Positions 1 through 64,000 of a DNA stretch of 64,000 bases are shown here, piece by piece. Source of the stretch: Chondrosia reniformis (Eukaryota; Porifera; Demospongiae; Chondrillida; Chondrillidae). The stretch lies in contig OX359197.1 of NCBI GenBank assembly GCA_947172415.1, positions 5,519,673-5,583,672 on the forward strand, read 5' to 3'. The translations under genes and the position numbers were made by a program. A model generated the notes under the pieces. It was not told the DNA's origin. It worked only from the letters and a program-made list of their open reading frames with translations, and did no database searches. Every line of letters starts with the position of its first letter. Positions within the stretch are counted from its first letter, which is position 1.

Positions 1-3000
1 CTGATATAACTACTCTCGGTAAGTATAAATTATAATGATATATGGTACATTATCAGTGGGAGAGTGCTCTGGTTTTTGAAGCATTCTCTCTGAGTTTGAT
101 TTTGCATTACAAATAGCCATATATTTTCTGGGAGGAAGTTGGAACTTAAGGCAACTTGGTTTCTCCTTTCTACTATTCTTCTATCTATAGCTAATTATTC
201 ACTGTAATTTATCAATTACTTCTTTCATGTTTTGCCCCGCTAATGATGTATGACTGAGTTACTTGTGTATCACTTCAGCTACTCATGTGTGGTACAATCT
301 TTTATTCAGTTTACTATATTAAGATATAATAATGTATTTGGATGATTATTGTATTTTTGTGACATTTGATTTTTAGCTGGTAGCGACTATACATTTGATG
401 GGAGAGATATAGTGGTTAACTTTACAGTCGAAGATCAAATGGGAATGTTCTTTGTCAGTGCTCTTTCAGATCTTATTTACGAGGGAGATGAGACATTTAA
501 TGCAGTCATTGTCAGCACCAGTTCTGTCAGAATATCACCAGGGTCTCCTGATGTTGCCAGTATCGTCATCAATGATGATACAAGTATTTCTGTTTTCTTT
601 GACCCATCAAACTACTCAACTACAGAAGGTGGATCAGTGGAAATATCTCTTGCAGCAAACACAACAGTTGAAAGAACATTTGACATCAAGATTGTACTTC
701 TTAATGGCTCAGCAATAGGTAGACATTCATTTGTATTGCCAGACTTTATTATTAGCCCTCTCACTGAACTACGTAATATACTCCAGTATACGTACGTATG
801 TATTATTAAATGTATGGTAGGTAACATACGTATGTATATACACATTCTTTTCTTTTAATTCTCAATCATTATAGTACAATAGAGTCTGAAATAATTACAT
901 AAACTTAACATTCAGTTTTTGTCTTACCGTTAAAATACTTTCCATCCTATCCATTTAGCACCATCTGACTATGATTCCAGCTCATCTCCCTATACTGTAA
1001 CCTTTTCTTCCACTGACCAAACCCCGAGCTTTGTTGTCAACACCCTTGATGATAACACTGTAGAAAGGACTGAGGATTTCCTATCAATGTTGATGATAAC
1101 TGCTGATGACAATAATAATAGGATCTTTGAAGGACAGCCTAACAAAGCTTCGGTATTTATTTCAGATAATGATGAGTGTAAGTTCTTCGGTTGCATAGAT
1201 ATTATATGAGAACTGAACATACATAAATATTCTTGATTTGGTACAGTCCCATGGCCACTGTCTGCTTTTCAGTTGCCTCTGGTATATGTATGTATGTTCG
1301 TATGTGTATCTATTTGATTAATCTTTCTACCTTTAATATTACACTCAAACAGTTCTGTACGTATATCAAATGCTCTTTTGAGTAATTTTGTCTCTTTTTT
1401 AGTGTTGGTGTTCATCCAGCCACAGAACTACTCTGTTACTGAAGGAAACACAGCTGTAATCACTCTTGTTACCAGCACATCCGCCTACCAGTTTGACTTT
1501 ACAGTCACCCTTCAGACAATGGATGGCACCGCTGACAGCTCAGACTATTCTAGTGGGGAGTACACGGTAACTTTTCTGGCAGGTTTAGGAGTGGCTACAC
1601 TTGAAATAAACACAACTGATGATGACGTTCTTGAACTTCTCGAGTTCTTTAAAGTCATGATTATATCAACAAGCCAATCTGATAGAGTCCAACCTGGTTC
1701 ACCTGACCTGGCTTTTGTAAACATTACAGATAATGAACCAGGTTTGTTTTAAGTTTATATGTCCTGTTGCATAAACGATTTCTCTTCTCTTAACAGGATA
1801 TTTGCATACATGCATACCTAGGTATTGTGCAATGCTATCATTGACTGCACTTGTTTTTCTCTACATCCATGCAGCCATTGAAGTTGAATTCGATCCAGTT
1901 ACTTACAGTGTGTCAGAGAATGATGGAGTAGCAACTGTTACCTTGGTTACATCATCCACCAGCTATGATTTCCCCTTCTCAGTGACTCTGTCATATTCAG
2001 ACATCACTGCTGTAATTGGAAGTGATTACGAGGGAAATATTATAACTGTAGACTTTATAGCGGGACAGGCAAGTGCCAGCTTTGATGTACCCATTATCAA
2101 TGACACAGTAGCAGAACTACCAGAAGAATTCTCTGTAACACTTGTATCCACAAGTGAACCAGCTAATGTATTGGTAGGTGATGATGATGTTGCAACAGTT
2201 GAAATAATTGATGATGATGGTGAGTTGTTATTCTTTTATGAAGAAGCGAGCTTCTAAACTGAACCTTCATTCTAGAATAGAATTGAAATACCTTTGTTCT
2301 TACTTTACAGCCATTGAAGTTGAATTTAATCCAGTGACTTACAGTGTGTCAGAGAATGATGGAGTAGCAACTGTTACATTGGTTACATCATCCTTTAGCT
2401 ACGATTTCCCCTTCTCAGTGACTCTGTCATATTCAGACATCACTGCTCTAGTAGGAAGTGATTACGAGGGAAATATTATAACTGTAGACTTTATAGCGGG
2501 ACAGGCAAGTGCCAGCTTTGATGTACCCATTATCAATGACACAGTAGCAGAACTACCAGAAGAATTCTCTATAACTCTTGTATCCACAAATGTGTCTGAT
2601 AGGGTGGTAATTGGCGATGATGATGTTGCAACAGTCGAAATAATTGATGATGACAGTGAGTCCTTCTTTTAGACTGTCTCTGCATACGTATACTGAATCT
2701 TCTTTCACCCATGGTATATAAACGACTTTCTTCTATATTTACAGCCATTGAAGTTGAATTCGATCCAGATACTTACAGTGTGTCAGAGAATGATGGAGTA
2801 GCAACTGTTACCTTGGTTACATCATCCACCAGCTATGATTTCCCCTTCTCAGTGACTCTGTCATATTCAGACATCACTGCTGTAATTGGAAGTGATTACG
2901 AGGGAAATATCATAACTGTAGACTTTATAGCGGGACAAGCAAGTGCAAGTTTTGATATACCAATTATCAATGACACAGTAGCAGAACTACCAGAAGAATT

Positions 3001-6000
3001 CTCTGTAACACTTGTATCCACCAGTGTGTCTGATAGGGTGATAATTGGTGATGATGATGTTGCAACAGTCCAAATAATTGATGACGAAGGTGAGTATATA
3101 TATAAATATGCAGTCAATGAAATTTATATTTTATGATACACTTTGATATTGATTTAAGATAATGTTTAATCTTTATTGTATCTGTAGTTCTAACTGTTAG
3201 ATTTGATCCGGCTCTGTATGATGTCATGGAAGGACAATCAGCAGTGTTGGTTCTTGTTACTAACATTCCATATTCATTTGGGTTTACAATCAATGTAGAT
3301 ACTATCAATGTAGAGGCCATTGGTAAGATTATTTACCTGTCTCTTAGTGTATTCTCATATAGTGTATTCTCATATAGTGTATTCTCATATAGTGTATTCT
3401 CATATAGTGTATTCTCATATAGTGTATTCTCATATAGTGTATTCTCATATAGTGTATTCTCATATAGTGTATTCTCATATAGTGTATTCTCATATAGTGT
3501 ATTCTCATATAGTGTATTCTCATATGGTGTATTCTCATATGGTGTATTCTCATATGGTGTATTCTCATATGGTGTATTCTCATATAGTCTATACATATAT
3601 TCTCATGATGTATTCTAAAACTATAATTTACTGACACTTTGTACATAGCTCCTGATGACTATACTGAAGGTGGGTATTTTGTGACCTTTGACCCCTCTCC
3701 TAATGACACTGGACGGTCCACATTGGAGATCCGTACCTCATTGGATAATGTGCTGGAGAATGATGAGACCTTCAATGCAACACTATCAGTTCCTCCACAG
3801 TACACCGGTCAGGTTGTGGAAGGAATTCCTTCCATGGCCACAGTGACAATTAATGATGCCACCAGTATGTTAAAATGGACCAAACCTCTATACCAATATA
3901 TAGCATGTATATATGCACAGAATGTATTTATAGAAACTCGTGAAAGCTTTTTTAGTACCATATATATACTTATGTACGTTAAGAATGAGCAGCCATACAT
4001 TCCTTTTCTTCATTCTCCATAGGCGTGCTTGTATACTTTGATCCTGAGGTCTATGTATACACTGAGGGTGATGTTGCAATTCTTACACTAAAGACTGATA
4101 CTGAAGTTCAAAAGAGGTTCAGTGTGATAGTAACAGCCAATGACGGCAGTGCAGAGAGTATGTTTAAGCAATTTGTGTCCTTTCACTTGTATCCTGTCAA
4201 CACATTTTTGCTGAACATATACATACATATTGCTATGAAGTGTATATACTGTACTTATTTCTATATATATATCCACACATATGTAAATTGAATGGAACAT
4301 TGGTATAAATGGCTCTTTTTAATACTACATAGGTCCAAGTGATTATGAGGGTGGTATGAAGGTTGTCATTTTTGAGGTGGGCAGTCAGATGTCAACGGTT
4401 AACTTTAGCACTTTTGAAAATGATCCCGTTGAAGGAGTGGAAATGTTTACTGCAGTCATCTCGGTGTCTGATGACATGAGGGCCATGGGTATAGAGCCTG
4501 GATCACCTGATACTGCCATTGTTGATATTATTGATGACACCAGTAAGATATTAAATAATTTAACCATCTTTATACGTATGTTAACTATATACACCTAGTC
4601 ACCCGACTGTTAGTCTTACCATATGATCACTGTTTAGTTTCGATACTTTTTTTTCCAGATATGCCAGTCACTGTTGCAGGCACTGTCATCCCTACTTTAA
4701 CTACATTTTTAATGTTCTTATAAATTTAGCCATACCCCAATTGCCATAGCAATGGGTTGATAATGGAGACATTATCTACTGTATTCACTGTAAATTGTGG
4801 ATTAACGAGGATGTAAAGTTTTTGCAGGAAGTGAAGCAAATCTTGTGCATTCATTTTCATTGTTATTGGGAGTTTCTTTAGTCATCAAATCTTATGCATT
4901 TCTTCTCTTCATTAGCTATATCAATCCTGGGTTGCCCGAATCCCATTGCAATGGAGTAAAACAGTAATATCCCATTGCCTAATTCTATTCTACTCGCCTC
5001 TAGACTGTGACAATTACATATACACTATATAGCAGTATAATACATTGTATTATATCAGCATAAAGTCATATTATATTTTCCATTGAATTGTTTGTATACA
5101 GACATCACTGTTATGTTTGAGAGGTCAATGTACAGTGTAGATGAAATGGGGCCACTCTTGAATGTTGTGATTCTGGCATCACATGCAGCAGATATGGATT
5201 ACCAACTGACCGTACTTGCAATTGATGGGACAGCTCAAGGTAAGGAGCAAAGGACCGGAAGACTCATGCATATATGTACAATACCATATGAAATGATAAG
5301 TGGTATTTGTTGCTAACTGTTCTGGATTGCTCGGAACAATCTCTGAAATACGTATATGCTGTATCCCGTGTCTTAGATGAAAGGCTACTTTTTCCCGGTA
5401 TTAACGTCATTAATACAAGGATTATATAACCATTTCAACCCAGAAGCCTTCTTCAGCAATGAAATACAATTATATACCATACTTATAATTATTTCAAATT
5501 CATATTATATAAGTTAGGTATGTATTTTACAATAAATAAGTGAGATGAAAAACTAAACATTGAAAATAAAATTCAGTATCAACTTTAATATACAACCATG
5601 CAGTGAGTGACATATTGAAATAATAAATTCAAATTCATTCATTTGTAGTTTAAGCTTTTTAGAGAATTAATATATTTGAGCATTATTTTTACAGGTTCTT
5701 TATTGTTTTGTCTCTTTAGAATCTTTTGATTGGACTGGTAAACAGTTCAATATTACAGTGCCAGCTGGTAATGTGAACACTTCCTTTGTTATTCCAATCA
5801 TCAATGATGCTATATTTGAATTGACTGAATACTTCATGCTTCAGCTGGTGGTTCCGTCTGCCTCAGCAGATAAGAATGTGATCCTAGGTGTTCCTAACAT
5901 TGCTAATGTGACCATTACAGATGATGAACGTAAGGTGGTAGTTAATCAATTCATAATCATCTAAACAAATCCATTCAAACTGATTAAATTACTAATTACC

Positions 6001-9000
6001 TACGTACGTACATGAAGATAATATACACTAACCCTTGGGTATATACACGTATGTGTATATGTGCTATCATTGAATATATGTACGTACTCTCTGTACGTAC
6101 CTTAACATACTTTGTGTAGTTGTATATAGTTTCATTCTACTAACTAGATGTACGTATACCCACTACGGTACATGTACGTATATACAAATATATGTGTATA
6201 TACAGTATGTACGTATATGAACTAAGGATAATTATATGCTATATATCTATATACACACGTTGCACATATCTATGTAGTTCTTGTAGCCTTATTAATGTAA
6301 TTTTACCAGTACTGGCTTATTTCTCCTCTTACACTATAATTTTTAATTTCTTAAACCCACTAGCCATAATTACTGTATCCATCGAATCCACAACATATGA
6401 CATCATTGAAAACCAGCCAGTTGTAGAAGTGTGTTTGGTAAAGTCTGGCCCATCATCAAGAGATATCACTGTCAGCTTGGAAATATTTGAGACAACTGGG
6501 ACAGGAGATGGTAAGTTGGCATACTATGCGTACGTATGTACTGTATGTACACAGTCAAACCCTTAAAGCTGAAATGCATAGTTGGAGTTTCACCTTAACA
6601 AAACCACGTATGAATTTTCATAACTGGTTTATGGTGCAAATCCGACACACTAGTTAAAATTCTTCGATCAACTTTTAAGATACCACAAGTTCTTTTTGTA
6701 AATCATTTTCTAGAAGGCTTAAAGACAGATTGTTTGTAAGTGTCAAGAATCCTTGCGTGGTGTTTGATAATAGCTGATATGGTTGGGTTCCCCCCAACCC
6801 CTAACTTAATTGTAGTTGCCATTTTTATTTCACATTGAACAACATCTACTTGTGGTGTACCAATCTGTCTGCATTGAATTATATTAACTTTTCTTCCTGT
6901 TTACAGATGTGATTGGAGCTACATGTAAGTTAAGCTAAAACAACCTCTTGTATACAGTGTAATAAAGAAATGTAACATGACATTGTACGTACTGTGGTGT
7001 CCATTGAACTCAAACTTGCTTAGCACAATAAACTGAATAAGTATCTCTGTCCCAGCCAAAGTACATACCTACTTAATGCATACTAAATAAACTGATGGGC
7101 TGTATTCTTTGATGTTATGTAATGGACGATGTATTCTGATAAGTAGCAGTTCTGATATGTGAAATTTATTTTTGAGTCAAAAGATAGATTATACTTATCC
7201 AGACTATACATTATATATAAATAATATGGAACCGTTTATGTATAAATTTATATACTTACTAGTGTTATTAAATTGTAGATTTCTTGTATATATATAAACT
7301 TTAATATACAAAAGCATATATAATACGTATATATTTTAATTAACAAGTTATAAAGACAATTAAAATTTAGAAGTACTGTACGTACATATACTTATTTTAT
7401 TATACTGTTATTAATCTCAGTATGGACATTCTGTATACAGCTGATGTAGACTTTGTGGGTCAGTCTAGTCCAGATGAACTGACCATTGAAGGAAATGAAT
7501 TAACAAAGTGTTTCGAAATCACCATAAGAAATGATGAAATTGTGGAGCCTGATGAACCATTTTCAATTAGGGTCATTATACCCGGTGATCAGGAAGCTAT
7601 TATTATTGGTGAAATTGAGGTTGGAAATGTTGAAGGAACAGTTACTATCATAAATGATGACAGTAAGTGATTAATATTCGGTTGTGCCATTAATAATTAA
7701 AGCTGTTGTTATTTTTTATTTTGTTAGCAATCACTGTCATGTGGGAAGAGGAAATGTACATGTTGAGTGAATCAGATGGAGAAATAATAGTTACTTTACT
7801 GGCCTCCGGTGAAGCAGCCTTTGATTTCAATGTCACAGTTAGGGCAATGGACATAACAGCTATTGGTAAGGCTTTTAAATATGTATACATTTACGATGTC
7901 AACAAAAGTGTGTAAACTTGTAATAACATTCATATTCCAATCTGCATAATATAATATATACGTAATTCAATCACCAAGACATTTCTAGTTTAACTGTTGT
8001 ATATCTCATCTGACATTATTTGTGTAATTTTTCAATCAATAATCAAAATCATAATATTATATTTCTTTGTTATGTCCTATAATTTTATTACATACAGGCA
8101 TTGTTGTGGGTTCCTTGTAAGCCAATATAGCCAATTTGGTTAATAGGCCCTCCACCTAAAATAATACATTGCATGATTGATTGGTTGAATACATTTCTTT
8201 CATTGATCAGAAAATAGTGATTATACATTTGAAGATCAGATTGTTACATTTACAATTGGGACACGATCCAGATCACTAACCATTCCAGTGTTAACTGATG
8301 ATGTTGATGAGATTGATGAAACCTTCAAATTGACTGTGTTTGTTGATGACGGTTTTGTTAACATAACTGAAGGAGATCCTGATGTAACCACAGTTCTGAT
8401 AAAAGATGATGACGGTATTAATTATCTTATTCATTATTTGAGTAACTTAATTAATTTTTACAATATTTCACCTATTTTCAGTCATCACGGTGAGCTTCAG
8501 TCCCCAGAACTACACCACCAGTGAAGGCGCCTCAGTTCCACTGACCATAGTGGTGGATAAGGTACCAGCCAAGGATGTCATTGTGACAGTTACCACTATG
8601 GACATTACTGCTGAAGGTATACGTACTATTGTCTATTTTAATAACAAAGTCTTTAGTTAACTCTAACACTTTAATTACTGCCAGATTCACTTGACTACAT
8701 GGGAGGTAGCTTTAATGTTACCATCCCTGCTGGAGAAACTACTGGCACAGTTCCTGTAAGCATTATTGAAGATGGCTTGTTTGAATTACCTGAAGACTTT
8801 AAGGCCACCCTGAGCATTCCAGGAGATCAGCCCGATGTGATAGTTGGTGATCCTCATGTTGCCTATGTGACCATAGCTGAAGGATGTGAGTGAATGTGTT
8901 ATTCACACATGCGACAGTATGTCACTACCAACTGTGTCTTCCCCGTCTGATGAATGTAGTGGTTGTTGTGACTTGGGAACAAGATATGTACATGTTGACG

Positions 9001-12000
9001 GAATCAGACAGATCTATAGTTGTTGCACTGAACTCATCAGAACCAGCTTCATTTGCATATGATGTTACTGTGACTGCTATGGATATAACAGCAGTTGGTA
9101 AGCAAGTCCTAAAATAGATAAAACCATTTCTACCACTTTACCATTCTCTTTTTACAGCTCCTGATGACTATGTCTTCAATATCACAACTGTGACCTTCCC
9201 AGCTGGTGAAACTAGAGTCACTCTCACTATTTCCGTGACAGAAGACTTGATTGATGAATTAGATGAGACCTTCAAATTGACTGTTACAAGTAGTGCTTCA
9301 GGAGTAGCCATAGGCATTCCTGATGTGACAACCATCTTGATCAAGGACGATGATGGTAATAATTGTCATAAAATTTAAATCAATGTAATTAATATCTATA
9401 TCATCTATTTTCAGTCATCACGGTGAGCTTCAGTCCCCAGAACTACACCACCAGTGAAGGCGCCTCAGTTCCACTGACCATAGTGGTGGATAAGGTACCA
9501 GCCAAGGATGTCATTGTGACAGTTACCACTATGGACATTACTGCTGAAGGTATACGTACTATAGTCTATTTTAATAACAAAGTCTTTAGTTAACTCTAAC
9601 ACTTTAATTACTGCCAGATTCACTTGACTACATGGGAGGTAGCTTTAATGTTACCATCCCTGCTGGAGAAACTACTGGCACAGTTCCTGTAAGCATTATT
9701 GAAGATGGCTTGTTTGAATTACCTGAAGACTTTAAGGCCACCCTGAGCATTCCAGGAGATCAGCCCGATGTGATGGTTGGTGATCCTGATGTTGCCTATG
9801 TGACCATAGCTGAAGGATGTGAGTGAATGTGTTATTCACACATGCGACTGTATGTCACTACCAACTGTTTCTTCCCCGTCTGATGAATGTAGTGGTTGTT
9901 GTGACTTGGGAACAAGATATGTACATGTTGACTGAATCAGACGGATCCATAGTTGTTGCACTGAACTCGTCAGAACCAGCTTCATTTGCATACAATGTTA
10001 CTGTGACTGCCATGGACATAACAGCAGTTGGTAAGCACATCTGGTGTACTTTAAGGCTAATAGCTTGTATACATCAAGACTGTGGCCGTATGCTGTATCC
10101 TTTCTCTATTTACATCTGCAGATCCTGATGACTACGTATTTAGTAGTGAAGTAGTGACCTTCCCAGCTGGTGAAACTAGAGTCACTCTCACTATTCCCGT
10201 GATGGATGATTTGATTGATGAGTTAGATGAGACCTTCAAATTGACTGTTACAAGTAGTGCTTCAGGAGTAGCCATAGGCAGTCCTGATGTGACAACCATC
10301 TTGATCAAGGACGATGATGGTAATAAGCGTCATCGAACTTAAATCAGTGTTATTAATATCTATTTCTCCTATCTTCAGTCATCACGGTGAGCTTCAGTCC
10401 CCAGAACTACACCACCAGTGAAGGCGCCTCAGTTCCACTGACCATAGTGGTGGATAAGGTACCAGCCAAGGATGTCATTGTGACAGTTACCACTATGGAC
10501 ATTACTGCTGAAGGTATACGTACTATAGTCTATTTTAATAACAAAGTCTTTAGTTAACTCTAACACTTTAATTACTGCCAGATTCACTTGACTACATGGG
10601 AGGTAGCTTTAATGTTACCATCCCTGCTGGAGAAACTACTGGCACAGTTCCTGTAAGCATTATTGAAGATGGCTTGTTTGAATTACCTGAAGACTTTAAG
10701 GCCACCCTGAGCATTCCAGGAGATCAGCCCGATGTGATAGTTGGTGATCCTCATGTTGCCTATGTGACCATAGCTGAAGGATGTGAGTGAATGTGTTATT
10801 CACACATGCGACAGTATGTCACTACCAACTGTGTCTTCCCCGTCTGATGAATGTAGTGGTTGTTGTGACTTGGGAACAAGATATGTACATGTTGACTGAA
10901 TCAGACGGATCCATAGTTGTTGCACTGAACTCGTCAGAACCAGCTTCATTTGCATACAATGTTACTGTGACTGCCATGGACATAACAGCAGTTGGTAAGC
11001 ACATCTGGTGTACTTTAAGGCTAATAGCTTGTATACATCAAGACTGTGGCCGTATGCTGTATCCTTTCTCTATTTACATCTGCAGATCCTGATGACTACG
11101 TATTTAGTAGTGAAGTAGTGACCTTCCCAGCTGGTGAAACTAGAGTCACTCTCACTATTCCCGTGATGGATGATTTGATTGATGAGTTAGATGAGACCTT
11201 CAAATTGACTGTTACAAGTAGTGCTTCAGGAGTAGCCATAGGCAGTCCTGATGTGACAACCATCTTGATCAAGGACGATGATGGTAATAAGCGTCATCGA
11301 ACTTAAATCAGTGTTATTAATATCTATTTCTCCTATCTTCAGTCATCACGGTGAGCTTCAGTCCCCAGAACTACACCACCAGTGAAGGCGCTTCAGTTCC
11401 ACTGACCATAGTGGTGGATAAGGTTCCTGCCAAGGATGTCACTGTGACAGTTACCACTATGGACATTACAGCTGAAGGTATATGTACTATAGTCTATTTT
11501 AATAACAAAGTCTTTAGTTAACTCTAACACTTTAATTACTGCCAGATTCATTTGACTACGAGGGAGGTAGCTTTAATGTTACGATTCCTGCTGGAGAAAC
11601 TACTGGCACAGTTCCAGTAAGCATTATTGAAGATGGCTTGTTTGAATTACCTGAAGACTTTAAGGCCACCCTGAGCATTCCAGGAGATCAGCCCGATGTG
11701 ATAGTTGGTGATCCTGATGTTGCCTATGTGACCATAGCTGAAGGATGTGAGTGAATGTGTTATTCACACATGCGATAGTATGTCACTACCAACTGTGTCT
11801 TCCCCTTCTGATGAATGTAGTGGTTGTTGTGACTTGGGAACAAGATATGTACATGTTGACAGAATCAGACGGATCCATAGTTGTTGCACTGAACTCGTCA
11901 GAACCAGCTTCATTTGCATATGATGTTACTGTGACTGCCATGGACATAACAGCAGTTGGTAAGCAAGTCCTAAAATAGATAAAACCATTTCTACCACTTT

Positions 12001-15000
12001 ACCATTCTCTTTTTACAGCTCCTGATGACTATGTCTTCAATATTACAACTGTGACCTTCCCAGCTGGTGCAACTAGAGTCACTCTCACTATTTCCGTGAC
12101 AGAAGACTTGATTGATGAGTTAGATGAGACCTTCAAATTGACTGTTACAAGTAGTGCTTCAGGAGTAGCCATAGGCATTCCTGATGTGACAACCATCTTG
12201 ATCAAGGACGATGATGGTAATAATTGTCATCAAATTAAAATCAGTGTTATTAATATCTATTTCTCCTATTTTCAGTCATCACGGTGAGCTTCAGTCCCCA
12301 GAACTACACCACCAGTGAAGGGGCCTCAGTTCCACTGACCATAGTGGTGGATAAGGTACCAGCCAAGGATGTCACTGTGACAGTTACCACTATGGACATT
12401 ACTGCTGAAGGTATACGTACTATAGTCTATTTTAATAACAAAGTCTTTAGTTAACTCTAACACTTTAATTACTACCAGATTCACTTGACTACATGGGAGG
12501 TAGCTTTAATGTTACCATTCCTGCTGGAGAAACTACTGGCACAGTTCCAGTAAGCATTATTGAAGATGGCTTGTTTGAATTACCTGAAGACTTTAAGGCC
12601 ACCCTGAGCATTCCAGGAGATCAGCCCGATGTGATGGTTGGTGATCCTGATGTTGCCTATGTGACCATAGCTGAAGGATGTGAGTGAATGTGCTGTTCAC
12701 ACATGCAACTGTATGTCACTGCCAACTGTGTCTTCCCCGTCTGATGAATGTAGTGGTTGTTGTGACTTGGGAACAAGATATGTACATGTTGACGGAATCA
12801 GACGGATCCATAGTTGTTGCACTGAACTCGTCAGAACCAGCTTCATTTGCATATGATGTTACTGTGACTGCCATGGACATAACAGCAGTTGGTAAGCACA
12901 TCTGGTGTACTTTAAGGCCAATAGCTTGTATACATTAAGACTGTGGCCGTATGCTGTATCCTTTCTCTATTTACATCTGCAGATCCTGATGACTACGTAT
13001 TTAGTAGTGAAGTAGTGACCTTCCCAGCTGGTGAAACTAGAGTCACTCTCACTATTCCCGTGGCAGAAGACTTGATTGATGAATTAGATGAGACCTTCAA
13101 ATTGACTGTTACAAATAGTGCTTCAGGAGTAGCCATAGGCAGTCCTGATGTGACAACCATCTTGATCAAGGACGATGATGGTAATAAATGTCATCAAACT
13201 TAAATCAGTGTTATTAATATCTATTTCTCCTATCTTCAGTCATCACGGTGAGCTTCAGTCCCCAGAACTACACCACCAGTGAAGGCGCCTCAGTTCCACT
13301 GACCATAGTGGTGGATAAGGTACCAGCCAAGGATGTCATTGTGACAGTTACCACTATGGACATTACTGCTGAAGGTATACGTACTATAGTCTATTTTAAT
13401 AACAAAGTCTTTAATACTTTAATTACTTCCAGATTCACTTGACTACATGGGAGGTAGCTTTAATGTTACCATCCCTGCTGGAGAAACTACTGGCACAGTT
13501 CCTGTAAGCATTATTGAAGATGGCTTGTTTGAATTACCTGAAGACTTTAAGGCCACCCTGAGCATTCCAGGAGATCAGCCCGATGTGATGGTTGGTGATC
13601 CTGATGTTGCCTATGTGACCATAGCTGAAGGATGTGAGTGAATGTGTTATTCACACATGCGACAGTATGTCACTACCAACTGTGTCTTCCCCGTCTGATG
13701 AATGTAGTGGTTGTTGTGACTTGGGAACAAGATATGTACATGTTGACTGAATCAGACGGATCCATAGTTGTTGCACTGAACTCGTCAGAACCAGCTTCAT
13801 TTGCATATGATGTTACTGTGACTGCCATGGACATAACAGCAGTTGGTAAGCAAGTCCTAAAATAGATAAAACCATTTCTACCACTTTACCATTCTCTTTT
13901 TACAGCTCCTGATGACTATGTCTTCAATATTACAACTGTGACCTTCCCAGCTGGTGCAACTAGAGTCACTCTCACTATTTCCGTGACAGAAGACTTGATT
14001 GATGAGTTAGATGAGACCTTCAAATTGACTGTTACAAGTAGTGCTTCAGGAGTAGCCATAGGCATTCCTGATGTGACAACCATCTTGATCAAGGACGATG
14101 ATGGTAATAATTGTCATCAAATTAAAATCAGTGTTATTAATATCTATTTCTCCTATTTTCAGTCATCACGGTGAGCTTCAGTCCCCAGAACTACACCACC
14201 AGTGAAGGCGCCTCGGTTCCACTGACCATAGTGGTGGATAAGGTACCAGCCAAGGATGTCACTGTGACAGTTACCACTATGGACATTACTGCTGAAGGTA
14301 TACGTACTATAGTATATTTTAATAACAAAGACATTAGTTAACTCTAACACTTTAATTACTACCAGATTCACTTGACTACATGGGAGGTAGCTTTAATGTT
14401 ACCATTCCTGCTGGAGAAACTACTGGCACAGTTCCAGTAAGCATTATTGAAGATGGCTTTATTGAATTACCTGAAGACTTTAAGGCCACCCTGAGCATTC
14501 CAGGAGATCAGCCCGATGTGATAGTTGGTGATCCTGATGTTGCCTATGTGACCATAGCTGAAGGATGTGAGTGAATGTGTCATTCACACATGTGACAGTA
14601 TGTCACTACCTACTGTATCTTCCCCGTCTGATGAATGTAGTGGTTGTTGTGACTTGGGAACAAGATATGTACATGTTGATGGAATCAGACGGATCCATAG
14701 TTGTTGCACTGAACTCGTCAGAACCAGCTTCATTTGCATATGATGTTACTGTGACTGCTATGGACATAACAGCAGTTGGTAAGCACATCTGGTGTACTTT
14801 AAGGCTAATAGCTTGTATGCATTAAGACTGTAGCCATATGTTGTATCCTTTCTCTATTTACATCTGCAGATCCTGATGACTACGTATTTAGTAGTGAAGT
14901 AGTGACCTTCCCAGCTGGTATAACTAGAGTCACTCTCACTATTCCCGTGATGGATGATTTGATTGATGAGTTAGATGAGACCTTCAAATTGACTGTTACA

Positions 15001-18000
15001 AGTAGTGCTTCAGGAGTAGCCATAGGCAGTCCTGATGTGACAACCATCTTGATCAAGGATGATGATGGTAATAATTGTCATCAAATTAAAATCAGTGTTA
15101 TTAATATCTATTTTTCCTATTTTCAGTCATCACGGTGAGCTTCAGTCCCCAGAACTACACCACCAGTGAAGGCGCCTCAGTTCCACTGACCATAGTGGTG
15201 GATAAGGTACCAGCAAAGGATATCACTGTAACAGTTACAACTATGGACATTACAGCTGAAGGTATAGTATAGTGTATTTTAATAACAAAGTCTTTATTTA
15301 ACTCTAATACTTCAATTACTACCAGATTCACTTGACTACATGGGAGGTAGCTTTAATGTTACCATCCCTGCTGGAGAAACTACTGGCACAGTTCCTGTAA
15401 GCATTATTGAAGATGGCTTGTTTGAATTACCTGAAGACTTTAAGGCCACCCTGAGCATTCCAGGAGATCAGCCCGATGTGATGGTTGGTGATCCTGATGT
15501 TGCCTATGTGACCATAGCTGAAGGATGTGAGTGAATGTGTTATTCACACATTTGACAGTATGTCACTACCAACTGTATCTTCCCCGTCTGATGAATGTAG
15601 TGGTTGTTGTGACTTGGGAACAAGATATGTACATGTTGACTGAATCAGACGGATCCATAGTTGTTGCACTGAACTCGTCAGAACCAGCTTCATTTGCATA
15701 TGATGTTACTGTGACTGCTATGGACATAACAGCAGTTGGTAAGCACATCTGGTGTACTTTAAGGCTAATAGCTTGTATGCATTAAGACTGTAGCCATATG
15801 CTGTATCCTTTCTCTATTTACATCTGCAGATCCTGATGACTACGTATTTAGTAGTGAAGTAGTGACCTTCCCAGCTGGTGTAACTAGAGTCACTCTCACT
15901 ATTCCCGTGATGGATGATTTGATTGATGAGTTAGATGAGACCTTCAAATTGACTGTTACAAGTAGTGCTTCAGGAGTAGCCATAGGCAGTCCTGACGTGA
16001 CAACCATCTTGATCAAGGACGATGATGGTGTGCATATATATATTTGTTATCACTTCAAATGAATGAATTATAAATTTTTTCTGATGTTTTTCTTCATCAA
16101 TTTTAACTACATATTAATCAATTTTACTCTTTTTCATCTACTAAGCTTGTTCTTGTTAACCTTACATCATACCTTTTAACTATATGTGAAAAATGAGCTG
16201 TTTTACTTTGTATGTACTTTGAAATGTATGTATTGATTTATACATATTTCCTATTTTTCATTCTATTCTATTCTTATTTCTATGAATGTATATAATTTTA
16301 TGCTTCATACAGATGAAATCCTTGTTAGATTTGAACCAGATGTGTATCTAGTTAAGGAAGGTGTTAATTCATTTGCAAATATTAGTCTAAAGGCAACGCC
16401 AACACCTGGGGGTGATTTTACAGTGACTGTGAGATCTTTCAATGGAATGGCCATTCGTAAGTTTCTGTATATACTCAATTGCTTGGTTAGTCTTCACTTT
16501 GTACTGTACTTTCTTTAAAGTTGGAAGTGATTACCTTGGCGAAGAATTTAATGTTACATTTTCTGCTGGTAACAACATGGCATCCTTTTTGATTCCTATT
16601 GTGGATGATGATATATTTGAAATGATGGAGGACTTTAATTTGGAACTGTTCATTCCCAATTCATCATTTGTACAAGGTGTAAGACCCGGGTCTCCTGACA
16701 CTGCTTTGGTCACCATCATGGATGAAGCCAGTAAGTATAAGTGTTGATCCTTTTTATATATAGCATCACTTAACTACTGTAATAGTATAAGCTTAATTAT
16801 ATATATACATACCTGCACATGGGTTTATATGCATGTATAATATATATATGTGTTTATACATTTAAGCTTGTATTACTTACCATATACATACACTCCGTTG
16901 CTAAGGCACCCAAGGCAAATTTTATTCCACAACCGTTGTATAACTATAATAAGAGGCGCTTTGGCCTCTTCTTATAGTTATAATACAATGCGATATCCCG
17001 CTGGTAACTCAATAAACGCGAAAAGCCTAGGGGCAGAGTGTATAAGTACAACAAATTAACTATTACATATACGTACATATTACAGTACTTTGGTTGCTGA
17101 AGCGCATCCCTTGGAGTTTGACTTTGTATTAGCTGGGGTCCTTTCTGCCTAAGTAGTCTTATCCTTTAAACTTCTATATAACTTAGCACCAACCTATACA
17201 AATTTCTTGATCCACCCCTGTAATATGTATGTATATAAGCAAAATTACTTTTATATATGTGTCTGAGCATATTTGTAATAGTAATGTTGTCAGCCAGTTT
17301 ATTCTTATATTAATAGATTTACTGGTTTCGATTGAATTACCTAACTACATGGAAAAGGAGAATATTGACACCTTTGAAGTTAAGATTACAGCTTCAGTTC
17401 CAGCTTCCTTTGATTACAATGTAACAGTTACAACTATTCAGGGAACTGCCTTTGGTAAGAAACTATTCTATCTGCTATAAATACGTATATATGTACGTAG
17501 GAGCCACCATTTTGAATATGTAATTGCATACTGTAAAAGATCTACTCTATATATCTTTATAGCTTCCTGTAGCAACATTAGTATTTTCAAACTTGTAATA
17601 TTAAGAAGACACTATATTAAACTGGTGGATTTATATGTACATATGTGTATTTACGTACCATATTTCTAGCTGGTGAAGACTTTGTTCCAAGGACCTATGA
17701 AGTTGTATTCCCAGCTGGAAGTACCATGGAAATCATAACCATTGAAATAGTAGATGATAATGTTATTGAAGATATACTAGAGATTTTCACTCTTCAATTA
17801 TCCACCACTGATGAGTTTTCCAACAAGGGTATACAAATTGGGCCAAATTTCATGTCTGAAGTGACTGTTATGGATAATGATGGTGAGACTTTCTACATAT
17901 ACACAAAAACATGTATAAAAATTATTTTACATATTATGCTCCTCTAGTCCAAGTTAAATTTGGTCAAACTGAAGTTCGGGTCAATGAAGAAGACTTTTTT

Positions 18001-20059
18001 GCAGCTATTACAGTTATTGCTATGGGCGATCTATCACAAGATTTCTCTGTAATTGTTATGGCTATGAATGGAACTGCAATTGGTAAGCATGCATTAATAT
18101 GTCTATAAACAAAATGCCCTTATTTACATATATATATATGCTGAATTCAATGTGACATTTATTGTAATATCAGAGAGTACGGTAGTACTCTCTAAGTAGG
18201 ATAGTCTACTAACTTATACTATATGCAGTATGCATGTGTATTATATACTCTCATTATCTTTCTTGTTTTTTGTTTCAGAGGATCTAGATTTTACTGGAAA
18301 TATGTGGGAAATTTTATTCTCTTCAAGTCCAAGCAGTACCAGCTCTTCTTCTTTTACAATTCCTATAATCAGTGACTCAATTCCAGAAGAAACAGAGTTA
18401 TTTGGATTGAAGATTGTTCTTGCTGATAGTATTGTAAACAGAACCACTGTCGGAGAGCCTAGTAGAACAACTGTAATTATTCAAGGTATGCTGTCGTGTA
18501 CGTATCTACGTATGCATGTGCTATAACTCCTCCATTCCATGACCAATTTTACAAACCATAATTCTATAAGAGCTCCCATTTTGACAATTATTGCTAAACA
18601 TGTAGATTATGATTAGTGTCTTAATCTCATCATTGCAAGATTCCTTTCATACTATTCATATGTATCTACATATGTGTATAAAGTCTATAAATGCTTCATC
18701 AAATTTTTATCTACTGTAAAACCATTTTAGTGCACCATCAATGTTAGCAAAATTAGCAATACGATATCATTTGCTCACTAAAATGTTTATTATTACGCAT
18801 GCGCAGTAGTGTGGAGCAAGTAACAGCAAAACACTAAATTTAATGTATGTTAATATGTCATGTATGGTAAAAGGCTGAATACAATGGATGTTAATATTGA
18901 GGGTTTTACAGTATATATATCTTGAAATTTTAATATGCTATTGTCTATATACATCCCTCTATAGATCCATCATCAGATAATGCCACAGTAATGGGTGATC
19001 CACTTTTTATTGTACCTATTCCATCTGCTTTTGTGGAAAATGTTAAGTTCAAGCCTGCTTCAATCTGTTATGAGATACATGGGAAAAGTGACAAATATTT
19101 CAATCTAATTTCTGATCAATGTACCTCCGTAAATGCACACTTTACTGCTGGAATAAATGCTACGTACTTGAATATGATGACAGAGATCGGAATTGTTGCT
19201 GATGGGACAGATGGTGATTGTCATAAAATCAAAATAGATCGAAAGGATTGCATGGCCACCCTGGATGGGGATATAGTAACAACAAATGCTAGAATTGGGG
19301 GTATATCTGTACGGAACAATGCCCGCAGAAAACGTTTTTCCATTCGTCTTCCAAACTGTGAACCAGCCAAAGGACTGGTATTATGGATTGATTGCCGCGT
19401 GAGGATGGGTGAAAATATGTTGGAATTTGTGATAGCCTATGGCGATGGATTAAGCTCCACTTCGCATGGTCTGCTTGGTAAGCTCAATTCTGCATATTCT
19501 CACTGAAAATATTTTAATAGAAATCTAAGCATTCTCAAGTTTTTCACATCTATTTTTTTCTATTAGTATACGTACACTCATGGCTATATCCACTATATGG
19601 GAATTGACTTACCATCTTTGTTATTGTATAATATGCTATTTTTTTGTTAATCCTTTAAGGTTAGGTTTGACATGCAGTGAGATTCATTTACTTTGTTATA
19701 TCACTGTAGCTCAATTTTGGAATATTCCTGTGACTATTTCTCCCTATAATGGCACCTATGCTGGCATTCCTGTGTCTGCTGAAGATGGTATATACAAAGT
19801 GAAGGTGGAATATCCACTCTCAGAGCCTCGTATTTTCATTGCTGAATGGAGTCACCTTCGATGGGATAACAAACGAAAGCCCTGTTTGTATGGAGGAGAT
19901 AGCATGGGTGGACCCATCTTTGAAGCCCCTGGATATGACAGCGTCATTGAGGGGAAAGCTACTGACTATATTGTGGATGACCTTTTTAGCACTGATTTCC
20001 GGTTTGAACAGTATGATGGCATCTGTTTGGATTCAACTCCTATTTCTGATTCAGCATAA
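1..20059 (+). CDS. Giant Calx-beta repeat protein, 5'-truncated by window; aggregation-factor-like
   Basis: This is the 3' part of a secreted, calcium-binding adhesion-type protein; about 3,670 codons are visible. The first 18 bases are the end of an exon (phase 1, followed by gtaagt). About 56 further exons follow, every internal one a multiple of three and phase 1 at both ends. Each module shows Calx-beta hallmarks: an N half with F-x-P-x-x-Y-x-V-x-E, a DGTA or MDITA turn, then S/P-D-Y, F-x-AG, a DD..E..E.F stretch and a final T(I)xxDD. Introns mostly fall inside modules, after the DGTA/AVG turn and after the DD end. The C terminus is a VWD/ITIH-like module and the stop is TAA at 20057. No membrane helix is visible. 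Calx-beta plus a VWD-type tail recalls sponge aggregation-factor core proteins; that identity is inference. The start, signal peptide and total size lie outside the window. Confidence 0.85.
377..1741 (+). other. Exon block: first visible Calx-beta modules of the giant gene
   Basis: Exons are 377-718, 959-1177 and 1403-1741. The first carries the C half of one Calx-beta module (starting AGSDYTFDG) and the N half of the next (VFFDPSNYSTTEGG). The second carries a divergent C half (APSDYDSSSSPYTVTF). The third holds one complete module with no mid-module intron: it runs from FIQPQNYSVTEG through DGTADSSDY to ITDNEP. All acceptors are good pyrimidine-AG sites and all donors are GT, with phase 1 throughout. 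Confidence 0.8.
1875..3089 (+). repeat. Three near-identical one-exon Calx-beta modules
   Basis: Exons 1875-2219, 2311-2655 and 2745-3089 are each 345 bases and encode almost the same 115-residue module. Each begins A-I-E-V-E-F, contains SVSENDGVATVTLVTSS and SDYEGNIITVDFIAGQ, and ends in a VAT(V)xIIDD stretch. Few positions differ, for example EPANVL in copy 1 against SDRVVI in copy 2. The introns between them are only about 90 bases. This is a recent tandem duplication of a single-exon module. Confidence 0.88.
3188..7662 (+). other. Exon block: divergent Calx-beta modules, two-exon type
   Basis: Exons are 3188-3322, 3649-3864, 4023-4157, 4333-4542, 5102-5239, 5720-5929, 6364-6510 and 7441-7662, with a possible 18-base exon at 6907-6924. 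Here each module is split in two: a short N-half exon of about 135-147 bases and a C-half exon of about 210-222 bases. Sequence is well diverged between modules, unlike the arrays on either side, so these are older copies. The last module (6364-6510 plus 7441-7662) carries a cysteine in each half (VEVCLV and TKCFEI). A similar cysteine pair occurs in the penultimate module of the two downstream paralogues. Introns here are longer (up to about 930 bases) and A+T-rich. Confidence 0.75.
3346..3585 (+). repeat. 15-bp minisatellite, 16 units, inside an intron
   Basis: The unit is AGTGTATTCTCATAT. Twelve copies (3346-3525) are followed by four copies with GG in place of AG (3526-3585), then a degenerate unit. 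It lies in the intron between exons 3188-3322 and 3649-3864. Because the unit length is divisible by three and the unit lacks stops in several frames, long repetitive open frames appear on both strands. They have no start or splice support and are not genes. Confidence 0.95.
7728..8414 (+). other. Diverged half-unit at the 5' edge of the eight-unit array
   Basis: Exon 7728-7865 (TVMWEEEMYMLSESDG ... MDITAIG) resembles exon C of the array, and exon 8211-8414 (ENSDYTFEDQIVTF ... DEIDETFKLTV) resembles exon D. The similarity is clear but looser than within the array. This is probably an older copy of the C-D pair and the likely founder edge from which the array grew. Confidence 0.75.
8482..9355 (+). 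repeat. Array unit 1 (alpha)
   Basis: Exons A 8482-8616, B 8685-8885, C 8960-9097, D 9158-9355. Exon C has SDRS where most units have SDGS. Exon D is the APDDYVFNITTV form with ISVTEDLIDEL. Confidence 0.88.
9415..10319 (+). repeat. Array unit 2 (beta)
   Basis: Exons A 9415-9549, B 9618-9818, C 9893-10030, D 10122-10319. Exon C reads FAYNVTV, as in unit 3. Exon D is the DPDDYVFSSEVV form with IPVMDDLIDEL. Confidence 0.88.
10379..11283 (+). repeat. Array unit 3 (beta), almost identical to unit 2
   Basis: Exons A 10379-10513, B 10582-10782, C 10857-10994, D 11086-11283. C, D and their intron match unit 2 essentially throughout. Exon B carries GDPHVAY like unit 1, where most units have GDPDVAY, which suggests conversion between units 1 and 3. 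Confidence 0.88.
11343..12216 (+). repeat. Array unit 4 (alpha)
   Basis: Exons A 11343-11477, B 11546-11746, C 11821-11958, D 12019-12216. Exon B is the only copy with DSFDYEGG rather than DSLDYMGG. Exon D has FPAGATRV. Confidence 0.88.
12276..13180 (+). repeat. Array unit 5 (beta, hybrid D exon)
   Basis: Exons A 12276-12410, B 12479-12679, C 12754-12891, D 12983-13180. Exon D starts in the beta form but continues IPVAEDLIDEL, between the beta IPVMDD and alpha ISVTED forms. It looks like a crossover or conversion product. Confidence 0.88.
13240..14103 (+). repeat. Array unit 6 (alpha)
   Basis: Exons A 13240-13374, B 13433-13633, C 13708-13845, D 13906-14103. The A-B intron is about 10 bases shorter than in its neighbours. 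Exon D matches unit 4 (FPAGATRV). Confidence 0.88.
14163..15067 (+). repeat. Array unit 7 (beta)
   Basis: Exons A 14163-14297, B 14366-14566, C 14641-14778, D 14870-15067. Exon B reads EDGFIELPED instead of EDGLFELPED. Exon D has FPAGITRV. The intron after D is of the alpha-type sequence, another sign of mosaicism. Confidence 0.88.
15127..16027 (+). repeat. Array unit 8 (beta), last unit
   Basis: Exons A 15127-15261, B 15326-15526, C 15601-15738, D 15830-16027. Exon A has several silent changes and a slightly altered following intron. The sequence after the donor at 16028 is unrelated to the other units, which marks the end of the array. Confidence 0.88.
16313..18485 (+). other. Exon block: three diverged Calx-beta modules after the array
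   Basis: Exons are 16313-16456, 16521-16730, 17317-17454, 17670-17882, 17948-18082 and 18279-18485. Each pair forms one module: ILVRFEPDVYLVKEG with SDYLGEEFNVTFSAG, then LVSIELPNYMEKEN with EDFVPRTYEVVFPAG, then VQVKFGQTEVRVNEED with EDLDFTGNMWEILF. All are phase 1. The final module is the most degenerate: it has a serine-rich strand and ends VIIQ instead of a DD motif. Confidence 0.78.
16895..17060. mobile_element. MITE-like hairpin element in an intron
   Basis: Arms TATAACTATAATAAGAGG (about 16939-16956) and its near-complement (about 16964-16982) surround a short GCGCTTTGGC loop. The flanks are more G+C-rich than the surrounding intron. The element lies in the intron between exons 16521-16730 and 17317-17454. 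Confidence 0.5.
18713..18913. mobile_element. Small MITE-like element with 12-bp terminal inverted repeats, in an intron
   Basis: TACTGTAAAACC at the left end is the exact reverse complement of GGTTTTACAGTA at the right end, 201 bases end to end. No coding potential is visible inside. It sits in the intron before the C-terminal module. No clear target-site duplication was recognised. Confidence 0.5.
18965..20059 (+). other. C-terminal VWD/ITIH-like module of the giant gene
   Basis: Exons 18965-19477 and 19710-20059 encode about 287 residues. The first opens with GDPLFIVPIP and continues through ICYEIHG, a VNAHF segment, MTEIGIVAD and SHGLLG. The second has QFWNIPVTI, a KPCLYGG cysteine turn and VIEGKATDYIVDDLF, then ends with a TAA stop. 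The order GDPxF, C-Y/F-x-I, HGLLGQF and V/L-I-E/D-G-x-x-T-D-Y-I-V-x-D-x-F matches the C-terminal domain of inter-alpha-trypsin inhibitor heavy chains. The GDP opening is also typical of VWD domains. The downstream paralogues have the same module with the intron in the same place. Function is inferred: an extracellular association or cross-linking module. Confidence 0.7.
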
Positions 20060-20222
20060 ACTCCTTTGGAATTACAGCACAAAGCTTAAATAATGCAAAC
20101 TATAACTAGTATATTATTATTATGGCTTTCCTCCCTCCATACCATAATAATTACAACTACTCTGAAATTGATTTGATTGTAGATTTAAGAATTAATTAAT
20201 TTAGAATATATATATATTATAT

Positions 20223-20228
20223 AATAAA
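20223..20228 (+). terminator. Candidate polyadenylation signal of the giant gene
   Basis: AATAAA lies 164 bases after the TAA stop at 20057-20059. It is the first canonical hexamer seen downstream. Confidence 0.5.
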
Positions 20229-20847
20229 TATCATGCATCACAGCTAGGGACAAATACGTATTATACCAATTAATATATAGCTATTGACACAGTTATAGTC
20301 CTTATTATATGCTATGTCTATCACCATACATTGTATACCAGAGTTTAATGTACATTTGGTGCTACAACTCTAGATCTGTCAAATGGACAGATATGCTGGC
20401 GCCTATTTTACATAATATAGAGTTACAGCACTAATGTATATACGTATGTATAATACTGTACAAAGGTAATATATATTATGTATGATGAGAGATATATACT
20501 GGGCAAATTTATATTATACATATATAGATATCAAATTTCTAAAATTCATTAGAAATGTTTCATACATGTCTGGGAATGCTGAAAGCAGGTTTATATACAT
20601 AGAAGCTTCATGCATATGTTTTTAAATTCTACAGGGGGCTATATCTACGTAATGATCAACATCAGTCGATTGGCCTGTTTCTCCAAGGAACAAAATTAAT
20701 GTTGACTTTTACTATATAATTACAGATACTAATATACTATGCTACATGGCTAGTATATGGACAGTACTGACATTCGATTACAAATTAAGTTAAAACTCTT
20801 GCCACACACTGGTAAAGCAGCATAGTATTGTGTTATTAGACAATTAT

Positions 20848-21076
20848 CAGGATCAAATCTCAGTTTTCATGAAACCTATTTGAAACTTCTTGAACAGCCA
20901 GGTTTTTCAAAGGATGCTCAAGTATGTGGTAATAGATTAATTTCATGGGTTTTTACAGCCTCTTTCCAAGTTTATAATTATCATATACGTACGTATACAT
21001 TTTGAAACCTGGCAGTTCAATTTAAAGAGTTTCAATTATAGGTTTCATGCCATCTGAAACCTGAGATTTGATCCTG
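20848..21076. mobile_element. Long imperfect inverted repeat (fold-back/MITE)
   Basis: CAGGATCAAATCTCAG at the left pairs with CTGAGATTTGATCCTG at the right. The pairing continues inward, where GAAACTTCTTGAACAGCC.. matches the complement of ..GGCAGTTCAATTTAAAGAGTTTC. The loop is about 80 bases and contains TACGTACGTA. No coding sequence is seen. Confidence 0.65.
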
Positions 21077-22369
21077 TGATACAATACATACATTTTGTAC
21101 ATTTTTTTTTCAAAATTCTTATACAAAGGCTATATAAAGAGGACAAAAATAAAACAAATGGAAATCTTGTGATAATATGCATATACAATAAACTAATTGC
21201 AAACATATGCCAAACTAATCAGTACATACTGACCCAGATCAATGTGTTATGCAGGACCTTTAAGATATTATATTGTTAGTATAAAATGCACTGTATACAA
21301 TAAGATAATATAATAATAAGATATAAGGTATCTTAGATTTTTCACTGTATACAATAAGGATTAACAGGCACTAATACATTGGGAATAACGTAATAGCTAT
21401 AATTGCCAAGATGTCTGTAAACAATTAAGTTAAAAGCTTAGGTCACTGCTGACAGATGTTACTTTGCACTGGATATTGTTCATGGGAACTGACATTCAAT
21501 ATGATTTCATTTAGACTCATTAAAGGCAGCTATTCTTTAATGATATAGGTTGAGAATGGGTTTTAGGTAGTTAGGAAATCATGAGTACCAATTAGCCTTC
21601 TCACATTAGTCTAATAATGGAACTATACATTCCTCCTGAATGCGATCTGCTGGCATTTTTTAATCTACTCAGTACAAGTAACCACAACAGTCAGTATAGC
21701 CTTCTAATGATATTAGTGAATGCACTGAGAAACAAAGATATAAATGAGATTTTCAAAGGAGCAAGTGTGTAAACATGTGCATGATCATATGGGCTGCATT
21801 AAATCCCAAAGAGTCGTGTTTTGAAGGATCTCAGCTAAAGCCACAGTTAACTGTTTTGCTTACAATTAAGTGATGTGTTGCCATGTGTGTGATTACACCT
21901 ACATTCCAATTGATGACTCCTCCTCTCAAGGTAAACAACAAGCAAATTACATCATTAACACGATGTAAAGCACAACTGTTCTATATATATAATATCAGGA
22001 CATAAATGAATGTAGTATATAGCAAAGTACCTACATCAAAGCTGTTGTGCTTGCATATATATATGACTGAGATGCCTATTTTAGATTTATAATGTAACAC
22101 ATAGCCTAAGGACCTACAGTGTACAAGGTGTGAAAACGTAATTGATTGGTCTAGTCACAGTCTACATGTGTATGTAAGTATGCTATTCTCATTGTCAAGC
22201 TTGCTGGATATGTATTAGTTATACCACGGCACTGAGGTGTATTATGTTAAGATAACCCCTACCACTGGAAATGGGCTGGGTCCTTGCTCTGATAGAGATA
22301 ATCACCACTAATTAGTAAATGAAGACTAATTACTATAGCTTGTAGTTAGGGGAACATGAGGGAGGCATT

Positions 22370-22515
22370 GCTGGCAATTGTAGCTCAGTGGCAGGACAAC
22401 TGGTGGTCATATATATACAGCAATTGCTTCTTTTATGTTCTCCCCTCTCTTCATGATGTTTTGAGACTGATTACAATTACTTGTGGTTTGATTATCACTT
22501 TGTTCAACATTTATA
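22370..22515 (+). mobile_element. tRNA-derived SINE-like fragment
   Basis: GTAGCTCAGTGGCAGGACAAC fits a tRNA box A region, followed by a tail sharing ACTTGTGGTTTGATTATCAC with the copy on the minus strand near 49.55 kb. It does not fold as a complete tRNA and has no clean box B. Confidence 0.5.
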
Positions 22516-22589
22516 TAACTATATACATCTGTGTATTGGACTTTTTGATATAATAGTGAATGCCATATATATACATATCAATAAAAATG

Positions 22590-22700
22590 GCCAAGGACTC
22601 ATAAAAGACCAAGATTCAGACAAAATTCCCTAGATCACTGATGAAGGGTGAAGCTCCCAGAAACAGCTATTTGACCAAGTGGAGAAGAAGAAAAGATTCC
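22590..22700 (-). mobile_element. Dispersed repeat family 1, fragment
   Basis: Shares CACTGATGAAGGGTG and CCCAGAAACAGCT with the right arm of the inverted element at 52172-52480, with related copies at 31026-31160 and 48430-48510. It is non-coding. Confidence 0.55.
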
Positions 22701-23389
22701 ATTATATATCCAAAATTTACTAGGTGTTAGTGCCCCATACAGTGTTACCATGTTAATCCGCCTCAATTAGTTCAAAGAAAAAATAGCGGATTAGTGAGGT
22801 TGATAGATCAAAGACATTATGTTCAATCAAGGTGATTGCAACAAAATTCAAGGTCGACCCGTAGGACCATATATTTCCGGGTGTGAACGAAAATGGCGGA
22901 GGCAGAATACGCCGACCTTATCACGTTATAGTAATGCATGAAGTCGCTTTTTAACAATCTCGACAAAAGCGGCAGATTTTGTAGGTGCAAAACACCTATT
23001 TATGAGCAGTCGCAGTGCGAAAATAAGCTACTTAGATACTTCTATGTAAATGAATTAGTTCTATGCAACTTTCTATGGCTATAGTTTTTCATCTGATCAT
23101 GAGTTATATAAGCTCCACACTCAATATAAGACATAAGGTATAATATAAATGTACACCATATAAGGTATTCCAGTATTTCTGAGAAGAAAAAAGACAAAAC
23201 TTTGTATAGCAGTACTGACTATCTGAAGGATATATGAGCATTATATACGTATGCCGTTTATAAAGATTCTTAGGGGTCCACTTCATCATTAACAGATTAT
23301 TAGCTATAATGTGTTTGATGATGTCTTTATTCACATTGAAGAATTAATATAAATTCTTCACCAGTGTAACAAATATGATCACTCATCCC

Positions 23390-23447
23390 TATATAAAAAG
23401 GATTTCTGTTTCTAGTCCATCCGTCTTCATTCCAGTGTAGTAATCTG
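23390..23447 (+). promoter_or_regulatory. TATA box and conserved leader of the first IgGFc/Calx-beta gene
   Basis: TATATAAAAAG lies at 23390-23400. A leader motif TCCAGTGTAGTAATCTG at 23431-23447 is repeated almost exactly in front of the paralogue (33743-33759), at a similar distance from its TATA-like box and start codon. The TATA box is 82 bases before the ATG, so transcription should start near 23420. Confidence 0.6.
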
Positions 23448-23471
23448 TTAAGCAGGACTACAGGGATAACG

Positions 23472-25009
23472 ATGGCAACCACTCTTTTCCTGTTGCTCTG
23501 TCAAGTAATCATTTATGCCAACCAAGTCTCAAGTAAGCCAATCTATTGATAGCTTGCACAGTTCAATTCATTGGAAATCCCTATATACGTATTATACAGG
23601 TATTGACAACAGAGGAAGTGAATTCTGGTTAGCTGTTCCGCCAAATAAGATTCCAGGAGATGCATCTCGTGATGAATTTACTCCACTCTTCTATGTGACC
23701 ACTGATGAGGATACTCCAGTTCCATTTACTGTGAGATTTCGCTTAACTGGTACTCCTTCTTCATATATGGCTACTAAGGGAGAAATTGTTAAAATTGAAG
23801 TACCTGCTGACCTTAAGATTAATGAACAGAACCTTTTAGCTCAAGGGAATGACATGTCTATACTCATTCAGTCTACTGATGGCAGAAACCTCATTGTCTA
23901 TGGACATAATGAAGAAATAGCTTCTACTGATGCGTTCCTTGCACTTCCAAAATTTGAAACTAAAACTGGCACTTATGAATACTATGCAATGTCAGTAGGA
24001 GACAGTGATCAATTTGCTGGACCCTTGGTTGGCTTTGTTGTTATTGTTATTAATGAAGATAACACTGATGTTAGAGTTACACCAACACAGAATGTAGTTA
24101 CATTTTTTGGCATAAATACTTTGATAACTGCTGGAGATACAAAGAGAAGAAGGAGAGCTAATATGGGTGAAGTGTTTACCTTTGCTGCTGCTTCAGGTGA
24201 TCTCACTGGCACAAGGGTCACTGCAGACAAACCAATTACATTCCTGACTGGTCATCAATGTGGATTTATTCCAACAGAAAATACAGCTTGTGACATTTTA
24301 CTTGAACAGATTCCTCCGACCGAGACTTGGGGTTTTCAGTTTGTATTGACACCACTCACAACTAGAGAAGGCAGTGGATTCAAGTTCTTGGCAAGCCAAG
24401 ATGGAACATCTGTTAAAATATCCTGTAATGATGCTGATGGTGATAATGTAATATCAGAATCTCTCTCACTGAATGCTGGAGGATCTGACTTTAAAATTTA
24501 CCCAAAGACTTATTGGTGTTTTGTAGAATCCAACCGCCCTATTCTAGTTGTCACAATCTCACTAGGATATACATTTGATGAACCTATTACTGAAAGCAAT
24601 TTAGCTGATCCATTTATGCTCATGATTCCACCTCTTGGACAACTTAGTAATGACTACACACTAGTATTTACTCAGAGTGATGCTGTTGGAAGCTTTGAGG
24701 ATGCAGTCAACTTTGTGCCTCAGATAAATTTCATTGTTCCTGTAGCGGATTTTGACAGAGGAGAGCTGATCTTGAACAATGGAGCTGCAGATACTTCTAG
24801 TATTAATTTTATTGCTATACATGATTCCTCTGGAGAGATTGTGGCTTATGGGGCACAATTTGTTCCCAATGTTGATCCTACTGCACCTACCAGCCCATTT
24901 TCAGCTCAGTTCTCTGGAAGGGCAACTACCTTAGGAGTTCTGGTGTATGCTTGGTACAGAGAAAATACATACGCATATCCTGGCGGAATGAGACTTGACT
25001 CTATTGCTG
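23472..25009 (+). other. Signal peptide plus IgGFc-binding-like domain (paralogue 1)
   Basis: The signal peptide exon is separated by a 67-base intron from a single 1,410-base exon. That exon begins IDNRGSEFWLAVPPNK, the usual opening of IgGFc-binding N-terminal domains (G-x-E/D-F-W-x-A-F/V-P). It continues with repeated beta-strand segments such as ITFLTGHQCGFIP and YWCFVESNRPILVVTISLGY. A basic run T-K-R-R-R-R at about residue 220 could be cut by a furin-type protease. In vertebrate FCGBP this domain is mucus-associated; ligand binding here is unknown. Confidence 0.75.
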
Positions 25010-28000
25010 GTGAGTCTGGTCAAAATAGGATTTAGCTTAGTAATGAATTATCCAAGTTGTTGATTATCTCATTATCAATCCATTAAATTATATTTACACT
25101 TTAATCTTTCCAGTTCCAATCTACTGTCCAATAAGTGAACCACAACCAGTTGGCTCTGAAACATCTGGTGAAATTCTTGTTCCAATTAGCAGAACCGGTG
25201 TGGTTGAAGGAGAAGCTTGTGTCCAATTTGAGGTTGGCAATGGGACAGCTGTTAGTGAGTTATTTATTCTCAAATTCTTTCTTTTTCTTTTACTACTTTT
25301 TAATGTACTAACTGAATGATAAATGAATTATCAGGTATTTATATATGTCTTATTTTAATAAAGTTAATGAAGACTATAGAGTTGAAGATGACATGTGCTG
25401 TTTTGAGGCAGGAGAAAGAACAACTGAATGTAGGATTGTGGTGATTGCAGATGGTGAAGCTGAGGAAGATGAGACACTTCACTTTAAGATAGTTCCCACT
25501 GCAGACAATTGTGTCTGTGGTGACAATTTAGTTGTTACAATTATCAAAGATGTTCAACGTGAGTTTGAAAACATTTTTCCTTATTGTAACACTATAAGCC
25601 TTTCAATGTTATTTTCCACTATAGCTATTATGGTAGAGTTTGGAGCAATACGCTACAGAGTTGATGAAGATGCAGGAACAGCAGAATTGGAACTTGTAGC
25701 AAGTGCCCCAGCTCCAGATGGAGGATACAATGTGGATGTATCATTTGTTGATGGCACTGCTGGATGTAAGAATATTAAAGTTATAGCCAAGGGACAATGA
25801 TTATTAGCCAATATAATATATAATACAAACTTAAGGCCAAGGTTGAGCCTAGGGCAAGTAATTACATTTCAGCCAAAGTTTGATTTATGTATATATACCC
25901 CCGTTGATGGCATTCAGTCAGCCCAGGATTGATATGGTAAAATGTGAAGGAATGCGTGAGTTTTGATCCAGTGACTAAAGAAACTGAAGTAATAAAAACA
26001 AATATGTTTCAATATTCCCATCCAAAGCATTCTAAATATTAATCAGCACTACACACTGAACATGGTACAATGTCCACTATTTTCAGCTCGTTGCCATGGC
26101 AATGGGGTATAAATATATAGGTATAAGCATTTATATACATACATCATAAATAATACTATATATATATGGCTAGCTTTACTACGTATATATTTGTAGTATA
26201 CTGTTCGTTTATTTATTTATCCACAGCTCCTGGAGACTATGATAACACTGCACAAACGGTCAACTTCCCAGCTGGAGCCAATACTGCCACATTATCAGTT
26301 CCTATTGTTGATGATGAAGTTTTGGAACATCATGAGACATTTGATGCTAGTCTTGCACTACCTGATGGTACTCCATCTCAGGTCAGCCTTGGAAGAAGAG
26401 ATGAGGCTATGGTAACAATCCTGGACGAAGAGATAGCTGAGGTACATTATGATCCTGATTCATATGAATGGGACGAATCTGTTGGAACTGGATTTTTGAC
26501 TATTGTGTCTAATGTGACTTCTACAGTGGATTACTCAGTAAATACAGTGTTATCCAATGGAACAGCTTACGGTATATATATTACCAAATATACAAACAGA
26601 CTTATGGCAATGTATTGGAATAGTTTCAAAAGCTAATTTCTCTTGTTTGTGTTGCAGGTGGTTTAGATTTTGTCAATGATGCTGCTTATTATCAAGCTAC
26701 CTTTGCTGCTGGAAGCAACTCAGCTCAAGTGGGAGTTGTAGTTATAGATGATGCAGATATAGAAGAGGATGAAATGTTTGAAGGAATGCTTGTGTTGGGA
26801 GACCTGCATCCAGACCTAGAAGGCAGAGTGGTGATTGGAAGTCCTGATACAGCTACTATCACTATTTTTGATAATGAACCAAAGGATATTACAGTGCAAT
26901 TTGACCAAACTGAATATTCTGTAGCTGAAAATGGAGGTTTTGTATCGTTGCAACTTATAGCTGACAAGCCAGCTCCAGAAGGGGGATATAGTGTTATGAT
27001 ATCTTTAGCTGATGGATCTGCCACAGGTTAGATGATATATACAGTGCAAGCTACAATATAGTAAGGTAATCTAATCTACGATGATATATTCTTAAAGGGT
27101 GCAAATGTCTTATCATTGAGGATGTCCAATTTGACGGATAAGTCTTCACTTGCATAATGGACATATCCTAATTGTTCAATTGTACATATCCACACACTAA
27201 TTAGAAAAGCCATCTTCTTTACTTATTTTATGCTGCTTATGCAGTATGTATAAAGTATGTGAAAGAGTGAAACCAACTGTAAAGTATATACGTGCATGTA
27301 TCAATGTATTGTACAGTATAAAATTTGCATAAGTGATTCTATTTCTAGTTGTGAAGCTCTTATTGATTGGCAAACATTTACCTGTTTGTTAAATTAAATT
27401 AATCCATTTACGTACGTATGGGCATATGTGAAGATGTTATCTTCAGAACAGAGACAGTAGCTATAGGAGTAGGAGGACTAAAAAAAGTGCTAAAAAGATG
27501 TGTTAGGACCAATTACTCCCAAATAATGTGGCCAAAAGTGGTTCTAGCTGGTCTAGATGAGAATTACACATATACATTATTGAATGTGTTCAGGACAATT
27601 CCAGGTGGATTTACATTTTTCCAGGATGACTGTAAATGTATGACTACATATTGGTAATGGAGAGAAAGAATTGACATTGTTAATTGTTAATTGTTATTAT
27701 AGATTAGATTAATACGTATATACTTATACTATATGTTTCCAATTTTCTGCATATATTTTATACATACGTACGTTTATTTTTGATCATTTATTAGGATTAC
27801 AGGACTATGACAACATGTCTTTGACAGTCTTTTTTGATGAAGGACAAACAACAGCTACTGCAGATGTTAAAATTGTAGATGACACTATCCTTGAACGTCT
27901 GGAGACATTTACTGGACAACTGTCACTTCCTGAAGGCACTGCAGATTTCATTAAGATAGGACCCAGTGACACAGCCACTATTGATATTACTGATAATGAT

Positions 28001-31000
28001 GCTGTTGAGGTCAACTTTGATCCTACTATATATTCAGTCCGTGAGAATGATGGATCAGTTGAACTAATATTAGTTGCCAATGCATCAGCATCTTATGGCT
28101 ATTCTGTTACTGTTGAAACATTTGATGGAACAGCTAGTAAGTAGCTTCATAAGGTAGCCCATTATACTAGTATACATGTACTTGCCAACTTTTAATCAAA
28201 TTGTACTTGACATAATATCTCATTTGTGATGTTTACTTAGGTGATGGCTCAGATTACACTGGTGGATCATTTGAGGTTGAATTTCCTGCTGGTAGTACTA
28301 CTGCTAGCCTATCCGTGCCAATTTTGGAAGATATCTTGCTGGAAGGAAATGAATGGTTTGGTGGTCTCCTAAGTGTTAGTGGTGTTGATGGAGTGATGGC
28401 TGGACCTGACAATATGGCTAATGTCACTATAACAGACAACGAGGGTGACATTTTTGTAGAATTTGAAAAATCAGCTTACAGCTTCAATGAAGATGTAGGA
28501 GATGGAATACTCACTCTTGTGGCAGATAAACCAGCCCCAGCTGGAGGATACAGTGTGGAAGTATCATTTGCTGATGGAACTGCTGGATGTAAGCAAAAAC
28601 TACCATAAACTTTATTGTACATGCATGCTATTCTAATTAGATAGAGATATATTAATGTCTAAATACACATTTACTTACATACACATTTACAAGGGCTAAG
28701 TGGAGACTCAAGATCTGGTTTCCATCAAATGAACTTTGGTTCCACCCTTTGCTCATTGCACACCTTAGAAAACTTGAGTGGGTGGGGTAAAATATATATA
28801 TTTATACATTGTATGTATGAGATATATACATTTTTCATATTTTATTTTAAAATCAGCTCCAGGAGACTACGATGGTGTAACACAAACAGTTTTCTTCGCC
28901 GAAGGGGCTACTTCAGTTAATTTTTCTGTACCTATTGTTAATGACAACCTATTAGAAGGTAATGAAAACTTTATGGCTAATATTGAGGACATATCGGAAG
29001 CAGCAGCTGATCTGGGAGTTAAAAAGGGAACCAGAGACTCTGCAGAAGTTACTATCACTGATAATGATTCTGTCCAGGTCAACTTCTCTCCAACCATGTA
29101 TACTGTATCTGAAGATGGAGGATCAGTTGAATTGATGCTAGTTGCCAGTGGACCTGCACCATTTAACTACTCTGTGACTGTAGACACATTTGATGGAACA
29201 GCTAGTAAGACACATCACAATACTGGTTGAATTACAGTATTTAACAAGTTTTTAAGTATTCATATAAATATGCAATATTCTCCTGGTAATTCATGTTTCC
29301 TTTTATACGTCCGTACATAGGTGATGGCTCAGATTACACTGGTGGATCATTTCAGGTTGATTTTCTAGCTGGTAGTACTACTGCTAGCCTATCCGTGCCA
29401 ATTTTGGATGATAATCTATTTGAAGGCCCAGAATGGTTTGGAGGGTTTCTCACTATTGAACCTGGTAGTTCAGCAGAACTTGGTGGAGTGACAGTTGGGC
29501 CTGACCAAACTGCTAATGTCACCATTTCAGATGATGAGGGTGCAATTTTTGTTCAGTTTGATAGCACTACCTATTCTTTCAATGAAGATGTTGGTCAAGG
29601 AAAGCTTACACTTGTGGCCGACCAGCCTGCCCCAGAAGGAGGATACAGTGTTGAAGTATCATTTGAAGATGGAACTGCTGGATGTAAGTCTCAATTGAAT
29701 ACTTTATACAAAATGTGACTCAAGCATATTATGTACTACAATACCCCATTGTCTTGGCAACTGATACAATGATGTAATTCGCATGCACTGCATATTTCTC
29801 ATTTTTATATATATATGTATATTATATTTATATAGACACATACGTACATACGTATATGTATGTATATATACAATCTTGGTACATAATATGCAGCCCCTGG
29901 AGACTATGATGGAACAACACAAACTGTGTTCTTTGCTGAGGGTGAAAGTATGGCGATGCTGTTTGTTCCAATTGAAGATGATTTCTTTCTAGAAGAAGAT
30001 GAAGACTTTGAAGCCGAAATCATTATTCCTGATGATGCAGGGGACAAGGGGGTAATGAAAGGACCAAATGACTCAGCGGATGTAACAATTCTTGACTCTC
30101 CTCCAATTGAAGTCAACTTCTCTCCAACCTCTTATGAAGTGAATGAAGAGGATGGTACTGCAACCCTCATAATAGTAGCTGATAAACCATCATCAGAGCC
30201 TTATACAGTTAATGTGGTGACATCTGATGGAACTGCTGAAGGTTAAAAAGAACTATATAGTGGATGTGTTTATTAGATTATCTGCAATACTATATATATA
30301 TATTGAATTAATTATATTATATTATTTATTTATTTAGATTACCTTAGTATATTGTAACTTGCACTATATATATATATATATATATATCATTCATGTCAAT
30401 TTAGATCCATCAGATTATATTGGTGGCACTTATCCAGTTGAGTTCCCACCTGGAGAGACCACTGTAACAGTGATGATACCTCTTGAAGATGATGATTTTG
30501 ATGAATGCACAGAAATGTTCACAGGCCAATTGCAGCTTCCTGGGACACCTGATGAATCTCCTGAAGTTTTTGTTGGCTTAGAGGATACAGCTTCTGTAAG
30601 CATCAAAGACAGTGATCGTAAGTTAATTTGAGGAAACTACATAATAAATCAATGAATTTGTCAAATGAACGTACATAGGTATATTCAAATTTTGCATATA
30701 CACATTTGATAAAGTGATGTTCTTAATAAATATATATAATAATGTGTGTTTAGCTTTCAATGTCAACTTCAAGAGCACAAACATGGTTGTATTTGAGAAT
30801 GCTTCAAGAATTGAAGTGTGCCTGGAAACGGACAGAAAATGTGACGATGAATTTTCTGTTAACCTACAGAATCTTATGGCAACTGGTGACAGAAATTCAG
30901 CAGGTACTTATAAGTGTATTGCTGAATATATATATACCTAGGCTAGATGTACATATGCAAACCATACATTATGCATGTGGGCAGTAATCTAAAATCCATT

Positions 31001-32948
31001 TTCCTATGTACTAAATCTATTCTACAGTAAAAGGCCTATAGGGAACTTAACTTCGTGAGAGCATTGTATAAGGATGCCTTCTCTTTATTCCTCTGCTCCA
31101 CTGGGCCATACAGCTGTGTCTGGGAATATATATTGCCCTTCATTAGTGACTCTGGGAATACTTATTTGAATATCCTTGTACTGCATATTGTTAATTGTTG
31201 ATAAACTTGATGCAGTATAATATTAATTAATCAATTTGTTTATACGTATGTATAATAATATTGTTCAAGTAGTCGATCATGTATATTGAGAGCAAATAGC
31301 AATACAATCTCTCTACAATCATATTATATGTACGTACACCATACATTGATCACAATGAGCTTCACATGTTGCAAAGAGGTATTGTAATTTTGTGAACATT
31401 TTGCATTCTCTATTTTTGTATTTTGATCATAACAGAGGCACCTAATGACTATGGCGATGGACCATATCCCGTCACCTTCAAGGCTGGTGAAAAGGATGCA
31501 TGCACTATGATACCTATTGTCGATGATAATAATCCGGAAGATGAGGAAGACTTTAAGTTGGTAATTGATCCACCTGATAACCTGCCAGAATTACAAGTTG
31601 GTCCTATGAACGAAGTTAACATTACTATCAAGGATGATGGTAAGTGATGATTAGTGATATAATTACATATCATGGACTATTATTACTTCTATTATATACA
31701 TAGTATGTATACATAATGCTTGCTTATGTAATATTGACAACTTTGGCTGTTATTGTGTTCACATACATACACATACATATACATATAAAACCATTACAAT
31801 ATAAAACATACTTATTCATATAATGTGTGATTGTAGGTGATGTTGACGGTGATCCCATGTTCACTGTACCACTGAACATCTCTAAGGATAGTTTTATACT
31901 CAAAGATAAAGGAAAGCTAGACCTTTGTTATGAAGTTCATGGAGAGAAGAACAAGATCTTTAATCTGATGTCTGATAGCTGTCTCTCAATCAATGCACTT
32001 TTGGAAGAACCTGCAAAAAATCCAGAGATTGGCAATGTAATGACTGAGGTTGGAGTAATTGCAAAGGACTTGAATGGTAATTGCCAGAGAATACATGTGG
32101 ATCTAAAGCAGAGAAGCCTCAAACTCAACAATGAGAGGATTGTTGGACAAAAAACATACAATGGAATGCATCTGTTGAAGTTACGTGACAGAGTAGAGGT
32201 ATCCATGCCTGGATGTATTAATGGAACATCACTGAGTTTTAGGATTGAATTTAACTACATGAATGGTGCAGATATGCTGAAAGTAATCTTCTCAGATGAA
32301 TCAGGCCTCAGACAAGATTCCCATGGTTTAATGGGTAAGAGTATATATAAAGTTACATAGGGATACAATTTGAAACTAATTACATCAGTTAGAGCATTAA
32401 TCAAATTTGATTCAAAGAGACCATTTAAAATGTTGTGGTTAATAGTACAGACATGAATCTAATAAGACTAGTTAATCTAATAATACCTTGAGAGTTATGA
32501 AATAAAAATGTTCACCAAAGCATGCAGCTGTCACACTTTATATATTATACACATAAAAGAAGTATTTAATTCCAAAGATTCTTGATATATATATCATGAT
32601 CGATGATTTAATGGCTCTATCTACTCAGGTCAATTCTGGAATACTGCAATTTATGTTGATGACAAACATGGAACACTAAAAGAACCAAAAATTACAGAAT
32701 ACTACACCATTTATGTCCAATCTACATTATCAAAGTCTGATTCTATCCCAAAGCCTCGCCCAATCAAGGGAGAGTATTATCCTTTGACATGGAACAGAGG
32801 AAATACACCTTGTCTTTATGCTGGAAAAGACAGACAGGGAACTGGAGTGATTGAGGGTAGCTACAAAGAGTATGAAACAGCAGATCTGTTTGATCCCTTC
32901 TTTCTCTACACTCAATTCTCCACCAGCCACTGCTCAAATGAGAAATAA
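23472..32948 (+). CDS. Secreted IgGFc-binding-domain / Calx-beta / ITIH-C-like protein, paralogue 1
   Basis: Predicted protein of about 1,931 aa on 17 exons: 23472-23532, 23600-25009, 25114-25254, 25364-25558, 25625-25765, 26227-26571, 26658-27026, 27795-28136, 28241-28588, 28857-29204, 29321-29683, 29894-30241, 30405-30617, 30754-30903, 31436-31639, 31837-32334, 32629-32948. All introns are phase 1. The start at 23472 gives a signal peptide (MATTLFLLLCQVIIYA). A ~470-residue IgGFc-binding-like domain follows, then roughly nine Calx-beta modules, then the GDP/HGLMG/EGSYKEYE module also seen in the giant gene. The stop is TAA at 32946. It is probably extracellular and calcium-dependent. The gene lies 3.4 kb downstream of the giant Calx-beta gene and is followed by a close paralogue. 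Exact function is unknown. Confidence 0.86.
25114..31639 (+). other. Calx-beta region of paralogue 1
   Basis: The region opens with a cysteine-bearing module (YCPISEPQ, ACVQFEVGNGTAV, then NEDYRVEDDMCCFEAGERTTECRI). Most later exons are about 345 bases and hold the C half of one module plus the N half of the next. The pair DGSDYTGGSF / PGDYDG.TQTVFF occurs twice (28241-28588 with 28857-29204, and 29321-29683 with 29894-30241). The last module (30754-30903, 31436-31639) again has cysteines (IEVCLETDRKCDD, DACTMIPI). For exon 25364-25558 the acceptor at 25363 was chosen because it is the one that keeps frame and yields a typical N-E-D-Y junction. Confidence 0.8.
31026..31160 (+). mobile_element. 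Dispersed repeat family 1, copy in an intron
   Basis: AGTAAAAGGCCTATAGGGAAC and the following CTCCACTGGGCCATACAGCTG match the left arm of the inverted element at 52172-52480. It lies in the intron before exon 31436-31639. Confidence 0.6.
31837..32948 (+). other. C-terminal VWD/ITIH-like module (paralogue 1)
   Basis: Exons 31837-32334 and 32629-32948. Key segments are GDPMFTVPL, LCYEVHGEKNKIFNL, MTEVGVIAKD, DSHGLMG, QFWNTAIYV, TPCLYAG and VIEGSYKEYETADLF. The intron falls after the HGLMG glycine, exactly as in the giant gene and paralogue 2. The sequence AAATAAAG overlaps the stop codon and could serve as an early polyadenylation signal. Confidence 0.7.
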
Positions 32949-33705
32949 AGGAGCTTCACAATTGATTCAAGCCTCTCTTAGATCAGTATAGTAAACCTTA
33001 AGCCTTTCTACTTATAACTTCTATACTTCACTTCATATAAGCCATTAAAATCTTGATAAAATCTACAGTGTTTGATTATTAAACAATTTTTGTCAATTAA
33101 TAGATTGTGAAGATTGTGATTAATTAATTGCAAGTTGCGTCATCGAACTATACGTAGATACATGTTATGGGAAACTTCATGCAAGTCTCATCATTTAACT
33201 GACTTTCGTTCCCATTAAGCAAACTTCATTTCTGTCCTTTGTTCATCGCGCTCCTCAGGAGACAAGAGTGGGTGCATGGGGTAAATCCAGATCTAGTGTC
33301 TCCCCCAGACAGCTGTTTCATCCTTATTAGGACTAGTACTCATCAGCGTATAGGGCATGCATTGGAAGTTTTTAGTGAATGGCCAGCTGCTAATAAGTAC
33401 TCCCAAAAGCTATGTAATTATATGTACTCCTATTCAATTTTTCACCCTATGAAGGCTCCCTGTTATATAACTACCAACCAGCGGGGCCCTATATATACTA
33501 TCTATACGCACGACAACTTAAAGTAAAGGTGATAGACGGGCTATGCAGCAGGCTTTAGTTAAGTCTTGCACCTGACGCGTTATTTCATTTCGCAATCGGG
33601 ACTATTAATATTACCAATAATCGCTTCTAATTCGTTGTTGATATCGATTTGTATAGAGCGGCCATTTTAATGTAAAGATATACACACCCTTTTTGGGAGT
33701 GTGCT
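32949..33705. other. Spacer between the two IgGFc/Calx-beta paralogues
   Basis: Only about 0.8 kb separates the stop of paralogue 1 from the start of paralogue 2. The segment 33225-33300 contains GCTCCTCAGG and a GGGTGCATGGGGTAAAT stretch, related to a repeat found in introns of paralogue 2. The patch 33540-33670 is richer in CpG and contains GCGGCCATTTTAA. No gene is seen; a 95-codon open frame at 33239 has no supporting features. Confidence 0.65.
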
Positions 33706-33708
33706 ACA

Positions 33709-33759
33709 TATAAATATAAAATGTTTGTAAAATATTATTCAGTCCAGTGTAGTGATCTG
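33709..33759 (+). promoter_or_regulatory. TATA-like box and conserved leader of paralogue 2
   Basis: TATAAATA lies at 33709-33716 and the leader TCCAGTGTAGTGATCTG at 33743-33759. An in-frame ATG at 33721 lies too close to the TATA box to be in the transcript, which supports 33778 as the start. Confidence 0.55.
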
Positions 33760-33777
33760 CCTGAAAACACTACAGGG

Positions 33778-36700
33778 ATGATGGAGAAATTTAAAGTTAC
33801 TCTTTTCTTCCTAGTAACCAAAATACTTTTGAACGCCAATCAAGTGATTGGTGAGAACTGATTGATAGAGTATACGTATACATATAGAAGGAATGAAGAT
33901 ATAGATTTGAAAATTAACTATATATTGTAATATACTCTTTGTGTATATTCTACATTCCCCTAATTATATATATGTAGGTATTGACAACAGAGGAAGTGAA
34001 TTCTGGTTAGCTGTTCCACCCAACAAAATAGCAGGAGAAAGAAATGAATTTACTCCACTCTTCTATGTGACCACTGATGAGGATACTCCTGTTCCATTTA
34101 TTGTGAGATTTAGGTTAACTGGTACTCCCACTTCATATATGGCTACTAAGGGAGAAATTGTTAAAATTGAAGTACCTGATGACCTTAAGATCAATCATGC
34201 AAATCTTGTAGGCCAAGGGAATGATATGTCTATACTCATAAACTCAACAGATGGCAGAAATCTCATTGTCTATGGACATAATGAAGAAGTTTCTTCTACT
34301 GATGCCTTCCTTGCACTTCCAAAATTTGAAACTAAAAATGGTACTTATGAATATTATGCAATGTCAGTAGGAGACAGTGAGCAATTTGAGGGTAAATTGG
34401 TTGGCTTTGTTGTTATTGTTATTAATGAAGATAACACTGATGTTAGAGTTACACCGACACAGAATGTAGTTACATTTTTTGGCACAAACACTTTGATAAA
34501 TGCTGGAGATACAAAGAGAAGAAGAAGAGCTAAGATTGGTGAAGTGTTTACCTTTGCTGCTGATTCAGGTGATCTCACTGGCACAAGGGTCACTGCAGAC
34601 AAACCAATTACATTCCTGACTGGTCATGAATGTGGATTTATTCCAACAGAAAATACAGCTTGTGACATTTTACTTGAACAGATTCCTCCGACTGAGACTT
34701 GGGGTTTTCAGTTTGTATTGACACCACTCACAACTAGAGAAGGCAGTGGATTCAAGTTCTTGGCAAGCCAAGATGGAACATCTGTTAAAATATCCTGTAA
34801 TGATGTTGATGGCGATAATGTAATATCAGAATCTCTCTCACTGAATGCTGGAGGATCTAATTTAAAAATGTATCCAAAGACTTATTGGTGTTTTGTAGAA
34901 TCCAACCGCCCTATTCTAGTTGTCACAATCTCACTAGGATATACATTTGATGCACCTATTACTGAAAGCAATTTAGCTGATCCGTTTATGCTCATGATTC
35001 CACCTCTTGGACAACTTAGCAATGACTACACGCTAGTATTTTCTCAAAGTGATGCTGTTGGAAGTTTTAACGATGCAGTCAACTTTGTGCCTCAGATAAA
35101 TTTCATTGTTCCTGCAGCGGATTTTGACAGAGGAGAGCTGATCTTGAACAATGGAGCTGAAGATACTTCTAGTATTAATTTTATTGCTATACATGATTCC
35201 TCTGGAGAGGTTGCGGCTTATGGAGCTACATTTGTTCCCGATGTTGATCCTACTGCACCTACCAGCCCATTTTCAGCTCGGTTCTCTGGAAGGGCAACTA
35301 CCTTAGGAGTTCTGGTGTATGCCTGGTACAGAGAAAATACATACGGATATCCTGGTGGAATGAGACTTGACTCTATTGCTGGTGAGTCTGGTCAAAATAG
35401 GATTTAGCTTAGTAATGAATTATCCAAGTTGTTGATTATCTCATTATCAATCCATTAAATTATATTTACACTTTAATCTTTCCAGTTCCAATCTACTGTC
35501 CAATAAGTGAACCACAACCAGTTGGCTCTGAAACATCTGGTGAAATTCTTGTTCCAATTAGCAGAACCGGTGTGGCTGAAGGAGAAGCTTGTGTCCAATT
35601 TGAGGTTGGCAATGGGACAGCTGTTGGTGAGTTATTTATTCTCAAATTATTCCTTTTTCTTTTACTACTTTTTAATGTACTAACTCATTGATGAATGAAT
35701 TATCAGGTATGTATATATGTCTTATTTTAATAAAGTTAATGAAGACTATAGAGTTGAAGATGACATGTGCTGTTTTGAGGCAGAAGAAAGAACAACTGAA
35801 TGTAGGATTGTGGTGATTGCAGATGGTAATGCTGAGGAAGATGAGACACTTCACTTTAAGATAGTTCCCACTGCAGACAATTGTGTCTGTGATGACAATT
35901 TAGTTGTTACAATTATCAAAGATGTTCAACGTGAGTTTGAAAACATTTTTCCTTATTGTAACACTATAAGCCTTTCAATGTTATTTTCCACTATAGCTAT
36001 TATGGTAGAGTTTGGAGCAATACGCTACAGAGTTGATGAAGATGCAGGAACAGCAGAATTGGAACTTGTAGCAAGTGCCCCAGCTCCAGATGGAGGATAC
36101 AATGTGGATGTATCATTTGTTGATGGCACTGCTGGATGTAAGAACATTTAATAGTTATAGCCAAGGGACAATGACTATTAGCCATATATATAATAGAAAC
36201 TTAAGGCCAAGGTTGAGCCTAAGGCAAGTAATTACATTTCAGCCAAAGTTTGATTTACGTATATATACCCTGTTGATGGCATTCAGTCAGCCCAGGATTG
36301 AAATGGTAAAATGTGAAGGAATGCATGATATTTGAACCAGTGACTAAAGAAACTGAAGAAATAAAAAACAAATATGTTCCAATATTCATCCAAAGCATTC
36401 TAAATATTAATCAGCACTACACACTGAACATGGTACAATGTCCACTATTATCAGCTCATTGCCATGACATTGGGGTATAAATAAGTATAAGCATTTATAT
36501 CATAAATATTACTATGTATTTATAGTATACCATACATTTATTTATCCACAGCTCCTGGAGACTATGATAACACTGCACAAACGGTCAACTTCCCAGCTGG
36601 AGCAACTACTGCCACATTATCAGTTCCTATTGTTGATGATGAAGTTTTGGAACATCATGAGACATTTGATGCTAGTCTTGCACTACCTGATGGTACTCCA

Positions 36701-39700
36701 TCTCAAGTTATTCTTGGAGGAAGAGATGAGGCTATGGTAACAATCCTGGACGATGAGATAGCTGAGGTACATTATGATCCTGATTCATATGAATGGAACG
36801 AATCTGTTGGAACTGGAAATTTGACTATTGTGTCTAATGTGACTTCTACAGTGGATTACTCAGTAAATACAGTATTATCCAATGGAACAGCTTACGGTAA
36901 ATATACAAACAGACTTATGGCAATGTATTGGAATAGTTTAAGGCTAATTTCTCTTGTTTGTGTTGCAGGTGGTTTAGATTTTGTCAATGATGCTGCTTAT
37001 TATCAAGCTACCTTTGCTGCTGGAAGTAGCTCAGCTCAAGTGGGAGTTGTCATTATAGATGATACAGATATAGAAGAGGATGAAATGTTTGAAGGAATGC
37101 TTGTGTTGGGAGACCTGCATCCAGACCTAGAAGGCAGAGTGGTGATTGGAAGTCCTGATACAGCTACTATCACTATTTTAGATAATGAACCAAAGGATAT
37201 TACAGTGCAATTTGACCAAACTGAATATTCTGTAGCTGAAAATGGAGGTTTTGTATCGTTGCAACTTATAGCTGACAAGCCAGCTCCGGTGGGGGGATAT
37301 AGTGTTATGATATCTTTTGCTGATGGATCTGCCGCAGGTTAGATGATACTGTATATACAGTGCAAGTTACAATATAGTAAGGTAGTCTAATCTACAATGA
37401 TATATTCTTAAAGGGTGCAAATGTCTTATCATTGAGGATGTCCAATTTGACGGATAAGTCTTCACTTGCATAATGTTCAATTGTACATATCCACACACTA
37501 ATTAGAAAAGCCATCTTCTTTACTTATTTTATTCTGCTTATGCTGTATGCATAAAGTATATGTGAAAGAGTGAAGCCAACTGTAAAGTATATACGTGCAC
37601 GTATCAATGTATTGTACAATATAAAATTTGCATAAGTGATTCTATTTCTAGTTGTGAAGCTCTTATTGATTATTAAATTAAATTAGTCCACTTACGTACG
37701 TATGGGCATATGTGAAGATGTTATCTTCAGAACAGGGACAGTAGCTATAGGAGTAGGAGGACTCTTATTGATCATTTTTACATGTTTGGTGGACTAAAAA
37801 GTGCTAAAAAGGATGTGTTAGGACCAATATTACTACATTATTTGGGAGTAATTAATTACTCCCAAATAATGTAGCCAAAAGTGGTTCTAGCTGGTCTAGT
37901 TGTGAATTATACATAATACACTATTGAATGTGTTCAGGACAATTCCAGGTTGATTTACATTTTATCCAGGATGACTGTAAATGTATGACTACATATTGGT
38001 AATGGAGTTAATTGTTAATTGTTATTATAGATTAGATAAATATGTTTATACGTACTTATACTATATGTTTCCAATTTTCTGCATATATTTTATACGTACG
38101 TATGTATATTTTTGATCATTTATTAGGATTACAGGACTATGACAACATGTCTTTGACAGTCTTTTTTGATGAAGGACAAACAACAGCTACTGTAGATGTT
38201 GATATTATAGATGACACTATCCTTGAGCGTTTGGAGACATTTACTGGACAACTGTCACTTCCTGAAGGCACTGCAGATTTCATTAAGATAGGACCCAGGG
38301 ACACAGCCACTATTAATATTACTGATAATGATGCTGTTGAGGTCAACTTTGATCCTACTATATATTCAGTCCGTGAGAATGATGGATCAGTTGAACTAAT
38401 ATTAGTTGCCAATGCATCAGCATCTTATGGCTATTCTGTTACTGTTGAAACATTTGATGGAACAGCTAGTAAGTAGCTTCATAAGGTAGCCCATTATACT
38501 AGTATACATGTACTTGCCAACTTTTAATCAAATTGTACTTGACATAATATCTCATTTGTGATGTTTACTTAGGTGATGGCTCAGATTACACTGGTGGATC
38601 ATTTGAGATTGATTTTCCTGCTGGAAGTACTACTGCTAGCCTAACCGTGCCAATTTTGGATGATATCTTACTGGAAGGGATTGAATGGTTTGGTGGTCTC
38701 CTAACTGTTAGTGATGTTGATGGAGTGATGGCTGGACCTGACAATATGGCTAATGTCACTATAACAGACAACGAGGGTGACATTATTGTAGAATTTGAAA
38801 AATCAGCTTACAGCTTCAATGAAGATGTAGGAGATGGAATCCTCACTCTTGTAGCAAGTGCCCCAGCCCCAGCTGGAGGATACAGTGTGGAAGTATCATT
38901 TGCTGATGGAACTGCTGGATGTAAGCAAAAACTACCACATCAAATTACTATTAAGTAAAATACATTGTGCCTGCCCTAAATACACATTTACATTGCACTC
39001 CTCAGGTGGGTGGGGTAAATTCCACAGTCAAATGTGATGACACATACACATATTCAAGTTGTATTGTAACATTCTCCAATATTATATACATATTGAAGTT
39101 ATTTACTTAAAGTACATATGTTATCTATTAAACTTTAGTATATAGCATATCATATATTTTTCTCATTTTTTTAATCAGCTCCAGGAGACTACAGTGGTGC
39201 AACACAAACAGTTTTCTTCCCCGAAGGGGCTAGATCAGTTAATTTTTCTGTACCTATTGTTAATGACAGCCTATTAGAAGGTAATGAAAACTTTATGGCT
39301 AATATTGAGGACATATCAGAAGCAGCAGCTGATCTGGGAGTTAAAAGGGGAGCCAGAGACTCTGCAGAAGTTACTATCACTGATAATGATTCGGTCCAGG
39401 TCAACTTCTCTCCAACCATGTATACTGTATCTGAAGATGGAGGATCAGTTGAATTGATGCTAGTTGCCAGTGGTCCTGCAACATTTAACTACTCTGTGAC
39501 TGTAGACATATTTAATGGAACAGCTGGTAAGACACATCACAATACTGGTTGAATTACAGTATTAAGTACTAATATAAATATGCAATATTCTCCTGGTACG
39601 TACATATAGGTGATGGCTCTGACTATACTGGTGGATCTTTTGAGGTTGAATTTCCTGCTGGGAGTATTACTGCTAGTTTAACCGTGCCAATTTTGGAAGA

Positions 39701-42700
39701 TATCTTGTTGGAAGGAAATGAATGGTTTGGTGGTCTCCTAAGTGTTAGTGGTGTTGATGGAGTGATGGCTGGACCTGACAATATGGCTAATGTCACTATA
39801 TTAGACAACGAGGGTGACATTATTGTAGAATTTGAAAAATCAGCTTACAGCTTCAATGAAGATGTAGGGGATGGAATCCTCACTCTTGTAGCAAGTGCCC
39901 CAGCCCCAGCTGGAGGATACAGTGTGGAAGTATCATTTGCTGATGGAACTGCTGGATGTAAGCAAAAACTACCACATCAAATTATTATTAAGTAAAATAT
40001 ATTTTGCCTGCCCTAAATAGACATTTACATTGCACTCCTCAGGTGGGTGGGGTGAATTCCACAATCAAATGTGATGACACATACACATAATCAAGTTGTA
40101 TTGTAGCATTCTCCAATATTATATACATATTGAAGTTATTTACTTACTGTACGTATGTTATCTATTAAACTTCAGTGTAGCATATTATATATTTTACTCA
40201 TTTTTTAATCAGCTCCAGGAGACTACGATGGTGCAACACAAACAGTTTCCTTCCCCGAAGGGGCTAGCTCAGTTGATTTTTCTGTACCTATTGTTAATGA
40301 CAGCCTATTAGAAGGTAATGAAAACTTTATGGCTAATATTGAGGACATATCAGAAGCAGCAGCTGATCTGGGAGTTAAAAAGGGAGCCAGAGACTCTGCA
40401 GAAGTTACTATCACTGATAATGATTCGGTCCAGGTCAACTTCTCTCCAACCATGTATACTGTATTTGAAAATGGAGGATCAGTTGAATTGATGCTAGTTG
40501 CCAGTGGTCCTGCAACATTTAACTACTCTGTGACTGTAGACACATTTAATGGAACTGCTGGTAAGACACATCACAATACTGGTTGAATTACAGTATTAAG
40601 TACTAATATAAATATGCAATATTCTCCTGGTAATTCATGTTACGTACATATAGGCGATGGCTCTGATTATACTGGTGGATCTTTTGAGGTTGAATTTCCT
40701 GCTGGGAGTACTACTGCTAGTCTAACCGTGCCAATTTTGGAAGATATCTTGTTGGAAGGAAATGAATGGTTTGGTGGTCTCCTAAGTGTTAGTGATGTTG
40801 ATGGAGTGATGGCTGGACCTGACAATATGGCTAATGTCACTATAACAGACAACGAGGGTGACATTATTGTAGAATTTGAAAAATCAGCTTACAGCTTTAA
40901 TGAAGATGTAGGAGATGGAATCCTCACTCTTGTAGCAAGTGCCCCAGCCCCAGCTGGAGGATACAGTGTGGAAGTATCATTTGCTGATGGAACTGCTGGA
41001 TGTAAGCAAAAACTACCACATCAAATTTATTAAGTAAAATACGTTGTGCCTGCCCTAAATACACATTTACATTGCACTCCTCAGGTGGGTGGGGTAAATT
41101 CCACAGTCAAATGTGATGACACATACACATAATCAAGTTGTATTGTAGCATTCTCCAATAATATGTACATATTGAAGTTATTTACTTAATGTAACTACGT
41201 ATGTTATCTATTAAACTTTAGTATATAGCATATTATATATTTTTCTCATTTTTGTAATCAGCTCCAGGAGACTACGATGGTGTAACACAAACAGTTTTCT
41301 TCGCCGAAGGGGCTAGCTCAGTTGATTTTTCTGTACCTATTGTTAATGACAGCCTATTAGAAGGTAATGAAAACTTTATGGCTAATATTGAGGACATATC
41401 AGAAGCAGCAGCTGATCTGGGAGTTAAAAAGGGAGCCAGAGACTCTGCAGAAGTTACTATCACTGATAATGATTCGGTCCAGGTCAACTTCTCTCCAACC
41501 ATGTATACTGTATCTGAAGATGGAGGATCAGTTGAATTGATGCTAGTTGCCAGTGGTCCTGCACCGTTTAACTACTCTGTGACTGTAGACACATTTGATG
41601 GAACAGCTAGTAAGACACATCACAATACAAATTTTTAAGTACTAATATAAATATGCAATATTCTCCTGGTAATTCATGTTACGTACATATAGGTGATGGC
41701 TCTGATTATACTGGTGGATCATTTGAGGTTGATTTTCCTGCTGGTAGTACTACTGCTAGTCTAACCGTGCCAATTTTGGAAGATATCTTGTTGGAAGAAA
41801 ATGAATGGTTTGGTGGTCTCCTAAGTGTTAGTGGTGTTGATGGAGTGATGGCTGGACCTGACAATATGGCTAATGTCACTATAACAGACAATGAGGGTGA
41901 CATTATTGTAGAATTTGAAAAATCAGCTTACAGCTTTAATGAAGATGTAGGAGATGGAATCCTCACTCTTGTGGCAAATAAAGCAGCTCCAGCTGGAGGA
42001 TACAGTGTGGAGGTATCATTTGCTGATGGAACTGCTGGATGTAAGCAAAAACTACCACATCAAATTATTATTAAGTAAAATACATTGTGCCTGCCCTAAA
42101 TACACATTTACATTGCACTCCTTAGGTGGGTGGGGTAAATTCCACAGTCAAATGTGATGACACATACACATATTCAAGTTGTATTGTAGCATTCTCCAAT
42201 AATATATAATTATATGGATATTGAAGTTATTTGCTTAATAAAATTTCTCAATTTTTTTAATCAGCTCCAGGAGACTACGATGGTGCAACACAAACAGTTT
42301 TCTTCCCCGAAGGAGCTAGATCAGTTAATTTTTCTGTACCTATTGTTAATGACAGCCTATTAGAAGGTAATGAAAACTTTATGGCTAATATTGAGGACAT
42401 ATCGGAAGCAGCAGCTGATCTGGGAGTTAAAAAGGGAGCCAGAGACTCTGCAGAAGTTACTATCACTGATAATGATTCTGTCCAGGTCAACTTCTCTCCA
42501 ACCATGTATACTATATCTGAAGATGGAGGATCAGTTGAATTGATGCTGGTTACCAGTGGTCCTGCACCATTTAACTACTCTGTGACTGTAGACACATTTG
42601 ATGGAACAGCTAGTAAGACGCATCACATACTGCAGCTGATTGAATTACAGTATTTAACAAATTTTTAAGTACTAATATATATATGCAATATTCTCCTGGT

Positions 42701-45700
42701 AATTCATGTTTCCTTTTATACGTACGTACATAGGTGATGGCTCTGATTATACTGGTGGATCATTTGAGGTTGATTTTCCTGCTGGTAGTACTACTGCTAG
42801 CTTAACAGTGGACATTTTGGATGATAATCTTCCAGAACTAGATGAATGGTTTGGTGGTCTCCTTTCTGTTTCTGGTGTTGAGGGAGTAACAAATGGACCT
42901 CAATCTCTTGCCAATGTCACTATATCAGATGAAGAAGAAATCTTTGTCCAATTTGATAGAGCTGGTTACATCTTTGATGAAGATGTAGGAGATGGAATAC
43001 TCACTCTTGTGGCAGATAAACCAGCCCCAGCTGGAGGATACAGTGTGGACGTGTCATTTGCTGATGGAACTGCTGGATGTAAGAGTGTATGAATATGAAA
43101 TGTGATTTAACTGCATTATGAGCTCTTAATTCTTAAAATGTCTATATAGTCTTTTTAAAACTTTATTTTTCTATAATTATTAGCTCCGGGAGACTATACA
43201 GGCAACACACAGTCAGTGTTTTTTCCAGAAGGTGCTAGTTCAGCTCAAGTTGCTGTTCCTATCTTCAATGATGATTTTGTGGAAGGTGATGAAACCTTCA
43301 CAGCTATCATTGATCCTATAGCAGCTGATGGAGTGAGAAGAGGAGCAAGAAATTCTACTAATGTGATCATCATCGATGATGAATTTATTGAAATCAACTT
43401 TGATCCAACTTCTTATGAAGTGAACGAAGAGGATGGTACCGCAACCCTCATAATAGTAGCTGATAGACCATCATCAGAGCCTTATACAGTTAATGTGGTG
43501 ACATCTGATGGAACTGCTGAAGGTTATATACGTATATTATCATATATTATACATATTTGTATATATACGCACATAAATTGTCATTACAACTAGTTATAAA
43601 TATATTTATAATTGGTAATATATATATTAAATAAATGAAATTGCTAGAATGTTTTTAACATAATAGCCCTTTTTGGTTATAATTTATTGATTTCAATTTA
43701 TATATATACGTAGACCCCATTGATTATATTGGTGGGATCTTTTTGGCTAATTTCTCTACTGGAGAGACTACCACCACAGTAACAATACCCATCACAGATG
43801 ATGACATTGGTGAATGCACGGAAGTGTTCATGGCTCAACTAGAGCTTCCTAGTGGTATACCAACGCCAGCTCCAGCGACTCCAGGTACACCATCGCCATT
43901 TTCCTTCTCTCCTAAATATAGAATTGGTTCTAATGACATGGCAACTATCAAAATCAATGATACTGATCGTGAGTTGAAAATATAGGCAGAGATGCAATTA
44001 GTATAACGCTATATAATTATGTGAAACACTCTTCAGCTTACTATGTTGAGTTTAAAAGTACATCTCAAGTTGTATCTGAAGATGAAGAATCAGCGGAAGT
44101 GTGTTTAGTAACAAACAGAGAATGTGTTGATGATTTTACTATTGACTTGGAAGACAAGGAATCAGATGAATTTACGGATAAAGCAGGTTTGTGTTCAGCT
44201 AAAGCTATATACATATATATACATATGTTTGAGCCAGCACCAGTTGTATTATATATACACAATTGCAAAAGGCAATGTTTTTTTCCAAATATATACATAT
44301 ACATTATTTAAGGAGTTAAGATCAAAATGTTAGTTATGTATATGTAAATTTAAATCTTAGTCTAAGATTAGCTATGTACATCTAAATTAGGATGTAATGA
44401 ATTTGTTTATATATATAGTACAGTGTATGTTAATTCTCCTAAAGTATGTATACACAAAATATATATAGCAATTTTCTATATATCATTAAATTAATCTTCA
44501 GATCCTAGTAACGACTATGAGGGAGGTAAAACGTATCCAGTTACCTTTGAAATGGGTAAAAAGGAGGCTTGTACTATGATTCCTATTGTCAATGATGGTC
44601 CCGGTGGAGAACCAGATGAGACCTTCCAGTTGGTGATAGTGCCTCCCCCAGATCAGCCACGAGCCCTAATTGGAAATAGATCTACTACTAACAATATTAC
44701 TATTACAGATGGAGGTAAGGAAAAAACAATATTAGGTATATGCTATTATTGTCATGCATTAAAATGACACATTTACCACTGAGTTGCCCAAGAGGAAAGT
44801 GTTCACTGACAGCCGTATCGACTGTGCATGCAAGTACCCATTTGTGCTCTTTTTTTTGTGCATTTGTGCATTAGTGCTCTTATTATTATATATTTGTTGT
44901 AGTTGATGGAGATCCCATGTTCACCGTTCCCTTAAACATTTCTAAGGATAGTTGGATACTCAAAGAGAAAGGAAAACTAGAGCTTTGCTATGAAGTTCAT
45001 GGAGAGAAGAACAAGATTTTTAATCTGGTGTCTGATAGCTGTCTCTCAGTCAATGCACTCTTGGAGGTAGCTTCCAACCCAAAGATTGGCAATGTAATAA
45101 CTCAAATTGGAATGATTGTAATGGACTGGAATGGAAATTGCCAGAGAATACATGTGGACCTGAAGCAGAGAAGTCTCAAACTCAACAATGAGAGGATTAC
45201 GGGAAGTAGAGTGTACAATGGAATCCTTCTAAGAAAGATGATTGACAAGGTAGAGATAACAATGCCTGGATGTACTACTGGAAACAAGTTGACCTTTTGG
45301 ATTAAATTCAAATACATGAATGGTGCAGATATGTTACAGCTTGTTATATCAGATGGATCGGGACTTAGACTAGACTCTCATGGATTGCTCGGTAAGCGAT
45401 TGTACTGTATATATTTAATCTTATGTAAGTAGATGTTCATGTATAATATATAGTCAAAATGTTAAAAGTAAAGTATAGATCAGAATGGCATTATATATAT
45501 ATATATTATTATATACTTGCAGAAGATAATAATAGTCAAAACAAAACTCATCAGAGTCATTCAAAACTTTCAAAGTCACCTAATTTAATTACACCATTAT
45601 AAAAATAATCCTGCAAATGAACTTTGCATGTATTATGCATGGAGCTTATATTTACATGTAGTAGTTTTCTACAGGTCAATTCTGGAATACTCCAATTAAA

Positions 45701-45973
45701 GTTGATGACAAACAGGGACAATTGAAGCAACCAAAATCTGGAGAATACTACACTATTCATGTCCCATCTGCCTTCTCCAAGCCTCGTTCCATCAAGGGAG
45801 AATATTATCCTCTAAATTGGGATTTTGAAGAGCTGCCTTGTCTTTATGCTGGAAGTCAAGAGGGCAAAGGAGTGATTGAGGGTAATTACAAAGAGTATGA
45901 AACAACTGATATGTTTGATCCGTCCTTTAGCTATGCTCAATTCTCTAACGGCCACTGCTCAACTGAGAAGTAA
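33778..45973 (+). CDS. Secreted IgGFc-binding-domain / Calx-beta / ITIH-C-like protein, paralogue 2
   Basis: Predicted protein of about 2,627 aa on 23 exons: 33778-33850, 33978-35381, 35486-35626, 35736-35930, 35997-36137, 36552-36896, 36969-37337, 38127-38468, ten paired exons from 38573 to 43522, 43714-43968, 44037-44186, 44502-44714, 44903-45391, 45675-45973. The signal peptide is MMEKFKVTLFFLVTKILLNA; a second ATG is at codon 2. Order of parts and intron positions match paralogue 1, and intron sequences are also conserved, so the pair is a recent tandem duplication. It differs by a larger Calx-beta pair array and a proline/threonine-rich insert (TPAPATPGTPSPF) in exon 43714-43968. The stop is TAA at 45971. 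Likely an extracellular calcium-binding adhesion or recognition protein; function not proven. Confidence 0.87.
33978..35381 (+). other. IgGFc-binding-like domain (paralogue 2)
   Basis: A single exon of 468 codons starts GIDNRGSEFWLAVPPNK. It is nearly identical to the paralogue 1 exon except for scattered substitutions and a two-codon deletion near the start (PGDASRDEF against AGERNEF). The basic run T-K-R-R-R-R is conserved and is a candidate proprotein-convertase site. Cysteines in ECGFIP, TACDILL, ISCND and YWCFVE are conserved between the copies. Confidence 0.75.
37833..37874. repeat. Perfect 42-nt palindrome in an intron of paralogue 2
   Basis: The left half CTACATTATTTGGGAGTAATT is followed at once by its exact reverse complement. 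The equivalent intron of paralogue 1 (near 27520) has only the right half (ACTCCCAAATAATGTGG). The element either arose in paralogue 2 or was resolved in paralogue 1. Confidence 0.85.
38573..43522 (+). repeat. Five tandem ~1.04-kb exon pairs of Calx-beta modules (paralogue 2)
   Basis: Pairs are 38573-38920 / 39179-39526, 39610-39957 / 40213-40560, 40654-41001 / 41262-41609, 41693-42040 / 42265-42612, and 42734-43078 / 43184-43522. The first member encodes DGSDYTGGSFEVEFPAG ... EWFGGLL ... EGDI and the second PGDYDG.TQTVFF ... MANIEDISEAAADLG. The first eight exons are each exactly 348 bases (116 codons) and nearly identical. The fifth pair is diverged and corresponds to the last pair of paralogue 1, which has only two pairs. 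The spacing (1037, 1044, 1039, 1041 bases) and repeated introns show segmental expansion. Confidence 0.92.
44903..45973 (+). other. C-terminal VWD/ITIH-like module (paralogue 2)
   Basis: Exons 44903-45391 and 45675-45973. Key segments are GDPMFTVPLNISKDSW, LCYEVHGEKNKIFNLVSD, DSHGLLG, QFWNTPIKVDDKQG, LPCLYAGSQ and VIEGNYKEYETTDMFDP. It is very similar to the paralogue 1 module, with a slightly shorter insert after NALLE. Confidence 0.7.
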
Positions 45974-47303
45974 CATTTTTGGAGATCATTCAGCAATTAG
46001 TTCAACACACCAAGCAATCAAAGAACATTATAGGCCAGTAATAATACTTTATCATGATTTACAAAGTGTCACTCACAATGCATGATATGAATTAATGATA
46101 ATACCATTGCTGTACTTATGTTTAACAGGCTCTGTACCCTTGTTAAATGTCAAATTATTTTCACAGCATTTACTAGTGTGATTGAATTTAACAGTTCCGT
46201 TGTTGAATGCATGACATCCATACCCACTTATACAATAATATGTATGACTAAAACTAGGGGTTACAAGTATATAGAGTTTGAAACTATACATCAAGTCAAG
46301 TCATGCAAGTGAAGTACACTGGGGAGGCCTCTAGCTATTGGCTACTATTCTAGGCATCCAGTAATAAATATGGAGGGATGGAAAAAAATTGTGTAGGAGA
46401 ATAAGAATCATAGGGCTGAAAAATGATGATTGAAAACAAAAGGCCTAATTGACCATGTACAAGAATACAGGAAATCAACAAGTATTTTGAGTTTAAAAAC
46501 TGGCCTGGCGCCCCCAAACTCAAACTACTTGCTTGTTCTTAAATGTCCAGTTAAACGATTCCGGTCTGCCATTGAATTAGTAGTTTGCCCTTGTTATACA
46601 GTATATATTATTATTGTGATGTCTATATAGGCTATAGGCTATTTACAGAGTATTATATAGGCATATAGCATGTAGGGAAATGGATATGGTGTTTTTTACA
46701 ACATGACAATATATATAAAGAGTACAAGTCATAAAATCCTCTGATTCCTGTATAGGATAAATACCTATGCAATCAATTTAAGTTTTATGAAATACATTTA
46801 AACGAGCAATAAACGATAAATTCATTAATCAAAGTTATGGGAATGATGAATCTTGCACAGAGTTAAAGTTAATATTTGCAAGCTTTAGTCACTGCTCTGT
46901 ATATATAGTGTGGGTTAAAATGTACTCCTGCTATCAGCAAACGTGACATTCAAGCAATGAGAACATCACACCTAATAGTTTACAAATCATATTGCATACC
47001 AATTACATTTTCACACCCGTAGAAATATTATACAATTGCAAATTACACGGCTACTGGGTATAGACAATTTGGTAAATTGTAAACAATTATATATAATTAT
47101 AAGGGCATGAATATTGAGCACAGTCCACAGAGTTAACCAAGTCAGTTAATTGAATCTTAAAGTTTATCTAATTATCAATTAGTAGGAGAAAACTTTAAAA
47201 TGGACCCATACAAAGCTTACAATGGCAACTGTTGTTCTACTCTGTAATAATTAGATGATATGGAAGTAATTTTCTTACATACATTTACTCTAACAAAATT
47301 AAA
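45974..47303. other. Spacer downstream of paralogue 2
   Basis: No gene is recognised; open frames here are short and lack splice or motif support. AATAAA at 46363-46368 is about 390 bases after the stop and is a possible polyadenylation signal. The sequence is A+T-rich up to the start of the IgGFc-like fragment. Confidence 0.6.
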
Positions 47304-47718
47304 GCTGATTCAGGTGATCTCACTGGCACAAGAGTCACTGCAGACAAACCAATTACATTCCCGACTGGTCATGAATGTGGATTTGTTCCAACAGAAAATA
47401 CAGCTTATGACATTTTACTTGAACAGATTCCTCCGACCGAGACTTGGGGCTTCCAGTTTGTATTGACACCACTCACAACTAGAGAAGGCAGTTGGTTTAG
47501 GTTCTTGGCAAGCCAAGATGGAACATCCATTGAAATATACTGTAATGATGCTGATGGCGATAATGTAATATTGGAATCTCTCTCACTGAATGCTGGAGGA
47601 TCTGACTTTAAAATTTACCCAAAGACTTTTTGTATAAATGCATGGTGTTTTGTAGAATCCAACCACCCTAATCTATAGTTGTCACGTTCTCACTAGTCAA
47701 TACATTTGATAAGCCTAG
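47304..47718 (+). pseudogene. Broken fragment of a third IgGFc-binding-like exon
   Basis: From ADSGDLTGTRVTADKP the sequence follows the middle of the paralogue 1 and 2 large exons for about 125 codons. The upstream half is absent. Damage includes the loss of a conserved cysteine (TAYDILL for TACDILL), an insertion before WCFVESN that adds several codons (FCINA), and a small insertion after HPNL that produces a stop and frameshift. Degraded similarity to the following TISLGYTFD segment continues to about 47718. No Calx-beta exons follow. It is a relic of a third gene copy or a partial duplication. Confidence 0.82.
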
Positions 47719-47790
47719 TCTATATTACTGCAAGTGATCAGTCTGATCCAAATATACACCTACGTATATATATATGTACGTATGGTGACA

Positions 47791-48240
47791 GATAGGGCAA
47801 ATACTGACATACTTCAAAATATCTTAACCTCATTGGACACGCTTCATAGGTGTCTGTAAATGTTGACACCAAGTATTAGCTTCATGTCTCTCCATTTGAC
47901 AGAGTTACAGCCCCAAATATACATTAAATTCTGGTATACCACTTAATGAATGGAAAGAGATAGGGCAAATACTGACAGTTGTTTGTCAAAATTTCAAACA
48001 TTTGTTGGGCATGCTTCATAGGTGTCTGTAAATTCTGACACCAAGTATTAGCTTCATGTCTCTCCATTTGACAGAGTTACAGCCCTAAATGTACATTAAA
48101 TTCTGGTATAGTATTATAATGTATGGTGAGAGATAGGGCAAATACTGTCATATACTTTGAAATTTCTACAACTCATTGGGCATGTTTTATAGGTGTCTGT
48201 AAATGCTGACACCAAGTATTGGCTTCATGTCTCTCAGTTG
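47791..48240. repeat. Three tandem ~170-bp repeats
   Basis: Copies begin at GATAGGGCAAATACTG near 47791, 47959 and 48132. Each contains CATAGGTGTCTGTAAATG and ACCAAGTATTAGCTTCATG. The monomers are non-coding, and divergence between copies is visible but modest. Confidence 0.8.
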
Positions 48241-49234
48241 TCTAACAGCTACTGTTTAATTATTGATATAACATGATCATGATTTGAATTTTGAAGTTAA
48301 GTATAACATATAGGTATAGTATACCGTGAATTCATTAAAAAATATTTATAGAATATAGAGACCAATTTCCTAGACTCATAGGGAATATAGTAGAGCTTTG
48401 GATTAGAATAGTTTCAACACATGGCAATTGTTTCTTTGAATTCCAACCTTCATCAGTGATCTAGGGAGTCCTCGTCTCCTTCTCTTAGCCTTTATAGAAC
48501 TTACTAGATAGACATTTCAGAATAAAGCCAATCATCAAAAGCAATATATAGGTACAGTGTACATATACACCATTCATTGATTACTCCCTTCAAATATGAC
48601 AGACTTAATACTACTTTACACTAAACATTAGTACGTAATTGTTCTACGTAGCTGTTATCAATTATAAAGTTTATGCAAAGTCATTATGATTAATTTAAAA
48701 GAAATTCAGGTTTCTTCAACAAAGTCGGAGTACAGAATATCATCAATGCTTCATTATCCTTCTTAGATCTACAGTTGGATTGTGAAAGTATGTATGCACA
48801 CACTGTATATAAAACTTAATATGTACATATAAGACCCACCACCAATATGCTGTGCATATAATAATATGTACATACATAAGTTCAGCATAATATGTAAGTA
48901 CCTCGTGATTGGACTGCAGTATGGTGGTGAATGGAGATACATCTCCTATACACAAGCAAGGAAGGATACATATTTTAAAATAATAACCAAATGTAGCCTA
49001 AATTAATAAGTACGTAATCCTAAAGTAATAAGCAGTGAAACATAATGCATTAAGACAAATTCATTATTCTATTGACAATTAGACTAATGAATGATTGCAT
49101 GGGTCATTCAAAGTTTTTTTCGCTATGTTAAAATTGATATTTCTACAAACACTACTTTATATGTGATAATATTTTAACAAGTATCTACTTAGGTATACGT
49201 ATATCAACCAAAGAAATAAATTCTATCAACCGAA
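48241..49234. other. Non-coding stretch with a dispersed repeat fragment
   Basis: No gene is recognised. At 48430-48510, TTCATCAGTGATCTAGGGAGTC and neighbouring bases match dispersed repeat family 1. The rest is A+T-rich with no supported open frame. Confidence 0.6.
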
Positions 49235-52200
49235 TCAGTGTCTCACTCTATCACTGTCTTTGTGATTCACTTCACAAAATGAATTTCTAGTTTTCAGTGC
49301 TTTGTTTCTAAGTCTTTTGCTTTGCCTATTGGGACTTGTAACAGTCCCATCTAGGTTCAGAGAGATATTACACGGAGGAGAAATAAAGTAAGGAGAGAGT
49401 GCCTCTCCTTCAAAAGGGCTAATGTCATGGGAGATTGAGGTATTGGAAGTTGCCATGTAGTGTGCCCTCTTTGTGGAAGAAATAGTAGTCATTTCATAGC
49501 CCTACATGTACATAAGTTGGAAATATGCATGCAAAACTGAAGTGATAATCAAACCACAAGTAATCACTGACATAAAAATGGAAAGAAGCAATTGCTCTAC
49601 TACTAAGCTACAATTCCCAGAACACTGCATTATTCATATTTCTTTCTTATATTCAGAAAATTTGTACTGATTCTCATTGCCAGAACAAGCCGATCAAATA
49701 CCCAGTACATTTCCGGTAGAGAGGACATCTTTTAATTAATTGGTTACCCGCCACCATTAACAACAATGAGCTACTGTAGTTATGTCTATGCATGTGAAAT
49801 CAATAGATGCAACACTGAAGTATGATACTGCATATGTGGCTAACAGAATATACGTACGTACGTATATACTACTGTTACTTAGAAAAGATCTTAATGAAAA
49901 GGATCCATAAACTATTAGCATACATGTATCTGGGCACTCTTGACCAAAGAAAAATGAAGGAAAAGAGAGAAAGCTAGAATACACTGTCACACCATTTAGT
50001 AATAATTGAGAGTGAAATAGGGGAAGTCCCTATTAGGTTTCTCGGATTGAGTAAGAGCTTAGTTACCATGGTATTATTTTAATTTGGGAGAAACAGAAAG
50101 CTGAATCTGTAATGCAGACCATTAATACATTGTTTAGGTGATACTGATACGTAAGTATATAACTGACTTCATTGCTACTAATTCTTCTTCTCCGTTTCAT
50201 TTTGCTACTGATTCTGTTGGATGTACTCCTAGATCTGTTGGTACTTTTAGTCATAGGAGTTTCCGATGAACTGTCAGGTCTTGTCTTCTTAGCAGGAGTG
50301 AAAGCATTAATCAATTTCTGAATCAATGGAACATCCTCGCCATCTTGGGGTGGTATATACAAATATACAGAAGTGAAAACCAGAACGCATGCAGTCAACA
50401 ATTCTGTATTTTTGTCTTCATAAACATACCTATTTCCCCAAAGACTCTCTTTCTCTTTGGTACCGCAACACTGTGAGGCTGTGACTTCACTAAATAAAGG
50501 AGTAAGACTTAGTGTATGCATCAAAAATATGTCAGATTCATCTTTCACAGCTCCTTTGAATCTTAAGTCATTTCTATGTTAAAAAGAATTAACCATCAAT
50601 TCTGTTTTGACTGCTTGTCAGCGTTGTTAGGCAACTGATAATTTCTGTCTCCTTCACAAAAGTACGTTTATACATTGGCACAAAATTCTTTGAGTGAAAA
50701 CTGAATTAAAGGGAAAAATAATTTCACAAACGTACACATAAGCCTTACGAAACATACGTACATCCATTCAGGAGGATTCTGAATTAAAGGAACCACTTCG
50801 TCAATTCTCTCCAAAGCCAAAATTTCATCTAATTACAGGTAATTGCCAAATAGGTCTGAAAATGTCTTCCAAATAACCTATACCATGTATCTAATGGATC
50901 TTACTTTCCAAAAGATTCATAATTGTCAGTCCGGCTCTAAATAGTACAGCATATCCATCACTTATGAAACTATCCACAATGTAAAATGTAGCACTCCACA
51001 CTGGCAGTGCAGTATAAAGACACATGAACCAGGAAGTTGTGTATATCAGTGGATGAACTTTCAGGGACACCTATCAAAATGATTATATTATTACAATCTT
51101 AACAGATGAGTCCTTTGGCTATTGGCCAATCAGATATAGCATGGACAAGAAACAAAAAAGACACGATGTAATTACAGACAGTCTTATTATTAAATAAATT
51201 AAGACTTTAAGAGTAATTAATGATAATATTAATTGCTATATGATATGTCTCGTGTATGTCATAATATAGACAGTGTGATATCATAAAGTAATGTTAGTAA
51301 GATACACTTATATTAGTACAACAAAAATGCACAACAAATGTCTTGATACACATGCGTTTAGGAGTCACTCTTCAGTACGTAAGTGTACAATATCATTACA
51401 TATGTATGTCCAAAAGTAAACAGGAGAATTCTGTCTTTGAGATGGATCATCCTTAGTGTTTGAATGTCTATATAGAAACACAGTTTGTTTCTTGATAATT
51501 GGACATTTCGACCCTGGGGGTCTCTAAATAGCGGCGGATGATGAGGTATGACTTTCAGTGACTGATCTAATCGGACTCCATTGCTGAAGAAGACCCCCAG
51601 GATTGAAATGTCCGTCTCTCAAGAAACAATATGTGTGTCTCTAGATGCTAAAAAAACTAAGATGATCCATCACAAAGATAATAAAGGTTTGACACAGAAA
51701 TCCCTATCATGTAAAGAGAGTCTGTACTGCATCTATATGTAATGGTACATCTCTACCTTATGCTATTGTACACAATATGAAAAATTGATCTTACTACATA
51801 TCACATAATTAATAATAACTCACAAGATGATGTGCAAGCTTTGGCTTTCGATCCTCAAGTAGAGACCCAAAGACATCTGCAAATTGCTTCATTCTGTAAA
51901 AAATAATATTCCATTCCTTTTGCTTACAAAAAGGAAAATTTACAAAGTCTAAAAAGACATTTGGCAAATTAACAAATGATACACGTATAGGAGTTCAGCC
52001 TACTTGGCAAGGTTCTTGCTGTACAGACCCTTCAGGTATGTCTGTCCCTCAAACAGTGACACGGTACACCAAAACACTTCCTACAAGGGACCATTAGTAC
52101 TGTTAAATACGTATAACACAGATACACATGAATAATCCAACTCACCATTTTTCAATATGCTATATCTACTTCAGAGTAAAAGCCTATAGGGAACTAAACC

Positions 52201-54672
52201 TAGAGAGAACTTCGGAGGAGGATATAGTTTCTTCTTCAACTTCTCTTCTTCTCCACTGGGTCAGACAGCTGTTTCTGGGAAATACACCCTTCATCAATGA
52301 CCCTAGGAATCTTTGTCTTCTTCTTGATCTTTTATGCATTTGGTAGCACATATTTGCTAGAACTTATATTACAAAGGACCAAGGATTAAGAAGAAAAAGA
52401 CTCCCAGGGTCACTGATGAAGGGTGGAATTCCCAGAAACAGCTGTCAGACCCAGTGGAGAAGTGGAGAAAAGGAAGGAATTACAAATGATTAATAGCATC
52501 CTCATCTATAGGCTAGCCACAAGCCTCATAAGTCTTATTTGTTATTCTTCCTTTAACTTAGATTCTTATATGCTACGTAGATAACCATGTAGAAAATGTA
52601 CTTAATATGTGCATATACCTCTTCATCATGTAAGTAGATTAACAGGAAGGCAGTAACGTAACTCATTCCTAAATGTGGAGAAAGAATTTGACAATCGACC
52701 AATTGAAATGAATGTCATTTAGCAGAAAAATATTTAAAAGATGGAGAGATAATTGAAGCACTTTTGTGGGAAATTAAGTCAAAATGGAGTACTAGCAACT
52801 TATACTAGGATGGATTCCTAGAAATCTGTCCTTTTATGTTTCTAAGAGATATTCACCAGCTGTGCTTTGATTATCACTTATATTATGCATATTATTATTA
52901 GGATTATGTAATGTAGTACAAGGGTTTGTGTATATATGTATTGTTTGTACAAGTGATAAGTGACAGGTTGTGTGGTATACATCTGTATAAGATACAAGTT
53001 ACATTATATGAACAGCTATGACATCTAAATAGTGAAGTAGACCCATACTTTGCAATACAACTACAGCTAGCATGGTTTAATTTAGAAAATGTCTCAAGGG
53101 AGAGGGCAAATACAATACATTTGGTAAAACATTTGAGAGTTCAATATGTTTATTTGCTATAAAAAATTGGGGGGGGGGGGGGGCTGCCCAGGGTTTTTTA
53201 GGAAATATTTTCAGGGGGGGAGGGGGGCAAAGCAGAAATTTTTTCGAGTGGGCGTGGTCAGTGGGTGTGGCTAGCCCCCCACCCTGGTTCTTACACCAGT
53301 GAAATACATGTCTTGATTATTAATAATTGAAAATTGACTAAAGTTCAGGGAGGGGGGGGCAAAACCATTTTTAGGGGGGCGAAATGCCCTCCCTCAAACC
53401 CCTCATAAAACCCTGCCTGGGGTATATATTTAAAAGGTAGTGAATTCCTCCCCTCCCTCTACACCTGTAAAAGAAACCCTGGTTAGTACTAAGCTAATAT
53501 GATTGGGATCCCAATACAATATTGCTATTGGAGAAGCGCATATACCTTGACAATAACCAACTGCAGGATTGTACAACACATAGCTTAACAAAATTCTGAA
53601 GAGTTGCAACTTCTTCTCAGAGGGTCCTTGGAACATTTCGTGAGATGGGAATGTTCTATCTATTAGAGATATACAGAAAAAGATGTACTAGAGTGATACC
53701 AAATATTTTGTCATCCTACAAGACAGAATATGTTTGAGAACACCACCCAAATTATGCAGAAGCCCTCAGTATACATTAAGTACAAAATTATAATCATTGT
53801 TCATATTAAATCCTTAAACAAAGAGTCCATATATATTTACCTAAATCTAGCAGTATTTGTTTGACTTCTGACAATGATAGCTGAGTAGGGTTGTCGCAGG
53901 TGGGAGTAATCAATTCTGCACACAAAGAAGTACCCATGATAATCCTACAAATTTTACAATTATTACAGTGAACATATCATAATGATATCATATTCATTAT
54001 TGCAAGTAAAACTCTACTCTGTTCTGTCACACAAAAAGGCTATCAGAGATCATATGGATGTATATAGGATCCAGGGGATGTACCATTTGACTTGTTGATC
54101 TTGTCCACCATTTTGTGTACATCTCCAATGTCAATACTTAGACCATGTTCTTGAAGGAACTTGGCAGCACCATCCACACTCCTCTGTACATCACAGACAA
54201 TAACATTAAAATTCAGATTAATCTATTGATAGAATTTACTAGTGCATTCATTCAGTGGAGCAGAAGAATAAAGACACCCTTGTATTATCATCCAAAAGCT
54301 CTCACTAGGTTTAGCTATATTACTGTAGAAAATAGATGTAGTATGTAATAGATGTACTATGTAGTAGATGTACTATGTAGGAAATGATTAAAAGGGTAAC
54401 AATAGGATACGTTAAATGACAATTTTACAATATTTTAGATTTTAAGTTATTAATACGTTTGAGTTTGATCATATGTAAGTGCATATTACTCTAGGACACC
54501 AACCACTCAGTAGCTACAATTATCTCTCTATAATATGAATTTTCCAAAGTAAGTCTATAGAATATATGTTGCCACTTACCTCGTAGTCAAAGGAGCTCTC
54601 ATCCCTAATACGATTGGTTTCCAGCGTCTCTGCCCAGCCAATGCCATTAATAGTGGTTGCAATTTCTGACAT
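49235..54672 (-). CDS. TBC-domain (Rab GTPase-activating) protein
   Basis: Minus-strand gene; exons in transcript order: 54672-54580, 54183-54084, 53915-53841, 53659-53546, 52668-52619, 52080-52004, 51893-51824, 51070-50905, 50828-50762, 50573-50168, 49501-49235 (about 494 aa). TBC proteins speed GTP hydrolysis by Rab GTPases in membrane traffic. The arginine finger ILLDLDRTFP (I-x-x-D-x-x-R, about residue 91) and the glutamine finger GYCQG (about 124-128) are both present. MSYVTAFLLIYLHDEE, FWCTVSLFEG and IYTTSWFMCLYT follow in normal TBC order. The usual N-terminal TBC strand with VW..LLG is not seen, so the domain is short or a 5' exon was missed. The C terminus is basic and serine-rich. 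Exons 10 and 11 are the least certain: without the last intron, the frame instead stops at 50063, giving about 440 aa. An in-frame ATG also occurs at 54711. Confidence 0.72.
49535..49615 (-). mobile_element. tRNA-derived SINE-like fragment
   Basis: On the minus strand, TTGTAGCTTAGTAGTAGAGC resembles a tRNA box A. The following sequence shares ACTTGTGGTTTGATTATCAC with the copy at 22370-22515. It is too diverged for a functional tRNA. Confidence 0.45.
51440..51672. mobile_element. Inverted-repeat (MITE-like) element in a TBC-gene intron
   Basis: The left arm GATGGATCATCCTTAG ... GACATTTCGACCCTGGGGGTC pairs with the right arm GACCCCCAGGATTGAAATGTC ... CTAAGATGATCCATC. The arms are about 80 bases with a ~60-base loop. 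A fragment of the same family appears at about 5425-5465 (CTTCTTCAGCAATG and flank) in the giant gene. Confidence 0.75.
52172..52480. mobile_element. Dispersed repeat family 1, full inverted-repeat copy
   Basis: The left arm contains CACTGGGTCAGACAGCTG and ACCCTTCATCAATGACCC. The right arm is the inverted copy with GGGTCACTGATGAAGGGTG and CAGCTGTCAGACCCAGTG. Single-arm relatives occur at 22590-22700, 31026-31160 and 48430-48510. The hairpin lies inside an intron of the minus-strand TBC gene. Confidence 0.8.
53165..53425. mobile_element. G-rich element with weak terminal inverted repeats
   Basis: It starts with a run of about 14 G and GCCCAGGGTTTTTTAGG, and ends with a CATAAAACCCTGCCTGGGG inverted relative. 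Internal sequence contains further G runs and GGGCGTGGTCAGTGGGTGTGG. Base composition is sharply different from the surrounding A+T-rich intron. Non-coding. Confidence 0.6.
54332..54383. repeat. Short tandem repeat, ~16-17-bp unit, three copies
   Basis: TAGATGTACTATGTAG-like units occur three times in the first intron of the TBC gene. Confidence 0.7.
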
Positions 54673-54732
54673 TTTGGCCGCCTTTGAGGTTAAAACAGCA
54701 GCAAGCACCAATTTCCAGGAATTGATTTTAAG
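54673..54732. promoter_or_regulatory. Head-to-head shared promoter region of the TBC and four-helix channel-like genes
   Basis: The minus-strand ATG (54672) and the plus-strand ATG (54733) are only 60 bases apart, or 21 if the alternative TBC start at 54711 is used. The plus start is AAGATGGCTGCC, like the YY1-type AAGATGGCGGC initiator motif. The minus side has GGCGGCCAAAATG. No TATA box is seen. Transcripts must start within or across the partner's 5' end. Confidence 0.55.
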
Positions 54733-57290
54733 ATGGCTGCCGGAGTGAAGGCTTTACCAGTATCCGATACTCTACCAAGTGCCGAACCTGACGACAAGTT
54801 CGGAAAGATTTCGTCATTTCTGGAAGGAAAGGGAATTCAGAGCAGCAGCACAGATATCGAGCCGAGAGACTTCTTTTGGGACCAGCTACCGAAGTATGCC
54901 GCATCGGGTATGATCGCATTGACTATCATTGAAGTTCTATCTACTTTGTCTGGTGAATCCGTCAAGTGTTTAACGCCGCATGCAGGATTCACTCGAGATC
55001 AAAGCGACTACATCAACAACTACTGCGATCGACACGCTCCTCCCGCACAGTACTACCCACTAGCTTTGGTTGTCCAAGCAATCTGTATCGTGATCCCACA
55101 CTTCCTCTGGGTATCCCTCTTCTACGGGCAGTTTCAAGATTTCTTTTACCTAGCAACAGAGCTAGACAGACGAAAAGATAACCTCATTGGAGATTATGCA
55201 CTAAAAAATAGCTTAATTGTTAAAAATCTCGATAATAAATTTGGAAAAGGTAAAAAGATACCGTGGATATTTCTCTCCTACCTGGCAAAGCTAGTCCTTC
55301 AAGTATTATTCGTGGTGGCTGCTTTTGGTGTTAATGGAGGCTACTTTGCTTACAACAAGTTCCTTCCTTCCTTCCCCTGCCCTCCTCCACCAGGAGGTCT
55401 CAACTGCACAAGTGCTGATGGGCCCCTCTGCATTACTTATAACGACAGTGTGGGAGTATTTGCAGATTTTTTCCTTTTCGATTTGGAAGCGGACTGGCCA
55501 TTCAAATACCAAGTGAACTGTGTCCTGTCTACAGTCACTACCTTCCAGGCAGTGTGGATCCTCAATATTATACTGTTGATCATGACAATACTAGCACACT
55601 TTGCTGGGATAGTGTGGTCTGTGATGAGACACACTGAACAACTCAACTGGAAGGAAACCGCAGACTTTATATTCCATTCTGGTCTAGAAGGATCAGAATA
55701 TCGAGCATTGGGCTATCTGGAATCAATTAAAAAAAGAGAAGTGCTTTTATATCGAATAACCTCTGATTTTAAATTTCTTCTCTTGAAACTCCATCGCCAC
55801 GATGCTGGTATAGCCAAAGTATTCCATGACTTAGTGGTAGACAACTTTATTAAAGATGAGATCCAGGCCCAGCATGAAGTGCTCAGTTACTATTTGAAAA
55901 CTCAAGATGGTATGCAATTATTTCCAATTTTGTTGATTTCTTTGGTGCCTTTCCTATAATGTTGGAGACTTTACATTTTTTTAGCTATTAGCCTGTATGT
56001 TAGCCCAGTGAATTCAAATGACTTATACTTTTTTTACTTGGAAAAGCCACTGGCTGATTTAGCTACATTACTAAGGCAACCAAAAATGAATGTAAATAGT
56101 TATACTGTATATATAACTGTATGAATATTGAAACCACAAATATCACAAAAATTATGTACATGTACAAATATCACAAACATTTTGGAAAGAAAACATGAAA
56201 AATGCAATTGCTGGGAATTGACCTGGGATAGCTGGTTATGACCACCAATGCTCTGCCACTGAGCCACAATTGTTACAATGATGCTTCATTCATGTTTCCT
56301 CTTATGTTAAATACTATTAATTAGTGATGAGATGGATAGTCACAGACTGGTACCTTTTACATAGTACGAAATTCAAGCAAGTTGACCTTTGATTGTTAAA
56401 ATCTTATCTGCAAGGTACAGTACCTTAGAAGCAAATCCAACAATAATAGCAGACTGTTGGTAATGTGATTAATCTGTTCTGTCTTAATTAGGTTTCTGAA
56501 ATATGGATTAGGGGGTAGAGTGCTATATCAGTCATGACTAAGTGATATTTGCTTCCAGTGACTACATGTGTAGTGTCCAATGACAACTACTACTTTTCTC
56601 TTGACTTCATTTATGAATACATTAGGGAGATTTAATGTAGAAGGAACACTATAGTTGTAGCATGGATATATATAATCTTTGATTTGATGTTTTTTGTCAA
56701 CTTTGTTATTTGTTTGTATAACCTAAAACATTCCTTTGCATGTAAGATTCTGTTTCAAAATGTGCCTATCAGCTAGATAGGTTGCCATGATATTTGAGTT
56801 TGAGCGGTCTTTGGCCAGCTAGATGTTATGTGCTATATGTACATCATGGCAATTTATCATGATATGATTTCTATAGAAAAAATTATTTTGACAAGAAGAA
56901 GACAATTTCCACCCCAAAATAACCAAGATGAAAATGAGGTGCGTTTTGTAATTGAGACAAGCCTGAGTTCGACACAGAGAATGCTTGTTCAAGAGTTATA
57001 AGAGTTGTATTAGTGAATTTGACACATATTATGTTGCAAGCCACTGCTACCATCCCATGCGTATTACTAATTAATGCTTTATAAAGCTTACTGTGTTTAT
57101 AATGTGCGTACGTATGTATGACTCTCAAAGGGTAGATATACTAATGTAGTATACTAAAGTAAGCCAACTTGTATATTTTTGTTCACCAAACTTCCTTCTC
57201 TGCTAATTTGAATATGTAGATTCATCTGGGGGACAGAATGGAAAGCTTTCTTCATTACCTGATTTCACACAAGGCCTTCTTAACTACTGA
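54733..57290 (+). CDS. Four-helix membrane protein of the pannexin/innexin/LRRC8 type
   Basis: Predicted protein of about 415 aa on two exons: 54733-55909 (392 codons) and 57220-57290 (ends DFTQGLLNY, stop TGA). The second exon follows a good TATGTAG acceptor and keeps phase 1. Four hydrophobic helices lie at about residues 55-73, 109-130, 177-199 and 268-297. The first outer loop has two cysteines (79, 98) and the second has four (216, 225, 233, 263). The strip YYPLALVVQAICIVIPHFLW before the long inner loop resembles the second helix of innexins and pannexins. No leucine-rich repeats follow helix 4, unlike LRRC8. A role in large-pore or junctional channels is inferred from topology only. 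If exon 2 is wrong, exon 1 reads through its donor to a stop at 55957 (408 aa). Confidence 0.68.
56200..56285 (-). mobile_element. tRNA-derived SINE-like element in the intron of the channel-like gene
   Basis: On the minus strand, TGTGGCTCAGTGGCAGAGC (box A-like) is followed after ~35 bases by GGTCAATTCCC (box B-like). This is the best preserved of the three related copies. The anticodon arm and acceptor pairing do not form a normal tRNA. Confidence 0.6.
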
Positions 57291-57370
57291 GAAACTAATA
57301 ACCGTGAATGTGACGTTTTGTTCTAATGTCGGATACCTTTTTCCGTTGGCATGGAAATCTGCACTGGTTT

Positions 57371-57572
57371 GTCCTAATTACAGTATAATTTGTAATGTAA
57401 TGTACCCTTAATTAGTATGTTTAATACAGCAGAAGTCCTATATACATATCCAATCACTATGTCCTTGTTACAGTATATTAATGTAATGTGTCCTTATTAA
57501 GTGGTACATTTATATACGTATATGTTTAATACAGTAGAACTGCTATATCCGGTCACCATGTCCTTGAAACAG
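57371..57572. repeat. Two and a partial copies of a ~91-bp direct repeat
   Basis: Copies begin GTCCTAATTACAGTATAAT (57371), GTCCTTGTTACAGTATATT (about 57461) and GTCCTTGAAACAG (about 57560). They share TGTTTAATACAG.AGAA. A second direct repeat, with the core GCATGATAAGTAAATATA, is at about 57810-57905. The stretch 57291-58189 otherwise shows no supported gene. Confidence 0.6.
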
Positions 57573-58189
57573 AGAAAATGTCTAATTATAGGGTATTCCT
57601 TATTCCAAAGGTGCAATTTTGGCCCAATCGAATTACCTATGCAGATATAATGCGTAAAATGATGCTAAAAAAGGCTTTGTTACTAAATAATACTTTGCCT
57701 ATCAACAAACACACTAATTTTATTGTTGAAAGAATACCAAACTACATGATTCATATTCACTGATGAACTACCAAATCAGAGAATCCTCATATCAAGAAGG
57801 GCCACATTTCTCTATGTGGAGTTCCAATGCATGATAAGTAAATATATAGCTCTATATAGCTCTGTGGAGTTCTGCTGCATGATAAGTAAATATACGTACG
57901 TAGCTCTTGTGGCTTAGTAATCTTATAAAATTAGCAATTCTTAGCAGAATTGAGATTTTTCATTTACTGTAGTGCACTTTGTTTGCTAGTATAAGTACAT
58001 GTAGTTGTTGTAATAGGTTCAGTAAGGTGTTTTCCCCTGTTTTTAAGGCATACATATTACAAATATATAATGCATCTGAATATCTCATAAGTTCACATAT
58101 ATTGCAATGATATCCTTTTTATTTTGATCCTTTATGTTTACTTGAGAGGTAACTACTTTTTTCACATTCTTAAGATTGTCCTGTTGAAA

Positions 58190-59676
58190 ATGAATTCTGA
58201 CTTCATAAATGAGGAGAAACCTGTAGATCAAACAGAATATGGTGTTAACAATGTGTACATAGTCAATTCCCGGGTAGACATATTTGGTCAAGGTCAAGCT
58301 GTTACTAATAAGGTTAGTTTTAAGTTTTACGTACATGTTCTAACAATACAGTTTTATTCCAGAGGTATTATTGAGCGACAGCAACATAAATTATTGATAA
58401 TAGGACGACGTTACCCCTACCATTCCTCATTTATCATGTTTGCTGATGAAGACCCACGGGTTGAAACGTCTTATTATCAATAATTTATGTTGCTGTTGCT
58501 CAATAATACCTCTGGATTAAATCATGATCGCAACAAACAACCCTTATCACTTCAACAATACAGTTATAACCTGAATTGTATATAAATATAATATCTACCT
58601 ATAATTTTCAGGAAATAATTTAGGCTTAAACTGCCTGATTATAATGTTACATGAATTTCTGGTTTTAAAAATATAGTAATTTTATGTGTGTAGTTTGAGG
58701 AGGCATTTTTCCCTTGCCTGAAGAATGCTCCAGATATGTCAACAATGTTTAATGCTAATCTCATCATCATCGGTCCAATTTATGATGCAAACAGGGAAGT
58801 GACAGTAGACTTCTTTTTACACATGCTGCATCAAGGCCGTACTCTGGACAGTGGTGCCATACTAATAACACTGATGCCAGTCAAAATAAGAGGATCAAAA
58901 CCTGTTAGAGAATATATTTCATACGAGCCAAAAAGGTATTCATGTGATTTAAATGTAAAATATATTATCAATTTTTTATACGTATGTTATAGTATACATT
59001 TGAGTACAATACTTTGTTAATTTAAAAAAATATGATTTAAATCTCCAAATATTATAACTATTCTTCTGGTAAAAATGATGACTCACAATTAGCAACTCCA
59101 ATGTTTTGATCAATAGTTTATCAACCTGTTATTGATTATACTGCACCTTTGCACTTTGGACTGTTAAATATCAACTCTTCTTAGTCACAGATCTGATTGT
59201 ATTGTATTATAGTAAACTGAGAGGACCTTTAAAGAGAAAGAGTGTATGATACGATGTATGTACATCATTCCTGTAGAAATTGGAAGCTAAAGGATGTGTA
59301 CTTTAGTTATCAGAAAGGAGAGCAAGGTTGCTATTTCAACTATCTGCACCTTGAGAGGAGTAAAAGAGGCAGTAAATCAAATGGGTCCGATAATACTACC
59401 TCAAGTAAGTGCCTCTGTCCACCTCAGTGTTGTATAAGAATGCCTTTAGGTGAAGAAGTGGGAACACAAGAACAAAGTGAGAGGAGAAACAAGGAAAATA
59501 AAGTTCGACTGGATTGTGGTGGAGTAGATTGCATTTTCCAAGTTGGTATCTATACTTTTGCCCCTGGTCATTCTTTTGATCCGAAACCTGCAACTGGTGA
59601 GAGACCAGTCCCCTTGAGATACACTATGGGGTATTTCAAATACCCCATGGCATCTAAGATATATCAATATTGGTAG
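58190..59676 (+). CDS. Unrecognised protein
   Basis: Exons 58190-58312, 58694-58935 and 59277-59676 join in frame (phases 0 and 2) with normal splice sites and give about 254 aa. I do not recognise a family. The second exon contains hydrophobic strands (NANLIIIGPIYD, GAILITLMPVKI) and the third is cysteine- and charge-rich. The pyrimidine-rich AG just upstream (ending 58171) leaves the frame open, so 58190 may lie in an internal exon and the true start may be further 5'. A strong donor (gtaagt) at 59405 inside exon 3 means the final ~90 codons may be intron or UTR. AATAAA at 59901-59906 fits a 3' end here. It is not joined to the channel-like gene, whose last exon ends upstream in a stop. Confidence 0.45.
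58342..58565. mobile_element. MITE-like hairpin flanked by 12-bp direct repeats, in an intron
   Basis: AACAATACAGTT occurs at 58342-58353 and 58554-58565. Between them, the arm CCAGAGGTATTATTGAGC ... AATTATTGATAATA pairs with its inverse TATTATCAATAATT ... CAATAATACCTCTGG, around a ~55-base loop. The direct repeats could be a target-site duplication, although the right one sits ~35 bases beyond the arm. Confidence 0.7.
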
Positions 59677-59900
59677 GCCATGATGATGGTGTACCGTTAG
59701 TTCCTTGTGTGAAACTTTATATTCATACTTAGTTTGAACCTATAGTACCACATGTTTTTCATTTATATTGATTCAGAAATTTGTATTCGGTCATAAGACA
59801 ATGCACCAGCTTTCTACTATTGTTTCAATTATATAAAAAATGGAGGCAAGAGCGAGATCTGGCTTATACGAGACTTAAAAATATATAATACTGGTCAGGA

Positions 59901-59906
59901 AATAAA
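59901..59906 (+). terminator. Candidate polyadenylation signal
   Basis: AATAAA lies 225 bases after the TAG stop at 59676 and just before the promoter elements of the ankyrin gene. Confidence 0.4.
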
Positions 59907-59927
59907 CATAAACATGTACCTTGTAAA

Positions 59928-59948
59928 TGACGTCATATCAACTTCCGG
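59928..59948 (+). promoter_or_regulatory. CRE-like and ETS-like sites upstream of the ankyrin gene
   Basis: The palindrome TGACGTCA (59928-59935) is followed at 59941 by ACTTCCGG, the inverse of the ETS core CCGGAAGT. They lie about 100 bases before the ATG at 60044 in a locally G+C-richer patch. This is consensus matching only. Confidence 0.45.
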
Positions 59949-60043
59949 TATTTAAAAGATGCGAGCAATATACATATATTCGTGCATTTAACCATCGTCC
60001 TACTTAGTGATCCGTCAGAACACCGTTTTTGCGTGCTTCGAGA

Positions 60044-63000
60044 ATGGGAAACTGTAGTTACAGCAGAAGATCTAGACCGAACCATGATCGAGTCGATCCG
60101 GAAGCAGGCAGATATACCTTGACAACTTATCAACCTTCTAAACCTGGTAGTGCCATCTCCCCAAATAATAACATTGAAGAGAGGTTGAAGAATTTTGAGG
60201 AGACATATAAAGCCGTTTTATTTGGGAAGTTTCAAAAAGGCAAAGATGACTGGGAAAGAAAATTAAAGGAGGTTTGTGGATGCATTTATCGTAAGCAAAA
60301 TATAGTACAGCAAATCACAGGCGTGAGAGCTTAAACGTGATTTTTTAATAACTATACCTAAATTATGCCTATATTTTTACCGAAAGCGTATACACGTGCA
60401 AGCTAAACTATATAGTACTTTTGCCAAGTTATATGGAAATTGATCCAATTATCAATTAATTGATATTTCTGCGGTCAATGTGAACTTTGTGATGTATTAC
60501 AGATGGATGCTAGGGAAAGCTTTTGGAGGGAACTACATGCAATAAGGACTGATCCAATAATATATGTTGCACGTTGGAAACCCGAAGAAGATGATGTAGA
60601 AATGAATTCTTTTGCTGTAAGTACGTACGTATATATAGATCAATAGCTGATATCGTATTTCCAAGGTTTATGCAGCTTCTAGTAATTATATATATACTAA
60701 TCACAAATTGCAAGAATCATTTTAAATGTGTACCACATCTAGCCTAACTCTGTAGTGTCACACACCCTAGTGGTTACAATTGACCCCCAACTAACAATGA
60801 TCTTACTACTATTTAAACTCTGTACCTGTTGAAATCGATAACACCTTCAATTTAACTGCCATGTTGAAATTGTTACCCTGATTAAGTCACACTCAGGGGA
60901 AGCCAAGCACCTCAGGTTATATGCTTCATGAATCCACCGGCATTTTCTATCTGTTAAAGGGTTTCTCTGTGAAGGGACTTCTTTCTGTATTCATAGCACA
61001 CTGTTTCAAATTTAAATACAATTGAATAAGACTGTCTTTAATGATTTTTGATAGTTCTATTTGATATGAGTGTATTTTTCTTGTTTTATACTTTTAGGGG
61101 CTGACTGCACCTATATTATGCTTCTGGTAGTTATTATATATATAATACCTACTTAATAATATATGTAAGGGTCGAAATCATTAAGATTATGAGCCCAACA
61201 AAGTGGTAAAGTAATTGGGGTGTGGGAGACGGCAGCCCCACAAGTTTTTTTAGCTCTATTTGGGTAATTCATCTTTAATTTATATACATACATAACTTGT
61301 ACATTCTCATATATACATAGATCACCTATTTACTAGAAAATATTTGTGAAGCTAGTGATAGTAGCAGTACTTTGGTGAACAATTTAGAACAGGTACGTAT
61401 GTGTAGATATATGTAGAATAAGGTTTCATGGCAATCTTAAATGTATATAATTTTCAATACTACATGAAGCATGCGTACATGCATGGACAACATAATATAT
61501 ATGTATCCCTAGGAGACTTAGGAGCAAAGTAGATAAAAAAATAGTTTTACATTTATTTGATAGGAGGTTATCATGATGTATTTGAATGTATTCATGTATT
61601 CATGTACATGAATGTACTTGTTTGATCAATTATTTGGAAAAGCTATTGCATACAGCTATATAGCCAGAATGATTTTAATGCATGTATGTCTATATAGTCT
61701 ACTGGAAGAACAGCCTTACATTGGTCAGCCCTCCAGGGAAAGTCTGCAGTGGCTGCATTCCTACTTAACAATGAAGCAGACCCTAACATCCAGGACATAG
61801 GTGGAAATACTGCACTGCACTACGCTGTACTCAACGGACATTGTGAGGTCTTTGATCTGCTTATGAATAACGACACTGTCACTGTGAAAAAGAAAAATAA
61901 GGTATAAATGAACAATCATAAAATTTATGAATTCTAGTATAATCATACAAAATTTAATGTAACCAGAGTAACCTATATACCTTAGTGTTCTTAGTTGTCT
62001 ACATCATAGTACAACTTTCAATGCTATATAACTCATAGAAAAACTATTTACTATTTACTATTTATAAACTAAGTTTAATCATTAAATTTTGCAATAGTTT
62101 AATCTCTGCACTATAAAGTATATCTACATAAGCTTACAGATCATAATATTAATTAAATTTTTGCATCTAATAGACTCTATAGCTTCCACGTGTTACATTA
62201 ATTCCAATATAAACCAGGTCTCAGTACACAAGTAGATTTGAAGTACTTTAAGAGGGAGATAAGGCCATAAAGTGTGTCTGCATTCACATGCACGCACTAA
62301 TATGGAGACCATTTTGTAACTTGCACACAAGGGCATGAAAGGTTAAAGCTGTAATGGAAAGTACAGCTATATATATTATATTATTTGTAGGACGGTAAGA
62401 CTCCCCTTCATTGGGCTTGTGCTACTGGTTACCATGACAACTTTAGAATTATCGCAAAGCTTTATGGACGATCTGGTTGTCAATTTCTCCAAATGAAAGA
62501 TAATGTAAGAGCTAGTGCATATATATGCATATGTGTTATTCTGTATATAAGTGTACACTAATAATCTAAAGTATGCATTTTTGAACCTGTTAGTACTGTA
62601 TTGTACATGCCTATGACATTACGTACAGGTGTGTGATACAAGTTGTTTCTTACCTCCAGTGTATACATTTTCATGCTAACTAGCTATACCACTCAATATG
62701 TACAAAGTCTTTCAATTGGTCTCAGTTTGGTCGTACTCCATTACACGAAGCAGCCTACTGGGGAAGACTTGAAGTAATTAAAAATTGTGCGGAAAAGCTG
62801 ATCACCTTGGAGAATATTGAAGATTGGAAAGATAAGAGGGTATAAGGATGAGAAATGGAGTATATATAGTACAAAATTATTTTGTTCTTTTTCTATCTTA
62901 GGGTTGTATACCACTATACGACTTTTTCTGCAATGGCATCAAGAAATGTACCAGCTGGGAGGTACTGTTAGCTTGTATTGAGAAGTTAGGCGGAAAGGAC

Positions 63001-63963
63001 ATGCTGATGAGTCAGAACATTGTAGGTCTAAATAGAAAATATGGATATTCAAATGATAAAGGATGTATCATGTATGCACACAGGTGTAGAAGTTCATACA
63101 GTACAATAGTCGGAAAAAGCTAGTACACTCGAGTTATTAAATTCTTGTGGGGTTGCCACAAGCACTAAAATTACTAGGCACCTTTGTTAGGCTTGAAGCA
63201 TATTTACAATTAGAAATAACAGGGACAAAGCTAAGTAAAATTTAAGCTTCCCAAATGCCGCCATTTGCAAATTACATAATGAACACACGAGTAATCCTCT
63301 ACTTTCTTCATGATTGTATATTCTCATACTCCCCTCTTGAGGTCAATGCTCAAGCTCCCCCCCTTACAAAACTGCCAAGCTCAGACCACATACCACCACT
63401 CTAAAAATATATGATATTCCTCACATTTTCTGTTACTGAGATGGAAATGGCATATATCTAGAGAGATTGCTCACAACACACACTATCATCCATGAAATTA
63501 TCCATATGTACAGTTTTACTATGATAATGGTCTATATTTACATTGATAAATATATAACAAATACATATACGTACATAATTTGTCATAATTAGTTACGTAT
63601 ACACTTCATTCATATATTTTACTGATTTTTATTATGTAATTGTATAGGAAGCTACTAGTCTCATAAAACTTGCTAAAGAGAATGTTAGACCATATTTGAC
63701 CAAGGAACTTGAAACATATTTCTCTCAGAAGGACCAGGTTTGTGTTAGTATATATAGTCTTATATATATACGTATATACAGTATGGAATTGCTTGATTAG
63801 ATTAGTTAAGTCTATGTTTAAAACCTGATCTTTTTAGGTTTATATAAAACTTGAAGCTTGCACACAGGAGGAATTGGTTCAGACAGAAGCAGAGGATGTA
63901 CCAGACAGTGTCAATTTTCAACTGGAGTCTTCTTCACAAAGAGAGGTTGTTCTTTTGCAATAG
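60044..63963 (+). CDS. Ankyrin-repeat protein, possibly N-terminally acylated
   Basis: Nine exons, all phase 0, give 393 aa: 60044-60271, 60503-60616, 61321-61392, 61698-61901, 62391-62504, 62726-62839, 62902-63021, 63648-63737, 63838-63963. The start MGNCSYSRR has Gly2 and Cys4, as in proteins that are myristoylated and palmitoylated, though residue 6 is Tyr rather than the preferred Ser/Thr. Ankyrin repeats occupy about residues 139-320: TGRTALHWSALQGK, GGNTALHYAVLNGH, DGKTPLHWACATGY, FGRTPLHEAAYWGR and a degenerate GCIPLYDFF unit. Exon edges match repeat edges. The C-terminal ~70 residues are acidic and glutamine-rich. AATAAA follows the stop at once (63964-63969). A donor-like GAG/gttgtt at 63946 leaves open that the gene continues beyond the window. 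The binding partner is unknown. Confidence 0.78.
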
Positions 63964-64000
63964 AATAAACTGTATGTACTGTGACAAACGTACATGTAAC

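Follow-up and report, generated by a model that had tools for sequence, protein, structure and literature searches.

Tandem Chondrosia reniformis genes predicted to join an IgGFc-binding domain, Calx-beta arrays and a VWD/ITI_HC_C-like C-terminal module

Each of two neighbouring genes of the sponge Chondrosia reniformis, A and B, may specify a single secreted protein of many domains that works as head, stalk and tail and belongs to an aggregation-factor-like family expanded in this genome, a reading to which we give a probability of roughly 0.53. The combination of IgGFc, Calx-beta and this tail was not found in searches of an open-access library. Sponge self-recognition and the discrimination of symbionts from food are an old question, with aggregation factors as the main candidates. 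A shuffled, multi-locus family joining an IgGFc head to a Calx-beta stalk of aggregation-factor type offers concrete genes, models and testable domains, and the species has a chromosome-level genome. Moreover, it gives a sponge example of a VWD-fold, ITI_HC_C-like domain in proteins other than ITIH.

Gene models of A and B

Positions refer to the window, the 64,000-nt stretch of contig OX359197.1 that was analysed (Table 1). The gene pair fills exactly the range given by the earlier reading, from 23472, the ATG of gene A's signal-peptide exon, to 45973, the final base of the gene B stop codon. Models were built with a home-made splice/coding Viterbi and corrected by hand at several exons, one extra intron being recognised through a paralogue on C1. 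A continuous model was obtained for each gene, and the opening motif and the GDPMF, HGLLG/HGLMG and VIEGxYKEYE motifs named in the earlier, sequence-only reading were all located in both. Every modelled intron (16/16 in gene A, 22/22 in gene B) is GT-AG and phase 1, and the sole stop in each model lies at its end. The signal peptide of gene A was called by eye from the sequence; the signal-peptide-like first exon suggests that the products of A and B are secreted.

Table 1 Features of the window
Feature	Position	Strand	Evidence or content
Giant Calx-beta gene, 3' part	439..20059	+	Gene model; Calx-beta places extend left of the window
Giant gene, C-terminal module	18965-19477, about 19710-20059	+	ITI_HC_C E 0.036, 14.1 bits
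Gene A	23472..32948	+	17 exons, 1931 aa: predicted signal peptide, IgGFc, ~10 Calx-beta, C-terminal VWD/ITI_HC_C-like module
Gene A exon 1, putative signal peptide	23472..23532	+	ATG and run of hydrophobic residues; GTAAGC donor, phase 1
Gene A exon 2, IgGFc_binding (PF17517)	23600..25009	+	Pfam E 1.6e-45, 156.1 bits, cut-off 25.6
Gene A exons 3-15, Calx-beta array	25114..31639	+	PF03160 E 2.4e-164, 10 stretches; local HMM 10
Gene A C-terminal module (last two exons)	31837-32334, 32629-32948	+	ITI_HC_C E 0.0012, 19 bits, below cut-off 27
Gene B	33778..45973	+	23 exons, 2627 aa; gene A architecture, ~16 Calx-beta domains
Gene B exon 2, IgGFc_binding (PF17517)	33978..35381	+	Pfam E 1.2e-45, 156.5 bits, cut-off 25.6
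Gene B exons 3-21, Calx-beta array	35486..44714	+	Gene model and local HMM, ~16 domains
Gene B C-terminal module (last two exons)	44903-45391, 45675-45973	+	ITI_HC_C E 0.00087, 19.4 bits, below cut-off
IgGFc relic 3' of gene B	47259..47675	+	PF17517 83.3 bits
Opening motif GSEFWLAVPPNK	23614-23649 (gene A), 33992-34027 (gene B)		
GDPMF	31848-31862 (gene A), 44908-44922 (gene B)		
HGLMG/HGLLG	32322-32630 (gene A), 45379-45676 (gene B)		Spans the last splice junction
VIEGxYKEYE	32847-32876 (gene A), 45872-45901 (gene B)		

The models, the intron phase and the repetition of the exon order elsewhere point to a single transcript per gene. That the IgGFc, Calx-beta and tail exons are instead separate transcripts, wrongly joined by a model from a home-made tool, seems to us most improbable. 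With free ends, the Viterbi made one gene of the giant neighbour and gene A and halted at 30246, short of the final exons of gene A, and in the C1 copy it halted at the matching point; gene A's donor at this join (30241/30405) is an unusual GTTAAA. These runs would fit separate transcripts. Against separate transcripts stand the phase 1 held across 16 + 22 introns, the recurrence of the head-Calx-tail order elsewhere, a second chromosome included, the free-ended model of the related gene C, which runs through to its stop, and the signal-peptide exon, seen solely ahead of the IgGFc exon. Given a fixed gene A start and a stretch cut off at the gene A stop codon, the Viterbi spliced on through the last exons.

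IgGFc-binding and Calx-beta domains

Both domain types proposed in the sequence-only reading were recovered by Pfam, the IgGFc-binding domain far above its cut-off in both genes and Calx-beta well above it in gene A, where PF03160 matched in tandem with 537.8 bits (cut-off 27; gene A minus its C-terminal module). The PF17517 matches cover positions 1-239 (gene A) and 1-234 (gene B) of the 297 in the profile. The structure model of the IgGFc domain is moderate (pLDDT 70.9), and structure comparison found no convincing solved relative of it. Between the two genes omega is 0.33 for exon 2 and up to 0.93 for some Calx-beta exons, a figure that few changes underlie.

FCGBP has been proposed to bind bacteria or mucus-like glycoproteins. 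Genes A and B resemble it in having an IgGFc domain and a predicted VWD-fold domain, but they have a Calx-beta stalk where FCGBP has repeated VWD-C8-TIL assemblies; Pfam reported neither C8 nor TIL families in gene A minus its tail. Since IgGFc relatives are present in bacteria (39 loci), the name of the domain is uninformative on its function in this sponge.

The C-terminal module

The C terminus had been described as ITIH-like, a description that held only in part. ITI_HC_C (PF06668) is the top Pfam match in 9 of the 13 modules scanned (the three in the window and 10 chosen paralogues), yet every score falls below the cut-off of 27, with a maximum of 21.9 bits among the paralogues and 19, 19.4 and 14.1 bits in the window. 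An AF2 model of gene A's first module exon has the VWD fold and matches solved VWD domains, and neither VIT nor VWA was among the Pfam families at E <= 1 in gene A minus its tail. On account of these sub-threshold matches, the modelled fold and the missing VIT and VWA, the region is, as far as models show, a VWD-like/ITI_HC_C-like module and no ITIH protein. The VWD model of Pfam itself was absent from the matches of the 13 modules, was not found in gene A minus its tail and was not listed in the window by an exon-wise genome search.

Our alignment comprised 25 different modules, each longer than 150 residues, from loci L009-L042; it excluded a truncated copy (L020, L042), a partial second copy (L032), a short stray piece (L024), identical duplicates and module places outside these loci. 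At the GDPH position Asp is found in 25/25 and Pro in 19/25, with Ala in place of Pro in the other 6/25; His occurs in 0/25, Met, Leu or Val standing there instead. The missing His sets the modules apart from ITIH proteins and, together with the lack of a Pfam VWD match, from the VWD domains of VWF, MUC2, MUC5AC/B, RGMB and FCGBP.

ITIH heavy chains form an ester link to chondroitin sulphate. The tail might similarly self-cleave at Asp-Pro, its new C-terminal Asp being esterified to a glycosaminoglycan so that the stalk would sit covalently on a glycan backbone. The invariant Asp and the frequent Asp-Pro at the start of the VWD fold would suit such chemistry, and a published account places GDPH in the VWD-like C-terminal domain of ITIH3, 5 and 6 (PMC10880436). 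The lost His and the Ala substitutions argue against it, as does the statement in the same account that changing GDPH to GDPN inhibits FCGBP cleavage (PMC10880436), and we consider such processing highly unlikely.

Proposed working of the proteins

In the head-stalk-tail reading, the IgGFc-type N-terminal domain would be the head and bind a ligand. The Calx-beta array would form a long, acidic stalk that calcium stiffens, and through the VWD-fold module at the C terminus the protein would be anchored to, or assembled with, glycans or further matrix proteins. Stalk length may vary through internal exons being duplicated, deleted or swapped in frame, because phase-1 introns flank every internal exon and the frame is kept. 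Calcium dependence, the division between a binding head and an anchoring tail, and a role in adhesion or recognition are what the domain content suggests; the family probably builds the outer matrix of the sponge or aids cells in recognising partners. Against this reading weigh the free-ended runs that broke gene A and the C1 copy, the omega of up to 0.93 in some Calx-beta exons, the moderate IgGFc structure model, the bacterial IgGFc loci, the lack of a listed Pfam VWD domain in A and B, and the six IgGFc places that have Calx-beta but no listed module.

A wider family in the genome

Genes A and B do lie in tandem, as first described, but a pair is too narrow a view, since the genome has 13 IgGFc places with Calx-beta downstream; IgGFc places number 56 in all. 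For seven of the 13 a C-terminal module, in one case a truncated copy, was listed inside the limit applied, and for six none was. The wider family that had been suggested exists, with IgGFc, Calx-beta and module places across the genome, and the giant Calx-beta neighbour with the same C-terminal module is present, its module being 35% identical to that of gene A. Among the places listed, no IgGFc place lies between the preceding module copy (C9:5494875) and gene A. One chromosome holds 124 of the 150 Calx-beta places listed (154 were found) and 29 of 35 module places, counted as first-exon places with the two weakest matches (E 0.005, 0.008) excluded. The evolution of the family is mosaic.

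The model of gene D, another relative, also ends at a stop. The C1 copy (minus strand) was modelled in two pieces, the second comprising the last Calx-beta exons and a complete tail. In the C9:5390058 region (minus strand), one piece has collagen, Calx-beta and a module that is truncated and has a stop, and a separate Calx-beta piece that carries a complete module follows it. Ahead of the module, genes C and D match Pfam VWD with 25.7 and 27.4 bits exon-wise (cut-off 22.9); as a whole protein, gene C scores 22.5 bits, slightly below that cut-off.

Calx-beta with Pfam VWD is the typical aggregation-factor combination, and Grice et al. are said to have listed, in 2017, Calx-beta, VWD and Wreath as the domains of sponge aggregation factors. 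The family is like these factors (MAFp3/MAFp4, Amphimedon) in its apparent secretion, its extended arrays of Calx-beta, the VWD domain of genes C and D, and its clustered, fast-changing genes. We weighed whether its members might be bona fide aggregation factors for species- or individual-specific cell adhesion, the C-terminal module being a putative Wreath domain. The arrays, the VWD of genes C and D, the concentration on one chromosome and the mosaic evolution would all agree with this. Unlike those factors, A and B carry an IgGFc head, and we know of no published aggregation factor that has one; they have no Pfam VWD listed (gene A scanned without its tail, gene B exon-wise), and one relative has a collagen segment. 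We regard this identity as rather unlikely.

A matrix or mucus role between host and microbes, with cell adhesion not the main task, is a tentative alternative on the unlikely side. The head would bind bacteria or mucus-like glycoproteins, while stalk and tail would keep it in place within the mesohyl or at the canal surface. The aggregation-factor character of Calx-beta with VWD speaks against this; the number of IgGFc places, one of them ahead of a predicted fibronectin-III-like stretch, and the bacterial loci with IgGFc relatives speak for it. So do the C. reniformis genome note, which describes MAGs characteristic of a high-microbial-abundance sponge (PMC12181767), and a published figure legend that names IgGFc as well as Calx-beta in connection with pattern recognition in sponges (PMC8242945).

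Phase-1 introns make exon shuffling possible, and chromosome 9 could be read as a head-stalk-tail repertoire kept diverse by recombination and partial gene conversion. IgGFc-type heads would be swapped among Calx-beta stalks that differ in length and among tails of VWD/ITIH type, yielding a coat for self/non-self or symbiont recognition; we hold this reading to be unlikely.

Two smaller observations concern the IgGFc places. The fibronectin-III-like stretch was predicted from a reading by eye, and two TAG lie inside the broader genome match at the relic 3' of gene B.

Two tandem genes with an IgGFc head, a Calx-beta stalk and a C-terminal module

To establish whether the two tandem genes proposed by the sequence-only reading hold together, we modelled both loci. 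Genes A and B lie head-to-tail in the window, and each runs from a hydrophobic, signal-peptide-like exon 1 through a large single IgGFc exon and a series of Calx-beta exons to two exons of the C-terminal module; the motif positions reported earlier in these genes were confirmed. Although the splice-site search was open to all phases, every intron (16 of 16 in gene A, 22 of 22 in gene B) is GT-AG and phase 1. Several exons in these models were set manually by reading the sequence. In gene A the least secure join is 30241/30405: a free-ended program run skipped it and ended at 30246, and the same kind of run on the C1 copy, a relative on another contig, ended at the matching point.

Features modelled or detected in the window
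Feature	Position	Strand	Description	Source
Gene A	23472-32948	+	17 exons, 1931 codons	computed splice model
Gene B	33778-45973	+	23 exons, 2627 codons	computed splice model
IgGFc relic	47259-47675	+	resembles the IgGFc exon in gene A and in gene B; two TAG in wider genome match	
Tandem array	47790-48235		172-base unit, 2.6 copies; adjoins IgGFc relic	repeat finder
Four-exon block in giant Calx-beta neighbour gene	8200-16050	+	about eight similar repeats, every 923-964 bases	modelled exons
Minisatellite	3345-3592		15-base unit, 16.5 copies, 98% matches	repeat finder
Innexin-family open frame	54733-55956	+	408 codons; 29.8 bits against curated cut-off of 25, E 4.5e-7	Pfam

The head and stalk assignments were borne out by Pfam, with IgGFc_binding at 156 bits in both genes (cut-off 25.6) and Calx-beta in gene A at 537.8 bits over ten stretches, far over its cut-off. 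A local HMM counted 10 Calx-beta units in gene A and 16 in gene B, the first being weak in both. The ITIH-like C terminus fared less well: ITI_HC_C was the sole family reported for all three module copies in the window (E 0.0012, 0.00087 and 0.036), each scoring under the 27-bit cut-off. It was likewise the sole match in six of ten further paralogue modules (E 1.5e-4 to 0.17); two matched other families (E 0.024 and 0.057) and two matched no Pfam family.

Evolution of genes A and B

Between the two genes, identity is 94-100% in introns 2 to 7 and 75% in intron 1. In the first models, dS was 0 to 0.07 in exons 3 to 8 and 0.135 in the IgGFc exon; it reached 0.5 to 2.05 in the last five exons. 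The first tail exon of gene A is 85% identical to the C1 copy and 74% to neighbouring gene B. The pair is a mosaic, for which the best explanation is that its 5' part underwent recombination or gene conversion.

Both ends of the proteins look constrained, with omega at 0.33 in the IgGFc exon and at 0.23 and 0.40 in the two tail exons; it ranged up to 0.93 in the near-identical Calx-beta exons, where changes are few. Since every internal exon is phase 1 at both ends, Calx-beta units could be added, dropped or swapped with the reading frame intact; this would account for the widely differing stalk lengths. Downstream of gene B, the IgGFc relic is, judged by its sequence, a decayed additional IgGFc copy.

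A family across the genome

We searched 117,379,552 bases in 15 contigs; the published assembly, odChoReni1.1, is described in the genome report as 117.37 Mb in 14 chromosomes plus the mitochondrion, with chromosome 9 at 7.7 Mb (PMC12181767). The genome holds 56 IgGFc places, at least 154 Calx-beta places and 35 clear places for the first module exon. Contig C9 carries 124 of the 150 Calx-beta places listed and 29 of the 35 module places. Among the matches listed, 13 IgGFc places have a Calx-beta place within 12 kb downstream on the same strand, and the commoner state (43 of 56) is to have none; within 5 kb, Calx-beta was downstream in 11 cases, upstream in two and on the opposite strand in none. 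A module was listed within the limit used at seven of the 13, one copy being truncated. At one IgGFc locus without a listed Calx-beta place within 12 kb downstream, fibronectin-III-like stretches were read from the sequence.

Gene C (on C9) encodes a signal peptide, IgGFc, six Calx-beta stretches, VWD and the module, followed by a stop. Gene D, modelled without a start, repeats this layout with a far longer Calx-beta array. The C1 copy has head, stalk and tail exons in the order of genes A and B, its free model falling into two pieces.

Other C9 loci are differently built. On the minus strand at C9:5377238-5390100 (loci L042 and L030), an IgGFc place near C9:5390058 is followed by a predicted collagen triple-helix segment (PF01391, 58.9 bits), then by Calx-beta with a truncated module; another Calx-beta piece, its module complete, comes after these. 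At L041 (C9:1660600-1670599), Calx-beta exons resembling the gene B array, as judged by eye, run on into different Calx-beta exons, with no module nearby among the places listed; this is perhaps a fusion produced by recombination. On another contig, the 96 kb of C4:1492825-1588461 contain dozens of strong VWD places, a separate VWD-rich gene or cluster.

Proposed function and relation to known proteins

The analysis itself supplies anatomy alone. The products of genes A and B are probably secreted head-stalk-tail proteins, in which the IgGFc head would bind a partner (another sponge cell, a matrix glycan or a bacterium being candidates), the Calx-beta stalk, stiffened by calcium, would span the distance, and the tail would anchor or assemble the protein. 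Bacterial IgGFc relatives were found at 39 loci, with 23-34% identity in most alignments and 48-56% in three short ones; as the domain also occurs in bacteria, its name carries no function here.

The Wreath domain of aggregation factors is C-terminal. The present family is like aggregation factors in its Calx-beta proteins but differs by the IgGFc head. Its members are aggregation-factor-like Calx-beta proteins in which the head is of IgGFc type and the tail VWD/ITI_HC_C-like. In the open-access text covered, 'IgGFc-binding' and 'Calx-beta' occurred together only in one Halichondria study, where a figure legend names both among other domains (PMC8242945).

Other features of the window

The innexin-family frame has three hydrophobic regions above the threshold used, and its top PDB sequence match is pannexin-2 (E 0.78). 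A genome search with Innexin gave four other places over the cut-off, all on C3, and the frame itself was absent from that listing. Two papers state that innexins and pannexins are not found in sponges; the frame's product may be distantly related to large-pore channels.

The period limit of the repeat finder (500) lies below the repeat of the giant neighbour gene, and the minisatellite sits within a modelled intron of that gene.
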